A stretch of DNA of 64,000 bases from Cloeon dipterum. Taxonomy: Eukaryota > Arthropoda > Insecta > Ephemeroptera > Baetidae. The stretch's first letter is position 1. The number at the start of each line of letters is the position of its first letter. The position numbers were made by a program, and so were the translations under genes. The stretch lies in assembly GCF_949628265.1 (NCBI RefSeq), contig NC_088787.1:4454501-4518500 (forward strand), in the 5' to 3' direction. The notes under the pieces are model-generated. The model had not been told where the DNA came from. It made no database searches and saw only the letters and a program-made list of their open reading frames with translations. Shown here one piece after another: positions 1-64,000 of this stretch.

Positions 1-269
1 TTGTAATCCGATGCGGCCAACCTGTAGCTTTCTCCAAAATTTAAATTCAAGTCCTAATTTAAAACAAGAGATTTCGTGCTTTTTGGAAAAGAAAAACAGT
101 TGGAAATCCAATTTCATGAGTAAAGTTACAAACATTTTCGAAAATTAAAGAAAATTTAATCGATTTCCCTCAGTTTGTGACTCGTATAACCATGTACATG
201 ACCTCATTCGTTTCACAACAATTTTTTCCTTTAAATTATACACCGAATAGCCCGCTTTTTGCTACTTAC

Positions 270-585
270 ATGCATGTCCCAAGAAGGAAACGGAGTGAGC
301 TTCGGGGGCGCAGAGGACGCGAAGACTCGTCGGCAAAGACACCAGAGTCACCGAAATGCCAACAGTTCTAAAAAGGCTGAGGAAGATCCTTGTTCTTGAG
401 ACAGCCATGTAACGAGGTTCAAAATTCGATGGTTTAAAAGTTCCAACTTTCAGGGCATGTGTCCTGCTCTTCTCGGAAGGCCACTCGTAGTCCAACTCAT
501 CCTGCCACTTGAAAACTTGAGAGAAGTCGGCGGTGGTGGCCAATGAAACGTGGAGCAAAACGATGACGAAACAGAAAAGATCCAT
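270..585 (-). pseudogene. yellow/MRJP copy A, first coding exon, frameshifted
   Basis: The reverse strand from the ATG at 585 encodes a signal peptide (MDLFCFVIVLLHVSLA) and then the yellow-family N-terminus (DYEWPSE, GTFKP), as in exon 1 of copies B, C and D. The exon ends at the same cat|gtaagt donor at 270. Its length is 316 nt, whereas intact copies have 318, 312 and 324 nt, all multiples of three. The extra base lies near 321-324: gacgcg-aaga-ctcgtcggc here, against gacgcg-ttg-ctcgtcggc in copy B. After it the frame runs into the alternative frame of the conserved PSWDMH end. No exon 2 is recognisable in the 270 bases left to the window edge, although copies B and C have it within 144-222 bp. 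The TATA-like box of copy B is also missing upstream. Probably a pseudogene; a one-base assembly error cannot be excluded. Confidence 0.8.
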
Positions 586-744
586 GACTCGAACATTTCT
601 GGACTAAAAAGTAAGAAAAGGTTTGATAAATAAGCTTTTATTAAGAAAAAAAGCTGCGCGGAAGAAACAGAAAATCGAAACAAACATTAAACTTAGTTTT
701 CTGCAAGATGAGCTAAAAAAGTGGCAAATAACTATCTCCCACGA

Positions 745-900
745 AAACGAACCTGCTGGCTGGGTAAAAACTGAGGTGAAGCTGCACAACTAGATTGTAG
801 AGAATCGAGTGTTTTTAAGAAAAGCAACAAAATCTCCTTTCACACCCGGAAATTTTTCAAGCGTTATTTGCTCCCGCAGGTATAGTCCAAAGTCCACTTT
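745..900 (-). promoter_or_regulatory. degenerate leader/promoter block of yellow copy A
   Basis: This block resembles the copy B leader at 9970-10120. It keeps the leader-exon donor (cag|gttcg near 755) and the upstream string TGGACTTTGGACTAT. The TTATTTAAGAG TATA-like box of copy B is absent; the matching place reads ctcctttcacacccgg. Loss of the core promoter agrees with the frameshift in the coding exon. Confidence 0.55.
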
Positions 901-1064
901 GGGTGTTACTTTTTCTACCGACGGCTCTCCTTATGCTTATAGAGGAAAAATTAGCAGCCACAAATGAAGGAGCAGGGCTGACCGTGGTTGAAAGATTATT
1001 TTTTAATTTAAATAAAATTTCTCTCGCTACTTGCTGGTTTGCACCTTTCCAGCATGCGTGATTT

Positions 1065-1210
1065 GGCTTGTGTCAATTTCGATGTACATACAAATTTCTC
1101 TGCACAATCTTCCTATACTTAATCTGTAATTATTAGCGTTTAATCCGACCAATCTTTGTAAATATATACTTTCCAATAAATCGTGGTGAATGTAGAGCAT
1201 TTTAGTAGTT
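1065..1210 (+). pseudogene. relic of the 3' end of ZF-A
   Basis: About 150 bases resemble the 3' untranslated end of ZF-A at 13535-13685. Shared strings include atttcgatgtaca, aatctgtaattat and ccaataaatcgtggtga, which carries the AATAAA signal, in the same order and orientation. No zinc-finger coding sequence remains upstream. This is a stranded 3' end left by loss or partial duplication of a ZF-A-like gene. Confidence 0.7.
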
Positions 1211-1489
1211 TAATTTTACTTGATCAATACCACTCCAAATATTTGAAAATATTTACATTATTAACAGTTGTGTCCATCTTCTGTAAAAGAAAATCGCATG
1301 CATCCAAATCAAGGACCCTTCTTGAAAAATTGATTTGGTTTTTGTCAACAAATTGAAGCAAACTCTAGCATTTCGTTATTTGCCTCTAAAAATAATTTAT
1401 TTTTTATTTATACGAAGTAAATTGATTAATATGTAAGTTATCTGGAAAAATTGTCGGCTCTCCAAATAAATTTGAGTTTTCTAAAGCAA

Positions 1490-1700
1490 ACAGTGCTTTT
1501 TCTGACGCCTGCAGATCGAGCAGCTTATGCAACCCGCAACAAGAGTGGCACGCGACTCGAGTGACTTCAGGGGCACGAATGGAAGGAGAGGGAAGGAAGA
1601 AGGCCGACAGCAACACCAATCAATGAATGAAGGACATTCCTAGGGAACGAGAGGAGGCGTTTAGGAAAAACTGCGCAGATTCGAATGTGATTTGTAAAAC
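1490..1700 (-). repeat. copy of the CCATTCATTG...GACGTCA dispersed repeat (inverted)
   Basis: On the reverse strand this stretch follows the consensus seen at 21.9, 31.0 and 32.0 kb: cattcgaatn-tgcgcag, aacgcctcctc, ccattc(a)ttg, ctgan-gtcac, gagtcgcgtgccac. Here the cyclic-AMP-response-like core TGACGTCA has changed to TGAAGTCA. Confidence 0.6.
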
Positions 1701-2669
1701 GGTTTTCTAGGGTGTGATTATAATTAAACAAAAAATAAATTAATAGAATAAACCCGTGCTTCAACGGTTGTCGGTGCAGGATGGGCATCTTATTAGCCTA
1801 GAATTAGTGCCTTTTTTGAGTCCAGATGGAAGCTCGCACCTTTCGTCAGCTCAAGCTTCATCCGGCCGCTGAGCGTCGCCCTGAAGCCGGACACTTTTAC
1901 CAAAAAGGCCATCAGGTTAGTCGCGTGTCGTCGAGTCTCCGCCACTGCCAGATGGGCGAGTGCATCAATGGAGAATAATAATTAATAAATAATTAATGAG
2001 AATTTGAACTTACTCGCGGGCATTAGTTGAACAACTCGTTTTATCAATCTATTCTCCTTACACGCGAGTTGGACTTTTCAAGTTGACAATTGACATCATC
2101 GCCGCTCCTTCAACTTTGCTCGATTTTTGTTTGCAACATTTCCTCCAAAGCAACTTGAAAAAATATTCAAAACTTTTGCTATTTTAGTAAAATCGCTCAG
2201 TTTTAATTATTAGCAGATAATTCATTCAGATATTCTATTCTTTGTCACTTTTCTGCACAATTTGTCCTTTATATGGGCCTTGTCAAAGTGAGGAGATAGC
2301 AGAAAATTGAAAGAATCATTATTAATAATTACTCGAGGCAGCTACAACAGTCTCGGCGATTTTTAATTCTAATTGGTAATTTATAAAAAATATTTTAAAT
2401 TATTAAAAGAGCTCACTTTGACTGGTTCCAAAGCACTTTTCGCACTTTTACTCCAGTCACAATCTCCTTTGTGGCGCCGTGTATTCTGATTATTTGTTTA
2501 AAATTCGATATCGGCAATAAAAGTCAGACAGTAACCGACCGACTCGTTGATTAACCTACGTCGGTGCCAAGAGAGATAAAAAAGCTTAATTTCTTGTCTG
2601 CTTCTCTTGCAAGCAGTGCTGATTGTGAGGAGAACTCGAATAGGTGCGGAGTCTGCTGCTGCCGCCGCG
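1701..2669. other. intergenic, upstream of the RCC1/BTB gene
   Basis: No coding signal is seen. The last 200 bases hold a possible TATA (agagataaaaaagc near 2575) and a GC-richer leader, gctgctgccgccgcg, directly before the RCBTB start codon. The rest is AT-rich and unremarkable. Confidence 0.5.
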
Positions 2670-5365
2670 ATGTCGGACCTCTTGGATAAGTGGCAAATAT
2701 TTCGGGAGCTCAGCGACGAACTGAAGCGGAATATCAGGCTTGCGGTCGTATTTAGTAAGCTTTTAATTATATTCTTTACAAAGTTCTAACTTGTATAATT
2801 AAATCTAGTAGGAAAAATGGACAATATCTAAGTTAGCTTCTGCTGGTGCTCGTCTTTATTATTTAGCTTCAATTGTGCGCTGCTAAATTATATTACAGGC
2901 ATTTCAAATGTTAGAGATTTGAGATTAAAAACTATTGTTGAACTAAAACGTCCATCGAGATGAGAAATTTTCGAGTATCTGAGAATACTTTGCCAACAAT
3001 ACCGATGAGCTGTTCAAAATGAATTCGATTGGACGGGATTTGTTGGCGTTGAAATTTTTAGGTGCCACTTAAATATGCTCAGAGTACTTGTTAATAAATG
3101 GAGAAATTCAAAGTTTGAAGCTCGGGAATGGGGGACGCTTTAGTTTCAACAAACATCCTCTCATGTGCGCCATTTAACATTCAAAGATGGTGGCGCAATT
3201 TACGTGACGAAAGATGACCAAGTTTTCGGCTTTGGGGAAAACGGAGATGGATTTCTTGGTACTGGCGACAAGCAACCACGCACAGAGCACACGAAAATTG
3301 AACAATTGTGCGGACAAAACATTCAAGGTGAAGTTTATTAAGGATAATTATTGATGTGACACGCAAAAAACATTTTATGTTCTTCTTCAGATTTGCAATT
3401 CGCATGTCTTACGTTTTTTGCGATTTCTGCTACCGGCTCAGTTTACGCATGGGGAAAAAATTATTACGGCCAGCTTGGACTGGGTACGAAAAAAGAAACC
3501 TTGATCCCAACAAAAATAGAAGGAATTTTGACAGCAAAAAAAGTTGTGCAAATCGCCTGCAGCTCTTGGCACACTCTGGTTTTAACATCAGATAGAGAGG
3601 TTTAAATTAAATAAATGTCATTCGAATTAATTTAAAATTTCCAAAAAACACACTCTAAAGGTCTTCTCCTTTGGTCATAACGATGAAGGGCAGTTGGGAC
3701 TGGGACACAATGATAACCAAACTCTTCCAAAAAAATTGGACTTTCCTGCGGCTGGGAGACTTGTGACAGCCATCGCTTGTCTATTTAAATCATCTGTAGA
3801 ACTCCTAGACTCAGGAGAGGTGAAAACTATTTTCTATTTCGGGTATTATAAATATTTTTCACCAGCATTGTGTTTTAAAGTGGAAGTTATTTATTATAGA
3901 CAAAATGAAAATATTATTAAATTCCTAATCTATTATTTTATTGTATCATTCATTTTAAAGGTACTTGCTTGGGGAAAAAATGAAGATGGTATTCTGGGCC
4001 ATAGTGCAGAAGCCGTGAAGCAGCAAAACATTCCACGCAAAGTGCCAGGATTGGAAGGCATCACAATTACAAAAATTGTTTGTGGATTAAATCATGTCCT
4101 GGCCTTGTCCAACGATGGAAAAGTCTATTCTTGGGGATACAACAATAATGGCCAGCTTGGAAATGGAACCGATAAACGTTCACACCGACCAACTATGATA
4201 TCTGGAAATATTGGCAGGTAATATAAAAAAGACAAGCATCAATACCGATGATGAATGAAATATTATGTGACAAAAATTGGGCATTAATCAATATTAATTT
4301 GGTTTTTGGACAGGATAAGAGACGTGGCTGCCCATTACACTCGCCATACGAGTGCTGCAGTCACAGAAGCAGATGAAGTATTCGCTTGGGGTAAATTCAA
4401 TGGTGGGATTTTGTGTCTATAAAAGTAATTAAATACTATCCATCACGAATTCAAATTTAAGGCCAAAGAAACTCAAGTCCGACAAAAACCTCATTCACAT
4501 CACTGGATGAAGTTTTTGCGAAAATTCGAAATGGCACCGTTACATTCCAACCATTACGTACAAACCTTGATGATGAGCCAATAGAGGAAAAGAACACTGA
4601 AAACGAAAGTCACGAATGGGAATGGCTCAAGAAACATTTTGATGACGCCGTAATGAATATTACACATTTAATTCCAAAATTTATAGCACGATTAACCTTG
4701 CTGGACAGGAATCTGCTGACGTTGTTTTCGTGGTCGAGGGAAAGAAAATCCACGCGCACAAAACAATTTTGTTAATGCGATGCGCCGTCTTTAAGATAAT
4801 GTTCCAGGGCAATTGGAAAGAGAGCAACGAAAGGTAATATTTTAACTTGCGAATTAACAAAAACTTATGCTTACATAAGAGAGCAAATCATCGAGCCTCA
4901 CAGCTACGATGCGTTTTTCGCCTTTTTGAAATACTTCTACACCAACGAGGTTGATTTGCAACCAGATTTGGCTCTGGGTAAATAACTTTAATTGCAATGT
5001 TGTGTGTTTTTTTAAAGATTAACTGAAATTAAAGAGCTATTCGCCTTGGCCCACTTCTATCAAATGACTGATCTGCAAAAGGAGTGCCTGAAAATTATCA
5101 AAAGAGGCGTGACCATGGAAAACGCTGCATCGATTTACGATAAAGCAATTCTGCTTGCTGCCGAGGTGCCTAAATTTAAAATTTTAAAATAAAATGTCTG
5201 GTTGAGACACTTATTTCTTTTTAGGAACTCAAGGATTTCGTTTTCAAGTTCTGCATGGAGCATTTGACTGCTGTAATGAACAGTGATGGCTTCAAGCTCT
5301 TGAGTGGTGATGTCGTGAAAGATTTCGTCCTTCATGCTGTTCAAGAAGGAGCGTTTAAAAAATGA
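2670..5365 (+). CDS. RCC1 and BTB domain-containing protein (RCBTB1/2-like)
   Basis: Eleven exons join in frame to 540 codons: 2670-2754, 3187-3327, 3391-3599, 3661-3819, 3961-4217, 4314-4402, 4462-4649, 4709-4833, 4880-4977, 5035-5165 and 5225-5365. Vertebrate RCBTB proteins are close in length (about 530-550). Residues about 30-310 are RCC1 repeats, with blades recognisable by VFGFGENGDGFLG, VYAWGKNYYGQLGLG, VFSFGHNDEGQLGLG, VLAWGKNEDG and VYSWGYNNNGQLGNG. A BTB domain follows from about residue 376 (ESADVVFVVEGKKIHAHK) and then a BACK-like tail. The start is chosen for the context gccgccgcgATG and the match of the N-terminus to the family. The intron before the BTB domain uses the acceptor ctggacag at 4708, because the nearer tttatag would give a stop. 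AATAAA lies at 5501. The family acts as a propeller/adaptor protein, with BTB domains often serving Cullin-3 ligases; the substrate here is unknown. Confidence 0.93.
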
Positions 5366-6742
5366 TTATTACGCGGTATTCTCTGCTGAGAGAAGCAGAT
5401 TATGTGTGTATTTTATACGACGGTGTTCTTTATCTACGAATTAGGACGCGTATTCACTCTCTAATCTTGTACTTATCGTGACTGCGCCTCCGTGAGCAAT
5501 AATAAAGTTTCAATTTTTAAAAAATAATCATCAAATATTATTGAATTTTTCGTGGGAACATCACACGTCAGTAAAAATTGTGGGGAAGGATAATTTATTT
5601 TTTGGTTCAATCATGAAATTAAATAAACATTGCAGTTTCTAATCTTCCTTATTTTACACCAATTTCAAACTCATCCCTTATCTGATGACCGCTTCTTTGC
5701 TGAATTTTGACTTTGGACGATGCCATCACCGCATGACAACTAGAGTCACGCGAAATTTCCGTCTTATCAGGTGCTGCCATGCTTATCTAACATGGATGGC
5801 TGTTTAGTTTGATGGTTCGATTGATGGCTCTCCTCTCCATTCAAAATAAATGGCATGGCAGGCCCATAATAAGGAGACGCTTTCAGAACTAAGGAGGAGG
5901 CAGCTTTTCTGTATCAGAGAGATTATACGATTCAGAGTGGCTGAACCTGTTCTTTGTCGCTTGCACAGGAGAAATAACTGTGATAAGGTTCATCTATTAC
6001 GCGCAAGGGACAGCCACTGAATTAAATAAATACCTGTTTATTGAATTCAGGTTATTAACTTTGTGCCTCTCAAACTGTAAGGTAATGTCTTCAATTTAAT
6101 TAGACTTTAGTAAGAGCTCTTCACATTAAATAATTTATTTATTTATTGCACATCTTCGGGTCTGCGTCATTTTAGAAGTAGTTTCCTTTACACAGGCGTC
6201 GCTCGTATAAGCTTATCGCAGCTTAAATATTGTTTTTCATCCTTATCTGACCTTGTCTCCCCTTGAGTACAGTGCTGCAACAGACCATTTTTAGCTAGGG
6301 AGCTGGTATGCTATATGGGAATACTATTGGACAAGTGCGAAATAATTCGTATTAATGGACGATAATTTTCCATGATTTTCAAGATGGAAATGGATTCATT
6401 ACACTAATCGCAAGTGAACCTTAAAGATGATCCTGAATACATTTCCAAAATTAAATCATGTTCACACTGAATTTTATAAATTGGAATGTTTTAACTTTTC
6501 AAAATTAACCAAAAACAATTGTTTTCAATTAAATAAAAAATTGTTGCACAATTATCATGTTGGCCTTTTTCTCACACCTTGCCTGCTTTAATTTATAATT
6601 TAATTGCGGTGGATGGTGGTTGAATTGTTGGCGTTCATAATTTTGTGACAGAAAAGACAAAAGCTGCTGTCCTGTCGTCAGTGATAAAAAGATAAGATAT
6701 TAACCGTCGCATGACAACTATTGTTCTGGATTTAGCCACTGC

Positions 6743-6756
6743 GTTGCCATGGCAAC
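6743..6756. promoter_or_regulatory. palindromic X-box (RFX-type) site
   Basis: GTTGCCATGGCAAC is a perfect 14-base palindrome. It matches the classic X-box bound by RFX transcription factors. It lies in a non-coding stretch rich in GATA motifs. Function is inferred from the motif alone. Confidence 0.5.
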
Positions 6757-6789
6757 AGAGATAATGCCAAAGCAAAATTTACAGCAGGC

Positions 6790-7195
6790 ACGAGGAAATA
6801 TTTCAACACTTATCGGTAGTGTTTTTAAATGCTAGAAAGATATTGCTTGAATTTTTCTTATATTGTACCAAGTATATTTTGAATTTTGGACATTTTGCCT
6901 AATCATCATGAGCTAGATTAGACGAAAGATGGCAAAATGTTTTGTTAATGAAAAGCCTCGAAATGCTCATGTAACTCAACAGGCTGGGCGACTCGCCACT
7001 TTTTGCACGGACAAATTCTGCATCGCTTTTATCTCAAATTCTTATCTGCTTGCGTTGGTCGAAAACGCGAGATGCTCTGACGGGAGTTATGTGGCGCGTG
7101 CAGTGGCGTCTTATCGCGACCCAATTTTTTTTATCTATCATCTACTTCATTTGTATTTTAGAGGGCTAAAGACAAACAGTAGTTTTTTTAACGCA
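6790..7195 (+). repeat. dispersed repeat, partner at 26240-26610
   Basis: Two blocks about 19 kb apart share a series of strings in the same order: gtagtgtttttaaat, aactcaacaggctggg (aactcaataggctggg), gactcgcca, aaattcttatctgc and gcgagatgctctg-cggg. No terminal repeats or reading frame were recognised, so the class is unknown. Both copies retain GATA-type TTATCT sites. Confidence 0.6.
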
Positions 7196-8324
7196 GCAAT
7201 TTTTCGCTGGTAATTGTAAGCCTAGATTTTTTTCTTTGTTTCTTAGAAAAAACAACATCGAGACTGCGATAAAATCTCACTTTTCTCAACGCTCTGCACA
7301 TGGAACCGCCGACTTGGCTCTATCGCTTGCCAGTGTGCCACGCGTCCAGTGCGATTTGTTTCAGTTGGACCTTCCGAAGCCCAAGTCTACCGAGTGCTCT
7401 TCTTCAACTATTCTAGTGCTAGGCTTTTTTCTAAACCATTTCATCCAAAGCAACTTAAGACGAAAGGGTTTAATTGCGCAGAAGTGCAACAGGTCCCTTT
7501 TTTAATTATACAAGAGTTTGATCTTTTCTGCCAACATACGAAATTATTTATAATTTCTGAAACTATAATTCTTTGATAAATGCACTTCCTAAATGTTTGG
7601 TCTTTTACTCCTGACCTGGCAAATAAAACTGAGAACTTCTAGCAAACAAAGCAAACCACAAGCTTGATGTTCTTTGGACTTTGATCGTAAAAATAAATAA
7701 CAATAATATCATCCATCTCCGAACAGTAAAAGAACGTGTTATTTGCTCTTGTTAAATATGTAGTCTCTCAACAACGCAAATGAAACACACATAAATGTTC
7801 AGGCTCTTTTAGTTAGAAATTAAAAAAAAATCTAAAATAAACACAACCGCATGTGCTGCGTAAATTTATTCATTGCCAAGACGACAGATTAAAGATTATG
7901 ATATTTTTGTGCATAAGAGATTAAAATAAAACACGGCAGTGGTGTTTTGGAGGTGATTTGTCATTATTTAATTATTAAGTATACAACGGAATGAATGAAG
8001 GAATAACAAATCAAGCGGCGACTTCATTGATAGAAAGAAAAATTGAATGAAATTTACTTCACCTAAAATATATATCAGGGCTCCTAAACTCATTTTATTC
8101 AAATTATGAAACATTATAACTCTAGCCCCTATGTTCGGATATCTGGATGAACATCTAAAATTAAATTACAGGTCTAATTCAAAGTATATTTTTACAGTGA
8201 AATCATGAAAAAGAACATAGTTAATGAATAAGGATATGAAAAATCGGGTATTAATCAAAGCCTTTTGGTCAATGAAGCGGTGCTGTGATGGCGCCTTACA
8301 AATCATCTTCGATTTTCTCCGTCT

Positions 8325-9783
8325 TTAACATTTACATCCGCCTGTAATACATTATCTCACATGAATCATGATGGTTGAAAAAATTAGATGGGAATAGCTA
8401 TTTTTCGAATAAAATTACCTGTTGTCTGAGGTTCGCTCATGTATGACTTTGCACCGACTGCGGCCTTTATTAACCTGTACGATGGCTTAGGCTCTGTATA
8501 ATTAAATAAAGTCAGCCAAAAGGTTCCCGACGAGTCCAAGGAAAAAGTAAACGGCCATCCAGTTATCATCTTTTCAGCCTAAAAAGTGATCCGGACTGTA
8601 ATAATTTTAGCTAAGACTAAAGGATAAAATACAAGAAATGAAATCGTACACGCAACTCTCAAATTTGAAAGTTTAAAAATGTTTATACTAAAAAAATCCA
8701 TCTCTATAATATAATTACAAATTTCTTATTCAATTTGGTTACCTACCTCATGAAAATTCTGCGCCTGTTTTGGCTGGAATATGTTCACGGATATTATGAT
8801 ATTCTCCCACAAAAAGGCTGCATACATGGTTCCATGGTTGTCCATCAGCATTCTATACGAATTATATGTAATCCATTTTCCGGTTGGTCTCGGATTTGCA
8901 GTTACATTTCCGCTGCGAAGTGCGGAAACGGAAATTGAATAAAATTCATGGTTGAAAGATTTGCTGAGGTAGAGTTGTCTCGGTTCCTCCTTGGTGGACA
9001 GGGCAATGGACAAAACCCTCATTCCTGGCGTTTCCACAATCCAAGAATCTTCTCTTTCCAAACTAAATACGACAATGTGCGGTTCCCCCCACCGCGCGAT
9101 GTAGGCGAAATATCCGTTGGGCGTTTCATCCAGCACCAAGTCGTGCAAGTAATTGGAAAAAGGAAAATGATGAATGAGAATGGTATGGTCGTTGTTGGAT
9201 AAGTCGAAAATCCATAATTTGCTATTGCAATTTTCGCTACCGCTGTCCAGAACCCACAGCCTGCCAACGTTGTCCACTTCCAGCCCTCTTGCTTGTTCAA
9301 TATTGTTGCAGTTTCCATATTCCTACAAAAATTAAGTATATATTGTTTCATTTTTTACAGTTTCTTTCCATATCGTGAAAATATATAAACATTTCCGACA
9401 ACATTCGACTAAAAAGTGACTGAACGCATATATAATTTGATTGTAACTCTTTCCTATACACTTACATGCATGTCCCACGAAGGGAATGGAGTGAGCTTCG
9501 GGGACGCAGTGGACGCGTTGCTCGTCGGCAGAGACACCAAAGTCACCGGAATGCCATCTTCTTCTTTAATAAGGCTCAGGAAGATCCTTGATCCGAACAC
9601 AGCCGTGTAAATAGGTGCAATATTCTCAGGCTTGAAAGTTCCAGCTTGCAAGGCCTGTATCCTTTTCGTCTCGGAAGGCCACTCGTAGTCCATTCCTTGG
9701 GGCCACTCGAAGACTTGCGTGAAGTTGGCGGCGGTGGCCAAGGACAGGCGGAGCAAAACGATGACGAAAAGTAAAGGATTCAT
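8325..9783 (-). CDS. yellow/MRJP family secreted protein, copy B
   Basis: Four exons on the reverse strand (9783-9466, 9322-8747, 8578-8419, 8341-8325) join to 356 codons. Residues 1-18 (MNPLLFVIVLLRLSLATA) look like a signal peptide. Family motifs follow: VFEWP, DYEWPSE, GTFKPENI, PSWDMH at the exon 1 end, GRLWVLDSG and HDLVLDE in exon 2, and FSLDSSG, KAAVGAKSYMSE in exon 3. The last exon adds only GGCKC before the stop, so unlike copy C there is no membrane anchor. Intron phases (0, 0, 1) are identical in copies B, C and D, so the copies share one ancestor. Yellow/MRJP proteins are extracellular beta-propellers linked to pigmentation, cuticle or nutrition; the role here is not known. Confidence 0.9.
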
Positions 9784-9974
9784 GACTCGAACTTTTTTTT
9801 ATCTAAAAAAAGGAATTGTTTGATTAGAGAGAAAGCTGGAGACAGAAAATAAAACAAAAAAATTTGAAATCCAACTTAAGTTTCCTCCAAGACGAGTTAA
9901 ATTATTTCTATAGTATGAGATGAATAAAATTTTAAATAAAAAAGTGGCAAAAACTAGCTTTCAAGAAAACGAAC

Positions 9975-10066
9975 CTGCTCGCCGGGTAAAAACTGGGACG
10001 GAACTGCACAGCCAGATCGCTGAGAGTCGAATGTCTTAGAAGCTACGAACTCCCCTCTTAAATAAG
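9975..10066 (-). promoter_or_regulatory. TATA-type promoter and non-coding leader exon of yellow copy B
   Basis: On the reverse strand the TATA-like TTATTTAAGAG lies at about 10066-10056. About 30 bases downstream comes a likely start region, and then a short leader ending at the donor cag|gttcg (last exon base 9975). The ATG of copy B lies about 190 bases further on, after an intron. A diverged second copy of the whole arrangement sits upstream (about 10380-10470). Confidence 0.6.
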
Positions 10067-10135
10067 CAGCCTTTACCCAGAAATGTTTAATGCGCTCTTT
10101 GCTCCGCAGGAATAGTCCAAAGTCCACTTTGATGA

Positions 10136-10490
10136 AAAGGAAGAAAGGTTTCATGACTCGAACGTTTCTGAACCAAAAAAAGTAATAAAAATAGTTTGAA
10201 TTAAAAAGCTTTTATTTCAGAGAAAAGCTGCTCGCAAGAAGCAGATTATAGAATAAAAATTAAAAATCTGAAGATAAACTTAGTTTTCTTCTCGACATGT
10301 GAATAATTTTTACAAAGTATGAGACGAATTTTTTAAATCATTAAGTGGCAAATAGTTAGCATCCAAGAAAACGAACCTACTCGCTGAGTAAAATCTGGGA
10401 CGAAACTGCAGCTAGATCGCAGAGTTTAAAGTCTTTCAGAAGCAAACTGAACTCTCCTCTTAAATAAGCAGCCCGGATATGTAACATGCT
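10136..10490 (-). repeat. tandem duplicate of yellow B promoter, leader and first codons
   Basis: This block repeats the yellow 5' region. It has a second TATA-like element (tatttaagag near 10457-10467), a second leader with donor, and a truncated start (MKPFFLFI at about 10154) fused to the TGGACTTTGGACTAT string. It could act as an alternative promoter for copy B or be a dead remnant. Confidence 0.55.
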
Positions 10491-10494
10491 ATTT

Positions 10495-11100
10495 ATTAAT
10501 TGGTTTGTTTAGCGTATTTAATGGAGGGGAGCTTTGCATTTGATATTTATGTTTAATAAATAATTATATTTAACCGAAACACTTAGATCAATGCGTTATT
10601 TATTTAACAATCAATAAAATTCTTCAAAATTCATAAAAAAACTGCTTGATGTGACAAAACGTCTAAAATGCTAAGGGCGGATGCACGTCAGTTCGCTGGA
10701 TATAATATATATACTCTTTATATTCATTGCTTTTTTTATTTGGCAGCGTCACATTTTTTATTAATTTTCAAAGTTGTGACGTAAAGTTTGCATTACTTGT
10801 TCTAATTGTGTCTTTTGGATCGTAAAAACAAACGCTAGCAATCCAAAGAGAGCTTTTTCTTTCCCACATTCAGACGTCATCTTGGATCTGCGCAGTGCGA
10901 ACCAATTTTATCGCACATCTGGCCCTGCTGGTTCTTCTGATCGATTTTATATTTTCCGCCCACACGTGACGTCACACCAAGAGCCACCAGCGCCGTGTCT
11001 GGTTGTGAGGCGGCTTCTGAACTAACACAACCAAAAGCTGTGGCGACGTAAAACTGCCTCTGGCTACCAATATGACACCAAAGAGTGAAATCAACAGTAT
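10495..11100 (+). repeat. yellow upstream flank, repeated at about 19040-19860
   Basis: Two sub-blocks match the region upstream of yellow copy C. The block at 10495-10650 matches 19040-19230 (tggtttgt-tagcgtatt, ttagatcaatg-g-tatt, aactgcttgat). The block at 10955-11095 matches 19725-19860 (gtgacgtcacaccaag, ccagcgccgtgtctg, ctaacacaa). A third partial copy is at 19545-19620. The shared flank shows that copies B and C arose by duplication of a unit of about 3 kb including the upstream DNA. Confidence 0.65.
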
Positions 11101-11500
11101 ATATAGGTTTTTAAGTGAAAAAAATTTAAATTTATAACTTGGAGTGAATTTTTAAAATTAATGCCATTTTATTCATTACTTTATACTTCAACTAAGCCTA
11201 TTACAAATATTAAACAAATGAGTGCGGAGCGCAAATCATTTATATAAAAAAGTATGTAATTTTGAAACAATTCCGACAAATCTTACAACAATTGTAAGTC
11301 CCGCAGTTTTAATATATAAAATGCACAGCATCTGTCAAAACACAAATAAAGAAATGTTTCTCCCCCTAGCCCAATACAAACTACCTGAATTCTTATGATG
11401 CTATTTTAAAAATCTTCCCAAATTCCTCTAATTTCCGCTCCTCCGAGTTAACTGACCATTCAGCTTGTGCGTCACTGCTCAAGGGGATTCTCGCTCGGAA

Positions 11501-13213
11501 ATGTCGTTCGTGAAGCCACTCTGCGTTTTGTGCGAGCGTCCGACGGCGGACGGCGCTGTCCAGGCTGTCCAATTGGACAACGAAAAGCTGCAGACTTGGT
11601 TCTTGAACGTCTGCGGCTACGAATTTGCCGAGGAAATCGAAGAAACGGACTTGCTTTGCCATTTCTGCATCTGGCACGCAGAGTGAGCGGAAGCGGGATT
11701 TATTTATTTTTTGACTTGTGTGACGATTTTTTTAATTTTAAGGTTTCTGGCCAAGCATGATGGCGTGCTCGAAGCTTTAGCTTGGTGGCCACAAGATCCG
11801 GTCTATTTGGACGAAGAGGCAAAGGTGCTGCGTAAGAAATATTTAGGTACATGAGCTTGTAAATTTTAAATTAGTAAAAATACGACTCGAATAAAGAAGA
11901 AGAATGGATTCAAAATGAGCAAGAAAGTGATAACGGATTAAGAAATAAAATAACATTACACAAATTATAATAGATTGAAGAGTATAAAAAGTATAAAAAA
12001 AACTTATATTTAAAAAAATATAATGACGGTAAAAATTATGGTATTTTTGCCGTTGACGGTACATTCCGTCCATGAAATTTTTATCGAGCCTCGAGCCCCA
12101 AATGAATGTACTTTGTTGTTGTTAATTCCTTTATTGTAATTTGGTAGTTATTTAATTGTTACAGAAGGAAAAGCAGAGCAGTGCTGGGTGCAGCTGGAGA
12201 AGATTGAGCTGCCGAAAAGCGAGATGGAAGAAAATGCGGAGCACGAGGCAAATCCTGACGGAGAAAAGAGCAAGAAGAAATGTTTTTACTGTGGAAAAAT
12301 TGCCGCGAACATTATTAGACACGTGAGAAAGATGCACGCAAATGCCATAAGGTGTGACTATCGTAAGTGTGTCACGTATTTCCACACCGTCGAGGAAAAG
12401 GACAAACACGCCAAGGAAGTGCATGAAAAGTCGAATGCAAAGAAGTTGATCAAGTGCAATATTTGCGAGAAGGAATTTCGGAGGTCCGCAAAAGTAAGAG
12501 AGCATATTATTCGTGTCCATGCCGAGTTTCGTGTAAGATGCAAATTCTATGGTTGCCCCTGTTATTTCAAATCCGAACCTGAAATGAGGGACCACTTTTA
12601 TTCTGTCCACAAGGAAGAAGACAATGCAAAAGCCTTTAAGTGCCACCACTGCCAGTTCAAATCAAAATTTAAAAATAGCTTGTCGCTACACATTTCTCGT
12701 TTGCATTTTCCAAAATCGATGAAGTGCGACGAATGCCACAAAATTTGTGCTACCAAGCAGCATCTGGCAAAACATGCAAGAGAGAATCATATTAAGTCTC
12801 GGGTGTGTTCAATTTGCAATTCAGATTTTATCGTTGCTAATATGAGTCGCCATTTGAAACGAATGAAGTGCAAGCGCTGCAAGAATGCATTTGAATGCTC
12901 AGGTTTGTACAAATCCCACTGGAAATCATGCAAAACAACTCTTTTCAAATGTCAAAGATGCCCAAAGACTTATCAGGTTCATTCTCAGCTGAAATACCAC
13001 TTGAAAAGGAAACATGGAAACCCCTCATGGCATGCTTTGCAGCACAAAAATTTTGGATTCAAGTGCGAGCCGTGCAAAAGGTACTACAAAAGTGCCGAAT
13101 ACTTGAAGAAACATTTGAATTACATTCACAAGAGACTGAATTTGAAGCATTGCGCTCACTGTCAAAAAAGCTTCACTCGTATTGAAAACTTGAAAAACCA
13201 CTTGGCTATATGA
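11501..13213 (+). CDS. ZAD-type C2H2 zinc-finger protein ZF-A (C-terminus cut by frame break)
   Basis: Exons 11501-11682, 11743-11846 and 12165-13213 join to 444 codons. Exons 1-2 encode a ZAD-like module: CVLC near residue 9, CHFC near 55, then WWPQDPVYLDEEAKVLRKKY. This type mediates dimerisation in insect zinc-finger factors. Exon 3 has an acidic linker and about nine C2H2 fingers, starting with CFYCGKIAANIIRHVRKMH. Expected role: a nuclear sequence-specific DNA-binding regulator. Compared with paralogue ZF-B, the frame breaks at 13207-13213 (ttggctatatgaaacac), where one base appears to be missing. The stop there removes the last fingers, which continue intact in another frame to 13413. 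AATAAA lies at about 13666. Either a truncated gene or an assembly indel. Confidence 0.85.
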
Positions 13214-13413
13214 AACACAATTTGATTGAACGCAAATTCGAATGCGGTGAGTGCCAGAAGAAGTTTGTTTCTTCATGTTTTCTGGCTTCACACAAAAGAA
13301 ATGCTCATTCAGTAATCAAAAATCTGAAATCATGTAAGGTGTGTGGAAAATCAATGGGGGGAAATTCGATGAAAACCCATTTATTAACTATTCATGGCAT
13401 TAGCAGTCCGTAA
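13210..13413 (+). other. out-of-frame continuation of ZF-A (two more C2H2 fingers)
   Basis: Starting at an ATG that overlaps the ZF-A stop (ATATGA), this frame encodes ERKFECGECQKKF...H and CKVCGKSMGGNSMKTH. The first matches the last ZF-B finger (FKCDQCERKFVS). It is the original C-terminus of ZF-A, displaced by one base. Separate translation is unlikely. Confidence 0.75.
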
Positions 13414-14075
13414 TACCTGTCGAGAGCAAATATTCTCTGTTGAAATAAGTAAAGAGAATTGTTTTAGAGGGCTTTGGTTTCATAATTATGGTTCGTCTGC
13501 TACTAAAAATTTTGTTTTTCAATCCCTTCAATCATATAGGCGAGGAATTTCGATGTACACAGTCATAATTTTCTGCAAAATCTTCCTGTTCCCACATTCT
13601 GTATTCTCAATCTGTAATTATGAGCGTTAATTCCAACCAATCTATGTGAATATTATTATACTTTCCAATAAATCGTGGTGAAGGAACAACATGAAGGTTT
13701 AATTTACTTGACACTGCAAGCCAGCAGCCGTGCAGACTTCTGCTGGTTGACTCTTTCCCTTTCCCTCCCCTCTCTCACTGTTTCCACCCCCTTCCCCGGC
13801 CATGCTATCAACCCCGCGATGGCCCACTTCCTCCAGAGACCCGAATTGGTCATTCAGCTGATGCCCAGAGTAAAAGATCTCCGTCTACTCGCCTGACAAT
13901 TGAACGATTTTGCAATTTTTGCATCACGTTTTGGGTGGCCAGAGCCATTTTGCAATCCGCTTGACATAAGTGCAGCGCAGACTCCGTTTTCTTGTTCGCA
14001 GGAGAAAATTTATTCAACATTCATCAAAGACCGGGATTGATTCATTTGAATAACTTTAAAATTGTTAAATGAATA
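13414..14075. other. intergenic, ZF-A 3' flank
   Basis: Contains the ZF-A 3' untranslated region with AATAAA near 13666. A pyrimidine-rich stretch (13740-13810) and AT-rich sequence follow, up to the transposable element. No gene is seen. Confidence 0.5.
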
Positions 14076-14077
14076 TA

Positions 14078-16279
14078 CCCGCATAAAAAAATATCACCTG
14101 AGAATGTTCTAAGAATAAACCGACTTCGCCCAGGATTAATCTAAAAAATTAATTATATATGAACTTATGATACGGTTTTTCGTGATACTGGATTAATCTG
14201 TAGATTAATTTAAGAGAATAACCTTAGAATGTTCCAGGATTATTCTGCCGGGCTTTGTTTCAAAAAGCTTTAAAGAATGATCTTAGAACATTCTCAGAAT
14301 ATACTTATGGATTAATCTTGGGATTGATCTAAGATTAATATTTAGCGTATCAAATCTTTACATAGGATTATTCTTTTCGGTTAATCTTGGAACATTCTTT
14401 GGTTATTCTAATATCATTTTAAGATCAACATAAAGTGCGACAAAAATTATTTCTAATATGTTCTTAATATTAACCTCGGATTGTTCCTAGAATATACCAA
14501 AATCATTTATTATTGCGATTCATCTGGAATTATTTAAAAAATTACAAACTTCATTAAATGTAAAAAATATGCAAACTTTATTAGTTTTTAACCATATCAC
14601 ATATTACAGCTACAAAATTGTTTATTATACGATGCCAGCATCGCCGATCTTGAAGCCCAAACTGCAGAACTTTAACGGTTAATTACATCTTTTTCAGTCG
14701 TGCAAAATATCTGCGGATGGCTTGAAGCTAAAAAAAGGGGAAGCGACTCATAGAAAAATATAAATAAAAGCTTATTTCAATTAGTTTTGCTTGGAAAATG
14801 GAAGGTTCAAGTATTAAAAGTGCATGCATAATATTTTTCCATTTTCCTTGCAAAGCCAATTGAATCAGAATGTGTAATAAAGCATGCCTTTCTAAATTCT
14901 CGTAAGCGTAAAAGAAAAAATGTCACCGGTGATTTACATGGAAAAATTACATTTTTCATCACCGATTTACAGTTTCCGCCACCCAAACTTATTTATGGGG
15001 TTCTAATTAATAACTTAAGGACTGGCGAGAATCCCATATATCAAAATATTGGTGGCGAAAACTGCTTAAGTAGCGGCGAAAAGTGTAATTTTACCATAAA
15101 ACCGTTGGATTTGAAAGTTGCGCGATCTTTTCTAATTTCTTTGGACGCTAATCTATAAAATGAGACTTACCCTGTTAACCGCAAGATCCAGGCCATCCGT
15201 CCGAGTCCGCGGGACGTCCGTGTTGTCCCATACTGGCGGCGTCCGGCGTCCTGCGTCCGTTAATAACTTAACTTTGATTTGAACGGCGGTTGACCGTTGA
15301 CGCGTTATACAAAGAGAGCGAAGCAGGATTTTGTAAGTCGCTTGCTGCTGCTGCTCGCTAGTCCTGCTGCCACCGCCCGTCGCCCCTCCCCCGCTCCACA
15401 ACAGAGGCAGGCAACAGGCATTCCATGCAAGTGCGTGCATGCATGTGCAGCCGCCGCAACCACGCGCACACTAAAATCGCCCTTTTAACCCTTTTTGTCC
15501 TTCTGACCTTTCTTTCAAATTTGCCCGGTTGTCGGTAGCATTAATTAAGACTCTTTGTGTGAAGAAAATAATTTATTCAATCGCATTTATGATTTTTACC
15601 CTTTTTAATCTGGGCAGATTCTTTGAAAAATAAAGGCATCATAAATTTTGTTAAGATAATGAAAAATTTGTTAGGTTTTAATTTAAAAATTGAATCCATC
15701 GCATTAATTAAAAAAATATTTGCGAGAAAAAATATTTTTTGTGATAACGATTTCAAAATATTTAACAATATGGCAGTTCATTTTCTTGATTAAATTACGT
15801 TTCGTACTTATTTTTGTGTTTTTAATTGTAAGAAAAATATCTAAGTTCTTCTCTTTTAGGGGTTTTTAAAGAATATTCTAGGAATATTAAAAAAATATTT
15901 AGAATTAATCTCAGAATGATCCATAGAATAATCTGGGGATAATCTATTAACTATATTCAAATTTCCCCTTTGGGATTATTCTAGGGATATTCTTGTAGAT
16001 TATTCTCTAGATTGATTTTAGAACATTTTAAGGTTAATCTGGATTCATTCTAAGAAAATTCCAAAAATTATATTTTTGGATTAATATCAGAATGATCTAA
16101 AGAATAATCTGAGAATATTTTTTTAGATTAATCTCTAGATTGATCTTAAACATTCTTAGGTTAATCTCAATTAATACAGGATTAATCCTGGATCAATTTT
16201 TTGGATTAATTTTTTCTGGTAAATTTTGATTAATCTAAGATTATTCCGGATATTCCTGGGTTATATTTTTTTATGCGGG
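14078..16279. mobile_element. 2.2-kb TA-flanked non-autonomous element with repeat-array arms
   Basis: The ends are inverted repeats: CCCGCATAAAAAAATAT at 14078 and its complement ATATTTTTTTATGCGGG ending at 16279. Each is flanked by TA (14076-14077, 16280-16281), as expected for a TA-targeting (Tc1/mariner-like) element. Both arms (about 14080-14540 and 15840-16260) are arrays of short near-palindromes such as GGATTAATCT and AGAATGTTCTAAG, in opposite orientation, giving a foldback character. The centre (about 14640-15550) includes a GC-rich island at 15170-15480. No transposase frame was found, so mobilisation would need an outside enzyme. Confidence 0.75.
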
Positions 16280-16281
16280 TA

Positions 16282-16464
16282 CACTGCAAGTCAGGGGTGA
16301 GAAAATGACACTGCGCTGCAGTGAGAAAATATCACCCCGCCGCATGTCACTGCTGCGCGGTGTGAAAAACTCACCTTTGACACCCCATGTATAGTGACAT
16401 ACACGGTGGGGTGAGATTTTCTCACTGCAGCGCAGTGACATTTTCTCATCCCTGATTTGCAGTG
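16282..16464. mobile_element. 183-bp palindromic MITE
   Basis: This is a nearly perfect hairpin. The left arm starts CACTGCAAGTCAGGGGTGAG and continues with ctgcgctgcagtgag; the right arm is its complement and ends in TTTGCAGTG. TA flanks both sides (16280-16281, 16465-16466). It has no coding capacity. The left TA is shared with the right end of the 2.2-kb element, so one inserted exactly at the border of the other. Confidence 0.85.
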
Positions 16465-16799
16465 TATGCAACCGGCGTGACTTCGTTTTTGTTCAGGTTG
16501 CTAACTAATTTGTTTTAAACAATTGCATGACAATTGTGCATAAGTGATCAAAATGAAACAAGGGACTGGTATTTTGGAGGTGATTATATTTGTCATTGTG
16601 TATTTATTGTTCTTCTTGCAAATACAACAGATAGAAAAAAACCTACTCCTATTAATTCTTTTTATTGAAAATGTTAAATTAAATTACAGGTCGTCACACT
16701 CCTTATAAGGATGATTTTTAAAATTAGGTCATTACAAAAGAACAGAGATCATTTAAGAATAAGAAAAAAATCAGTTTTTTTCTCACAGCCATGGTAAAG

Positions 16800-16990
16800 G
16801 GGCCGGAGCCGTGATAGCGTGGTATAAATCATTTTCAAATCCCTCTACCGCTATTTACTGTGAAACAGAATTCGGAAGAGTGAGCATTTCCATTTCCGCG
16901 GCTTCTGCGTTGCGATGCTCGTTGGAATTTTTTTATTTTCTCATCCTCAGGGTGAACCACAGGTTGACAATGCATAAGATGAGTGGCTTT
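16800..16990 (-). pseudogene. orphan copy of the yellow transmembrane exon
   Basis: On the reverse strand 16985-16862 matches the last exon of yellow copy C (17470-17310). It reads IVNLWFTLRMRK and then a stop, with further homology after it (aattccaacgagca-cgcaacgc). The first half of the helix is lost. Its downstream end also resembles the copy B 3' flank near 8270-8300. It marks a lost yellow unit between B and C. Confidence 0.7.
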
Positions 16991-17294
16991 TAAATATAAG
17001 GGTTTATCTTCTGTGATAAATATTAAACTTCATTTTTTCTTTACAATCTTTCCAATTATTTTAAATTGAATTTTGACTGCGGCTAACATGCAGCATTTTT
17101 CAACAAAGTTGCTTAATATTTGGCTATAGAACTCAATTAACCCGTAAAAATGGATTCGATCGAGCTGGTATCAAAATTTAAAAATTGAAATATATTGACA
17201 TTTTCCTTTTTATTTAGCTTAAATAGAAAATCTGGTTGAACATTTAAAATTAAATTACAGTTCAAACCGAAGGTTTGTTTTTACTAGCAAGTCA

Positions 17295-19002
17295 TCACAG
17301 CAACGATTCCTCGTCCTCCATTTCCGTTGAGACATGATTTAGGGCAGTTGGCAGTTCCATTTCCTCGGCACCAGCGTTGCGCTGCTCGTTGGAATTTTTC
17401 GAATTTCTCATCCTCAGGGTGAACCAGAGGTTGATAATGCAGCTCAAGACCAATAAGAAGGCGAGCGAGCCGATCAGAGCAGAGTAGTCAATTTGCCTTT
17501 TTCCGGTGAAACGTCCGTCTTCAATACATTTTAAAATATCACGCGATGGTTGAAAGTATTTCTATTTTTCCGAGGTAAATTACCTGTTTTCGGAGGTTCG
17601 CTCATGTATGACTTCGCACCGACTGCGGCCTTTAGTAGTCTGAACTTTGACTTGTACGCTGTTCCATTTTGCTCAGTCATCCAAAAGTTTCCCGACGAGT
17701 CCAAAGCAAAACTAAACGGCCAAGGGGCTTTCAGCTCTCCAACCTAAAAAGTGTAACGGACTGTTGTCATTTTAGAAAAGATCAAAGATAAAAATTGAAA
17801 AAAATAGACGCACAACTAATCAATTTAAAACGTAGACAAATGGTAAAAGTCAATCTCTAATAAAATAAAAAATATCTTATTTTAAATGATGACATAACAT
17901 ACGTCATGAAAACGCTGCTCCTGGAATGGCTGGGAAGTGTTATATGAGAATACGTAGTGTATCAACCAAAATGCAGTGTAAATGGTCCCGTGGTTGTCCA
18001 TCAGCATTCTATATGGTCTTCCAGTCCATCTTCCGATTAGTTGTAGATTTGCAGTTCGAGTTCCGTTGCGAAGTGCGGCAACGGAAATAGAATACAACTC
18101 ATTGGATTCTAAATTGCTGAGGTAGAGCTGTCTCGGTTCCTCCTTAGGGGAGAGGGCAATGGAATAGACCTTTATTCCTGGTGTGTCCACCATCCAAGAT
18201 TGGTTCCTTTCCAAACTAAAAACGATCACTCCCCTCCACGAGATGTAGGCCAAGGTTTCGTTGGGCGTTTCATCTAGCACCAAGTCGTGAATGTCATATT
18301 GAAAAGGAAAATGATGAATTAGTTCGGTGTGATCGTTGTTGACCAAGTCGATGGTCCATAGTTTTGCGTTGCATTTGGAGAATCCATTATCAAGCACCCA
18401 CAGCCTTCCAAACGAGTCCACTTCCAACCCCCTTGCAGCCTGGATTTTGTTGCAGTCGTCTCTCTTTCCCTACAAAAAATCATATTGTTGCCTTTTAGAA
18501 CAATTTTTTTTACGCTTTCGGCACAATCATTAACTCTAAAGAGAAAAAATTAATTTTCAAACTATTGTTTCACATTCATACATAAATGTGTCTTAAGAAC
18601 CTATTTTTTGTTTATGCCGACATCGTGAATGACATTGTTTTCAACGAGCACATTTGATTCTAATACTCTGCTCTATACCTATACACTTACATGCATGTCC
18701 CACGAAGGAACTGGAGTGAGCTTCGGGGTCGCGGAGGACGCGCTGCTCGTCGGCAAAGACACCAGATTCGCCGGAATGCCATATCTATACAAACTGAGGA
18801 AGATTCTTGTTCCGTAGACAGCCATGTAACGAGGTTGAATATTCTCTGGTTTGAAGGTTCTTTCATTCAAGGCGTTTGTCCTGCTTGCCTCAGAAGGCCA
18901 CTCGTAGTCCATTCCATCGGGCCACTCGAAGACCAGAGTGAAGTTGACGGCGGTGGTCAATGAAAGGTGGAGCAAAACGATAACAAATGCGAAAGAATTC
19001 AT
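17295..19002 (-). CDS. yellow/MRJP family protein, copy C, with C-terminal membrane anchor
   Basis: Exons 19002-18691, 18469-17903, 17743-17584 and 17518-17295 join to 420 codons. A signal peptide (MNSFAFVIVLLHLSLTTA) precedes the yellow domain: DYEWPSEASRT, PSWDMH, GRLWVLDNG, HDLVLDE, KAAVGAKSYMSEP. The fourth exon is 74 codons. It encodes a 24-residue hydrophobic segment (YSALIGSLAFLLVLSCI, then INLWFTL) followed by basic RMRNSK and an acidic tail ending EDEESLL. This predicts a type I membrane protein with the propeller outside. Most yellow/MRJP proteins are secreted, so this anchor is unusual. Copies B and D end just after the exon 3 junction. The phase-1 splice (g|ac to Asp) is clean, supporting a real exon. 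Confidence 0.9.
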
Positions 19003-20389
19003 GACTGTAACGTTTCTGAAATGAATAAAGTAGTAAAATGTTTAATAAAAATGCTATTTTATGACTGGTTTGTGTAGCGTATTGAATGGAAGGGGGGCAT
19101 TCCCTTTGACATTTATATTTAATAAACAGAACCACAATTTCATCCTAAACAATTAGATCAATGTGCTATTTGTGTATTTATTTAACAAGCAATAAAGTTC
19201 TTCACAAACAACTGCTTGATATGATAAAAAGTATCCAAAAATTACGAACCTGCCTCGGTGGATAAAAAACACCGAAAGATTAAATTAATGGGTAATATGG
19301 CCCGATAAATGCGAAACATGCAATTATATTTCAATTTTTTTGGTTTTCTGCGCGTCGGTCCGCTCTGAATGTCTGAAAACAAGGAATATACTCAAAACAG
19401 CAGCCTCCTTGCTTTTATTTCACTTTTCCCAGCGCCACCTTGATGCTCTCCATTCATTTTCATTCATTTCCCCTCCTCTCACTTTGCTATGCCATTCATT
19501 GTCGCGTGCCTGACTGTTCATTTGGCTGATTTTCTCCCCACCCCGCTGACGTCTCACCAAGAGCCACCAGCGCCGCGTCTGAGTGGAGCAACTGCTGAAC
19601 CAACGTGAGGCCCCTTCTCTTGGCTTTGGCATGAAAGCTCCGCCTCCTCTACCTCGTTCGTTCCCCTTCCAGCGGTATGCCATTCAAAGGTCAAAGTCGC
19701 GTGCCTGTTTAACTGGACGAATTTCTCCCCGCCCCCAGTGACGTCACACCAAGTGCTACCAGCGCCGTGTCTGAGGCTGCTTTTGAACTAACACAAACAG
19801 GCTGAGGCGAGAATGCTGCTTCTGGCGGCAACTTTAAAACCATTGAGTGAATTCCTGAGAAGTTGTGGTTTTTTTGTGTTTTTGAACTACGAAATATTTC
19901 AATTTGGTGTCTTTTGTTTATTACTGCAATGGTTGATTGTATTAATATTAACATAATTTACACTTTGAATGGTTCCTAAATGATACAGAAAAGAGACGAG
20001 GTTCCCAAAGGCGAGCAAATAAATTCTCACGAACCTTCTGTTAAAATATTATTAAATATTATCGCTTTTCACAGATGCTCTTTTGGGAAAAGGAAAAGGT
20101 CGGCCCTGAATCAGTCCTTGACCTGCAACCCTGGAGGGAAAGGATCGTCGACTTTTGTTGCGTCCACAGTAGATTTGCTAGTTTTTGCCTGCGATTTGTG
20201 GATTCAGAGAATGGTGACGTCAGCGGCATTGGGGGAAGGGGAAAGCAGGGAGACGCTGTAGCTGGCCGGCAGGCACGCGACCTTCTCAGGCACAGCTTGG
20301 AAGGGGCTGGAAGGTGATGGACAAAAAGTAATTAGAAATTGTTCTTCATTGTTCCTAAAAAATATATGATGCATGTTGAGGAAATGCGT
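19003..20389. other. intergenic, upstream of yellow copy C, with repeated flank
   Basis: The blocks 19040-19230, 19545-19620 and 19725-19860 repeat the flank of yellow copy B, including the near-palindrome GTGACGTCAC at 19735. A leader-like donor (gcag|gttcg) lies near 19250. No clear TATA was found. Nothing else is recognisable. Confidence 0.5.
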
Positions 20390-20566
20390 CTGCACTAATT
20401 CGTGCATCCACCTTTCGTTCGAATCAAGAGACCAAAGTTTGGGGAAACTCGTGGACAAGCACGAATTCATCGTTTTTCTCGAGGTTGAATATCCAGAGTT
20501 TTGCAAGACAATTCCGATTGCCGTTGTCCAAAACCCACAAGCGACCTTCAGAGAATCCGCTTCCAA
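20390..20566 (-). pseudogene. yellow/MRJP exon 2 relic
   Basis: The reverse strand begins LEADSL. After a one-base frame change it reads GRLWVLDNGNRNCLAKLWIF and continues with a NLEKND and HEFPQ-like match, then decays; MHELV near 20400 corresponds to HDLVLDE. No exon 1, 3 or 4 is seen nearby. It is a dead fragment of a fifth yellow copy. Confidence 0.8.
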
Positions 20567-20599
20567 GATTTTAAATTTAAAAAAGTGAACCTTCTGAAA

Positions 20600-21879
20600 C
20601 AAATTACTTCTGTTTGCACAGCAACAAAAATTACTGTCCAATGCTCTTAAAACGAGCCACTCTCGGTTTCGCACTCGTCTCTTTTGGTGTCGCGGCGTTT
20701 TCGCCAGCGCTGCTTTTATTAAAAAAATCAGACCTTCTCTCGCATCTCCTTTGATTCAGAAGCCAATCTTAAACATCGTGATTGGCTTTTAAAAAACATT
20801 CCTCTCCACAGGTTAAAGGACTGGGTGGCAACTGTAGTTTTGCGACGATTTCTGATGTGTAATAAGATCAGTCAAGTCGCCGCAAGTGAGTGCGCGCCGG
20901 CGGAAAGGAGAGAAAAAAGTCAGAGCAGCGATCTCGCTCGCTCTATCAAAAGCAACGCGAAAACGAGCCTTGGAAATCTCTGCGTGCGCCAAATAAATAT
21001 TCTCTTAAAGAAACGTGTTCTTGTTGTGTGCGAGACAAGCTGCTAATTTGACTTTTAATCGCAGTACTCTCGAGAGCAAAAAAAACAGGAACCGCGCCTT
21101 TTTCACTCTTCTCTCGCTCCATCCAACCGACCAGCTGCTTGGGCCAATTAAAACTAATTTAATTCGTAAAATATAAAAGCGCCTGTCAATTCTAGATTAA
21201 AAAATATTAATTAATTGAAAGTTAATCATTGGACAGGTGTTTTCGTCATGAGTTATTTCAATTCACCAGCGCCTTCCTGGTATTTAGCAAACTCACCTAC
21301 GGCGCCGTCCAGCTCTACACCCTCGCCACCCTCCAACAAGCCAAGCTAATTATTTTCCCCATAATTGGTCAAGGTGCTTCCAAGGAGCAATCCAGAAATT
21401 GCTGCTGCGCAAGAATAAGAATTTTTAATCGCAGAATTTGATGAGGAATGCAAAAAAGAAAATGCCGAAAATAGCTTTCTGACTTATGACTAGGGTTACA
21501 TGAGTAGCTAAATCCTGATAAAGATTAAATAAAATTCGATTTTTGCAAATAGAACATGAAAAAGTCCGGTTAATTCTTCTACTCGTAGAATTGCTTTGAA
21601 ATTGCGAGCCAACGGGCTTTTCTTTAGAGCAAGTAGTATATCGTGAATATGCTTTCTCTTAAAATAAAAATCGCAGACATTGCTAGCCTTCAGTCACCGC
21701 CATTTTTTTACCAGTTTGCTTCCACAGCAATCAGTAGGGCTTTTTTACTCGTAAATTTAATATTTTTAAGCTGTTTTAGGTGTTCTGACAATTAAAGTTA
21801 CATTGCCAATGCCGTGAATAATAAATAAATGCAATTTAAAACCAGAGCGGCTTCCAAAACACTAATCACATTCGAATAT
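20600..21879. other. intergenic, no gene recognised
   Basis: Contains moderately GC-rich stretches (20820-21050, 21240-21330) with short open frames but no family motif and no paralogue support. Not annotated further. Confidence 0.4.
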
Positions 21880-22340
21880 GCGCAGTTTTTCCATAACGCC
21901 TGCTTCTTCTAGCTGGGAATGCCATTCATTCATTCATTGGTGGCGCTGTCAGCAGTCTTCCTTCCCCCTCCTCCAGTCCATTCATTGCCGCTGACGTCAC
22001 TCTTGTCTCTGGTCGCGTGCCAATTTTGTGGCGGGTTGCATAAAGAGGAAACCTTCATGGTTAATCGATTTATGTAAAAATATTCAAGGTGGCAATCATC
22101 GAGAAATAAAAATCTGTTGATTTTTTTTAAATATTTTATTAGAATATCAAGTTACAAACGTCGCAGAAATTACGCTTGACAATCGATTAAGAAAATTGAA
22201 AAATAACAAAATATTATTAGAATTGCCGAAACTTTGCTTTTACATGACGTGCTATAGAGTGCGTGTTTACTCGACTTGTGAGGAAAAAATTATTGCATGC
22301 GAAAGGACACAGTTTTAAGTGTCAGTCTTGCTAAACAAAC
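21880..22340 (+). repeat. CCATTCATTGCCGCTGACGTCA repeat and flank, left copy
   Basis: Contains cattcattgccgctgacgtcac followed by gtcgcgtgccaa. After it comes a flank (gttacaaacgtcgcagaaattacgc, gaattgccgaaac) found again at 25245-25560 and 30940-31400. A related block is at 31990-32240. It marks the left end of the tandem segmental duplication. Confidence 0.7.
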
Positions 22341-22507
22341 TTTGCATAATTAAAAACTTTGATTGTTTTCTCCGCTTTAATATCAAGTTAGCAGATATTT
22401 CTCTACATTGAAAAAATTGGAACAGCTAAGGGTTTTCTGTTGTCTTTGCCGTGTGTTTTTTACTAAATGTCCTTCATTCTAATTCTACTGATTGAAATTC
22501 CGCAAAA

Positions 22508-24348
22508 CTAGAAAGTTTCCAGAACTTTGTTTTTCAAATGAGAATATCTTTTATGTTTAGCCAGGAAAGACAATGAAACGAATTTCCTTTCACACTGATC
22601 ACATTTGAATTTGCGTTCAATTAAAAGGTGGGTCATGGCCAAGTGGTTTTTCAAGTTTGCAAAATTTGTAAAGCTTTTGGGACAGTGCGCGCAGTGCTTC
22701 GAATTCAGTCTCTTGTGAATGCGATCCAAGTGGATTTCCAAATGTTTTGCACTTTTGTAGTACCTTTTGCATTGCTCGCACTTGAATCCAAGTTTTTTGT
22801 ACTGCAAACCACGCCAGGAATTGTTTCTGTGTTTCCTTTTCAAGTGGTAATCCAACAAAGCAGGTATTTGAAATGACTTTGGGCACTTGTCACATTTGAA
22901 AAGAGTTGTTTTGCATGTTTTCAAGTGAGATTGGTACAAACCTGAGCATTCAAATTCATTCTTGCAGCGCTTGCAGTACAATATTTTCAAATGGCGACTC
23001 ATATTCCCAACAATACCATCTGACTTACAAATTGAGCACACCCGAAACTTATGGTTCTCTCTTGCATGTTGTGCCAGATGCTGCTCGGTAGCAAACATTT
23101 TGTGGCATTTTTTACACTTGATCTTCTTTGGAAAATGCAAACGAGAAACGTGAATAGACAAATCACTTTTAAATTTAGATTTGTACTGGCAATGGTGGCA
23201 ATTGAAGACTTTTGCTTTGTCTTCTTCCTTGTGAACAGCATCAAAGTGGACCCTCATTTCAGTTTCGGATTTGAAATAACAGAGGCAACCAATCAATTTG
23301 CATCTAACGTAAAACTCGGCATGGACATGACGAATATGCTTTCTGACGATACCGGACCTCCGAAACTGTTTCTCGCAAAAATTGCACTTGATCAGTTTCT
23401 TTCCATGCGCTTCCTTGGTGTGGCTCTGCTTTTCCTCGAAAGTGTGGAAATATGTGGCACAATTGTGATAATCACATCTGATGACATTCTCGTGCATATA
23501 TCTCACGTGGCTACTAATTTTTGCAACAATTTGTCCACAGTAGAAACATTTCCTCCCGCTCTTTCGACCGTCAGACCTTGCCTCGTTCTCTCCATTTTCT
23601 TCCTCCTCGCTTTTCGGCAGCTCAATCTTCTCCAGCTGAACCCAACACTGCTCTGCTTTCCCTCCTGCAACAATTAATGCAGGCCAAATTACTGAATAAG
23701 TAGAAAGTAATGTTAAAATAACATTATTAAATAATGGAACTATGTATTATTTGGAGCTAGCTAGAAATTCCAATGGTGATATATATACAGTCTACCGCAG
23801 CATAATTTTTTTCCAATTTTCGCAAAATATAAAATATAAATTTACAGTCAGCATTTCTCTGTTCAAAATATATTGATTTGAGTTATCTTCTGTCGTAATA
23901 ATCACTTTCTTGCCCATTCCAAATCCTTTCCTCTGTTCCGCAACTACGCGTAATTTTTAGTAGTAATTTGCCACACAGTTCTAAAAATAAATTTAAAAGC
24001 TTTGGTGTGTACCTCGATATTTCCTCCTCAGCTCTTTCGCCACGTCGTCCAAATAGATCAGATCTTGCGGCCACCAAACCAAAGCTTCGAGCTCGGAGTC
24101 AAATCTAGCCAGAAACCTTAAAAAAATTGTCATTAAAATCATCCAAATGGAATCCGTCAAGCTTACTCGGCGTGCCAGATGCAGAAATTGCAAATTAGGT
24201 CTTCATCCTCGATTTCCTCTGCAAACTCGTAGCCGCAGACGTTCAAGAACCAAGTCTGCAGCTTCTCCTTGTCCAATTGGACAGCCTGGACAGCGCCGTC
24301 CGCCGTCGGACGCTCGCAAACGCGGCAGAGCGGCTTCACAAGCGGCAT
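22508..24348 (-). CDS. ZAD-type C2H2 zinc-finger protein ZF-B
   Basis: Three exons (24348-24167, 24116-24013, 23664-22508) join to 480 codons. Exon 1 and 2 lengths and phases equal those of ZF-A (182 and 104 nt). The ZAD-like module has CRVC and CNFC pairs and WWPQDLIYLDDVAKELRRKY. Exon 3 has an acidic linker and about ten C2H2 fingers, from CFYCGQIVAKISSHVRYMH to CDQCERKFVSLSFLAKHKRYSH, ending KNKVLETF. It is a nuclear DNA-binding factor by family. ATG 24348 is preferred because it aligns with the ZF-A start. The gene is intact where ZF-A is broken, but it stops one finger earlier than the displaced ZF-A C-terminus. Confidence 0.9.
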
Positions 24349-26918
24349 CACGGCAACTCGAAATGGCGCGAATGAGATCGACACAGCTGCTGTTAGTCAG
24401 GGTAGTCAGGTGGATTACAGGGTGAACAAAAAGGAGAAGGCGAATCGCTAGATGTAACTTTAGTAAATATTTCATATTTAAAGGGAAGCATTAAATACTG
24501 AAGCAAATAATTATCAATATAAAGATAATTTTGGAAATATTTATCTCATAAATAAAACGATTGTTTTAAAAAAATCATATGTATTTTATGTATTTCACCT
24601 CCTGATCTATTTCCTAAATAGTAAGAAATACGGCCAGGTCGAAGGCAATAACACTCTCTCTTCTCTCTCTTTCAAAGTCAATGGCGCGTCTGAGAATAGA
24701 ATTGCAACGACGGTTGCCATTGGATAATTCTCCCACAACTCGCAAAATGTCGCATAAGTTCCTGTTTTAGTGATCTTGATTTAAATTTCAAAGCCATGAA
24801 AATATAATATTTGCGGCTGGTGACTTCATAATTATTAAAACTATATACTAAGCAAATGAGATAGAATTTCGTTGCGGTTTCCATAAAAGAGATGAATCAA
24901 TCATAAGGAAAGACTCTCTGCAACTGAGCAAAATTTCAAATAAACATGTTTTCATTTGAAAATACGATAACTGCTCCCACCTCATTTAAAGAACGATCGA
25001 TGCATTGTCAATTATGCAATGTCAAATTAGCAGAGAAATGTAAATTTGAAAAATGATTAATTAATTTTTTTATCTCGGGAGTTTTTCTTCTTGCTCGCCC
25101 CCGAATTCCAATTTCCATTGCGATACCAAAATTATTTTCTTCCCGAACGTCGGAAAACTAGCAATCATCGATTATCAAGTTTTAATCTTGCTGGAGAAGT
25201 CGTTTATTTTATTGGTGGCCGGCTTTCTCCTCCCCCTCCTCCAAGCCATTCATTGCCGCTGACGTCACTATAGAGCCGCGGGCCACTTCTTTTGAGAGTT
25301 ATATTAGCTGCTATAGTGTTCCTGACTTAATTAACTTGTAGCAGTTAATTTAAAAAAATAAGTGGTTTATCTTCAAGAATCATCAAAAATTAAATATGGC
25401 ATTTTAAACATTTTATGAGGAAATGAAGTTACAAACGTCGCAGAAAAAAGAAATTACGCTTGATATTTGATTTTGAAAAATGGAAAAATAGACTCGATAT
25501 AGTTGTTGGAGGATTGCCGAATAATTTGCTATTCACTTGCTATAGTGCTTGTCTGTTGAAAATTTTAGATGAAAATTAACAGAATTATTAAATAATATCA
25601 GTCTTATACAAGACAAAAAATTAGTCCTGATTTTTTAAGATTTTGTCAAAAAAAGTTGTGATTACTTTCCTTGAAAATCAAGCGGAAGGGTAAGAGCCCA
25701 AGTAGCTTAAACCAAATTTAAATTTAATTCTAAAGAGAGCATATTTTGTGTTGTGCAAAGGATTCAGGTGAATAAACCAATTGCATCACGCGACTGGACA
25801 GCAGATCTGCGCAAGGCTTTGACTAAAAGCAATTATAATCATTGCTGGATTTGCCGAGTAGTCAGAGCCAAAATGGAATTAGTTGGCTGATTTTGAGTCA
25901 AAATGTAAAAACAAAATTAAAAGGGGAAAATCGTCTTTAGACTCTTTTACGCACTTCATAAAATAGCTAGCAGTTTGCGTGCCTTATAAAATGCTTCGCT
26001 TCCAACAGGCTGGAATTGAGCCAGCCACCGCTTCAAAACTACGCGGCTGAGGCCTTTATTGCTTAATTGAGTGTCAAACCACCACCTTCTGTCCCGAATT
26101 TCAACATAAAACCTAGAGATGGCGCCAAAATTTATACCTGGCTCAGGAGATTTGGAAAAAGCAGCTGTCTCTTTGCTACACGAGCTGAAAACTGGATATT
26201 TTGGGTAATATCCGTCCTAAACTAACCAAGTACATGCATCGCTCTATAGGCAGTAGTGTTTTTAAATTCTAAAACAAATGTATAGCTTGTTTTTTCCTTT
26301 ATTACACCAAGTAGAGGTAAATTTTGGATTTTTTTCGGCTAACAAATGTTAGGAGAGATGGCAAATAAGTGCTAATAAAGTGTTTCGAAAAGCTAAAATA
26401 ACTCAATAGGCTGGGTGACTCGCCATTTTCTCATTTTTGCACATTTCCAGTGGATATAAGGACAAACTCTGCTTCGCAATATCTTAAATTCTTATCTGCC
26501 TGCGGAGATCGAAATGCGAGATGCTCTGGCGGGTGGTTTTCCATTCATCTTATCTCAAAATTTTTAGAGCTAAAGACAAACAGTAATTCTTACCACTCTT
26601 AGCAAATATTTGTGAATTTTTTAATCCTTCAGTTGTTTTTTGCTTATAATTTCTTACCAATTAAAATATTGAGCCTCAATAATTTGCTCGTAAAAACGGA
26701 CGTCATTTCGTTCAAATTCCGTAATAATTCAATAGGGTGATGGATACCTGTCCTAAAAATTGCAGCCGGCATTAATTAAAAATATGGCCTAAAACTTATT
26801 ATAAAGAAAAAGTGATGATTACAAATTTTAAAATTCAATTGTGCGTGTGGTGACATCTGGGCAAAACGGCCAAGAGACGAATAAGGGCAAGACGAACCAT
26901 TTTGATAAATTTAAAAAG

Positions 26919-26921
<3 letters not shown>
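24349..26921. other. intergenic: duplicated blocks of the segmental duplication
   Basis: Holds 24560-24900 (matches 31480-31800: tttcacctcc, cactctctcttctct, aatggcgcgtc), 25200-25600 (second CCATTCATTG/GACGTCAC repeat) and 25890-26130 (matches 32255-32480, including ttgagccagccaccgcttca). It also holds 26240-26610, the partner of the repeat at 6790-7195. No gene is seen. Confidence 0.55.

Positions 26922-26996
<75 letters not shown>
26922..26996. repeat. TA/AG microsatellite
   Basis: A short (TA)n run leads into about 60 bases of pure (AG)n, ending at 26996. The duplicated block at 32.5 kb lacks it, so it expanded after duplication or was lost there. Confidence 0.9.
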
Positions 26997-26997
<1 letters not shown>

Positions 26998-27765
26998 AAA
27001 AAAAAGCTTCTTATATAAACAACAATATAGTACGTAGCGAAATTTCTTTGTTGACTCGACAAACATTAATTTTTGAATGGATGGTGTGTATGAGAGGCGA
27101 GAGAGACCGGGGCCTGTTTGGAAAAGTCAAGCCAAGTGCGAATGTAAGAAGAAAAACTCCGTGGAATTCGGACCAAAACACGCTTGCCAAGTATTCCTAC
27201 CTGCGGCCTCTTGCTCCTCGGCAGCTGCGATAAACCAAAACAACAACAGCCAAGATTGTAAAAAATCTTTAGAAAAAAAGCAATTGGCTAGAAAATAATA
27301 AGGCAAAAACGTCTATACTGATTTAGTTTATTTTAAATATGTCAGACAGTTCTTAACAAAATCCAAGGAGAATGATTCAAAATTATTATGGTTATGGGAG
27401 TTATGAAAAGAGCACACCAAAATACCAGAGGCTGCATTTTCGGATTTTCAGGCTTGTTAAGAAAAAACATTTTTTTTATTGTTGCTAAACATTTATTTTT
27501 TTCAAACAATTTCAAGCGTTGAATTTATGCAGCACAATCATGTCATTTGCATATTCTTACGTCCTAAAAATTTTCTAACTGATATACACATGGTTTGCTA
27601 TGTTTTACGGTTTCAAAATTGCTGTACGAAGCTTTCTTCGTGGAATTTTAAAATCTTTAACTAAATCTAAAAGTTTTTAAAAGTTATTTGGTTCCAAATT
27701 TCTTTTCCATTTCAGTCGTGCTGCGAAAATTGGATTCTGGTTCAATTTACACCTTGGCGAGAGCA

Positions 27766-29070
27766 TTAAATTTCTTTCCAATTCGGCTTAACTGGATGTT
27801 TGTGATTTCTCTTTTGATTGTATGTCATTTTTTGTTTGCACTCGAGGCATTCCCACGTAATGGCATGACATTTTGATATGTGTAGCCTCAGATTCTTCTC
27901 TGTCGCAAATAAGTTTGGACAATGATCGCATTTGATTGGTTTTGAAAAATGCTTGCGTAAGATGTGATCTTCTAAACAATCCTTTCTGAATGAAGAATAA
28001 TGTGGACAAATATCGCACTCGTACATTTTCACTGGCTTTTTCGTTTGCTCATCCTGCCCATCGGTCTTTAGTTTACGTACCAATGTTTTCACTCCGTTTT
28101 TATTTTCAATCTTGTGTGTGTAGTTTTTTTCGTTTTGGTCTTCCGATTGTTGTGCTCTATTCTTGTGAGTGCACAAGTGAGTATAAATGTTGCCACATTC
28201 CCTGCCATTGCACACCTGGCAGACGCCCTCATTATATCTTTTTTTATTCTGATTCTCATTTGCTTTCCTTTTCTTGGCTCTTGAGTTTTTCTTCGCGTCC
28301 GCTGAATCGGTATTCAGTTTCCTCTTCCGCTTTTGGCCTGAATATCCACTTGTAGAAGTTTCTGTAATGTGAAAATTTCACAAATTATAATTTGAAGCAA
28401 ATAAAATGATTTGAAAATGTGTTATTCATTTTTTTGCCATCTACATATCAATTGAAGAGAGGCTTTCTTTCTTTTACTGACGAATATCACGAAAATATTT
28501 CTCACCAGGTTCATTCCTGCTGACTGAGACTGCAGATTCAACCGTTGAATCCGTAATTTGATCTTGAATCGCAACACTTTGGCTCTCACAAATTCCCTCT
28601 AAAATATTATTTTTTTTTACTTTAAAAGAATTTAATGAAATCTTTCGAATGAGCGAACCTGAAGCGGGACAAACTCCAAAGTTAGAGGAAGCAACTGAAT
28701 TTGGTTCTTGTTCGAATATCTTTGGATATTCGGGCGGTAAAGCATTCGCGTTCGAAACAACCACGTTTTCATTCGCACGCGGAACCTGTCTTGCGGTCTG
28801 TTCGACTTGCGGCCAATTGACAGCCACGACCACTGATGCCCAACTTTCATTCCTCCCCAGCTGGTCGTCCGTTTGGTCAGAATTATGTTCATTTGGAGGT
28901 AATGAATTCTCCAAATTCAACTCGCGATCCCTGAAACATTGACATAATATCAGAAGTTCATATACCTGATAAAGGCCCTGGACGATTCCTTACAGTATAC
29001 ATTGAGCGCATTCGTCACCGACTATCTTCACTCCTTTCAGGCATTGAACGCATTTTCTTTCTGAATCCAT
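27766..29070 (-). CDS. C2H2 zinc-finger protein ZF-C
   Basis: Four exons (29070-28994, 28930-28659, 28598-28506, 28361-27766) join to 345 codons. Exon 1 encodes a tiny two-pair cysteine motif (CVQC...CAQC) that may bind zinc. Exons 2-3 give a low-complexity acidic linker. Exon 4 has a basic stretch (GQKRKRK, KKNSRAKKRK; probable nuclear signal) and four finger-like units: CQVC...H-H, YECDICPHYSSFRKD...H, IKCDHCPNLFATEKN...H and a degenerate WECLECKQKM...H. Likely a nuclear nucleic-acid-binding protein. It lies in the left copy of a tandem duplication; its partner is ZF-C'. The small first exon is supported by the same donor (gtaagg) in both copies. Confidence 0.82.
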
Positions 29071-29099
29071 TGTGGCGAGCCCAAAAGTCGACGAGTTTT

Positions 29100-29730
29100 C
29101 CTTCAAGCGTAGCCCGTCTGATTGTGAGAATGAAAATCTTTGCGGGAGAATATTTGGTTCACCGACTCAGGGGAAAGTGTTTTTTGTATTTTGCTGAAAG
29201 ATTCATGGAATTTCTCAAAGTATTGACATTTTTTGGCTCGAATTCCTGGAATTGTTCTCCACCACGAAAATCCTCTTTCTAAAGTAATACCTTTTTCTTC
29301 CTGCTTTTGTTGACACAATGATGGATTGAAATTTTTATCTTGATTAATGATCTCCGTTATTTCAAAAAATATAAAAGAAGTTATTTCTCACCATACCAAT
29401 ACACACGCGTGATGTGGTTATTATTCTCTACTTACGAAAATCCGATTGCAGCGTCCACTGCCTGTCCCAAAGAAATTCAAAGCCCAGCCGCCTTTTCATA
29501 GGGCCACGCGACCAAACAGTTTCCCTTTTTTCAAACTCAAATTTTGGCGTGAGATCCGGCAAATCAACGCCTTTCAATGCAAAACGAAGTCTGAAGCAGC
29601 CAAAATCACCCTCCGGACCATTATATAGCTGATTAAAAATATTAAATGAAATTTTTTCGTGCAGACTTTCGGTCAACGATGGGACGGAGGTAATCTGATT
29701 CATAAAAAAAACCCTTGTTTGTGCCAATTC
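29100..29730 (-). other. conserved open stretches upstream of ZF-C, possible exons
   Basis: Two open reverse frames lie here: 29318-29103 (ends FSRKDFHSHNQTGYA) and 29727-29428 (includes GCFRLRFALKGVDLP and VWSRGPMKRRLGFEF). The second has an acceptor-like ttttaatcag near 29633 and a donor-like gtaagt near 29450. Both are in the duplicated block, but the right-copy equivalents (34540-34760, 34870-35080) contain frame changes. No family was recognised. They may be upstream exons, leader sequence, or relics. Confidence 0.3.
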
Positions 29731-30939
29731 AAACCTTTTATTTCGGGGCCAAGCCGGTGTTCTTTAAGCTGTTATTGGGCGATGATTCTGGCACTGGTCG
29801 ATGCCCCTCAGTGGTGCACGTCTGCCCGTGTGCGGTTTTCCAAAATCAGACCTTTTTCACCTCACTACAAATTTCCCGCCAAAATTTTGATAACAATTTT
29901 TAACCAATTTTCTACTGGAAAAAGCATATTTATTTAAATTACCACCTGTGTATTATTATTATTGCATTAATCCAATTGAATTTTAAAATCCAAATATCTA
30001 ATGTTTCTTTTTGCTCGCATTGTTGAGGGATCCTTCACAACATTATCAATGTGCTTGGAAATAGCTGACAGTTTTTTTTTACATAATCAAATATATAGGC
30101 TCAACGTGCACCTTAAAGCGACGCCGCTGACAATGAGCTCGAAGCCCACAAAATGTGCTGAAAATGAGCAGAAATGCTTCCACCCCCAGACCTGGCCCTG
30201 CCACAAACCTGCGGAAGCCCACTTCACCCAGAGGCCCTCTCCCGTGTTTGTTCTCAGGTCAGTGCTAAGAGCTTTTCGAAAGTCACGTGCACTACGTGTT
30301 GCTTCGGACCAATTTTAGAATTACTAAGGATTTTCAAACAGCCGATTTTGGACATTGGCTTAACCCTGAAAACCTTCCGTACAGTTTTAAATTCCAAAAT
30401 CAACAAATTCCTTTCTGAGGAATTTAATTACGTGTCTTTCGACTCAAAATAAAATAAACGACGGACGAGAAGGGGTTAGCGCAACTACAAACTTGTTCCA
30501 AAAATCCTAATAACGCGTTTTTTAAAAATACCTCAGGGTCAGTGTTATAACCCCCAGGGTTTTGTAATTGGTCTCATGTAATTGTCCCAATCTTTACGCA
30601 TTTTTACACCCAATTTTCCAAGGTTTAAGGGTTTGAAGTCCGAAAATGAGCATTTTTGCTAAATCTTTGCTTATAATAAACATGAAAAGCGACAATTTTT
30701 CAAACTTTTTGCATTTTTTTCTGACTTACCGAAATTGGCGCTGCCTCTTTACTTGAGTAAACCTGGTCAAGATAACTAAAAATCGACTTTTTTTAAAAAG
30801 AGAATGTGAACAAGACCGAATTATTCTTTCTATCTCACGCGTCTTGAGATTTCTGTCTTTCACAATTATGTAGGTTTGTTCAACACGTTGGTGGCATGAA
30901 AGGAAAAACAAGGAAAAAAACTTCTTTCCGCACTAAAGA

Positions 30940-33900
30940 AATTTGAATCTACGCAGTCTTTCCTGAACGCCTGCTCTTTCTCATTGGAATTTCATTCATT
31001 CAGTGGTGGCGCTGTCGGCCTTCTTCTACCCTCCCCCCTCTTCCAAACCATTCATTGCCGCTGACGTCATTCGAGTCGCGTGCCACTTTAGTGGTGGGTT
31101 TCATAAGTTGCTTGATCTGTAGCCGGAAAACTGCACTGATAATAGAAAATCAATTTTGAAAGTTTAGAGTATGGGTACTAAACGCACTATGTTGTTTTAA
31201 ATTATATTTATTAGAAATTTAGTTACAAACGAAGGAATTACGCTTCTTAGTCGATCTAGAAAATTCATACAAAGACAAAAATATAAAGAAGAATTGCCCG
31301 AAACCTAGATTTTACAGCTAAAAATTGCTTGTCTACTTAATGAATCTGGAGAAAATAATAAAAAACGAAAGGATGGAATTACAAATATCAGTTCGGCAAA
31401 CAAATTTATGCTATTTAGCATTTTAATCATTTCTGTACTTAAAGTTATCGATTTTTCTACAGCCTTACAATTATTAACTTATTTATTAAGTATTATTAAG
31501 TTTTATTTCACCTCCAGACCTATCTCATATAATACAAATCGAGGCCAGAGCGAAGGCAAGAGCATGCACTCTCTCTTCTCTTCCTTTCAAACCCAATGGC
31601 GCGTCGGGGAACAGAATTACCATTTGTCAATTAACTCCCAAGTCACAAAGCTCATTTACGTTATTTTTTTAATGTCCTAGATATAAATTTCTGATCGATG
31701 AATATAGAGTACACCTCAGCTGATGGTGAATTCATAGTAATTAAAACTATTAACAAGCAAAAGAGGTGGAAAAAGAATCTTCGGTGAAATGATGCATTGT
31801 TAATTATGCAATAATAAAATTTAGCAGACAAAAGTAATTTTGAATAATTATTTCTTTAACACGGGAGTTTGTTTTCTCACACTCTCCACCAAATTTCAAT
31901 TTCCAGTGCGATACCAGAGACTTATTTTCTTCCAGAATGTCACAAAACTGGCAATCATTAAAGTCGAGCAATAGTTTAGATTTTAATTAGTTTTCTGACT
32001 GGGAGAAGTCATTCGTCCTTTCCTTGGTTGTTCTGTCGGCTGCCTGCCTTTCCCCTCCTCCAGTCCATTCATCAATGCCGCTGACGTCACATGAGTCGCG
32101 TGCCACTTTGTTGCGGGTTGCAAAAGCTGCCCGAACTGAAGGCGGAAAAATACACTTTTGCATATAATGAATAGTTGGCGGTTAAAAAGGTGTTTAAAAA
32201 ACATTTTATGAAATCAATCGATTTAGAAAATTGAAAAATGGAAATGTACTTTGCTGATTTTGAGTCAAAATGTAAAAACAAAATTAAAAGGGGAAAATCG
32301 TCTTTAGACTTTTATGCACTTCATTAAATAATTTGGCTTAAAAATGCTTCGCTTCCAACTGGCTGGAATTGAGCCAGCCACCGCTTCAAAACTACGCGGC
32401 TGAGGCCTTTACTGCTTTATTGAGAGTGTCAAACCTCCACCTTCTGTTCCAAACTTCAACATAAAACCTAGAGATGGCGCCATAAAATGAAACAAAGAGC
32501 AGGCTTAAAAATATCAATTAATTGTTGAATCGGAAAACTTTCATTTTTAAATGGAAGATGTAAATTACAGGCGAGAGAGACCGGCCTGCTCTCGAGCGAA
32601 GCGCAAATGAACGAAAAAAACTCCGTCTTTTATACAAAGTAAACGAGATGGCAAAACACGCTCGTCAATTATTCTTACCTGCGGCCTCTTTTGCTCCTCG
32701 GCAGCTGCGATAAACCAAAACAACAAAGGCCAAGATTGTAAAAAAATCTTTAGAGAAAAAAGCAATATGCTGGAAAATATAAAGATAAAGGCAAAAAAGT
32801 CTATCGCTGATTGATTTTATTTTAAATATGTAAGACAGCTCCTAGGAAAAGCCAAGGAGAAAGAGTCTAGTTTATTTACAGTGCGTGGTTATTAAAAGAG
32901 AATACAAAAATAGCAATGGCTGGAAAACAGTACCATTCTAAGAATAAATTACAATATTTAAATTTCATTCTTTTTCAAGTGTTGATAAAATACAGCACAA
33001 ACTTGTTGTCATAAATTTTTAAATTATTTTCTTACGGATATACACATGGCAGCTTTATTTTTCACTTTTAAATTAAATGACCATCAGTATAATGGCTGTA
33101 AAAAGCTTTCCACGTGCAATTTTAAAGTTTTAACTTTTCTAAAAGATATTAAAAGTTGATTAATTCTAAATTTCTTTTCCATTTCAGTTGCGCTGCAAAA
33201 ATTGGATTCTGGTTCAGTTTACACCTTGACGTGAGAGTATTAAATTTTTTTCCAATTCGCCTTAACTGGATGTTTGTGTTTTGTCTTTTGATTGTATGTC
33301 ATTCTTTGATTGCAATCGCGGCATTCCCACGTAATAGCATGACAATCATTTACGTGTCTCCTCAGATTTTTCTCTGTCGCAAATAATTTTGTACAAAGAT
33401 GGCAAGGAATTATTTTTTCCAGAGGTGGAGAATGCTTGCTTACGATGTGATCTTCTAAACGATCCTTTCTAAACGAAGAGTAATGTGCACAAATATCGCA
33501 CTTGAAAATCCTCACCGCTTTTTTCATGTGCCCATCGGTCTTTGGTACACGTACCAATGTTTTCACTCCGTTTTTCTTTTCAATCTTGTGTATATAGTTT
33601 TTTTCGTTTTGGTCTTTCGATTTTCGTGCTCTCTTCTCGTGAGTGCTCAAGTGAGTATAAATGTTGCCATGTTTCCTGCTGTCATTGCACACCTGGCAGA
33701 CGCCCTCCCAATATCTTTTTTTATCCTGACTCTCATTTGCTTTCCTCTTCTTGGCTCTTGAGTGTTTCTTCGCGTCCGCTGAATCGGTATTCGCGTTCCT
33801 CTTTCGCTTTTGGCCTGAATATCCACTTGTAGAAGGTTCTGGAAATTAAATTTTGAAGAACAAAAAACATGCTTTGAAAATATGCTATTCTTTTTTTGTC

Positions 33901-35595
33901 ATCTACATATATCAATCGAAGAGAGGCTTTCTTTCTTTACTGACGAATGTCACGAAAATATTTCTCACCAGGTTCAATCCTGCTGACTGAGACTGCAGAC
34001 TCAACCGTTGAATCCGTAATTTGATCTTGAATCCCAGCACTTAAGCTCTCACAAATGCCCTCTAAAATATTATTTTTTTCACTTAAAAAGAATTCAATGA
34101 AATATCATTCGAGTGAGCTAACCTGAAGCAGGACAAACACCAAAGTAAGATAAATTAACCGTAGTTATTTGTTCTTGTTCGAATGTATTTGGATATTCCG
34201 GCGGTAAAGTAATCACGACAACCACGATTTCATTGGCACGCGGATCCTGTCTTGCAGTCTGTTCGACTTGCGGCTCATTGACAGCCACGCTCACTGGTGC
34301 CAAAGTTTCATTCTTCTCCGTTTGCTCAGAAATCTGTTCATTCGAAGGTTCTGAAATCTCCAGCAAATTCAACTCACGCGCTCAGAAAAACAATAATATA
34401 ATATCTGAAGTTTAATATATATCTGAAAAAGGCCCTGGACGGTTCCTTACATTATACATTTGAGGCATTCATCGTCGAGTTCCTTTTCTTCTATCAGGCA
34501 TTGAACGCATTTTCCTTCTGCTTCCATTGTCGCGAGCCCAAGTCGACGCGTTTTCCTTCAAGCGTAGCCCTTCTGAGAATGAAAATCTTTGCGGGAGAAT
34601 AATGGCTCATCGACTCAGGGGAAAGAGAGTTATTTCTATTTTTTGCTGAAAGATTCATGGAATTTCTTATAAAGGTTTGACATTTGTCGGCTCGAATTCC
34701 TGGAATTGTTTCTCTACCACGAAAATCCTCTTTCTAAAGAAATACCTTCCTGCTTTTGTTGACACAATATGATGGATGGAAAGTTTTATCTTGATTAATT
34801 CTCTCGTTATTTCAAAAAATATAAAAGAAGTTATTTCTAACCATATACCAATACGCGGGATGTGGTTATTATTTTCAAGTTACAAAAATCCGATTGCAGC
34901 GTCTATACTGGCTGCCCCAAAGAAATTCAAATCCTAGCCGCCTTTTCAGTAGAGGGCCGCGTGACCAAACAGTTTCCCTCTTTTCCAAACCCAAATGTTG
35001 GAGCAAAACCCGGTAAATCAACACCTTTCGATGTAAAACGAAGTCTGAAGCAGCCATAATTACCCTTCGGCCCATTACAGGGATTTTTGTGCAGACTTTT
35101 ATGGGGGCCTCTCGGCCGGCGGTGGGACGGAGGCCACTTTAGATTTTTTTCAGAGCAGAATTTTACGTCGCGTTTAATTAAATTTAGATTTTTATTCTAC
35201 GACCAATAGCGCAGCCGCATTATTAATTTTTAAAAGCCAAAAACGTGGTATGTTACAATTTCAAACTTTTGTAATTGGGGCCCAGGTAGGGCCCTGTGGG
35301 TCGTAGGGCGATGATTCTGGCACTGGTCGATGCCCCTTGGTGGGGCACGTCTGTCCGTGTGAGGGTTTCCAAAATCAGACCGTTTTTCAAATCACTACAA
35401 ATTTTACGCCAAAACTTTGCAAAATATTTAAATAAATTTATCTGCTGGAAAAAAGCACGTACTAATTTAAATTACCGCCTCTGTGTAAATAATCATTATT
35501 GCATTAATGCAATTCAATTTTAAAATCTAATATTTTTAACTTTTTTGTTCGCATTTCACAATATTTTATCAATATGCCGGGAGATAGTTGAGCAT
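30940..35595 (+). repeat. right unit of tandem segmental duplication
   Basis: The second unit is shorter than the left mainly because it lacks ZF-B and parts of 26.1-27.0 kb. It carries two GACGTCA repeat blocks (31045, 32060), the ttgagccagccaccgcttca block, the gagagaccgg block and ZF-C'. Between the units, 30076-30939 is unique AT-rich sequence with no gene recognised. Confidence 0.75.
33240..34527 (-). pseudogene. ZF-C' zinc-finger gene, reading frame broken between exons 1 and 2
   Basis: This is the duplicate of ZF-C: exon 1 34527-34451, exon 2 from 34380 to 34123, exon 3 34061-33969, exon 4 33838-33240. Lengths of exons 1 and 3 are identical to ZF-C, and exons 2-4 are open and in phase with each other. 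The exon 2 acceptor region has lost two bases (aactcacgcg against aactcgcgatcc), so the normal splice gives a stop within a few codons. The fingers are otherwise complete (FKCDICAHYSSFRKD...H, IPCHLCTKLFATEKN...H, WECRDCNQRM...H). Likely a recent pseudogene, or a gene started from another promoter inside exon 2. Confidence 0.65.
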
Positions 35596-36281
35596 TTCAG
35601 GAATATCTATAATACTGTGCAAATCGTCGGACAAAATAACACACTTAAAAGGCGTTCAATCAGTTGTGCAGATTGAAACCTGATGAATTAATTGGCAAGT
35701 TCGGAAATTTCATGAGCTAAAAAGAATTACATATTGCAGAACGTGACGTCATAACAAAAGGTTTGTAAAGGAGTACAAGAAAAAATTAAAAAGTAGTCCA
35801 AAAAAGAGTAATAACGTAAACAATTTGAGTTTAAAACCAAGCAAAATATATTCTTCAAATGCAACTTGAACTATTTGTTGGGATTTAAGTCGAAATAAAC
35901 ACTTTTGAAGTCCTTAAGTTCTTAGCTCCTTTACTCGCTCCCTTAATGTTAACGCGCCATAATCATAATCTGATAATCTCGTCTCTCGTCATTGTTTCTA
36001 GAAGCTTTCAGATGAAAGCGTAGCCGGACTGACGCAGCCAGAAATTGACCTGAAACACGAATTCTAGTCTCTGCCAGCAGCAAGGTTAGTTCTTTTCAGG
36101 TCTCTAAACCCTCAGGGTATCACTCAAGAATCGTCTAAAAACGGGGTGCGCTCGCAACAACATGCGCCTTTTAGAACTTGAAAAAATTCTTGCGGCGAGG
36201 CGGCGACGTGCGTGTCAACTTTCCGATTTTGATCTTTGATTTTTGCGATTTTTGACTTTTGGGTTCAATTTAATTCGACAG
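35596..36281 (+). promoter_or_regulatory. upstream region and non-coding leader exon of the UHRF1 homologue
   Basis: A short leader ends at the donor gcagcaag|gttagt near 36085. The next acceptor (ttcgacag) lies directly before the ATG at 36282. The leader contains an ATG followed after two codons by TAG, so it is non-coding. Thus no ubiquitin-like domain is encoded just upstream. The remaining 35600-35950 is AT-rich without recognised motifs. Confidence 0.5.
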
Positions 36282-39200
36282 ATGAAGCGTAATCAGCGTG
36301 TGCCGTTGCTTGAGGCAGCAAGGAAAGGGAACAGCTCGGGAATGGCGACGAGGAGCAAGAAAAACGCGGCGGCCAGCGGAGGCTTTTTTGAAGTGGGCTT
36401 TTTATTTAGTGGAATTAAATAATAGTCGTTGGGCAATGACTCTGCAAATTTCACAGGTCGAGGACGCTGTGCTCTGGCAAGACAAGACGAGCGGCGAGTG
36501 GCACGAGGCCTCCATCGTGGGCGTCACCTCCGACGAGGAAGGAAATCCGACCTTCCGCGTCCGTAACAAACGGTCAGTTTGCTTGAAATATTGTTTATAT
36601 TTTTGCTAATTATTAATTGGGACACAAAAAGGTCTGGAAACGTGGAGAACTCAGTCGGGCTGGAGTTTCTAGCTCCGGGCAGGAGCGTCGAGCTTGCCGC
36701 CAAGGACCTGGAAAAGGGCGTGTGCCTGCTGGCCTTCATGCCGACGACAAACAATCAAAGGGGATGGTAAATAAGACCTTAAATCATTTTTAGAAGGGTT
36801 CAAATTGCTCTTTTCAGGTTCAAGGTGGTAGTGAGTCGAGTGGAGAAGGCGGCGAACGTCGTCAAAATGGCGTTTGGAACGGTGTTCATCTCGTCTCGGG
36901 AACAAATCAAGGACCAGCGCATCTTCTTTGTCCACAATGCGCTCAAATTTCCAGAATTGGTGCCGCGCGAGCAGTGGACCAACGAAGGAGACTGGATCAG
37001 CCTCAGGAAGCGTGAGTATTTTTTATTTTATTAAAAATTTTCTTCATTAAGTAAATAGAATTTATTAAATTTAAATAATTTGCATTTGTTAGGCTAATTA
37101 TTGAATGAAAATTTATATATCGTCTAAATAAAAAAAATATAATGATTAAATTTCAGCGTGCGATCGTTGCTTCGAAGACCCGAGTGTGAAGTGCCGAGCG
37201 TGCTGCTGCGTTGTCTGCGGCGAAAAAGGTGGAGAAAAAGCGCTAATCACGTGCGGCGATTGCATAAACTCATGTCACGTGGCCTGCGCCAACTCAGCAT
37301 CCAAAAATCTCGACAGTGACAAGAAGTGGTGAGTCTCTTTTGACTGATATAATCACCAGATTATCTTTTTGACTGTTTATCAGGTAAAGCGGGCCAGGAA
37401 ATAACCCTATTCCCTCGTTTATATCAGTTACGCCCCTTTTTGACGTTCAGATTTAATCATTCCAATTAATTTCTCATAGACTTTGTTGAGCGTGAAACCG
37501 AAATGATCCGCAGGCGAAGAGGGGGGCGTAACTGCTGAATTTTATTTATTCTCAGAAGCAGTTCCCAAGAAATCAAACTCATCTTATATTGTTTCTATTT
37601 GTCTCAGGTTGTGCACAGGTTGCTGCTTTGTGGAGGAAGAAATGCAGGCCATGTTCGGCAGCAAGGATGGTTCCAAGGCCAAGGAGGAGCCGAAGACTCC
37701 AAAGACGGCTGTCCCGCCTGTCTGTGCGGCCGTGGTGGTGCCAGAAAATCACTTTGGGAAAATCCCCGGCGTGCCCAGCGGCCGACTCTGGGCCTCCAGG
37801 AAGGACGTGAGTGTTTTTAGCCTTGAATTTGGTTTTAATTGGGTGTCAGGTGTGCTTCTGGGGCGTGCACCGGTCGCTGGAGGCGTCCATGTGCGGCGCC
37901 ATCAACGTCGGAGTGCAGAGCTTGTGCCTGTCGGACAGCCTCGAAGGCGACTACGACGACGGACACTGGCTCGAGGTGGCGGGCGGCCGCGACTCCAAGA
38001 CCAGACCCCGCAGACTGGCCGGACTAGATCTGTAAAATTGGTTTTTGCCGTATTTTCGCGATTACTTGAATTTATTTCTTTCGCAGCGCGCTGGCGCAGT
38101 CTTGCTACGCTGGACTGAACGCGAAAGAGGGCGCCGTGTCCGTCGACTGGATGAAAGGCCTGCCCATCAGACTCGTCCGCGGCCACAGATTCGGACAGGT
38201 GTCCCGATTCGCCCCTCCTGAGGGCTACAGGTCCGCTTTTTTAATTTCTTTTTTGATTTAATTTGCATTCAACGCGGTTTAAACAGGTACGAGGGAATTT
38301 TCAAGGTGAAAAGGTACTTCAAGAAGGGCGCAGTGTGGAGGTTTGAGCTGAGGAGAGACGACAATGAGCCTCCTCCGTGGTCCTTGAGCGGCGTGAATTT
38401 CATGATGAGCAGGAGCGTTGGCTTCCTTGAGGTAATATTTCACTTTTTTATCTTAAAATTCACTTAATTGTGCAAGAAATACTCTACAATTTAACCCTGT
38501 GAGTCGTTTAGAGTCGGAACAACCTGAAATTCTACTAAATATATTTCTAAAAAATCAACGAAAGCGATAAAATTGGGTTGTGTGTTATTGCTTACCATTC
38601 TCCTTTTTCTGATGAGTAGAAAACCAATTATTCTTATTGCAGTTTCAGAGACGGTCTATTGATCTAAAACTGCGCCAAACACTTTTTTTTACCAATATAA
38701 CTGATTGAAATGAAAATTTAAAAAATTACGAATCAAAATTTAATTTCTCCAAGAATTCTCTACGCTGATTCGCTGAACGCATGACAAAATCTCCCGCGCA
38801 ATACACTTACGCCGTTGCTAGGCAACCGTGGAAGCTGCTGACATGCGCGTTGCGTCCAGCCAATCAGCGGTGAGGGTATTTTTAGAAAAGAAATATCGCT
38901 CTTTTCTTTGATATGCATGCTTTTATTAATGTATTACTCGATTTTGCAGCTATAAGACCTTAAAAATGATTTCCGTTTTCCAGGGTATCATTGACGAGAG
39001 GCCACTGAAGCGGAAGCTGCCGGTGGAAGGAGTGACGTTGAAGAAGAAAAGGGTGGCCTACGTCCTTCCCCCGACCGTCAACGCCCTGATCAAGGAAGAC
39101 CTGGCCAATGGCAGCAACTGGGAGGACCTGAGAGCCCACCTCCAGTTTGGCTACCCTGTGAGTTTGAATAGAAATATTCTGTCCTTGAAATCCCTCTAAA

Positions 39201-39581
39201 TTTAAACCTTTTCAGGACTTCATCGCTGCCCTGGTCAAGAAGTTTGCTTGCTGCGTCTGCAAAGGGGTGGTCAAAGAGCCAATCACCCTGTCCTGCGGCC
39301 ACAACGCTTGCCTCGTGACTTTTAAATCATTTTTAATCAAACTGAAAACTGAATGTTAATTGTCTTTGTAGCTCTGCTACCAAAAGTTGGTTGCCGAGGC
39401 TTTGGACAAGTTGCGCTGCCCTCGCTGCACTTGTTGCAATGCTGTTGTCCTGGAGGAGGATGCTGGGGTCAACCGCCACCTGGACCAGATCCTCAACGCC
39501 CTTCTGCCAGGGTACAACCCAAAGGAGGCGGCGCCCAAGCCGTTTTCTCTACTGCTCAAATCCAAGCAGCCCAAAAAGTAG
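36282..39581 (+). CDS. UHRF1-like E3 ubiquitin ligase (TTD-PHD-SRA-RING), divergent readers
   Basis: Twelve exons join to 626 codons: 36282-36392, 36457-36572, 36632-36766, 36818-37011, 37157-37328, 37608-37806, 37850-38031, 38087-38230, 38287-38431, 38984-39157, 39216-39314, 39372-39581. Domains: tandem Tudor about 36-185 (FFEVEDAVLWQD, EWHEASIV), zinc knuckle plus PHD about 187-250 (CDRC, CRACCCVVCG, CHVAC, WLCTGC), SRA about 290-466 (NHFGKIPGVPSGRLW, GVHRS, EQ-type LAQSC, RRDDNEPPPW) and RING about 536-580 (CCVCKGVVKEPITLSCGHNACLLC, CPRC). UHRF1 reads hemimethylated CpG and H3K9me and recruits DNMT1. Human UHRF1 is 793 residues and has an N-terminal ubiquitin-like domain, absent here. Aligned by eye, several ligand-contact residues are replaced. 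AATAAA is at about 39789. Confidence 0.93.
38795..38880. promoter_or_regulatory. X-box plus CCAAT cluster inside UHRF1 intron 9
   Basis: The largest intron of the gene (38432-38983) contains GTTGCTAGGCAAC at 38814-38826, an RFX-type inverted repeat, and agccaatcagcgg about 30 bases on, within a locally GC-richer patch. This resembles an internal promoter or enhancer. Motif-based only. Confidence 0.4.
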
Positions 39582-40511
39582 GAAAAGCATCTCGTTTCTT
39601 TTGTAGTCTAGTTTTTCATCTGTGAATGCAAATGAGAGTCAACTTTAATTTTTATAAACAAGCAAGGACATAGGACATCATGATGTCCTGAGACATTCTA
39701 TTATTATGCAAGTTCAAGAATCTTTACACCAATATTGGAAGAAGTATTTGAATTTTTGTTCTTTCAAAAATGTCTGACAGTTGTAACGAATAAATCGATT
39801 TTTGTTTGATAATTTTGACTTATTATTTCAAATTGAATGTCTTAAGATTGTGGAACTAATCAAAAGGAACATTTGATTCGCTATTTTCTGGTTCTTAATA
39901 TTTTAATTTAGAATAAAGGTCGCTTTCTTCCTAAAGATTACATTGAAATATGAAATATTTCGGTGCTGGATTGAAAATAGACAAATAATAATTACTTCTG
40001 AAAAAAAAAATTATAAATTGCTAATGCCGCACGAAATCTGACGAAATCTCCAACCTCTAAAATAACTAGGAGAATTATTTCTTTTCTATAGTTTTTGGGA
40101 AAATCCGTTTTGATTATTCTAAATATTTTACCCAGACAAAGCAAAGCTTGGTATTTCGAAAGGCAACGGTTTTTGGTCTGAGCCATTTCAAAAAGTGGTA
40201 CAACAGCTTCGTCAACCAATCACAAAAAAAAACGATTGTTCTAATTGGCTTATTCTTGACACTGTGCGTTTCTGCCTATTGCCTCTCGCGCTGCTTTCTC
40301 GATCTCCAAAGAAGTTTGGCAACCTAGCACGCTTTTCATAGATCTCGGAGACGAATTTTTGGGCCAAACAAACGAATCAGGAATATTTTTCTAGCATTCT
40401 CTCTGAAATATTCCAAATAACCAGGATATCTTTCCTCTCACGAATCTATTGAGTTCAGTTTTGCGGCAGCAGAGTCAAAACACGCGAGTCACTCCTCAGG
40501 AAGCGAAAAAA
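39582..40511. other. intergenic between UHRF1 and ZAD gene E
   Basis: Holds the UHRF1 3' untranslated region and AT-rich spacer. No gene is recognised. From 40435 on it belongs to the left arm of the inverted duplication. Confidence 0.5.
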
Positions 40512-42789
40512 ATGCCGTTGGAAAAGTTCATAGAGGACATTGGATGGGGAATTTGTTTTTTTTGCAAACACTTCAAGCACTGCTACTCTTTGCCCCTTCT
40601 GACGCCTGTTCCACTCTGCAAGGCCTGCATAGACAAGTATATTATTGGGAGAATTATTTTTTAAAAATTTTTAATTAACCTTTTCTTAATAGGGAGCCCA
40701 TTTCGAACCCCAATTTCGGCCCAGGTTTCTTCACGTATTTGCAAAGCTTAACTCCACTGTCCGCGATCAGTAAGCGAAAATAAATCAAATTTAATATAAA
40801 AGCGATTAAATAACTATTAAATTAGCAAATAATGCGGAGGAAGACAGTAGGAAAATGTGTCGTCTATGCTACGTAGCCAAGGGTACCGTGCTCGTGTCCG
40901 ATTGGGACAACCTCCTTCCGACGCTCGACTTGTACAATGATAAAATGGTCCAGCTCGAACCTGGCGACTTTCTTTGCAGCAACTGCTTTCGGATCCGTGG
41001 GCAAGCACTAAAGTGAATAAAACTCTTTTAAAAGCTGACCATTTTCTTATTTAGTTCCAGAGAGATGGAAGAAGCTCCCATTATGGACGTGGAACCTGCC
41101 GCTGGTAACATTAAAAAACCATATTTATTTATCTTCTAAAGTGGCGTGTCATGCTTTTCAGCTGTGGCCGTGCCGAACGAGGGAGAAATTAATTTTTTTC
41201 TTCCCGCCCCTCAGCAGCCATGCCGTAAATTTTCGGAATCTTCTGTTCCTTGCTTTTACTGCGGACTAGACGCTAATGGAAAACCAAAACTAATGACACG
41301 CCGGAGTATACCGCACCACTTTTACATACGCCACAAGTTTGAAGATGCATACAAGTGCCTGAACCGCACCATGTGCTCGATTTACTTTGGGACATTGGAA
41401 GAGAGAAAAGAGCACACGAAACTCCGTTTCGAGCAATACCTACAAAGGCCCATCCAATGTTCCTTGTGTGATAGCAGATTTGACAGAATTTCTCATTTAA
41501 ACAAACATCAAGTGGAAATGCACAAGGATCTATTCAAATGTTCACAATGTGACCGGAAATTTCAAAATGAAGAAAAGGTTCGCAAGCACAAGCTGATCAG
41601 TGGACACGAAAGCAAATGACAGATATTTTGGTTTCGGGGACTTTAGATTTTATTACCTTTGTTCACGCAATAAAATTGTAAAAAGCAAGAAGAAATTCCA
41701 CACGAATGGTGCTTAATGCGAGGTTCTTATTCACCCCTCACATCAGCAAATTGTATTATGATTATGGAATAATCTAGATTCAGAGTAAATTGCGTTCGCC
41801 ATAAACGAATAATTTGTTTGCGTACTCAAGAAAATGCCCATCGTCAGCTACCGTAATTGAATTTCAGTCTTTATGGTACTTTTTAAACTCGATATGTATG
41901 ATTTCGTCTTTTTTTTTGGAAGAGTAAATCAAATTATTGTAATAGTAAGCGAAAACGCTACTAAAAATATTCTTTTCGTAAATAACGAAAAGAAAAGAGT
42001 TTACAAAAATCACAGTAAAATATTCTGTATTTTCACCTCAAAACTGAAAACAATTAAATATATTTAATTTGAGTAGTGAATCGATTCCTGTGAGGTTAAT
42101 TAGATGAATCACTCGTCCGACAGTTTGGCAATCAAATATTTGCCGAAAATCAGTGAAAACCGTCATTTTTGGCAGTGTTTGCGGTCTGAACCAATTAAAA
42201 AGTGACACAAGGACGCCAGCCACCAATCAGGAGAAGGAAGGAGCTCGTCTCTGATCTCTGGTTGGTTCACCTGAGTTCTTTGTGGCACTTTAAAAACAAT
42301 AATTAAGGAGCATTCGATTAGCTTTGCCGCAGAAGTCCATGTTATTGAATGTCCGGTGAACAATATTAAATAAAAAAGGGGGGATTAAGATGTTAGGTCA
42401 TGTTTATTCGTCTCTAATTATAAAAATTTATTTTTTTCTTTTTGGTTAGACTGACAAATTATTCAATTATAAGAGAGTGCGATGGTTTTTTTAATGTGAT
42501 TTCTTCTTTTCCTTATTTACACCCTGAATCCCCGCGCTTCTTTAGCAGTTGAATTGACAGTTTCGTCTTAAATTTGAATGATAAAAAAATTATTGTACAT
42601 ATCTATATCTGGCTATCTAATCGCAACGTTTTTACTCTAAATAGGCAGTCGTCCCTTAACGTTTCCTTAATCTTCTGATTTTCCGCGATGCGTTTCTCTT
42701 TCGATGAAGCTGTGAAAGAATCGATTTTGAATTTTGATTACGTCATATATAGGAATAAGGAAGGGAACTTGCCTGCGAATGATGGTGCA
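40435..42789 (+). repeat. left arm of large inverted duplication
   Basis: Runs as the reverse complement of 61639-63999. It includes ZAD gene E and the non-coding 41620-42789. In 42060-42360 I see about one difference from the right arm, close to 99% identity. The inner end near 42789 holds, antisense, the end of a decayed ZAD gene whose remainder lies beyond the right arm. 41620-42789 has no intact gene. Confidence 0.9.
40512..41619 (+). CDS. small ZAD/C2H2 zinc-finger protein E
   Basis: Five exons (40512-40636, 40693-40769, 40826-41012, 41055-41104, 41162-41619) join to 298 codons. Exon 1 has two cysteine pairs (CFFC...CKAC). Exon 3 has a ZAD-like module (MCRLCYVAKGT...LCSNCFRIRG). Exon 5 has an atypical finger (CFYCGLDANG...HHFYIRH), then CSLCDSRFDRISHLNKHQVEMH and CSQCDRKFQNEEKVRKHKLISGH. 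Likely a nuclear DNA-binding protein. A second full copy (F) lies inverted at 62.8-63.9 kb. Flanking DNA and exon 1 are almost identical between copies, while exons 2, 3 and 5 differ, mostly by amino-acid changes. Confidence 0.87.
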
Positions 42790-42863
42790 AAAGAGATAGA
42801 AGAAATATTTTGTTTATATTTATTTGCAACTTGCCTAAAGAGTTAGAAAACCAAGTGGAGCCC

Positions 42864-44014
42864 TCAATCTTTTTCATTTTGATTCAGCCAGATCCTCATC
42901 CACATCCCTGCCATTCCTCCAACCAAAGCTGAGGCGACATTGTTGCACACGATGTAACATGCTCCTGCGATAATTTTGGATGAACTGTATGGAGGCGAGA
43001 TGAATTCATCAACTGGGAATTATATCATCTTTGTTAGATAGAGTGATTTCAATCCACAATGAAAAACCTCACCAATGCTAGGGGTCAATCTGTCAAAAAG
43101 CGAGCCACAAGCGTAGCCTGCTGCAAGAGAAGCAGTTCCCACTAAAGCTTCTCTGAAGTTATAACGCCAACCAGCAGCTCCAAATCTAAAATGGAGGAAT
43201 TTTGGTGATTAATACAAACGTTCAGAAATTATAATCTCACCGATAAATGCACCAAACACAGGCCGCGCGACGAACGAGGAATCTCAGGATTGTTGCGCAG
43301 CAAAACCCTCCAACCAGCTCAGGTTCAATGCGTTCAAGCATGATAGGGGAAAGGTGTCTTCTAAGCTTGTTGCTGAAGCGCAGGTGGCAGAAGTTGACGT
43401 TACGGTGCGGCAGCCGAAACTCCATCAACCAGGCACCGCTCTCCTTCAGGCCAACAGCTCCGTATTTCATCAAATCACTGACACTTAGCCAGGTAATCCT
43501 TTATAGAAAATATAATCTTAAATTAATGCGTTTTTCCCTTAAGCATTTTTATTACCTCGGTGTTACCATCGTGGCGCCAGTGATTCCGTCCAAGACGCCA
43601 TCAAGCCCTGATAGACGAGGGAAATGAGGAAATTAATTGCGGCAAAACACATTAGGAAAATTCATTAAACGGAAAGTCTAATGTAAATATCATACTTGAG
43701 TTAACAGCATCGCTAATCATGCTTCTTGCGAGTGGTTGCGGAATTTCATTTTTGAAATCAAAATACCCAAGAGACCTGAAAATTTTGGTAAAGTTAGAAA
43801 AATTAGCAAAATATTCTGATATTTACAGGGATTTTCTAATGCAAGATTGGCAGATTCTCTGGTAGTCGACATTTCCGACATCTCCAAGTTCCCGCTCGTA
43901 TCGACAGTGGGTGTTCGCCCAAATATCAATTCGAAAGAAGTGCACATCGCTGGCCAAAGCAGTTTTGCTCTGCTCCACCGATTGCTTGCACACCCAGCAT
44001 GTTATTTTCCACAT
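42864..44014 (-). CDS. unrecognised protein L with hydrophobic C-terminal segments
   Basis: Six exons on the reverse strand (44014-43827, 43775-43696, 43607-43556, 43498-43241, 43185-43073, 43012-42864) join with consistent phases to 279 codons. The family was not recognised. The N-terminus has cysteine pairs (CWVC, CQSC). The middle is basic (CHLRFSNKLRRH). The C-terminal third has small-residue-rich hydrophobic stretches (ALVGTASLAAGYACGSLF; KIIAGACYIVCNN-VASALVGGMAG) that could be membrane helices. An in-frame acceptor precedes the ATG, so more coding sequence upstream is possible. It may be two genes wrongly joined after exon 1; the exon 1/2 junction is the least certain. Confidence 0.6.
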
Positions 44015-44596
44015 TGCGTTCTTTCTTGATGGCCTTTTCCCTAAAAAACACCAAGAAGAGCGGCTAGAAAGTTTAGTGTGAGAGATGATTTGTTTTGACA
44101 GGTGATCAGGTGATTGCGATTTGCGATTGAGGCTGCCAGAGGATAGTGAGGAAAAGAGTTAAAAACCTTAATGATAAAGACATAATATAATCGTAATAAA
44201 GGCAATTCAATCTCAATTTTTCTATTCATTCATTATTAAATTATGAAATTTGATATCTTAATCGTTTTAAAATATTCAGGAACTTGAGGTTTTCGCTCAA
44301 CAGACCTAACTCTCTTATGAACACCCACGAACCAACTGCCGCTGCATGGCTTCGACCAGCTGTTTCCTGTCTGAATTTCCTCAACCGCTCCTCGCTCCTG
44401 ATATCTTCAGGTGACTTGAGAAAACAAAGCCATTAGCCATTGAGGGTTCTGAAAAAATTGGTTTTTCCTTCTCTCTTCTCTCACTTTTCATACAAACTCC
44501 AGCTGATTGCATAGTGTCATCGCTATCATTTTCTAGAGCGTATTTTAACCAAATTAAATTCATCTTTTGGGCATCTTCGCAGCTCCAGCTTGCGTG
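44015..44596. other. divergent intergenic region between L and BTB gene G
   Basis: Both genes point away from here. The sequence includes tctctcttctctcac pyrimidine tracts and GATA-type sites, with no clear TATA. No gene was recognised. Confidence 0.4.
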
Positions 44597-45712
44597 ATGA
44601 TCAAGGGGACGGTTGCTATGAGGAAGCTGAAGGCCCTAGAAGAAGGTTCCCTGACGGACACCATTTTTCTCGTTGGCGAAAATGACGAAACTGCTCAGGT
44701 ACAACAACTGCCTATTTGTTTGAGGCGAATTTTTTTGTGAAAACAAAAATGTGTATTTCAGGAGATCCGAGCCTTTCGTGTAGATTTGATTGTGAGCAGC
44801 GAGTTCTTTGAAAAACTGTTGGACAGCCCTTTGACCCAGACAAGCGATAGAAAGATCAGGCTGAAGAACATAGAGCCGGAAATCTTCAAAATCGTCATCG
44901 AGTAGGGAATTTTATTTTAGAAAATTCGTATTTTTTAATTACACTTTTAAATCATTACAGGTTTATTCACATGTGCGGTCACCTGATTGTGTCAAAGGTC
45001 GACAATCTGGAGACCTGCCTGAAGGTGGCATCTGCCGCTGAAGAGTACATGATTGAAGACTTGGCTGAGCTGTGCTCCAAGCTGCTCGAGGACAAGTTCC
45101 TTAAGGTGGACAACGTGTGGGCAATGCTTCACAAGTACCACCTGGTCAACGCCATCGCTTCACCTTGTCTCAAAGTGAAAGGATAAGTCTTATTTAGTGC
45201 ATTCATGAGAATTAATTTTTAACATTCAGCTGCTGAGTCTGAAGACGGAAGATTGTCTGAGGCATAAAAGCTTTCTCCAGATCAGTGATGACGGTTTGAA
45301 GCTTTTCCTATCTCTGGACGAGATGGCCATTTCCTCGGAGTCGGAGCTCTTGAGAGCATGTGTCAAGTACTCTGGAAACTTTGCTGACCAGAGGTTAATT
45401 ATGAATATAATCGGGAGATTAGCTCAAAATTAAAGGTGAATTTCACGTTACAGAAGTGCTTTTCGTGAGATTTGTCTGCCGGATCTTCGACTCTTCGCTG
45501 ATGATATCAAGATGGATCTCGTTCAAGAGATAATGCATCTTCTCACGAATGACGAGTTGACTTGCTTGGCTGCCTTCAAACACCCTCTCAGGCGCAACTG
45601 GTGTCCAAAGATCGTGCCCACCCTGTCCGCCCTCACCAAGAGCCGTGCCAGAGTCACGCTAGAAGATTATGATTCTTATTGTGCCTCGTATTACCCAACA
45701 CCTTACTACTAA
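44597..45712 (+). CDS. BTB/BACK domain protein G
   Basis: Five exons (44597-44698, 44762-44901, 44961-45174, 45230-45393, 45454-45712) join to 292 codons. The BTB domain spans residues about 10-100: MRKLKALEEGSLTDTIFLVG, then FRVDLIVSSEFFEKLL, LKNIEPEIFKIVIEFIH. A BACK-like helical region follows (CLKVASAAEEYMIEDLAELC, KLLEDKFLKVDNVWAML, and a CLRHKSFLQISDDGLK exon). Unlike H and I, it ends after BACK with no C-terminal beta-rich module. BTB/BACK proteins typically bridge substrates to Cullin-3. Exon sizes (140, 214 and 164 nt) nearly equal those of H and I, so the three are paralogues. Confidence 0.88.
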
Positions 45713-46334
45713 GTTGAAATGAATCGAAATTGCATATTTGTTCGTGTCGCGGCAAATTGGCCCATCGCTCGCATAATAATGTATACGCTCTAATCTTTGT
45801 CAAATTAAATAGAGAGAGCTACAAGACGTAGATAACTTATGGGAATGTTGGCTTTTCAAGATAAATAAAACTAAAACAATTCAGGATCGTTTATTAGCAT
45901 TTATTTATCGACTTTCTAGTCCGTAACTCACAGCTGTCTTTGATAATCAACAAAAATTGGTCGTTTGTTTTAACAGCAATCAATTTGTCAGCTAAATATT
46001 ACAGGTGAATTGTTCAATGAATTCATAACCCCTATTTCTTATTTAATTCACAAATAAAATTTTAGCAAATTTTTAAGAATCTTCACGTTCGAATTTAAGG
46101 TTTTCACAACAGGCGGATTGGTATTGATTTCAAACTTTAAATGAAACAATGGTAAATTTGTAGACCACGATAAAACCTTTAAATCAAAAGCAAGGTTTCA
46201 AGTTTCCGTCATTTCTTACGCACAAAATTACGAAACGCAATTTTAAATACTATCAAAAAAGTTGACCATCTGGCCAAAATACATAATATTTCAGTATGTG
46301 AAAAAAGAAACGTTTGAAGCTTCCACGTACAAGT
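45713..46334. other. intergenic between convergent BTB genes G and H
   Basis: AT-rich 3' flanks of two convergent genes. AATAAA-like signals are present for G near 45865. No gene is seen. Confidence 0.5.
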
Positions 46335-48174
46335 TCACACTTCTTCAAAGTAGATGCTCTTGAAGACGCCCACATCAGTGGCGCTATAATTGTCAAACAA
46401 CTTGTAAATATCAACTGTAGCCATCTCCACTTTGACTTGACTGAAGTGGTCAGAGTTTTGGTTCAGGTTGCCAACCTTTCGCAGAAACATGCCCCCCGTA
46501 TAGGAGTAAGGGATGTCGTAAATGCTTACGGTGATTTCCAAACTACCACCTTTGGGGAGGGTGACAAACGTGTCAAAGCGAGCCCACGAGTTCTTGGTGA
46601 GCGTGGCAGGGCACTGCACCAAGGGAGACAATTCGCCTCCTAAAGCAGAAGTGGCGCGGACTGCAACACACATGTTGTTTTTGTAAGTGTCGCCAAGCAT
46701 CAACCTGCACAAAAAGATTTTGTTAAATAACTTAAATAATATGAATCAAGATAAGAGCACGGAATGCTGCGATGAGCATCAGCAAATTTACATCTTCAAG
46801 AAAAGAAATCAATTCGCAATATTTTAAATGAGATACTTATAAATTCGATTTTATCCTTTACCGTCTTCACATGAAAGAGAACAATCCATCTTCCAAAATA
46901 CCTGCGAAATGGAGTGCTGCTGAGGTAGTCTTCAAATTTGATGTTCATCACCTGACTAAAAAGGTCGAACCCCAAGATGGAAATGCACTTCTTCGTTTTC
47001 AAAGAGAGCTTGAAATAGAGAGATCTCCAAATGCCAGCGAGATACGAGACGTCAATGATCTCTTCAGCACGTCCTTCCCTGAAGACTGACAACATGTCCA
47101 GCATTTTAAGGCGAGGAAACAGGTGGAACTCTTGGCAGCGGGAGCGCCTCTCTTCACTTTTCAGACACAGACCAGTCTCTTGCTTGGCTTCCAAGGAGGT
47201 CAGTTTATTTGTGAACATGGTTACACGATGCTGATCCTTTTCACTCAACAAGGGCATCAATTCTCCAAGGGGACCGGCTTCCGACAGGAGCAATGCTCGA
47301 TGTCGAGGCAGGCAGACCCTATTTTCCAAAAACAACCATTTTACAATATTTACTTTAAATATGCTTAATATTACTTGTCTCGCGAGGTGCTCTCAACGTA
47401 AGCAATACAAGCTCGAAACACCTCCACTTCAGATTTGTAGTTCACGTTGTCAAGGCTCAAAAACAGCTTGAGGGCCTGTTCGTTGGCTTCACAAAATCTT
47501 TTGGGGTTCAAACACTCTCTAGCAGAGGAACTCAGCAGCTGCAACATTCAACTAGTTGTCAGTAAGTGGCTTGGAATCAAATAGATACCTTGAGACACGC
47601 CAGACCAACAGCTGTCACGTGGTGCCAGGCGTTCAGCACTCTCCGAACGTTGTCTACAGTGAGAAAATTTTCCTCGAGGATCTTCACACAGAGATCGCTC
47701 AGTTCGTCAATCATGAATTCATCTGCTGCTTGGGCCAGATGCAGACACTCTTCGAGACAGGAAACTTCAGTCACAAGTTGTCCAGACAAATAGGCGAATC
47801 TAACATTATTTTTCAAAATTTATAACACCAAAAGGTAGAATTTAACTTACTCGACAACAAGTTTGAAGATATTCGGCTCAACATTCCTCAGCCTGATGAG
47901 AGCAGTGTCAGTCACAAAAGTATTGAAGAAGCCATCAAAGCACTCGCTGCACACCTGCAGGTCGTGCTTGAATGCTCGAACCTCCTAACATCCAATGTGA
48001 AAAAACATGAGACTTTGAGAGGATTTCATTGAAGTTATCGCATACCTGTGCACTATGGTCATTCCTGCCAACGAGGAAGACGCAGTCAGTGGGCAGCCTA
48101 CCCTCCTCCAATGCCCTCAGCTTCTTGGTGGCGATCTTTCGCTCTTGATTTCCACCTTCTCCGTTCATTTCCAT
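46335..48174 (-). CDS. BTB/BACK protein H with C-terminal PHR-like module
   Basis: Six exons (48174-48046, 47984-47851, 47799-47589, 47538-47375, 47318-46902, 46704-46335) join to 474 codons. The BTB domain begins KLRALEEGRLPTDCVFLVG and BACK includes CLHLAQAADEFMIDELSDLC. Residues about 330-474 are beta-rich (KKCISILGFDLF, WARFDTFVTLPKGG, YSATDVGVFKSIYFEEV) and resemble the PHR domain of BTBD1/2/3/6-type proteins. The last identification is by pattern only. All phases close. The role is probably Cullin-3 substrate adaptor. Confidence 0.87.
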
Positions 48175-48424
48175 GCCGAAATATGATAATTGAGCTGAAA
48201 ATTCATTAAATAATTATTAAAACATATTTATTTCTCAACAAAAATGTCCAAGATATTCACATCAGCACTGATAAAGGAATTTGTTGATTAAAATCGCAAA
48301 AGCAGCAAAATTTCTAACGGAGATACACGGTAGGAGACACGATTCTTACTTTGAGAGAAAATGAGCTAATTATCGCAGCTGATGAAGACGATATTCAATG
48401 ATTTTTGCCTTGTTCCCTCCCGTC

Positions 48425-48510
48425 ATATCAGTTTTGAAATATGGCGGACCAGACGCTGACAATCTGGAATCTATCGCACACGCATGCGCCAATCGTGAAA
48501 CAACCAAGAA
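48425..48510 (-). promoter_or_regulatory. shared promoter motif upstream of BTB gene H
   Basis: On the reverse strand the string gtcagcgtctggtccgccat is nearly repeated, in the same orientation relative to its gene, upstream of paralogue I (gtcagcgtttggtccgccac, about 58968). An NRF1-like acgcatgcgcc and a ccaatcg are adjacent (48478-48495). Confidence 0.55.
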
Positions 48511-49176
48511 AGTTATTGAGGTGTACAAAAAGGAGTACAAGCTTACATTGCATAAAACCATGTTAAATAACTAAATTTATATCTTTAGAGCATTTTATAA
48601 TGAATTTTTATTGTTCAAATTTACTTTAAATTCATCAAAAATAGTTTTTTCCATGATTTCTATCAATTTAAGATGAGTACAAAATTAACTCCCGATTACA
48701 CTCTCCTGCTGCTGCTTTGCAAAAGCGCGGTTAAGCCTGGAACCTCTAAAATTGGCGCGGGGGAATTTATGGTAGCCCTATTTCTTTTCCCGTAATTTGA
48801 AGTTCTAGTTCATTTGACGGTTAATTATTGCTTCTGCCTTCACAAAAAAGGCACAATATGGGCTATAATTTTAATCAACCTGCGTGACTCTCAAGACGAA
48901 CAAATTGCATAACCTCATTTCAGTGAAGTGATTTTAATGATTTGAAATTCCTTCGTAGAACTCTTCACGCACAAAACTTTTCTAGAGGCTCCCTGTTTGG
49001 TTCGGAGGAACAGGAGCTGCCTATGCCTATAATAACGCATCCCTGCTCCACTTTTATGATTGCTTTCAACAGGAAAAGCGGCAATGGCGGATGACGCGCA
49101 TCCGGCAATCGTTGCACGGAGTTTTAAAAGTATACATTTGAATTTGCCTTCACTTGTCATAGTCGTTTCGAAAGCG
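48511..49176. other. intergenic between BTB H and lectin J (divergent)
   Basis: No gene is recognised. AT-rich, with no clear TATA for J. Confidence 0.4.
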
Positions 49177-51971
49177 ATGAACGTGTGCTACTGCAGCCTT
49201 ATTTTATTGCTGCTGGTGTGGATTGGAGAGACGAAAATTCAAGAGCGACGGGTAAATTTTGTATACTTTAAAGTTTTTAATTAATAATTTTGTTTCACTG
49301 CAGGACAGGAAACATGCTTTGAAAATCAGGCTTGCAGGAGCAAACTCTGGTATAGTGTCGAGTTATTTTTATTAATTTTTAAGCTGTTAAAATTCCCAGC
49401 TCCGATTAAACTGCACGTCCCAAAGAAGCTCCGTCGAAAACACATCATCAAGTGCTGCGGTTTCAAAAAATGCATGCCGAAATTCAACGCAACTTCAAAG
49501 AAAAGAACAAAAAATGTATTTCGACTTTAGAAAAATCGTGCAGACTGCAGAGAATGAATTATATTTTATTTTAGTTGGACCAGGCCGATGGTCCGATTTC
49601 GTCAACTTTGATTCAGCTTGCGAGCAAAACGGGCGCAGTGAAAGGAAGCACAGCTGCCTCTGACGTCAGCAACAATGACGAACCGCCGACTGTGCCGGAA
49701 GTTGGTACAGAGTCAGGCACTGCTGGTGAATAAAAATGATGAGAACATTTCTCATTAAAAATGAAACGAAGCCTCTGACGCAGATGCTGGAGCGGAAACT
49801 AGCCGCCGACCGGAAGGAACGGAAGCTAGAGACGTCATTTCGAGCGAAATAGCAACAACTGACGTTCGCACAGGTGCAGGTGGAGCAGCGACAACTACTG
49901 CGTTTGATACTATTTTGACGGCAATTATTTCGTCGGCGTCGACGCGAGCAGCCCCTTTGCAGACAACAATCTTTAAAGAAGCGATAAGCACATCTAATAA
50001 AGCGACAGAAACTACCCCCAAACAATTGGGGACAACCCTTAAAGGATCTGTAACGATATTAACTAATTCGGAATTAATGACAACCACGACTGCAAAATCG
50101 ACATCTTCCACAACAGTTAAATGATTAATTTTTTATAAATTAAAATTAAACCTTTGCTCAGCCTGTTCCGTGCCGCATGGGGTGCAAGGATTTTAACAAT
50201 TTTCTGGTGGTAAAATCATTCTAAATTCAATTCTATTAATTAATTCTTCGTTAATTAGAATGACGCAACACCAAAGCCATCGCAGTGTAAAAGAATTTTC
50301 TTAAAAGAACATTTTGGGAGAAATTAAATTAACCATTTTTTCTTTCTCTAAAATAGCGGATGGTACATTGCTAACGGCCAAATTGTGCAACAGGCAATAC
50401 TACGTTTCAACCGTAGCTGTATGAAAATTACCATTAAAGACTGTCTTTGACGAAGTTTTTGAGCACACCAATCGATTCCTGAGGGTCGAATTAGGTAAAA
50501 AAGATATTTTTTCCTACTAAAACGTGCAGCGCGACGAAGAACTTTTTCCCGCCAAAACAAAATGAACGTAAATTCGAGAAGTGCGCATGCGTCAGAGCTA
50601 ATTTGAGCACTTGCAGAGAGAAAATGAATTCTTTGTCACATCCAGCCAGCTCTGACGCATGCGCACTTCTCACATTCATATTGTTTTGGCGGGAAAAAAG
50701 GTTCGCACTTCGCGCTGCACTGATTTTAACGGAAAAATATCAACTTTACCTAATTCGGCCCTCGATTTGTGTGCTCAGAAATCTCGTTGAAGACGGTCTT
50801 TAAAGTTTAATTAGTCATAAAAACATATAAAAACGTCAAGGTTTCGAGAAACGAGGCTGGAATGCGGTGCAAGGCGTTGAGCATGGCACTTTTGGCCGTC
50901 ACTTCTCTCGAGGAACTCGACTGTCTGGCCAGTTTAAAAGGTCTCTCTCACCGATTTTAATATCAACTATTTAATTCAACTTAAATCAGTCGGCACTTTT
51001 TGGACGGGTGGCTCAAACGAGGATGAAAATTGCGACGCCGAAAAGAAATTCGCGTGGTGCTCGACGGGCTTCAACGTTTCTACTTCTCTCACTTCTTCGG
51101 CAAAATTCTGGCTGTCGACCAACGCCATGCCTTCAGCCCTGGAGCGCTGTCTGGCCGTCGTCACGTCCGCCAACCCCCTACAGATGGGGATGGTGCTGAA
51201 AAACTGCGCCGATGCCCTGCCCTTCGTTTGCCAGACAAACGTCGACTGTCCCAGCGCCAATTCCTGCACCAAAAACGTCTGTTTTATTTTGACAATGTTT
51301 CTCATTTTACTCTGCTTTTAAAATGAAACGCAGAACTCTTTATTTGATGCATCTGGGAAATTGATAAGTAAAAAACGCCAAGATTTCTGGGATTTAATTC
51401 CTATGATATAATTTATTTAGACAAAACTTCCTACGGATTGTGGATTGACATCGGAAACTACACCTATTTATTGGGAAACAAACCGGTTTAACTTTTAAAA
51501 ATTCAATTTTATGTCTTTAATCGCTTTTTATACTACGTCAGATGACTTGGATGTCCAGCTTTCGTCAGTGCTGCGCCCTGGGGATGGAGGCACTAAACTT
51601 AGACAATGCTTCCGAGCAACTCGGCTTGACAAACTTGACTGTCGTCTACAATATTAGTTAACCTGGATTTCAAGGTTAAGAAATTTCACTTAAATAATCC
51701 CCTTTCAGCCGACTGGAAGGGGAATTTCAATTACTGGACGTCCGGCACGTGCAAGGGGGCACCAGCAGGACAGTGGTCTTGGTGTGAGCCGACGGGACCG
51801 ACAATATTCAGCCCCGGCGTCGCGTGGGAACCAGGCCAGCCCGACAACCGCGGAGGAAACGAGAGCTGTGCACACTTCCGCTTGGTTTTCAACTCCACAG
51901 GCGCGATTTTGACTGATAGAAACTGCAACAGCAAATACATTTTCGCTTGCAAGGCATTTAAATTTATTTAG
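49177..51971 (+). CDS. secreted C-type-lectin-domain protein J with Ser/Thr-rich linker
   Basis: A 14-exon model: 49177-49251, 49304-49349, 49400-49515, 49575-49725, 49772-50115, 50162-50209, 50259-50286, 50357-50412 (or to 50418), 50841-50940, 50990-51276, 51334-51367, 51421-51485, 51542-51656, 51709-51971; about 575 codons. A signal peptide (CYCSLILLLLVWIGE) is followed by a basic cysteine stretch and a Thr/Ser-rich mucin-like segment. Two C-type-lectin folds follow: the first (RCKALSMALLAVTSLEELDC, FWTGGSNEDENC, CADALPFVCQ) lacks sugar-binding motifs. The second (FNYWTSGTCKGAP, WEPGQPDNRGGNESC, FACKA) has QPD, the galactose-type calcium site. Expected role: extracellular recognition or immunity. 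Short exons 6-8 are the weakest part. Confidence 0.8.
50434..50803. mobile_element. MITE copy 1 with paired E2F/NRF1-like motifs (intron of J)
   Basis: Terminal inverted repeats TTAAAGAC(T/C)GTCTT begin at 50434 and end at 50803; the arms are imperfectly complementary throughout (gagcacaccaatcgattcc... against ...gtgtgctcagaaatctcg). It contains TTTCCCGCCAAA (50546) and TTTTGGCGGGAAA (50684), plus two gcgcatgcg motifs. It lies wholly in an intron of J. Related copies are at 52463 and 57573. Confidence 0.85.
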
Positions 51972-52336
51972 TTTTAGACACTATAGAATAATATATTTAA
52001 AAAAAAATCAGACGTCAAGAATAACGACTGAAAAGCCGTGCGTCGCTTCGTGCCCTTCTCTACTCTGCAAACGAGATGTGATAATTTATTTATATAGGGA
52101 TGCTAGAAACTAATTTATTTCAAAACCAAAAAGGCCAGCCGTTTCGACGCTGAAAATAAACTGATTGGTAGACTTTCTTTCGATTTAACGCATGAATTAA
52201 AAGGCAAAAATCAGATTTTTCCACGTTTGGTTACTGGTTTACTTCATGCGGCCGGAATTATTTGTTCCACACCTCTGCTTCCGTAAATAAATTCGTCTTT
52301 TCCAAAAATGTCCCGATTGAAATTACCTTATTTTAG

Positions 52337-54551
52337 ATGGACTGGTCAGGTGCCTGGCAACGTTGTTGCGACGTTGGCTTGACTCTGGCGTCTTTGGACT
52401 CGGCCGGAAAATTGAGCTGCTTTTCAAAACTCGCCTTCAGTATATTGAATCAATTTAATTAATTAAAGACCACCTTTGGCTAAGTTTCTGAGCTCACCAA
52501 TCGATTCCTGAGGGTCAAATTAGGCATAGAGGATGTTTTTCCCGTTAAAGAAGTGCAGCGTCACTTACGAACTTTTTTCCCGCGAAAACAATTTGAATGC
52601 GAGAAGTGCGCATGCGTGAGAGCTGGCTAGATCTGACAATAAAGAAGTAATTCGTACAGGTGGTCTCTCTGCAAGTCCTAAAACCAGCTCTGACGCAAGC
52701 GCAATTCTCGCATTCATTAAATGTTTTGGCGGGAAAAAAGTTTGCACGTCGCACTTCACTTTTTGGTTCGAAAAAATATCCACTTTACCTAATTCGAACC
52801 TCAGGAATCGATTGGTGGACTCAGAAACGTCGTCAAAGACTGTCTTTACGCCAATTTATTTATTTTAACTCTCCTCGTTATTAATTAATTCAAAGGATTC
52901 CTCCCGGACACTGTGGGAGACTTCTGGCTCTCCGGGACGGACCTCGGGTGTCCATCCAACTTCCGCTGGTGCTCTCTGAACAGGGCATTCGTTAACCCTG
53001 AGCTCAGGTGGAAGGCCGGACATCCGAAGGCGGGTCTGGGCTGCGTTTATCTCGAAGTGACGAGAAACGGATCCGTGCTTTTGGCAACTTCGGACTGCGC
53101 TGAGAAGAAATCGTTTTTGTGCGACGTGCGGAAGAAGGCATCGACCCAAAAGGCCATGCAGACCGAGTGCGCCGACATTTGGGGCATCACTCCCGGTATT
53201 TAAACCTTCAAAGGCGGTGTTTTTAATAAATCCTGGTGGCAGCTGAAATTGACCTGTTGCTGAACACCAGCGCGTTTCTCACGGCCAACATCTCTTTGAA
53301 TTTGAAGGTTTTCGTATTTTTTTTAATTTAATTGAAATTGTAATTTTTACATATAAAGTGCTTTCTAAAATGCGTCGGGATTGAAGTCGGATTGGTACAG
53401 TGAAATAATCAATTATATTTTTAATTTATTACGCTGTATTTTTTAAGTTTAATTTGGGAGGTTTGAACAGCTTAGCAATGTTGCGGGAAATAGAATTCGC
53501 GTCGCAAGAGGATCCTGTCAAGATGGAACAGGGATTCGATGCTTTTGACGAATGCAGTGGAAAAAGTTTGTCTGCTTTTCAGAATATTTCATTTAATTTA
53601 ATCAGATTTTGACGACGAGTGCGTGACTGCCTACGAAACGTACAAGTGCGGCCTTGAGAAGACGCCGAATTTGGTCTCTGATATCGTATCGAATAATTTT
53701 GGCAACGCGACTGTGGTAATTATAAAATTAAGAAGCAGCATTTTTCGATTTCATGATGTTACGGTTTGTATATAGTTTACTCCTCCAGTGCCGTGCCTTC
53801 CCATCCGCAGATCATGCTGGCTCTCGAACATGTTTCCCTGCGAGATAAACGTAATTACAAAGAAATAAATAAAATTTTGTATATATCGAGTTTGTAGCAA
53901 ACTGCGATTGATGCGATGAGCGCCAATAATGGTTTAGGTGAGCAGAGGGTTTTTATATCATTTTCTAATTAATTTCGCTGAATATTTTGTCAAGATGGCA
54001 ATGGGCAGATGGTAACGTATCAAAACAAGAAATACTACGTTCGAAATATCGACAGTGGTTCGCGAGTAGTGAGCGGTCGAGTTTATAATTTCAATTTATT
54101 GCTGACGGAGTAAATTCCAGAATCCAATTTTGGCGTACAAACACTGTTGCGGACTCGGAATGCGGCTTTTCGAACCTCAAACTCTTGAAGATGCGCAATG
54201 GGCTTTCATCACGTACAATAACAGTAAAAGAATGAAACAAATGCATGCATAAATATATGCTCACTAGTTTTTGTTGCAGACTCGGCTCTCCTCTTGATGT
54301 TTGGTGATATTCTCACCGTCAACAACTCCCTCACTGACGAAGTTTGGTGCGGTAGTCGTACGAAACTATTCTTCGTGCCTAAATCATACTGCATCTCTTC
54401 CTTCGTTCACTTTTCGGGCAAGATAAATTCTGTATCGTATTTGATAAAGGCGGGTAATGTCAATTTCGACTTTTACGACGGATTCATCAAGACACAAAAT
54501 GATCCTACCGCAGTAACTGGCGTTAACGCCTTTATATGTGAGCAACCGTAA
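52337..54551 (+). CDS. C-type-lectin-domain protein K (5' end unresolved)
   Basis: Eleven exons join in phase to 431 codons: 52337-52439, 52896-53195, 53243-53307, 53359-53394, 53448-53565, 53606-53715, 53776-53850, 53898-53937, 53995-54068, 54121-54223, 54280-54551. It encodes two lectin-fold modules. One has WQRCCDVGLTLASLDS, FWLSGTDLGCPSNFRWCS and CAEKKSFLCDVR. The other has GQMVTYQNKKYYV, HCCGLGMRLFEPQTLEDAQW and FICEQP. Neither has EPN or QPD, so calcium-dependent sugar binding is doubtful. No signal-peptide exon was found between the J stop (51971) and 52337. K could be a separate gene or a continuation of J by alternative splicing. AATAAA is near 54874. Confidence 0.72.
52463..52848. 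mobile_element. MITE copy 2 (intron of K)
   Basis: Same family as 50434-50803. The left end is ttaaagaccacctttg and the right end caaagactgtcttta. It carries gagctcaccaatcgattcctgag and its complement. The left E2F-like site is altered (TTTCCCGCGAAA) and the right is intact (TTTTGGCGGGAAA). Confidence 0.83.
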
Positions 54552-55400
54552 AGGAAAATTTTACCAAAATACAAAATGCACCTTCGTTTGCGATGGACTT
54601 GCACCAATTTTGTTAATTGAATAAAAATCATCTGATTTAAAAAAAAATTTGGTGCATGCATGCCAAAAATATACCCATGTTATTTAATTAATTGACAAAA
54701 AGCTGTATTATTAAAAGAATTTGATTTATAAAACTGTCGAAATGCAATAAGAAAAAGTTGACGTATCCTGAAAAGGTCTTTGTCTCTAGTGTAAAAAATC
54801 GCAGGGCCTATAATTAAAAAAATCAATGGGTAAAATTAATTTCAGCCGACGAGTCTGCCTACACGTGGAGCAATGCAATAAAATGAAATCAATTAAATTT
54901 TCTTTCACTTTCAATCCTTAACCATTTTTCTCGGTCAGCCAGCACAACACCAAACAGATAAAATCAATCACACACGCACAGAAGCACGTTAATAGGCATG
55001 AAAAAAACATTTTTGGCAGCCAATGTGCGGCCAGTGTTAATTGCTGTGCTAATTTTTGGGGCACTGTTATTCTTGGAATAACCTTAACATCAATTGGGTT
55101 GTTTTTCGCTTTGAGAGACGGAAAGAGGTCAAGAACAAACCGATAACACTGATAGCCTGTTCGGCCTCTCATGCTCTAGCGTTATGCTGCTCAAATCTTT
55201 TACGGCACGTACGCATTTTTTTAATTTTAATATTTTTGGAACAAAAATAGGCCAATGAGAATGCTTTTTAACCTCTTTTCTCTAAGGTTAAATTCTTTCC
55301 TTGCTTTTTTTCAATATTGAACTAACCCAAATTAATGTCCAATGATGTTTTTTATCTGCTTGTCAACAACTATCATCATGCGGTTTCCCTTTCCCCTGCG
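54552..55400. other. intergenic between lectin K and yellow D
   Basis: The 3' flank of K is followed by AT-rich sequence. A reverse open frame (55172-54918) ends in a hydrophobic stretch (FFSCLLTCFCACVIDFICLV) but has no family match or paralogue support, so it is not annotated as a gene. Confidence 0.4.
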
Positions 55401-55411
55401 TCTCTTGTCTG

Positions 55412-55468
55412 AATAAAAAGGCGCAGTCTTTGCCGGCTAGCTGCATCTCTTGCGAATCATCCCGTCTG
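55412..55468 (+). promoter_or_regulatory. TATA promoter and non-coding leader exon of yellow copy D
   Basis: The TATA-like AATAAAAAGG lies at 55412-55421. The leader ends at the donor ccgtctg|gtgagt (last base 55468). It joins the acceptor gattttatag at 55690, 14 bases before the coding ATG. Confidence 0.65.
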
Positions 55469-55704
55469 GTGAGTGCTAATTTTTTATTCGTTTCATAAAA
55501 AATAATACCAAATAAGCGACAAATTTGACAATTATTAGCAGGGCTGCAGGTGTTTTTTTATAATTATTTTTTTTTTCTTTCTTTTGATAGTGTTTATTCA
55601 CCCTCATGCAGCTTCCAACTTAATTGTTTGAGTGTTAAAAATGAATTTAGTACATATTACAGTTTATATATGGCTACACTGATTTTATAGAAGTGGCCAG
55701 GAGC

Positions 55705-58144
55705 ATGACTCCATTCTTCCTTGCCATTTTCGTGCTCGGCCTTTCATCCGTGGCCGTCACCGCCAACTTCACTCGAGTCTTCGAGTGGCCCGCTGGATTG
55801 GACTACGAGTGGCCCTCCGAGGCGGGCAGGACGCAGGCCTTGGAGGACGGAACTTTCAAACCAAACACGATCCAACCTCTTTTCATGGCCGTGCACGGAG
55901 GACGGATCTTCATCAGCCTTTTAAAATGGATCGGCACCGGCGTTCCCGTCACTCTGGTCACTTTGCCGACCACAAACACGTCCTCTGTGCCCCCGAAACT
56001 CACTCCATATCCTTCTTGGGACATGCATGTAAGTATGCCCGATCTCAGGTCATGTGACCTGAGAAAGGTCGTTGACTGGCTAGGGTGAAAATCGTTGCCG
56101 ATTATTGCCAAATGTGCACGAAATTATTTAAAAAACATTAAAAATAAGTCTGGGAGCAGATCTCAGGTAATGATACCCTGAAAAAGGTCGTTAGGGTACC
56201 GCACGTCAAAGCCCCGTCCAAGACCTGTCTGATGAGGGGTCGTGATCGATGATCGAAAAAACGGCCGAATTTTAACAAAAATAAATCATTTGGCGCGCGT
56301 GTTGCAAAGCCGAAAATTATGAAATAAAATTCATTTTAATTTTTCTATGAGCGCGAAAAACCTGAAAATCGGTTTCCAGATCGGCGGTAATAATGGCCGT
56401 GCAATGTAATCGGTAAGATCCCTTTATTTTATTCCGTTCTGAAAAAAAATTTTGGTTTCGGGCCCCAAAAAAACAAAATTGGCAAGGGTCATAGATCGCG
56501 TTTTTTCGACTTTAAAAATTTATAACCCGGCTCCTTAGGATCGCACGACAAAAAATTAAAGTTTATCAGACTTGCCATAAAATTCTGCGTCTTTTTGTTT
56601 TTCCCTCCACCCGGTTCCCACCACCACCCCAACGGCTGAAAAATCAGCAGAATATTTTTACAGTTTTTGGTTTTATTTTATTTTAAATTTGCTCACGTGC
56701 TGGATGGGAATTCTGACCTTCACACACGCCTCTCCGCGACGAAACGCGTCGGTTGCTCTGGTTTTGTGCTAAAATCGGAAACCTAGCGCCGAATTTATTA
56801 CACGGGAAGATATAACTCGAGAAAAACCTTTCCCATAGTGCACAATTTTTAATTTTTTGGTAGAGAAAGCTATAAAATAGAGGTCGAAATAATCAATTTT
56901 ATCCGTATTATTCCTAGTAAATCAGGGTGAAATTTGTTTACAGGAAGAGGAAAACTGCAGCAAAATCCAGAGAGCTCACGGGCTGGAAGTGGACGCCGTT
57001 GGACGGCTGTGGGTGCTGGACAGTCCGAGCAAAAAGTGTCCAGCTAAACTGTGGATCTTCAACCTGGCCGACGACACACTGCAAGACACGCACGAGTTCA
57101 CCTTCAAAGCGAACCTGCACGACCTGGTGCTGGACGAGACGCCGGACGGATGGTTTGCCTACATGACGCGCACGGGCGCACAACACATCGTCGTCTTCAG
57201 TTTGAAGACCAAGGAGACGCGGCTCGTGGAAACGCCCGCATTGCAATGGACTTCAATCGCCCTGAAAAAGGAACCGAAACAGCTGTACCTGAGCAGAAAC
57301 AACCTCTATGACCTATATTCGGTTTCCGTGGACGCCCTGATGCGCGATCAAACTGCGAATTTGGAAGCAATCGGAAACTGGAATGCATTTTATTCCTATC
57401 GAATGTTGATCGACAGCGCCGGCACACTCTATTCCGCTTTTCATGATCAGAAATATATTTCTTCTTATAACACTTCCCGGAAATTTCAGGAGCAGCGTTT
57501 TCATGAGGTATACGTCTCAAGAACATAATTAATAATTCATTCTAATTTTACAAAAATTAAATCTCATGAAATTTAAGACCGTCTTTGGGCTTTAACGAAG
57601 TTTCTGGGCACACCAATCGATTTTTCAGAGTCGAATTAGGGAAAGTGGATATTTTTCCCGCCAAAACAATATGAATGCGAGAAGTGCGCGTGCGAGGATC
57701 TGAAAAAGAAATCATTCCTACAGGCGGTCTCTCTGCAAATGCTCAAACCAGCTCTGACGCATGCGCACTTCTTATTGTTTTGGCGGGAAAAAAGTTCTTA
57801 TTTGCACTGCACTTTTTGGTCGGAAAAATATCCAAGTTACTGAATTCTACCCTCAAGAATCGATTGGTTTGCTCAGACACTTCGTCAAAGACACAATTAA
57901 ATTCACTAAATTGAGTTTTTTTTGCATAATGGTGGTTTTAGTTTGACAACCTGGACTCTTATTGGCCATTCGTTCTTGCCTTGGACCAAAATGACACTCT
58001 GTGGATGACGGTGTTTGGGCCTGTCGAATGGCCCAAATGCAGGCTTTTGAAGGCTGTTGTCTCCGATGCCTCGCCAGGTAAATTTCTTCTTAATTCACTC
58101 AATTGTTGTGAAATATCTATTTAATACCAAAAGGTGCGGAGTAA
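55705..58144 (+). CDS. yellow/MRJP family secreted protein, copy D
   Basis: Exons 55705-56028, 56944-57507, 57942-58077 and 58134-58144 join to 344 codons. A signal peptide (MTPFFLAIFVLGLSSVAVTA) is followed by VFEWP, DYEWPSEAGRT, PSWDMH, GRLWVLDSPSKKCPAKLW, HDLVLDETPDG and a shorter exon 3 (SYWPFVLALDQNDTLWM). The protein ends SPGAE, with no membrane segment. It is more GC-rich than A-C and lies on the other strand, so it is probably the oldest split. Intron 1 is about 0.9 kb and intron 2 holds a MITE. AATAAA lies at 58237. The upstream in-frame GTG at 55693 is not needed; ATG 55705 fits the signal peptide. Confidence 0.9.
57573..57893. mobile_element. MITE copy 3 (intron 2 of yellow D)
   Basis: Same family as 50434-50803 but shorter. 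It starts ttaagaccgtctttggg and its right arm ends ttcgtcaaagaca. Paired TTTCCCGCCAAA and TTTTGGCGGGAAA sites are intact, as is one gacgcatgcgc. The right terminus is eroded. Confidence 0.83.
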
Positions 58145-58735
58145 AAACTGGCCCTGGCTGCCACCACGGCACCTGCAACCCTGGGAGGCTTTGGACCTTG
58201 AAAACGAGTAGTTTTTCCAATGTTTATTGAGCTTTAAATAAAATTCAAAAACCTGATTGTAGTTAAATTTAATTCCTTTTTTTTTTGCAAAGTTCAAACC
58301 CTTCAATTTCGGCCGTCAGGCGTGGCCCGTGGGTAAAACATTCGGACAGGAGCAATCAAGTAGTAGAATACAAAGCGACCACACTAAAATCCCCAAAATT
58401 CTATGCACACCCCATGATTTTACCCTCCGCGTTATTTGTGTGTAGACGCAAATCATTAAATAATGAGCTCGAATCTCAAGTTACGATTTCCCCCGCGCCA
58501 ATTTTAGACTTAGAGGAGCGAGGAGGTTGCTGCCTCAACCGCGCTCTTGCAAAGCGGCTGCAACAGGAGCGTGCGATCGGGAGAGGAAAAGTTAATTTTG
58601 TACTTAGATTAAATAGATTTAATTTACGTAAAATATACTATTTTTAACTAACGTAAAGAAATATTTAAAGAATGAAGTTCAATATTATTGGCTCTAAAGG
58701 GAAATAATATTGTTTTATGCAATGCCAGTCGCACT
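58145..58735. other. intergenic, 3' of yellow D
   Basis: Contains the yellow D 3' flank with AATAAA at 58237. An open stretch at about 58285-58647 has no family resemblance. No gene is supported. Confidence 0.4.
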
Positions 58736-58739
58736 TCTT

Positions 58740-59060
58740 TTTGTACACCTCAATCATTTTCACGGTTTTGACGAATGGCGCATGCGCGTGATAAGGACTA
58801 TATAACTGGGACTGGTGGACACCGCCATTTTTACAGACGGATTTTCTGTTCCCCTCTCTCAGGTACACAGCGCTCACAATCTGCCCCGTATAGCTGAGAG
58901 TGGGGAAATAATCCCGTGTCAGTAAAAATGGCGGTGTCCGCCAGTCCTTAGCGTGTGAGTTAGATCGTCAGCGTTTGGTCCGCCACATTTCAGAATTGGT
59001 TTGACGAGAACAACAGACGGCAAAAAACTAAAGCAAGCTTTTCGATTTTCGATCTCTTTG
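58740..59060 (+). promoter_or_regulatory. likely promoter of BTB gene I, with inverted repeat and NRF1/YY1-like motifs
   Basis: Contains gcgcatgcgcg (NRF1-like, 58778) and an inverted repeat pairing ggactggtggacaccgccat (about 58810) with its complement (about 58921-58947); each arm includes aaaatggcgg (YY1-like). The motif gtcagcgtttggtccgccac, shared with BTB gene H, lies near 58968, about 115 bases before the ATG. Confidence 0.55.
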
Positions 59061-59086
59061 GCTTCTGACAGAAAACAATCGATATT

Positions 59087-60890
59087 ATGGCTGATGGAAA
59101 TCTGGGGAAAGTGGCCTCCAAGAAGCTGAAGGCCCTGCAAGTTGGGCTTTACACCGACGTTGTCTTCCTTGTGGGTGAAAAAGACGAATCGGCGGAGGTA
59201 TGTAATGCAACCTTTTTTCAAATCACATAAATGGAAACGAAAGGAATTCTAAAAATTCAAAAAATTCTAGGAAATTCATGCTGTAAGTTTTGACCTAAGT
59301 GTGAGCAGCATGTATTTCGCGAACCTATTGAACAGCCCACTGACCCTGAAAATTGGAGAAAAATTCAGGTTGAAGAACATTGAGCCTAAAATCTTCAAAT
59401 TGATCGTCAAGTGAGGGATTTAAAATCATTAAATTTTGGCCCTACATAATATCTTTTTAAAATTTGAGGTTTGCTTACCTGAGTGAACAGTTGGTGTCCG
59501 ACGTGGACAGTCTGGAGACCTGCCTGATGCTGGCCTCTGCCGCTGAGGAGTACTTGATGGACGACCTAGCTGAGCACTGCTCCAAGCTGCTTGAGGACAA
59601 GTTCCTCAAGGTGGACAACGTGTGGAATGTGCTCAGCGAACACCACCTGGTCAAGGGCATCGCCTCTTCGTGTCTGCAAGTGAGTCGCGTGGAAATAAAT
59701 TGCATGGCGCACGAATTATATTTTTATAAATTGCAGTTCTTGCGTTTGGAAACAAGCGAGTGTTTGAAGCACCAAAGTTTTCTTGATGCCAGCGAGGAGG
59801 CCATCAAGCTTTTCTTTACTCTCCCAAAGATGTACTTTTCTTCAGAGTCTGAACTCTTGGCAGCGTGTCTTTGGTACGCATCAAGCAAAGAGGATGAAAG
59901 GTAATTAATTAATTAAATGCGGTATACTATAATTAAGCAAATTTAATACCTGCAGGGGTGTGTTCCGCCGATGTTTTCTCCGCGCCATTCGAATTTTTAT
60001 TCTTGATTCGGTCGACCTTGCTAAGCTGGCTCGTTTTCTTACTCGAGAGGAAAAATTGAGCTTCGCCAGCCTCACGAGTCCTTTGATGACATCTAGAGAA
60101 GCCTTGCAGCTTTCGCCCAGCCTCTGCCCAATTTCAGAGGGGAGATCGGAAGTGAAAAAGATTGTCGGCTCGCACACGCTGACTTTGATTCCAGACAGCC
60201 AAATCCTCGACCCTAGAGAGATATTTCTGGACTTGCCAGAGTTTGAACGGCATGTCGTGCATTATTTCTATCAGCCCAGTGCCCACAATGCTTTCAGTTT
60301 GTCTATACGGCCTAAAATAGGCATTAAGATGTTGGGCTTTGAAACCTTCAACGACTTGAACTTTTCTCACATAGCTTCTTCTGGAAGTTCCGAAATGTAA
60401 TTTGTTTCGAATTTTGATTTAAGACAAGAGCTTCGCCGTTCGGCTACCGTGTGAACTAATGTACTGACTCTTATCATGTTTTCAGTATTGCTCCAAAATC
60501 ACAAAAGTACACATTCCAGTGCTATGTCTCAAGTCCTAGAGAGTTGGGAGAGTTGCTATAGTTGATCAATGGGTCTCGCAGGATGAATCTTCAACAACAA
60601 ATTGCGGTGGTTGGTCTTACATCAGGCTCTCTACTCTAGTTCCTGCGGGCGCAACTTTCACTTTGAAGGCGTGGTTGACCAATAATGCTTACCTGAGAAG
60701 GTTGAGCTTCTCTGAGGAAATCCTGAAAAGCATCAACAGGGAAGCCACCATGAATGCCATTGCTCGTGTATCCATCGGTGCATTCGTTTTTAATAGGGAA
60801 TATGGTTCACTATATTATGAGATCAAAAAACCGGCTGATGACACTTACTGCGTTTTCAAATCGATTCAATTTGCTGACAAAGATTATTAA
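59087..60890 (+). CDS. BTB/BACK protein I, C-terminal module displaced by a frame break
   Basis: Exons 59087-59197, 59271-59410, 59469-59679, 59737-59900, 59956-60396 and 60486 onward. In frame, the last exon stops at 60561, giving 380 codons. BTB begins KLKALQVGLYTDVVFLVG; BACK includes CLMLASAAEEYLMDDLAEHC and KLLEDKFLKVDNVWNVL. After the stop another frame is open to 60890 and matches the C-terminus of H in character (WSYIRLSTLVPAGATFTLKA, CVFKSIQFADKDY). One base appears to be missing near 60540-60560. The protein is either truncated after BACK, as G naturally is, or the assembly has an indel. Function by family: Cullin-3 adaptor. Confidence 0.8.
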
Positions 60891-61476
60891 GAGAAAGAAA
60901 TGTATTTGTCTCTACACAAATAAATAGCATGAATTCATCTGTGCATTTCATTCAGCGGCAGCCAGATGGGCGATAAAATTGGTTTGCACTGCGCAGGTCC
61001 AAGATGGCGTCTGAGTGTTGGAAACAAAAAAATCTCTTGGGGTTGCTAGAGTTTGATTTTACTATCCAAAAGACACAATTAATAAAAGTAATGCAAATTA
61101 TATGTCACAAGTCATAATATTGACGAAATCTTTGTTCTTTTCGCGCATGTTCACGTGACCGTTATCTCGCGCCATGCTCCACCGGACGCCATCTGGACTC
61201 CGCTAATCTAGATAAATTGGAATTAATATTTATGGACGTAAAATTAAAAAAGGGTAGTGTCCAGTCCAGCCTCAAGAAATATCACTTTTTCATCGAAAAA
61301 TAAAAAGTCGTTTTATCCCGCCATAATATTATAATTTCAGAAGCCACCACCAGGTGAAATCTCTCATTTTTAGTTCTCAATAATCTCTCACCACCTGCCT
61401 GTTCCTGAAACTCATCTCGTCACAAAAGTCGTCGTGCAGAGGAAATAAAATGATGAGTAATTCGCAACCAGCGAGA
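60891..61476. other. intergenic between BTB I and the ZAD relic
   Basis: AATAAA for gene I is near 60919. Short AT-rich spacer with no gene. Confidence 0.45.
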
Positions 61477-61780
61477 ATGTGCCGTCTTTGCGGAGTGGTG
61501 AGAGAGAGGCACCGTGCTTGTGGCCAATTTGCAGGATTGCACAAGGGACAATCAATATATTTACCTGCCGATGCAGAACTTGTACAATAGCATAGCGGTT
61601 GGGTCACCCTGGAAATGGACGACGTTCTCTGCATCGGCTGCATCATCATTCGCGGGCAAGTTCCCTTTCTTATTCCCTATATGACGTAATCAAAATTCAA
61701 AATCGATTCTTTCACAGCTTCATCGAAAGAGAAACGCATCGCGGAAAATCAGAGGATTAAGGAAACCTTAAGGGACGACT
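61477..61780 (+). pseudogene. decayed ZAD exon pair
   Basis: Starts MCRLCGVV, aligning with MCRLCYVA of genes E and F. After frame changes it reads LEMDDVLCIGCIIIRGQ, matching LEPGDFLCSNCFRIRGQ. A following intron-like gap and a short second exon (cttcatcgaaagagaaacg) mirror exon 4 of E. Internal stops make it non-coding. It straddles the inner end of the right arm of the inverted duplication; only its downstream part is present, antisense, in the left arm. Confidence 0.75.
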
Positions 61781-64000
61781 GCCTATTTAGAGTAAAATCG
61801 TTGCGATTAGATAGCCAGATAGATATGTACAATAATTCTTTTATCATTCAAATTCAAGACGAAACTGTCAATTCAACTGCTAAAGGAGCGCGGGGATTCA
61901 GGGTGTAAATAAGGAAAAGAAATCACAATAAAATAAAACCATCGCACTCTCTTATAATTGAATTTGTCAGTCTAACCAAATAGAAAAATTAAATTTTTTT
62001 AATTAGAGACGAATAAACATGACCCAACATCTTAATCCCCCCTTTTTTTATTTAATATTGTTCACCGGCCATTCAATAACATGGACTTCTGCGGCAAAGC
62101 TAATCGAATGCTCCTTAATTATTGTTTTTAAAGTGCCACAAAGAACTCAGGTGAACCAACCAGAGATCAGAGACGAGCTCCTTCCTTCTCCTGATTGGTG
62201 GCTGGCGTCCTTGTGTCACTTTTTAATTGGTTCAGACCGCAAACACTGCCAAAAATGACGGTTTTCACTGATTTTCGGCAAATATTTGATTGCCAAACTG
62301 TCGGACGAGTGATTCATCTAATTAACCTCACAGGAATCGATTCACTACTCAAATTAAATATATTTAATTGTTTTCAGTTTTGAGGTGAAAATACAGAATA
62401 TTTTACTGTGATTTTTGTAAACTCTTCTTTTCGTTATTTACGAAAAGAATATTTTTAGTAGCGTTTTCGCTTACTATTACAATAATTTGATTTACTCTTC
62501 CAAAAAAAAAAGACGAAATCATACATATTGAGTTTAAAAAGTACCATAAAGACTGAAATTCAATTACGGTAGCTGACGATGGGCATTTTCTTGAGTACGC
62601 AAACAAATTATTCGTTTATGGCGAACGCAATTTACTCTGAATCTAGATTATTCCATAATCATAATACAATTTGCTGATGTGAGGGGTGAATAAGAACCTC
62701 GCATTAAGCACCATTCGTGTGGAATTTCTTCTTGCTTTTTACAATTTTATTGCGTGAACAAAGGTAATAAAATCCTAAGTCCCCGAAACCAAAATATCTG
62801 TGCAGGAAAGTCATTTGCTTTCGTGTCCACTGATCTGCTCGTGCTTGCGAACCTTTTCTTCATTTTGAAATTTCCGGTCACATTGTGAACATTTGAATTC
62901 ATCCTTGTGCATTTCCACTTGATGTTTGTTTAATCTAGAAATTTTGTCAAATCTGATATCACAGTACGAGAAACATTCGAATTGCCTTCGCAGGTATTGC
63001 TCGAAACGGAGTTTCGTGTGCTCTTTTCTCTCTTCCAATGTCCCAAAGTAAATCGAGCACATGGTGCGGTTTAGGCACTTGTATGCATCTTCAAACTTGT
63101 GGCGTATGTAAAAGTGGTACGGTATACTCCGGCGTGTCATTAGTTTTGGTTTTCCATTAGCGTCTAGTCCGCAGTAAAAGCAAGGAACAGAAGATTCCGA
63201 AAATTTACGGCATGGCTGCTGAGGGGCGGGAAGGGAAAAATTAATTTCTCCCTCATACGGCTCAGCAACAGCTGAAAAGCATGACACACGTCACTTTAAA
63301 ATATAAATTAAGTTATTTAATTTAATACCAGCGGCAGGTTCCACGTCCATAATGGGAGCTTCTTCCATCTCTCTGGAACTAAATAAGAAAATGGTCAGCT
63401 TTTAAAAGAGTTTTATTCACTTTAGTGCTTGCCCACGGATGCGAAAGCAGTTGCTGCAAAGAAAGTCGCCAGGTTCGAGCTTGACCATTTTATCATTGTA
63501 CAAGTCGGGCGTCGGATGGAGGTTGTCCCAATCGGACACGAGCACGGTACCCTTGGCTACGTAGCATAGACGACACATTTTCCTACTGTCTTCCTCCGCA
63601 TTATTTGCTAATTTAATAGTTAATTAATCGCTTTATATTAAATTTGATTTATTTTCGCTTACTGATCGCGGACAGTGGATTTAAGCTTTGCAAATACGTG
63701 AAGAAACCTGGGCAGAAATTGGGGTCCGAAATTGGCTCACTAATAAGAAAAGAATTAACAATTTTTTAAAAAATAATTCTCCCAATAATGTACTTGTCTA
63801 TGCAGGCCTTGCAGAGTGGAACAGGCGTCAGAAGGGGCAAAGAGTAGCAGTGCTTGAAGTGTTTGCAAAAAAAACAAATTCCCCATCCAATGTCCTCTAT
63901 GAACTTTTCCAACGGCATTTTTTTCGCTTCCTGAGGAGTGACTCGCGTGTTTTAACTTGACTCTGCTGCCGCAAAACTGAACTCAATAGATTCGTGAGAG
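61639..64000 (-). repeat. right arm of large inverted duplication (runs off window)
   Basis: Reverse complement of 40435-42789. It reaches the last base of the window, so the outer boundary is not seen. The arms are separated by about 18.8 kb. 61781-62810 is non-coding. Confidence 0.9.
62811..63918 (-). CDS. small ZAD/C2H2 zinc-finger protein F
   Basis: Five exons (63918-63794, 63739-63663, 63607-63421, 63378-63329, 63271-62811) join to 299 codons. Architecture and phases are as in gene E. Exon 1 is identical to E over 125 nt. Differences cluster in exon 2 (K to N, N to D, G to C, T to N), exon 3 (L to H, L to P, Q to K) and finger 2 of exon 5. In that finger CSLC became CFSYC through a three-base insertion, which changes the usual CX2C spacing to CX3C and may weaken zinc binding. 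The last finger CSQCDRKFQNEEKVRKH is unchanged. Confidence 0.87.

Follow-up and report, generated by a model that had tools for sequence, protein, structure and literature searches.

A UHRF1 derivative under purifying selection and without a detectable ubiquitin-like domain in Cloeon dipterum

A 12-exon UHRF1 homologue in an inverted duplication

UHRF1 takes part in copying DNA methylation patterns when cells divide and, in the usual account of the pathway, works through a ubiquitin-like domain (UBL), PHD, SRA and RING in one chain. The window, the whole stretch of 64,000 nucleotides analysed here (C2:4454501-4518500, from a 190 Mb assembly in ten contigs), encodes a homologue of this protein on the plus strand at 36282-39581. 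As originally predicted, its 12 exons close in frame: they have GT-AG borders and join into 626 codons without a stop, and the top solved relative of the product is human UHRF1 (9lpk_A, E 6.3e-61). The features of the locus are listed below, with residues numbered as in human UHRF1.

36000..36084, plus strand: putative untranslated leader exon, its 5' end uncertain, donor GTTAGT at 36085
36282..36392, plus strand: exon 1, start codon right after the splice acceptor, at the position of the paralogues' UBL exon 2
36457..36572, plus strand: exon 2, tandem Tudor with F152H in a WHEA motif (alignment)
36632..36766, plus strand: exon 3, tandem Tudor (alignment)
36818..37011, plus strand: exon 4, second half of the tandem Tudor (phmmer to 6b9m and 3ask)
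37157..37328, plus strand: exon 5, PHD finger with CGDCI for CDECD, zinc ligands retained (Pfam, alignment)
37608..37806, plus strand: exon 6, end of the PHD, short linker and start of the SRA (alignment)
37850..38031, plus strand: exon 7, SRA with V446E, G448S, G464D, G465S, Y466L, Y478V and a shortened RPR finger
38087..38230, plus strand: exon 8, SRA core
38287..38431, plus strand: exon 9, C-terminal part of the SRA
38984..39157, plus strand: exon 10, linker 5' of the RING
39216..39314, plus strand: exon 11, first half of the RING, zinc ligands kept
39372..39581, plus strand: exon 12, second half of the RING, conserved PGYNPK tail and stop
36315..42789: inverted duplication, left arm (arms about 95% identical)
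61639..64000: inverted duplication, the part of the right arm inside the window; beyond the window end the arm runs on as locus L033, where the second gene copy lies

Pfam recognizes the SRA (PF02182, SAD_SRA; 71.5 bits, cut-off 30.7) and the PHD (24.7 bits, cut-off 24) in the window protein, and two RING models match it, both under their cut-offs. The Tudor region scores 21.1 bits with PF12148 (TTD), under the cut-off of 29.1; phmmer aligns it with 3ask (E 2.2e-13) and with 6b9m (E 1.2e-4). The zinc ligands of both PHD and RING are kept in the alignment, in agreement with the original prediction; in the C-terminal RING, all eight zinc-ligand columns hold Cys or His (MAFFT), and MAFFT sets a three-residue insert before the last Cys, which we read as C-P-R-C. 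The leader had been called non-coding, consistent with a putative leader that holds no in-frame Met in its phase-0 frame in any of the four aligned UBL-less copies (the window gene, L034, L037 and L038). These same four copies keep the CAGCAAG/GTTA leader border and the splice acceptor directly 5' of the ATG.

Within the inverted duplication, 40435-42789 matches 61639-64000 at 95.3% and 36315-40434 matches L033 at 95.0%, with a spacer of about 19 kb between the arms. Adjoining the UHRF1 derivative, a frame at 41140-41619 weakly matches the C2H2 zinc finger (22.6 bits, under the cut-off of 25.2), and the corresponding position of the other arm (62811-63290) holds a 159-aa frame. Other duplicated segments in the window include an inverted pair overlapping C2H2 frames (12152-13309 and 22537-23677, 81%), a direct repeat (27617-29623 and 33091-35077, 83%) and a pair overlapping a match to major royal jelly protein (8398-9292 and 17562-18436, 74%), genes for which are present in the window.

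UBL-bearing and UBL-less copies

Protein searches of the genome, with the best candidates scored, returned 85 matches for the window query, 79 for L006 and 70 for L008, a few of which are plainly other RING or PHD genes. These searches replaced a genome search with the Pfam SRA model, which gave three loci, missed the window's own split SRA and thus undercounts; a search with the Pfam TTD model was disregarded, as it gave zero matches though the TTD of L008 exceeds the cut-off. Besides the window gene, three genes have the order UBL-TTD-PHD-SRA-RING in 13 exons each, and at least seven loci, the window gene included, are UBL-less, all on C2. Single-exon scraps occur at C5:1.87 Mb and C2:1.24 Mb. 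The UBL-bearing genes in the same genome fit the idea that the window gene might be an additional copy, with a canonical gene at another locus.

L006, C2:3.70 Mb: 716 aa, UBL-bearing
L007, C1:20.70 Mb: 723 aa, UBL-bearing
L008, C2:35.48 Mb: 692 aa, UBL-bearing, divergent
L034, C2:3.45 Mb: intact, 626 aa, UBL-less
L033, C2:4.52 Mb: exons 2-12 open, cut within exon 1, UBL-less
L035, C2:3.48 Mb: exons 1-5 missing, UBL-less
L036, C2:3.79 Mb: reduced to Tudor exons and part of the PHD, UBL-less
L037, C2:1903501-1907500 (1.90 Mb): intact, 445 aa, UBL-less
L038, C2:1935501-1939500 (1.94 Mb): intact, 448 aa, UBL-less

Six of the seven UBL-less loci are arranged as inverted pairs (1.90/1.94, 3.45/3.48 and 4.49/4.52 Mb), the two members of a pair lying 25-29 kb apart, and L036 stands alone. 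In L037 and L038, exon 6 is joined straight to exon 10 in frame, so that exons 7-9, encoding the SRA body, are lost and a Tudor-PHD-RING protein remains. The end phases of window exons 1-11 equal those of exons 2-12 in L006, L007 and L008.

The UBL had been predicted to be missing in or near the first exon, and profile searches uphold this. Profiles were built from the paralogues' two UBL exons (A and B) plus the human sequence, and recover the UBL in all three UBL-bearing paralogues: with each paralogue held out in turn, E values for L006, L007 and L008 were 1.1e-16, 1.8e-16 and 3.9e-6 for exon A, and 1.5e-12, 5e-11 and 0.029 for exon B. Of these paralogues, L006 and L008 were given to Pfam, which recognizes the ubiquitin family in both. 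In the window, the best full-profile match to exon A has E 3.8 and lies within the gene on the opposite strand (best E 1.8 over all profile versions, same place), and that to exon B has E 0.025 and lies 10 kb downstream (0.016-0.66 by profile version). In the 2 kb before the start of the window gene, the matches listed are all on the minus strand, with E 2.7 or weaker. Exon B is the weaker probe, given the E of 0.029 for held-out L008, and a strongly diverged remnant of the second half could escape it. Among the matches listed in the genome protein searches, UBL parts were matched only in L006, L007 and L008. The window gene is thus without a detectable UBL.

In a tree of 395 columns (IQ-TREE, rooted on human UHRF1 alone), the UBL-less genes tested (window, L034, L033, L037 and L038) form one clade (100/98), within which window, L033 and L034 (99.9/100) and L037 and L038 (100/100) group together. 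L006 and L007 also group (99.9/94), and L008 is unplaced (38.6/60 and 26.1/56).

The window protein has been under purifying selection. Its intact twin L034 lies 1.04 Mb away, and the two differ over 626 codons by 28 synonymous and 18 nonsynonymous changes (dS 0.068, dN 0.0125, dN/dS 0.183, Fisher p 2.1e-8), where p values here and below are per test, the copies compared come from one assembly and gene conversion can lower divergence. Their introns are 7.9% different. By part, dN/dS is 0.15 for the Tudor part (p 4e-5), 0.06 for the PHD (p 0.007), 0.24 for the SRA (p 0.035) and 0.30 for linker plus RING (p 0.041), the last two, for which the dN/dS check had been proposed, being individually weak. 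The SRA-less version is likewise under purifying selection (L037 versus L038 without the SRA body, 445 codons, dN/dS 0.31, p 3.8e-5). Other comparisons gave 0.15 for L006 versus L007, 0.60 for window versus L037, 0.22-0.25 for window versus L033 over exons 2-12 (0.10 to 0.52 by part, the PHD part not significant at p 0.37) and 0.28-0.29 for L034 versus L033. The partial L035, for which only exons 6-12 were used, gave 0.23-0.27 against the window gene, 0.22-0.24 against L033 and 0.41-0.48 against L034; L036 was left out of all ratios and residue counts.

These values bear on whether the window gene is a recent duplicate turning into a pseudogene. Decay of this kind is visible in the subfamily, where L035 is without exons 1-5, L036 is down to Tudor exons and a PHD fragment and L033 is cut inside exon 1, but the window gene and L034 are intact across 12 exons at a dN/dS of 0.18, and the pseudogene reading is already disfavoured and very improbable.

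Reader residues in the Tudor, PHD and SRA domains

Aligned to human UHRF1 (31% identity, 561 columns), the window protein has F152H, Y188 and Y191 replaced by N and S, D334G, D337I, Y466L, Y478V and NKR changed to RPR. Residue losses in three domains had been predicted by eye, and they fare differently when the paralogues are brought in. In the Tudor cage, the changes are present as described, and F152 is replaced by H, R or N, with Y188 and Y191 also changed, in all eight paralogues with a Tudor region, the window gene included. In the SRA, Y478 is replaced by M, L or V in all seven paralogues with this domain, being Met in L006 and L007. That all listed losses are peculiar to the window gene is rejected on these grounds: L006 and L007 also have an altered Tudor cage and a replaced Tyr478, and these changes do not set the window gene apart. 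Of the further SRA changes, Y466L and Y478V align as predicted, whereas T479A is unassignable, T479 falling in a two-residue gap. The finger does read RPR in place of NKR, and its region is also shorter by about 10 residues.

Other changes follow the tree more narrowly. L008 and the window clade have in common a changed V446, a changed Y466 and a lost or altered finger, whereas Tyr466 and the NKR finger are intact in the other two UBL-bearing paralogues, L006 and L007. Found only in the UBL-less clade are D334G, D337I, Q330L and M332T in the PHD (with R and E in place of G and I in L037 and L038), and G448S, G464D, G465S and N489R with a shortened finger in the SRA. The predicted replacement of D334/D337 (CDECD to CGDCI) is confirmed: the acidic H3R2 contacts of the UHRF1 PHD are absent in the window PHD, which keeps its zinc ligands and has Asp for E335. 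The set formed by the UHRF1 5mC pocket and NKR finger is likewise not found in the window SRA (Y466L, Y478V, G448S, N489R), and D469 and R491 are kept. On the alignment, the altered PHD contacts, SRA backbone glycines and finger, together with UBL loss, are the marks of the UBL-less clade.

Published mutants help to weigh these positions. Loss-of-function mutants are described at Y188/Y191, D334/D337 and D469/R491 in PMC12704277, and PMC5012860 reports that G448D abolishes DNA binding and N489A abolishes hemimethyl selectivity. Across these eight sites, six are changed in the window protein (D469 and R491 being kept), with replacements that differ from the published mutations. Because Y188 and Y191 are changed in the canonical-like L006 and L007 too, the window protein may have replaced them and still be functional in this respect, and the retention of D469 and R491 suggests that some DNA contact may remain.

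A working hemimethylated-DNA reader with a re-engineered pocket would be consistent with these two retained residues, with the SRA fold, with the few nonsynonymous SRA changes (dN/dS 0.24, p 0.035) and with the Met in place of Tyr478 in L006 and L007, which presumably work. Against it, pocket, thumb and backbone contacts are hit jointly by V446E, G448S, G464D, G465S and Y466L, about 10 residues are missing from the finger and the related pair L037/L038 has dropped the SRA body altogether. We consider such a reader improbable.

Candidate role, methylase genes and comparison with known systems

The reading that we prefer, at a probability of roughly 60%, is that the window gene encodes a UHRF1-derived RING ligase or adaptor on chromatin that is uncoupled from hemimethylated-CpG reading and belongs to a recently amplified UBL-less subfamily. 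A UHRF1 gene would have been duplicated with its introns and then have lost its UBL, leaving a translation start right behind a splice acceptor at the place of the paralogues' second UBL exon. The copy would then have lost the PHD contacts for H3R2 reading and the SRA contacts of base-flip pocket, finger and backbone glycine, with selection continuing to act on its folds, RING and C-terminal tail. Its product, a putative RING-type ubiquitin ligase or adaptor on chromatin, would no longer read hemimethylated CpG. PMC7430637 reports that the UBL is essential for H3 ubiquitylation on nucleosomes. The product would not be expected to bring about this UBL-dependent modification of H3, by which DNMT1 is recruited, and canonical maintenance methylation would be left to the UBL-bearing copies. 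Speaking against this reading are the retained D469 and R491, the weak individual tests for SRA and RING, the higher dN/dS of L034 versus L035, L034 versus L033 and window versus L037, and the RING scores under the Pfam cut-offs. As intact derivatives are kept by selection, they may have taken on another job. Both halves of the original suggestion, that the gene is a derivative whose role has changed or that it is an extra copy, fit this constrained UBL-less gene, the changed role being what the sequence comparisons lead us to propose.

A variant role is that of an antagonist or decoy of UBL-bearing UHRF1, which would keep contacts with the nucleosome, E2 or partners and dampen maintenance methylation, perhaps in the germline only. 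Loss of the UBL and reader contacts with continued constraint on Tudor, PHD and RING would suit such a role. So would the coding CpG o/e, which is 0.87-0.92 in the four UBL-less genes measured and 0.66-0.74 in the three UBL-bearing genes, and is a weak hint that the former are less methylated in the germline and more narrowly expressed; G+C also differs (0.56-0.59 versus 0.49-0.55). The histone-contacting Tudor cage, however, is already changed in every paralogue with the region, and we regard an antagonist as unlikely, if less so than a re-engineered reader.

The original prediction called for a search for DNMT1, and genes of this type are present. The genome has 35 matches to DNA_methylase and, among the best candidates scored, two to RFTS. 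Both RFTS matches come with methylase motifs I and IV (L009/L027 at C2:6.90-6.91 Mb and L010/L028 at C1:5.54 Mb), and these look like two ordinary DNMT1 genes. Motifs I, IV and VI were found by pattern in seven of 12 further methylase loci fetched, and when pieces of L019, L022 and L029 were compared with solved structures, the top-ranked proteins were all named DNMT1. Same-score DNMT1-type methylase pieces occur at five loci (L019, L020, C1:37796866, C3:6665545 and C5:31830998), two of which have the following form.

L019, C1:5725000-5734900: DNMT1-type methylase in pieces, motifs I, IV and VI
L020, C2:34362800-34372700: DNMT1-type methylase in pieces, motifs I, IV and VI

The two are 98.4% identical over 8 kb on different chromosomes, and L019 lies between a 337-base array of 12 copies and a stretch of 173-base repeats; this type is a multi-copy and possibly mobile unit. 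A second family, of long units that are 90-99% alike and hold DNMT1-type methylase pieces, comprises L021, L022 and L024 (C2:36.2-36.9 Mb), L023 (C4:6.64 Mb) and L026 (C5:1.14 Mb). Of these, L022 and L023 are 99.0% identical on different chromosomes, and L022 adjoins a 491-base tandem repeat. L029-L032 resemble L019 at 72-77%, and L031 has a stop beside motif VI. UBL and RFTS are partners in the canonical maintenance pathway. A genetic conflict in which the amplified UBL-less UHRF1 genes, in inverted pairs on one chromosome, regulate, block or serve multi-copy DNMT1-type methylases that adjoin tandem repeats and in which no RFTS was detected, UBL and RFTS having been lost on the two sides, is improbable, and any interaction between the two sets is speculation.

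In the papers searched, PMC10538959 and PMC12147562 among them, no UBL-less or amplified insect UHRF1 was met. This one genome presents a graded series, from the canonical-like L006 and L007 through L008 with its changed SRA and the UBL-less window gene and L034 with changed SRA to the SRA-less L037 and L038, the last two groups having intact frames under purifying selection. With such a series one can ask what UHRF1 still does once hemimethylated DNA is no longer read, and if its ligase or adaptor work on chromatin can be separated from maintenance methylation.

The closest sequences compared to the window protein are its same-genome paralogues, and it shares the intron phases of the UBL-bearing ones. 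Like animal UHRF1, it has a putative TTD, PHD, SRA and RING in this order, the zinc ligands and the PGY tail; unlike UHRF1, it has no detectable UBL, and its Tudor cage, PHD acids, Tyr466/Tyr478, G448 and NKR finger are changed. L008 resembles it in the replaced V446 and Tyr466, the missing NKR finger and the short PHD-SRA linker, but retains the UBL, the PHD acids (as Glu) and the SRA glycines. Vertebrate UHRF2 is also a UHRF1 duplicate with a divergent role, but keeps all five domains, where the window clade has fewer. Plant VIM/ORTHRUS proteins likewise combine SRA and RING without a UBL, but have two RINGs around the SRA and no Tudor, whereas the window gene has a single RING after the SRA and a Tudor region before the PHD.
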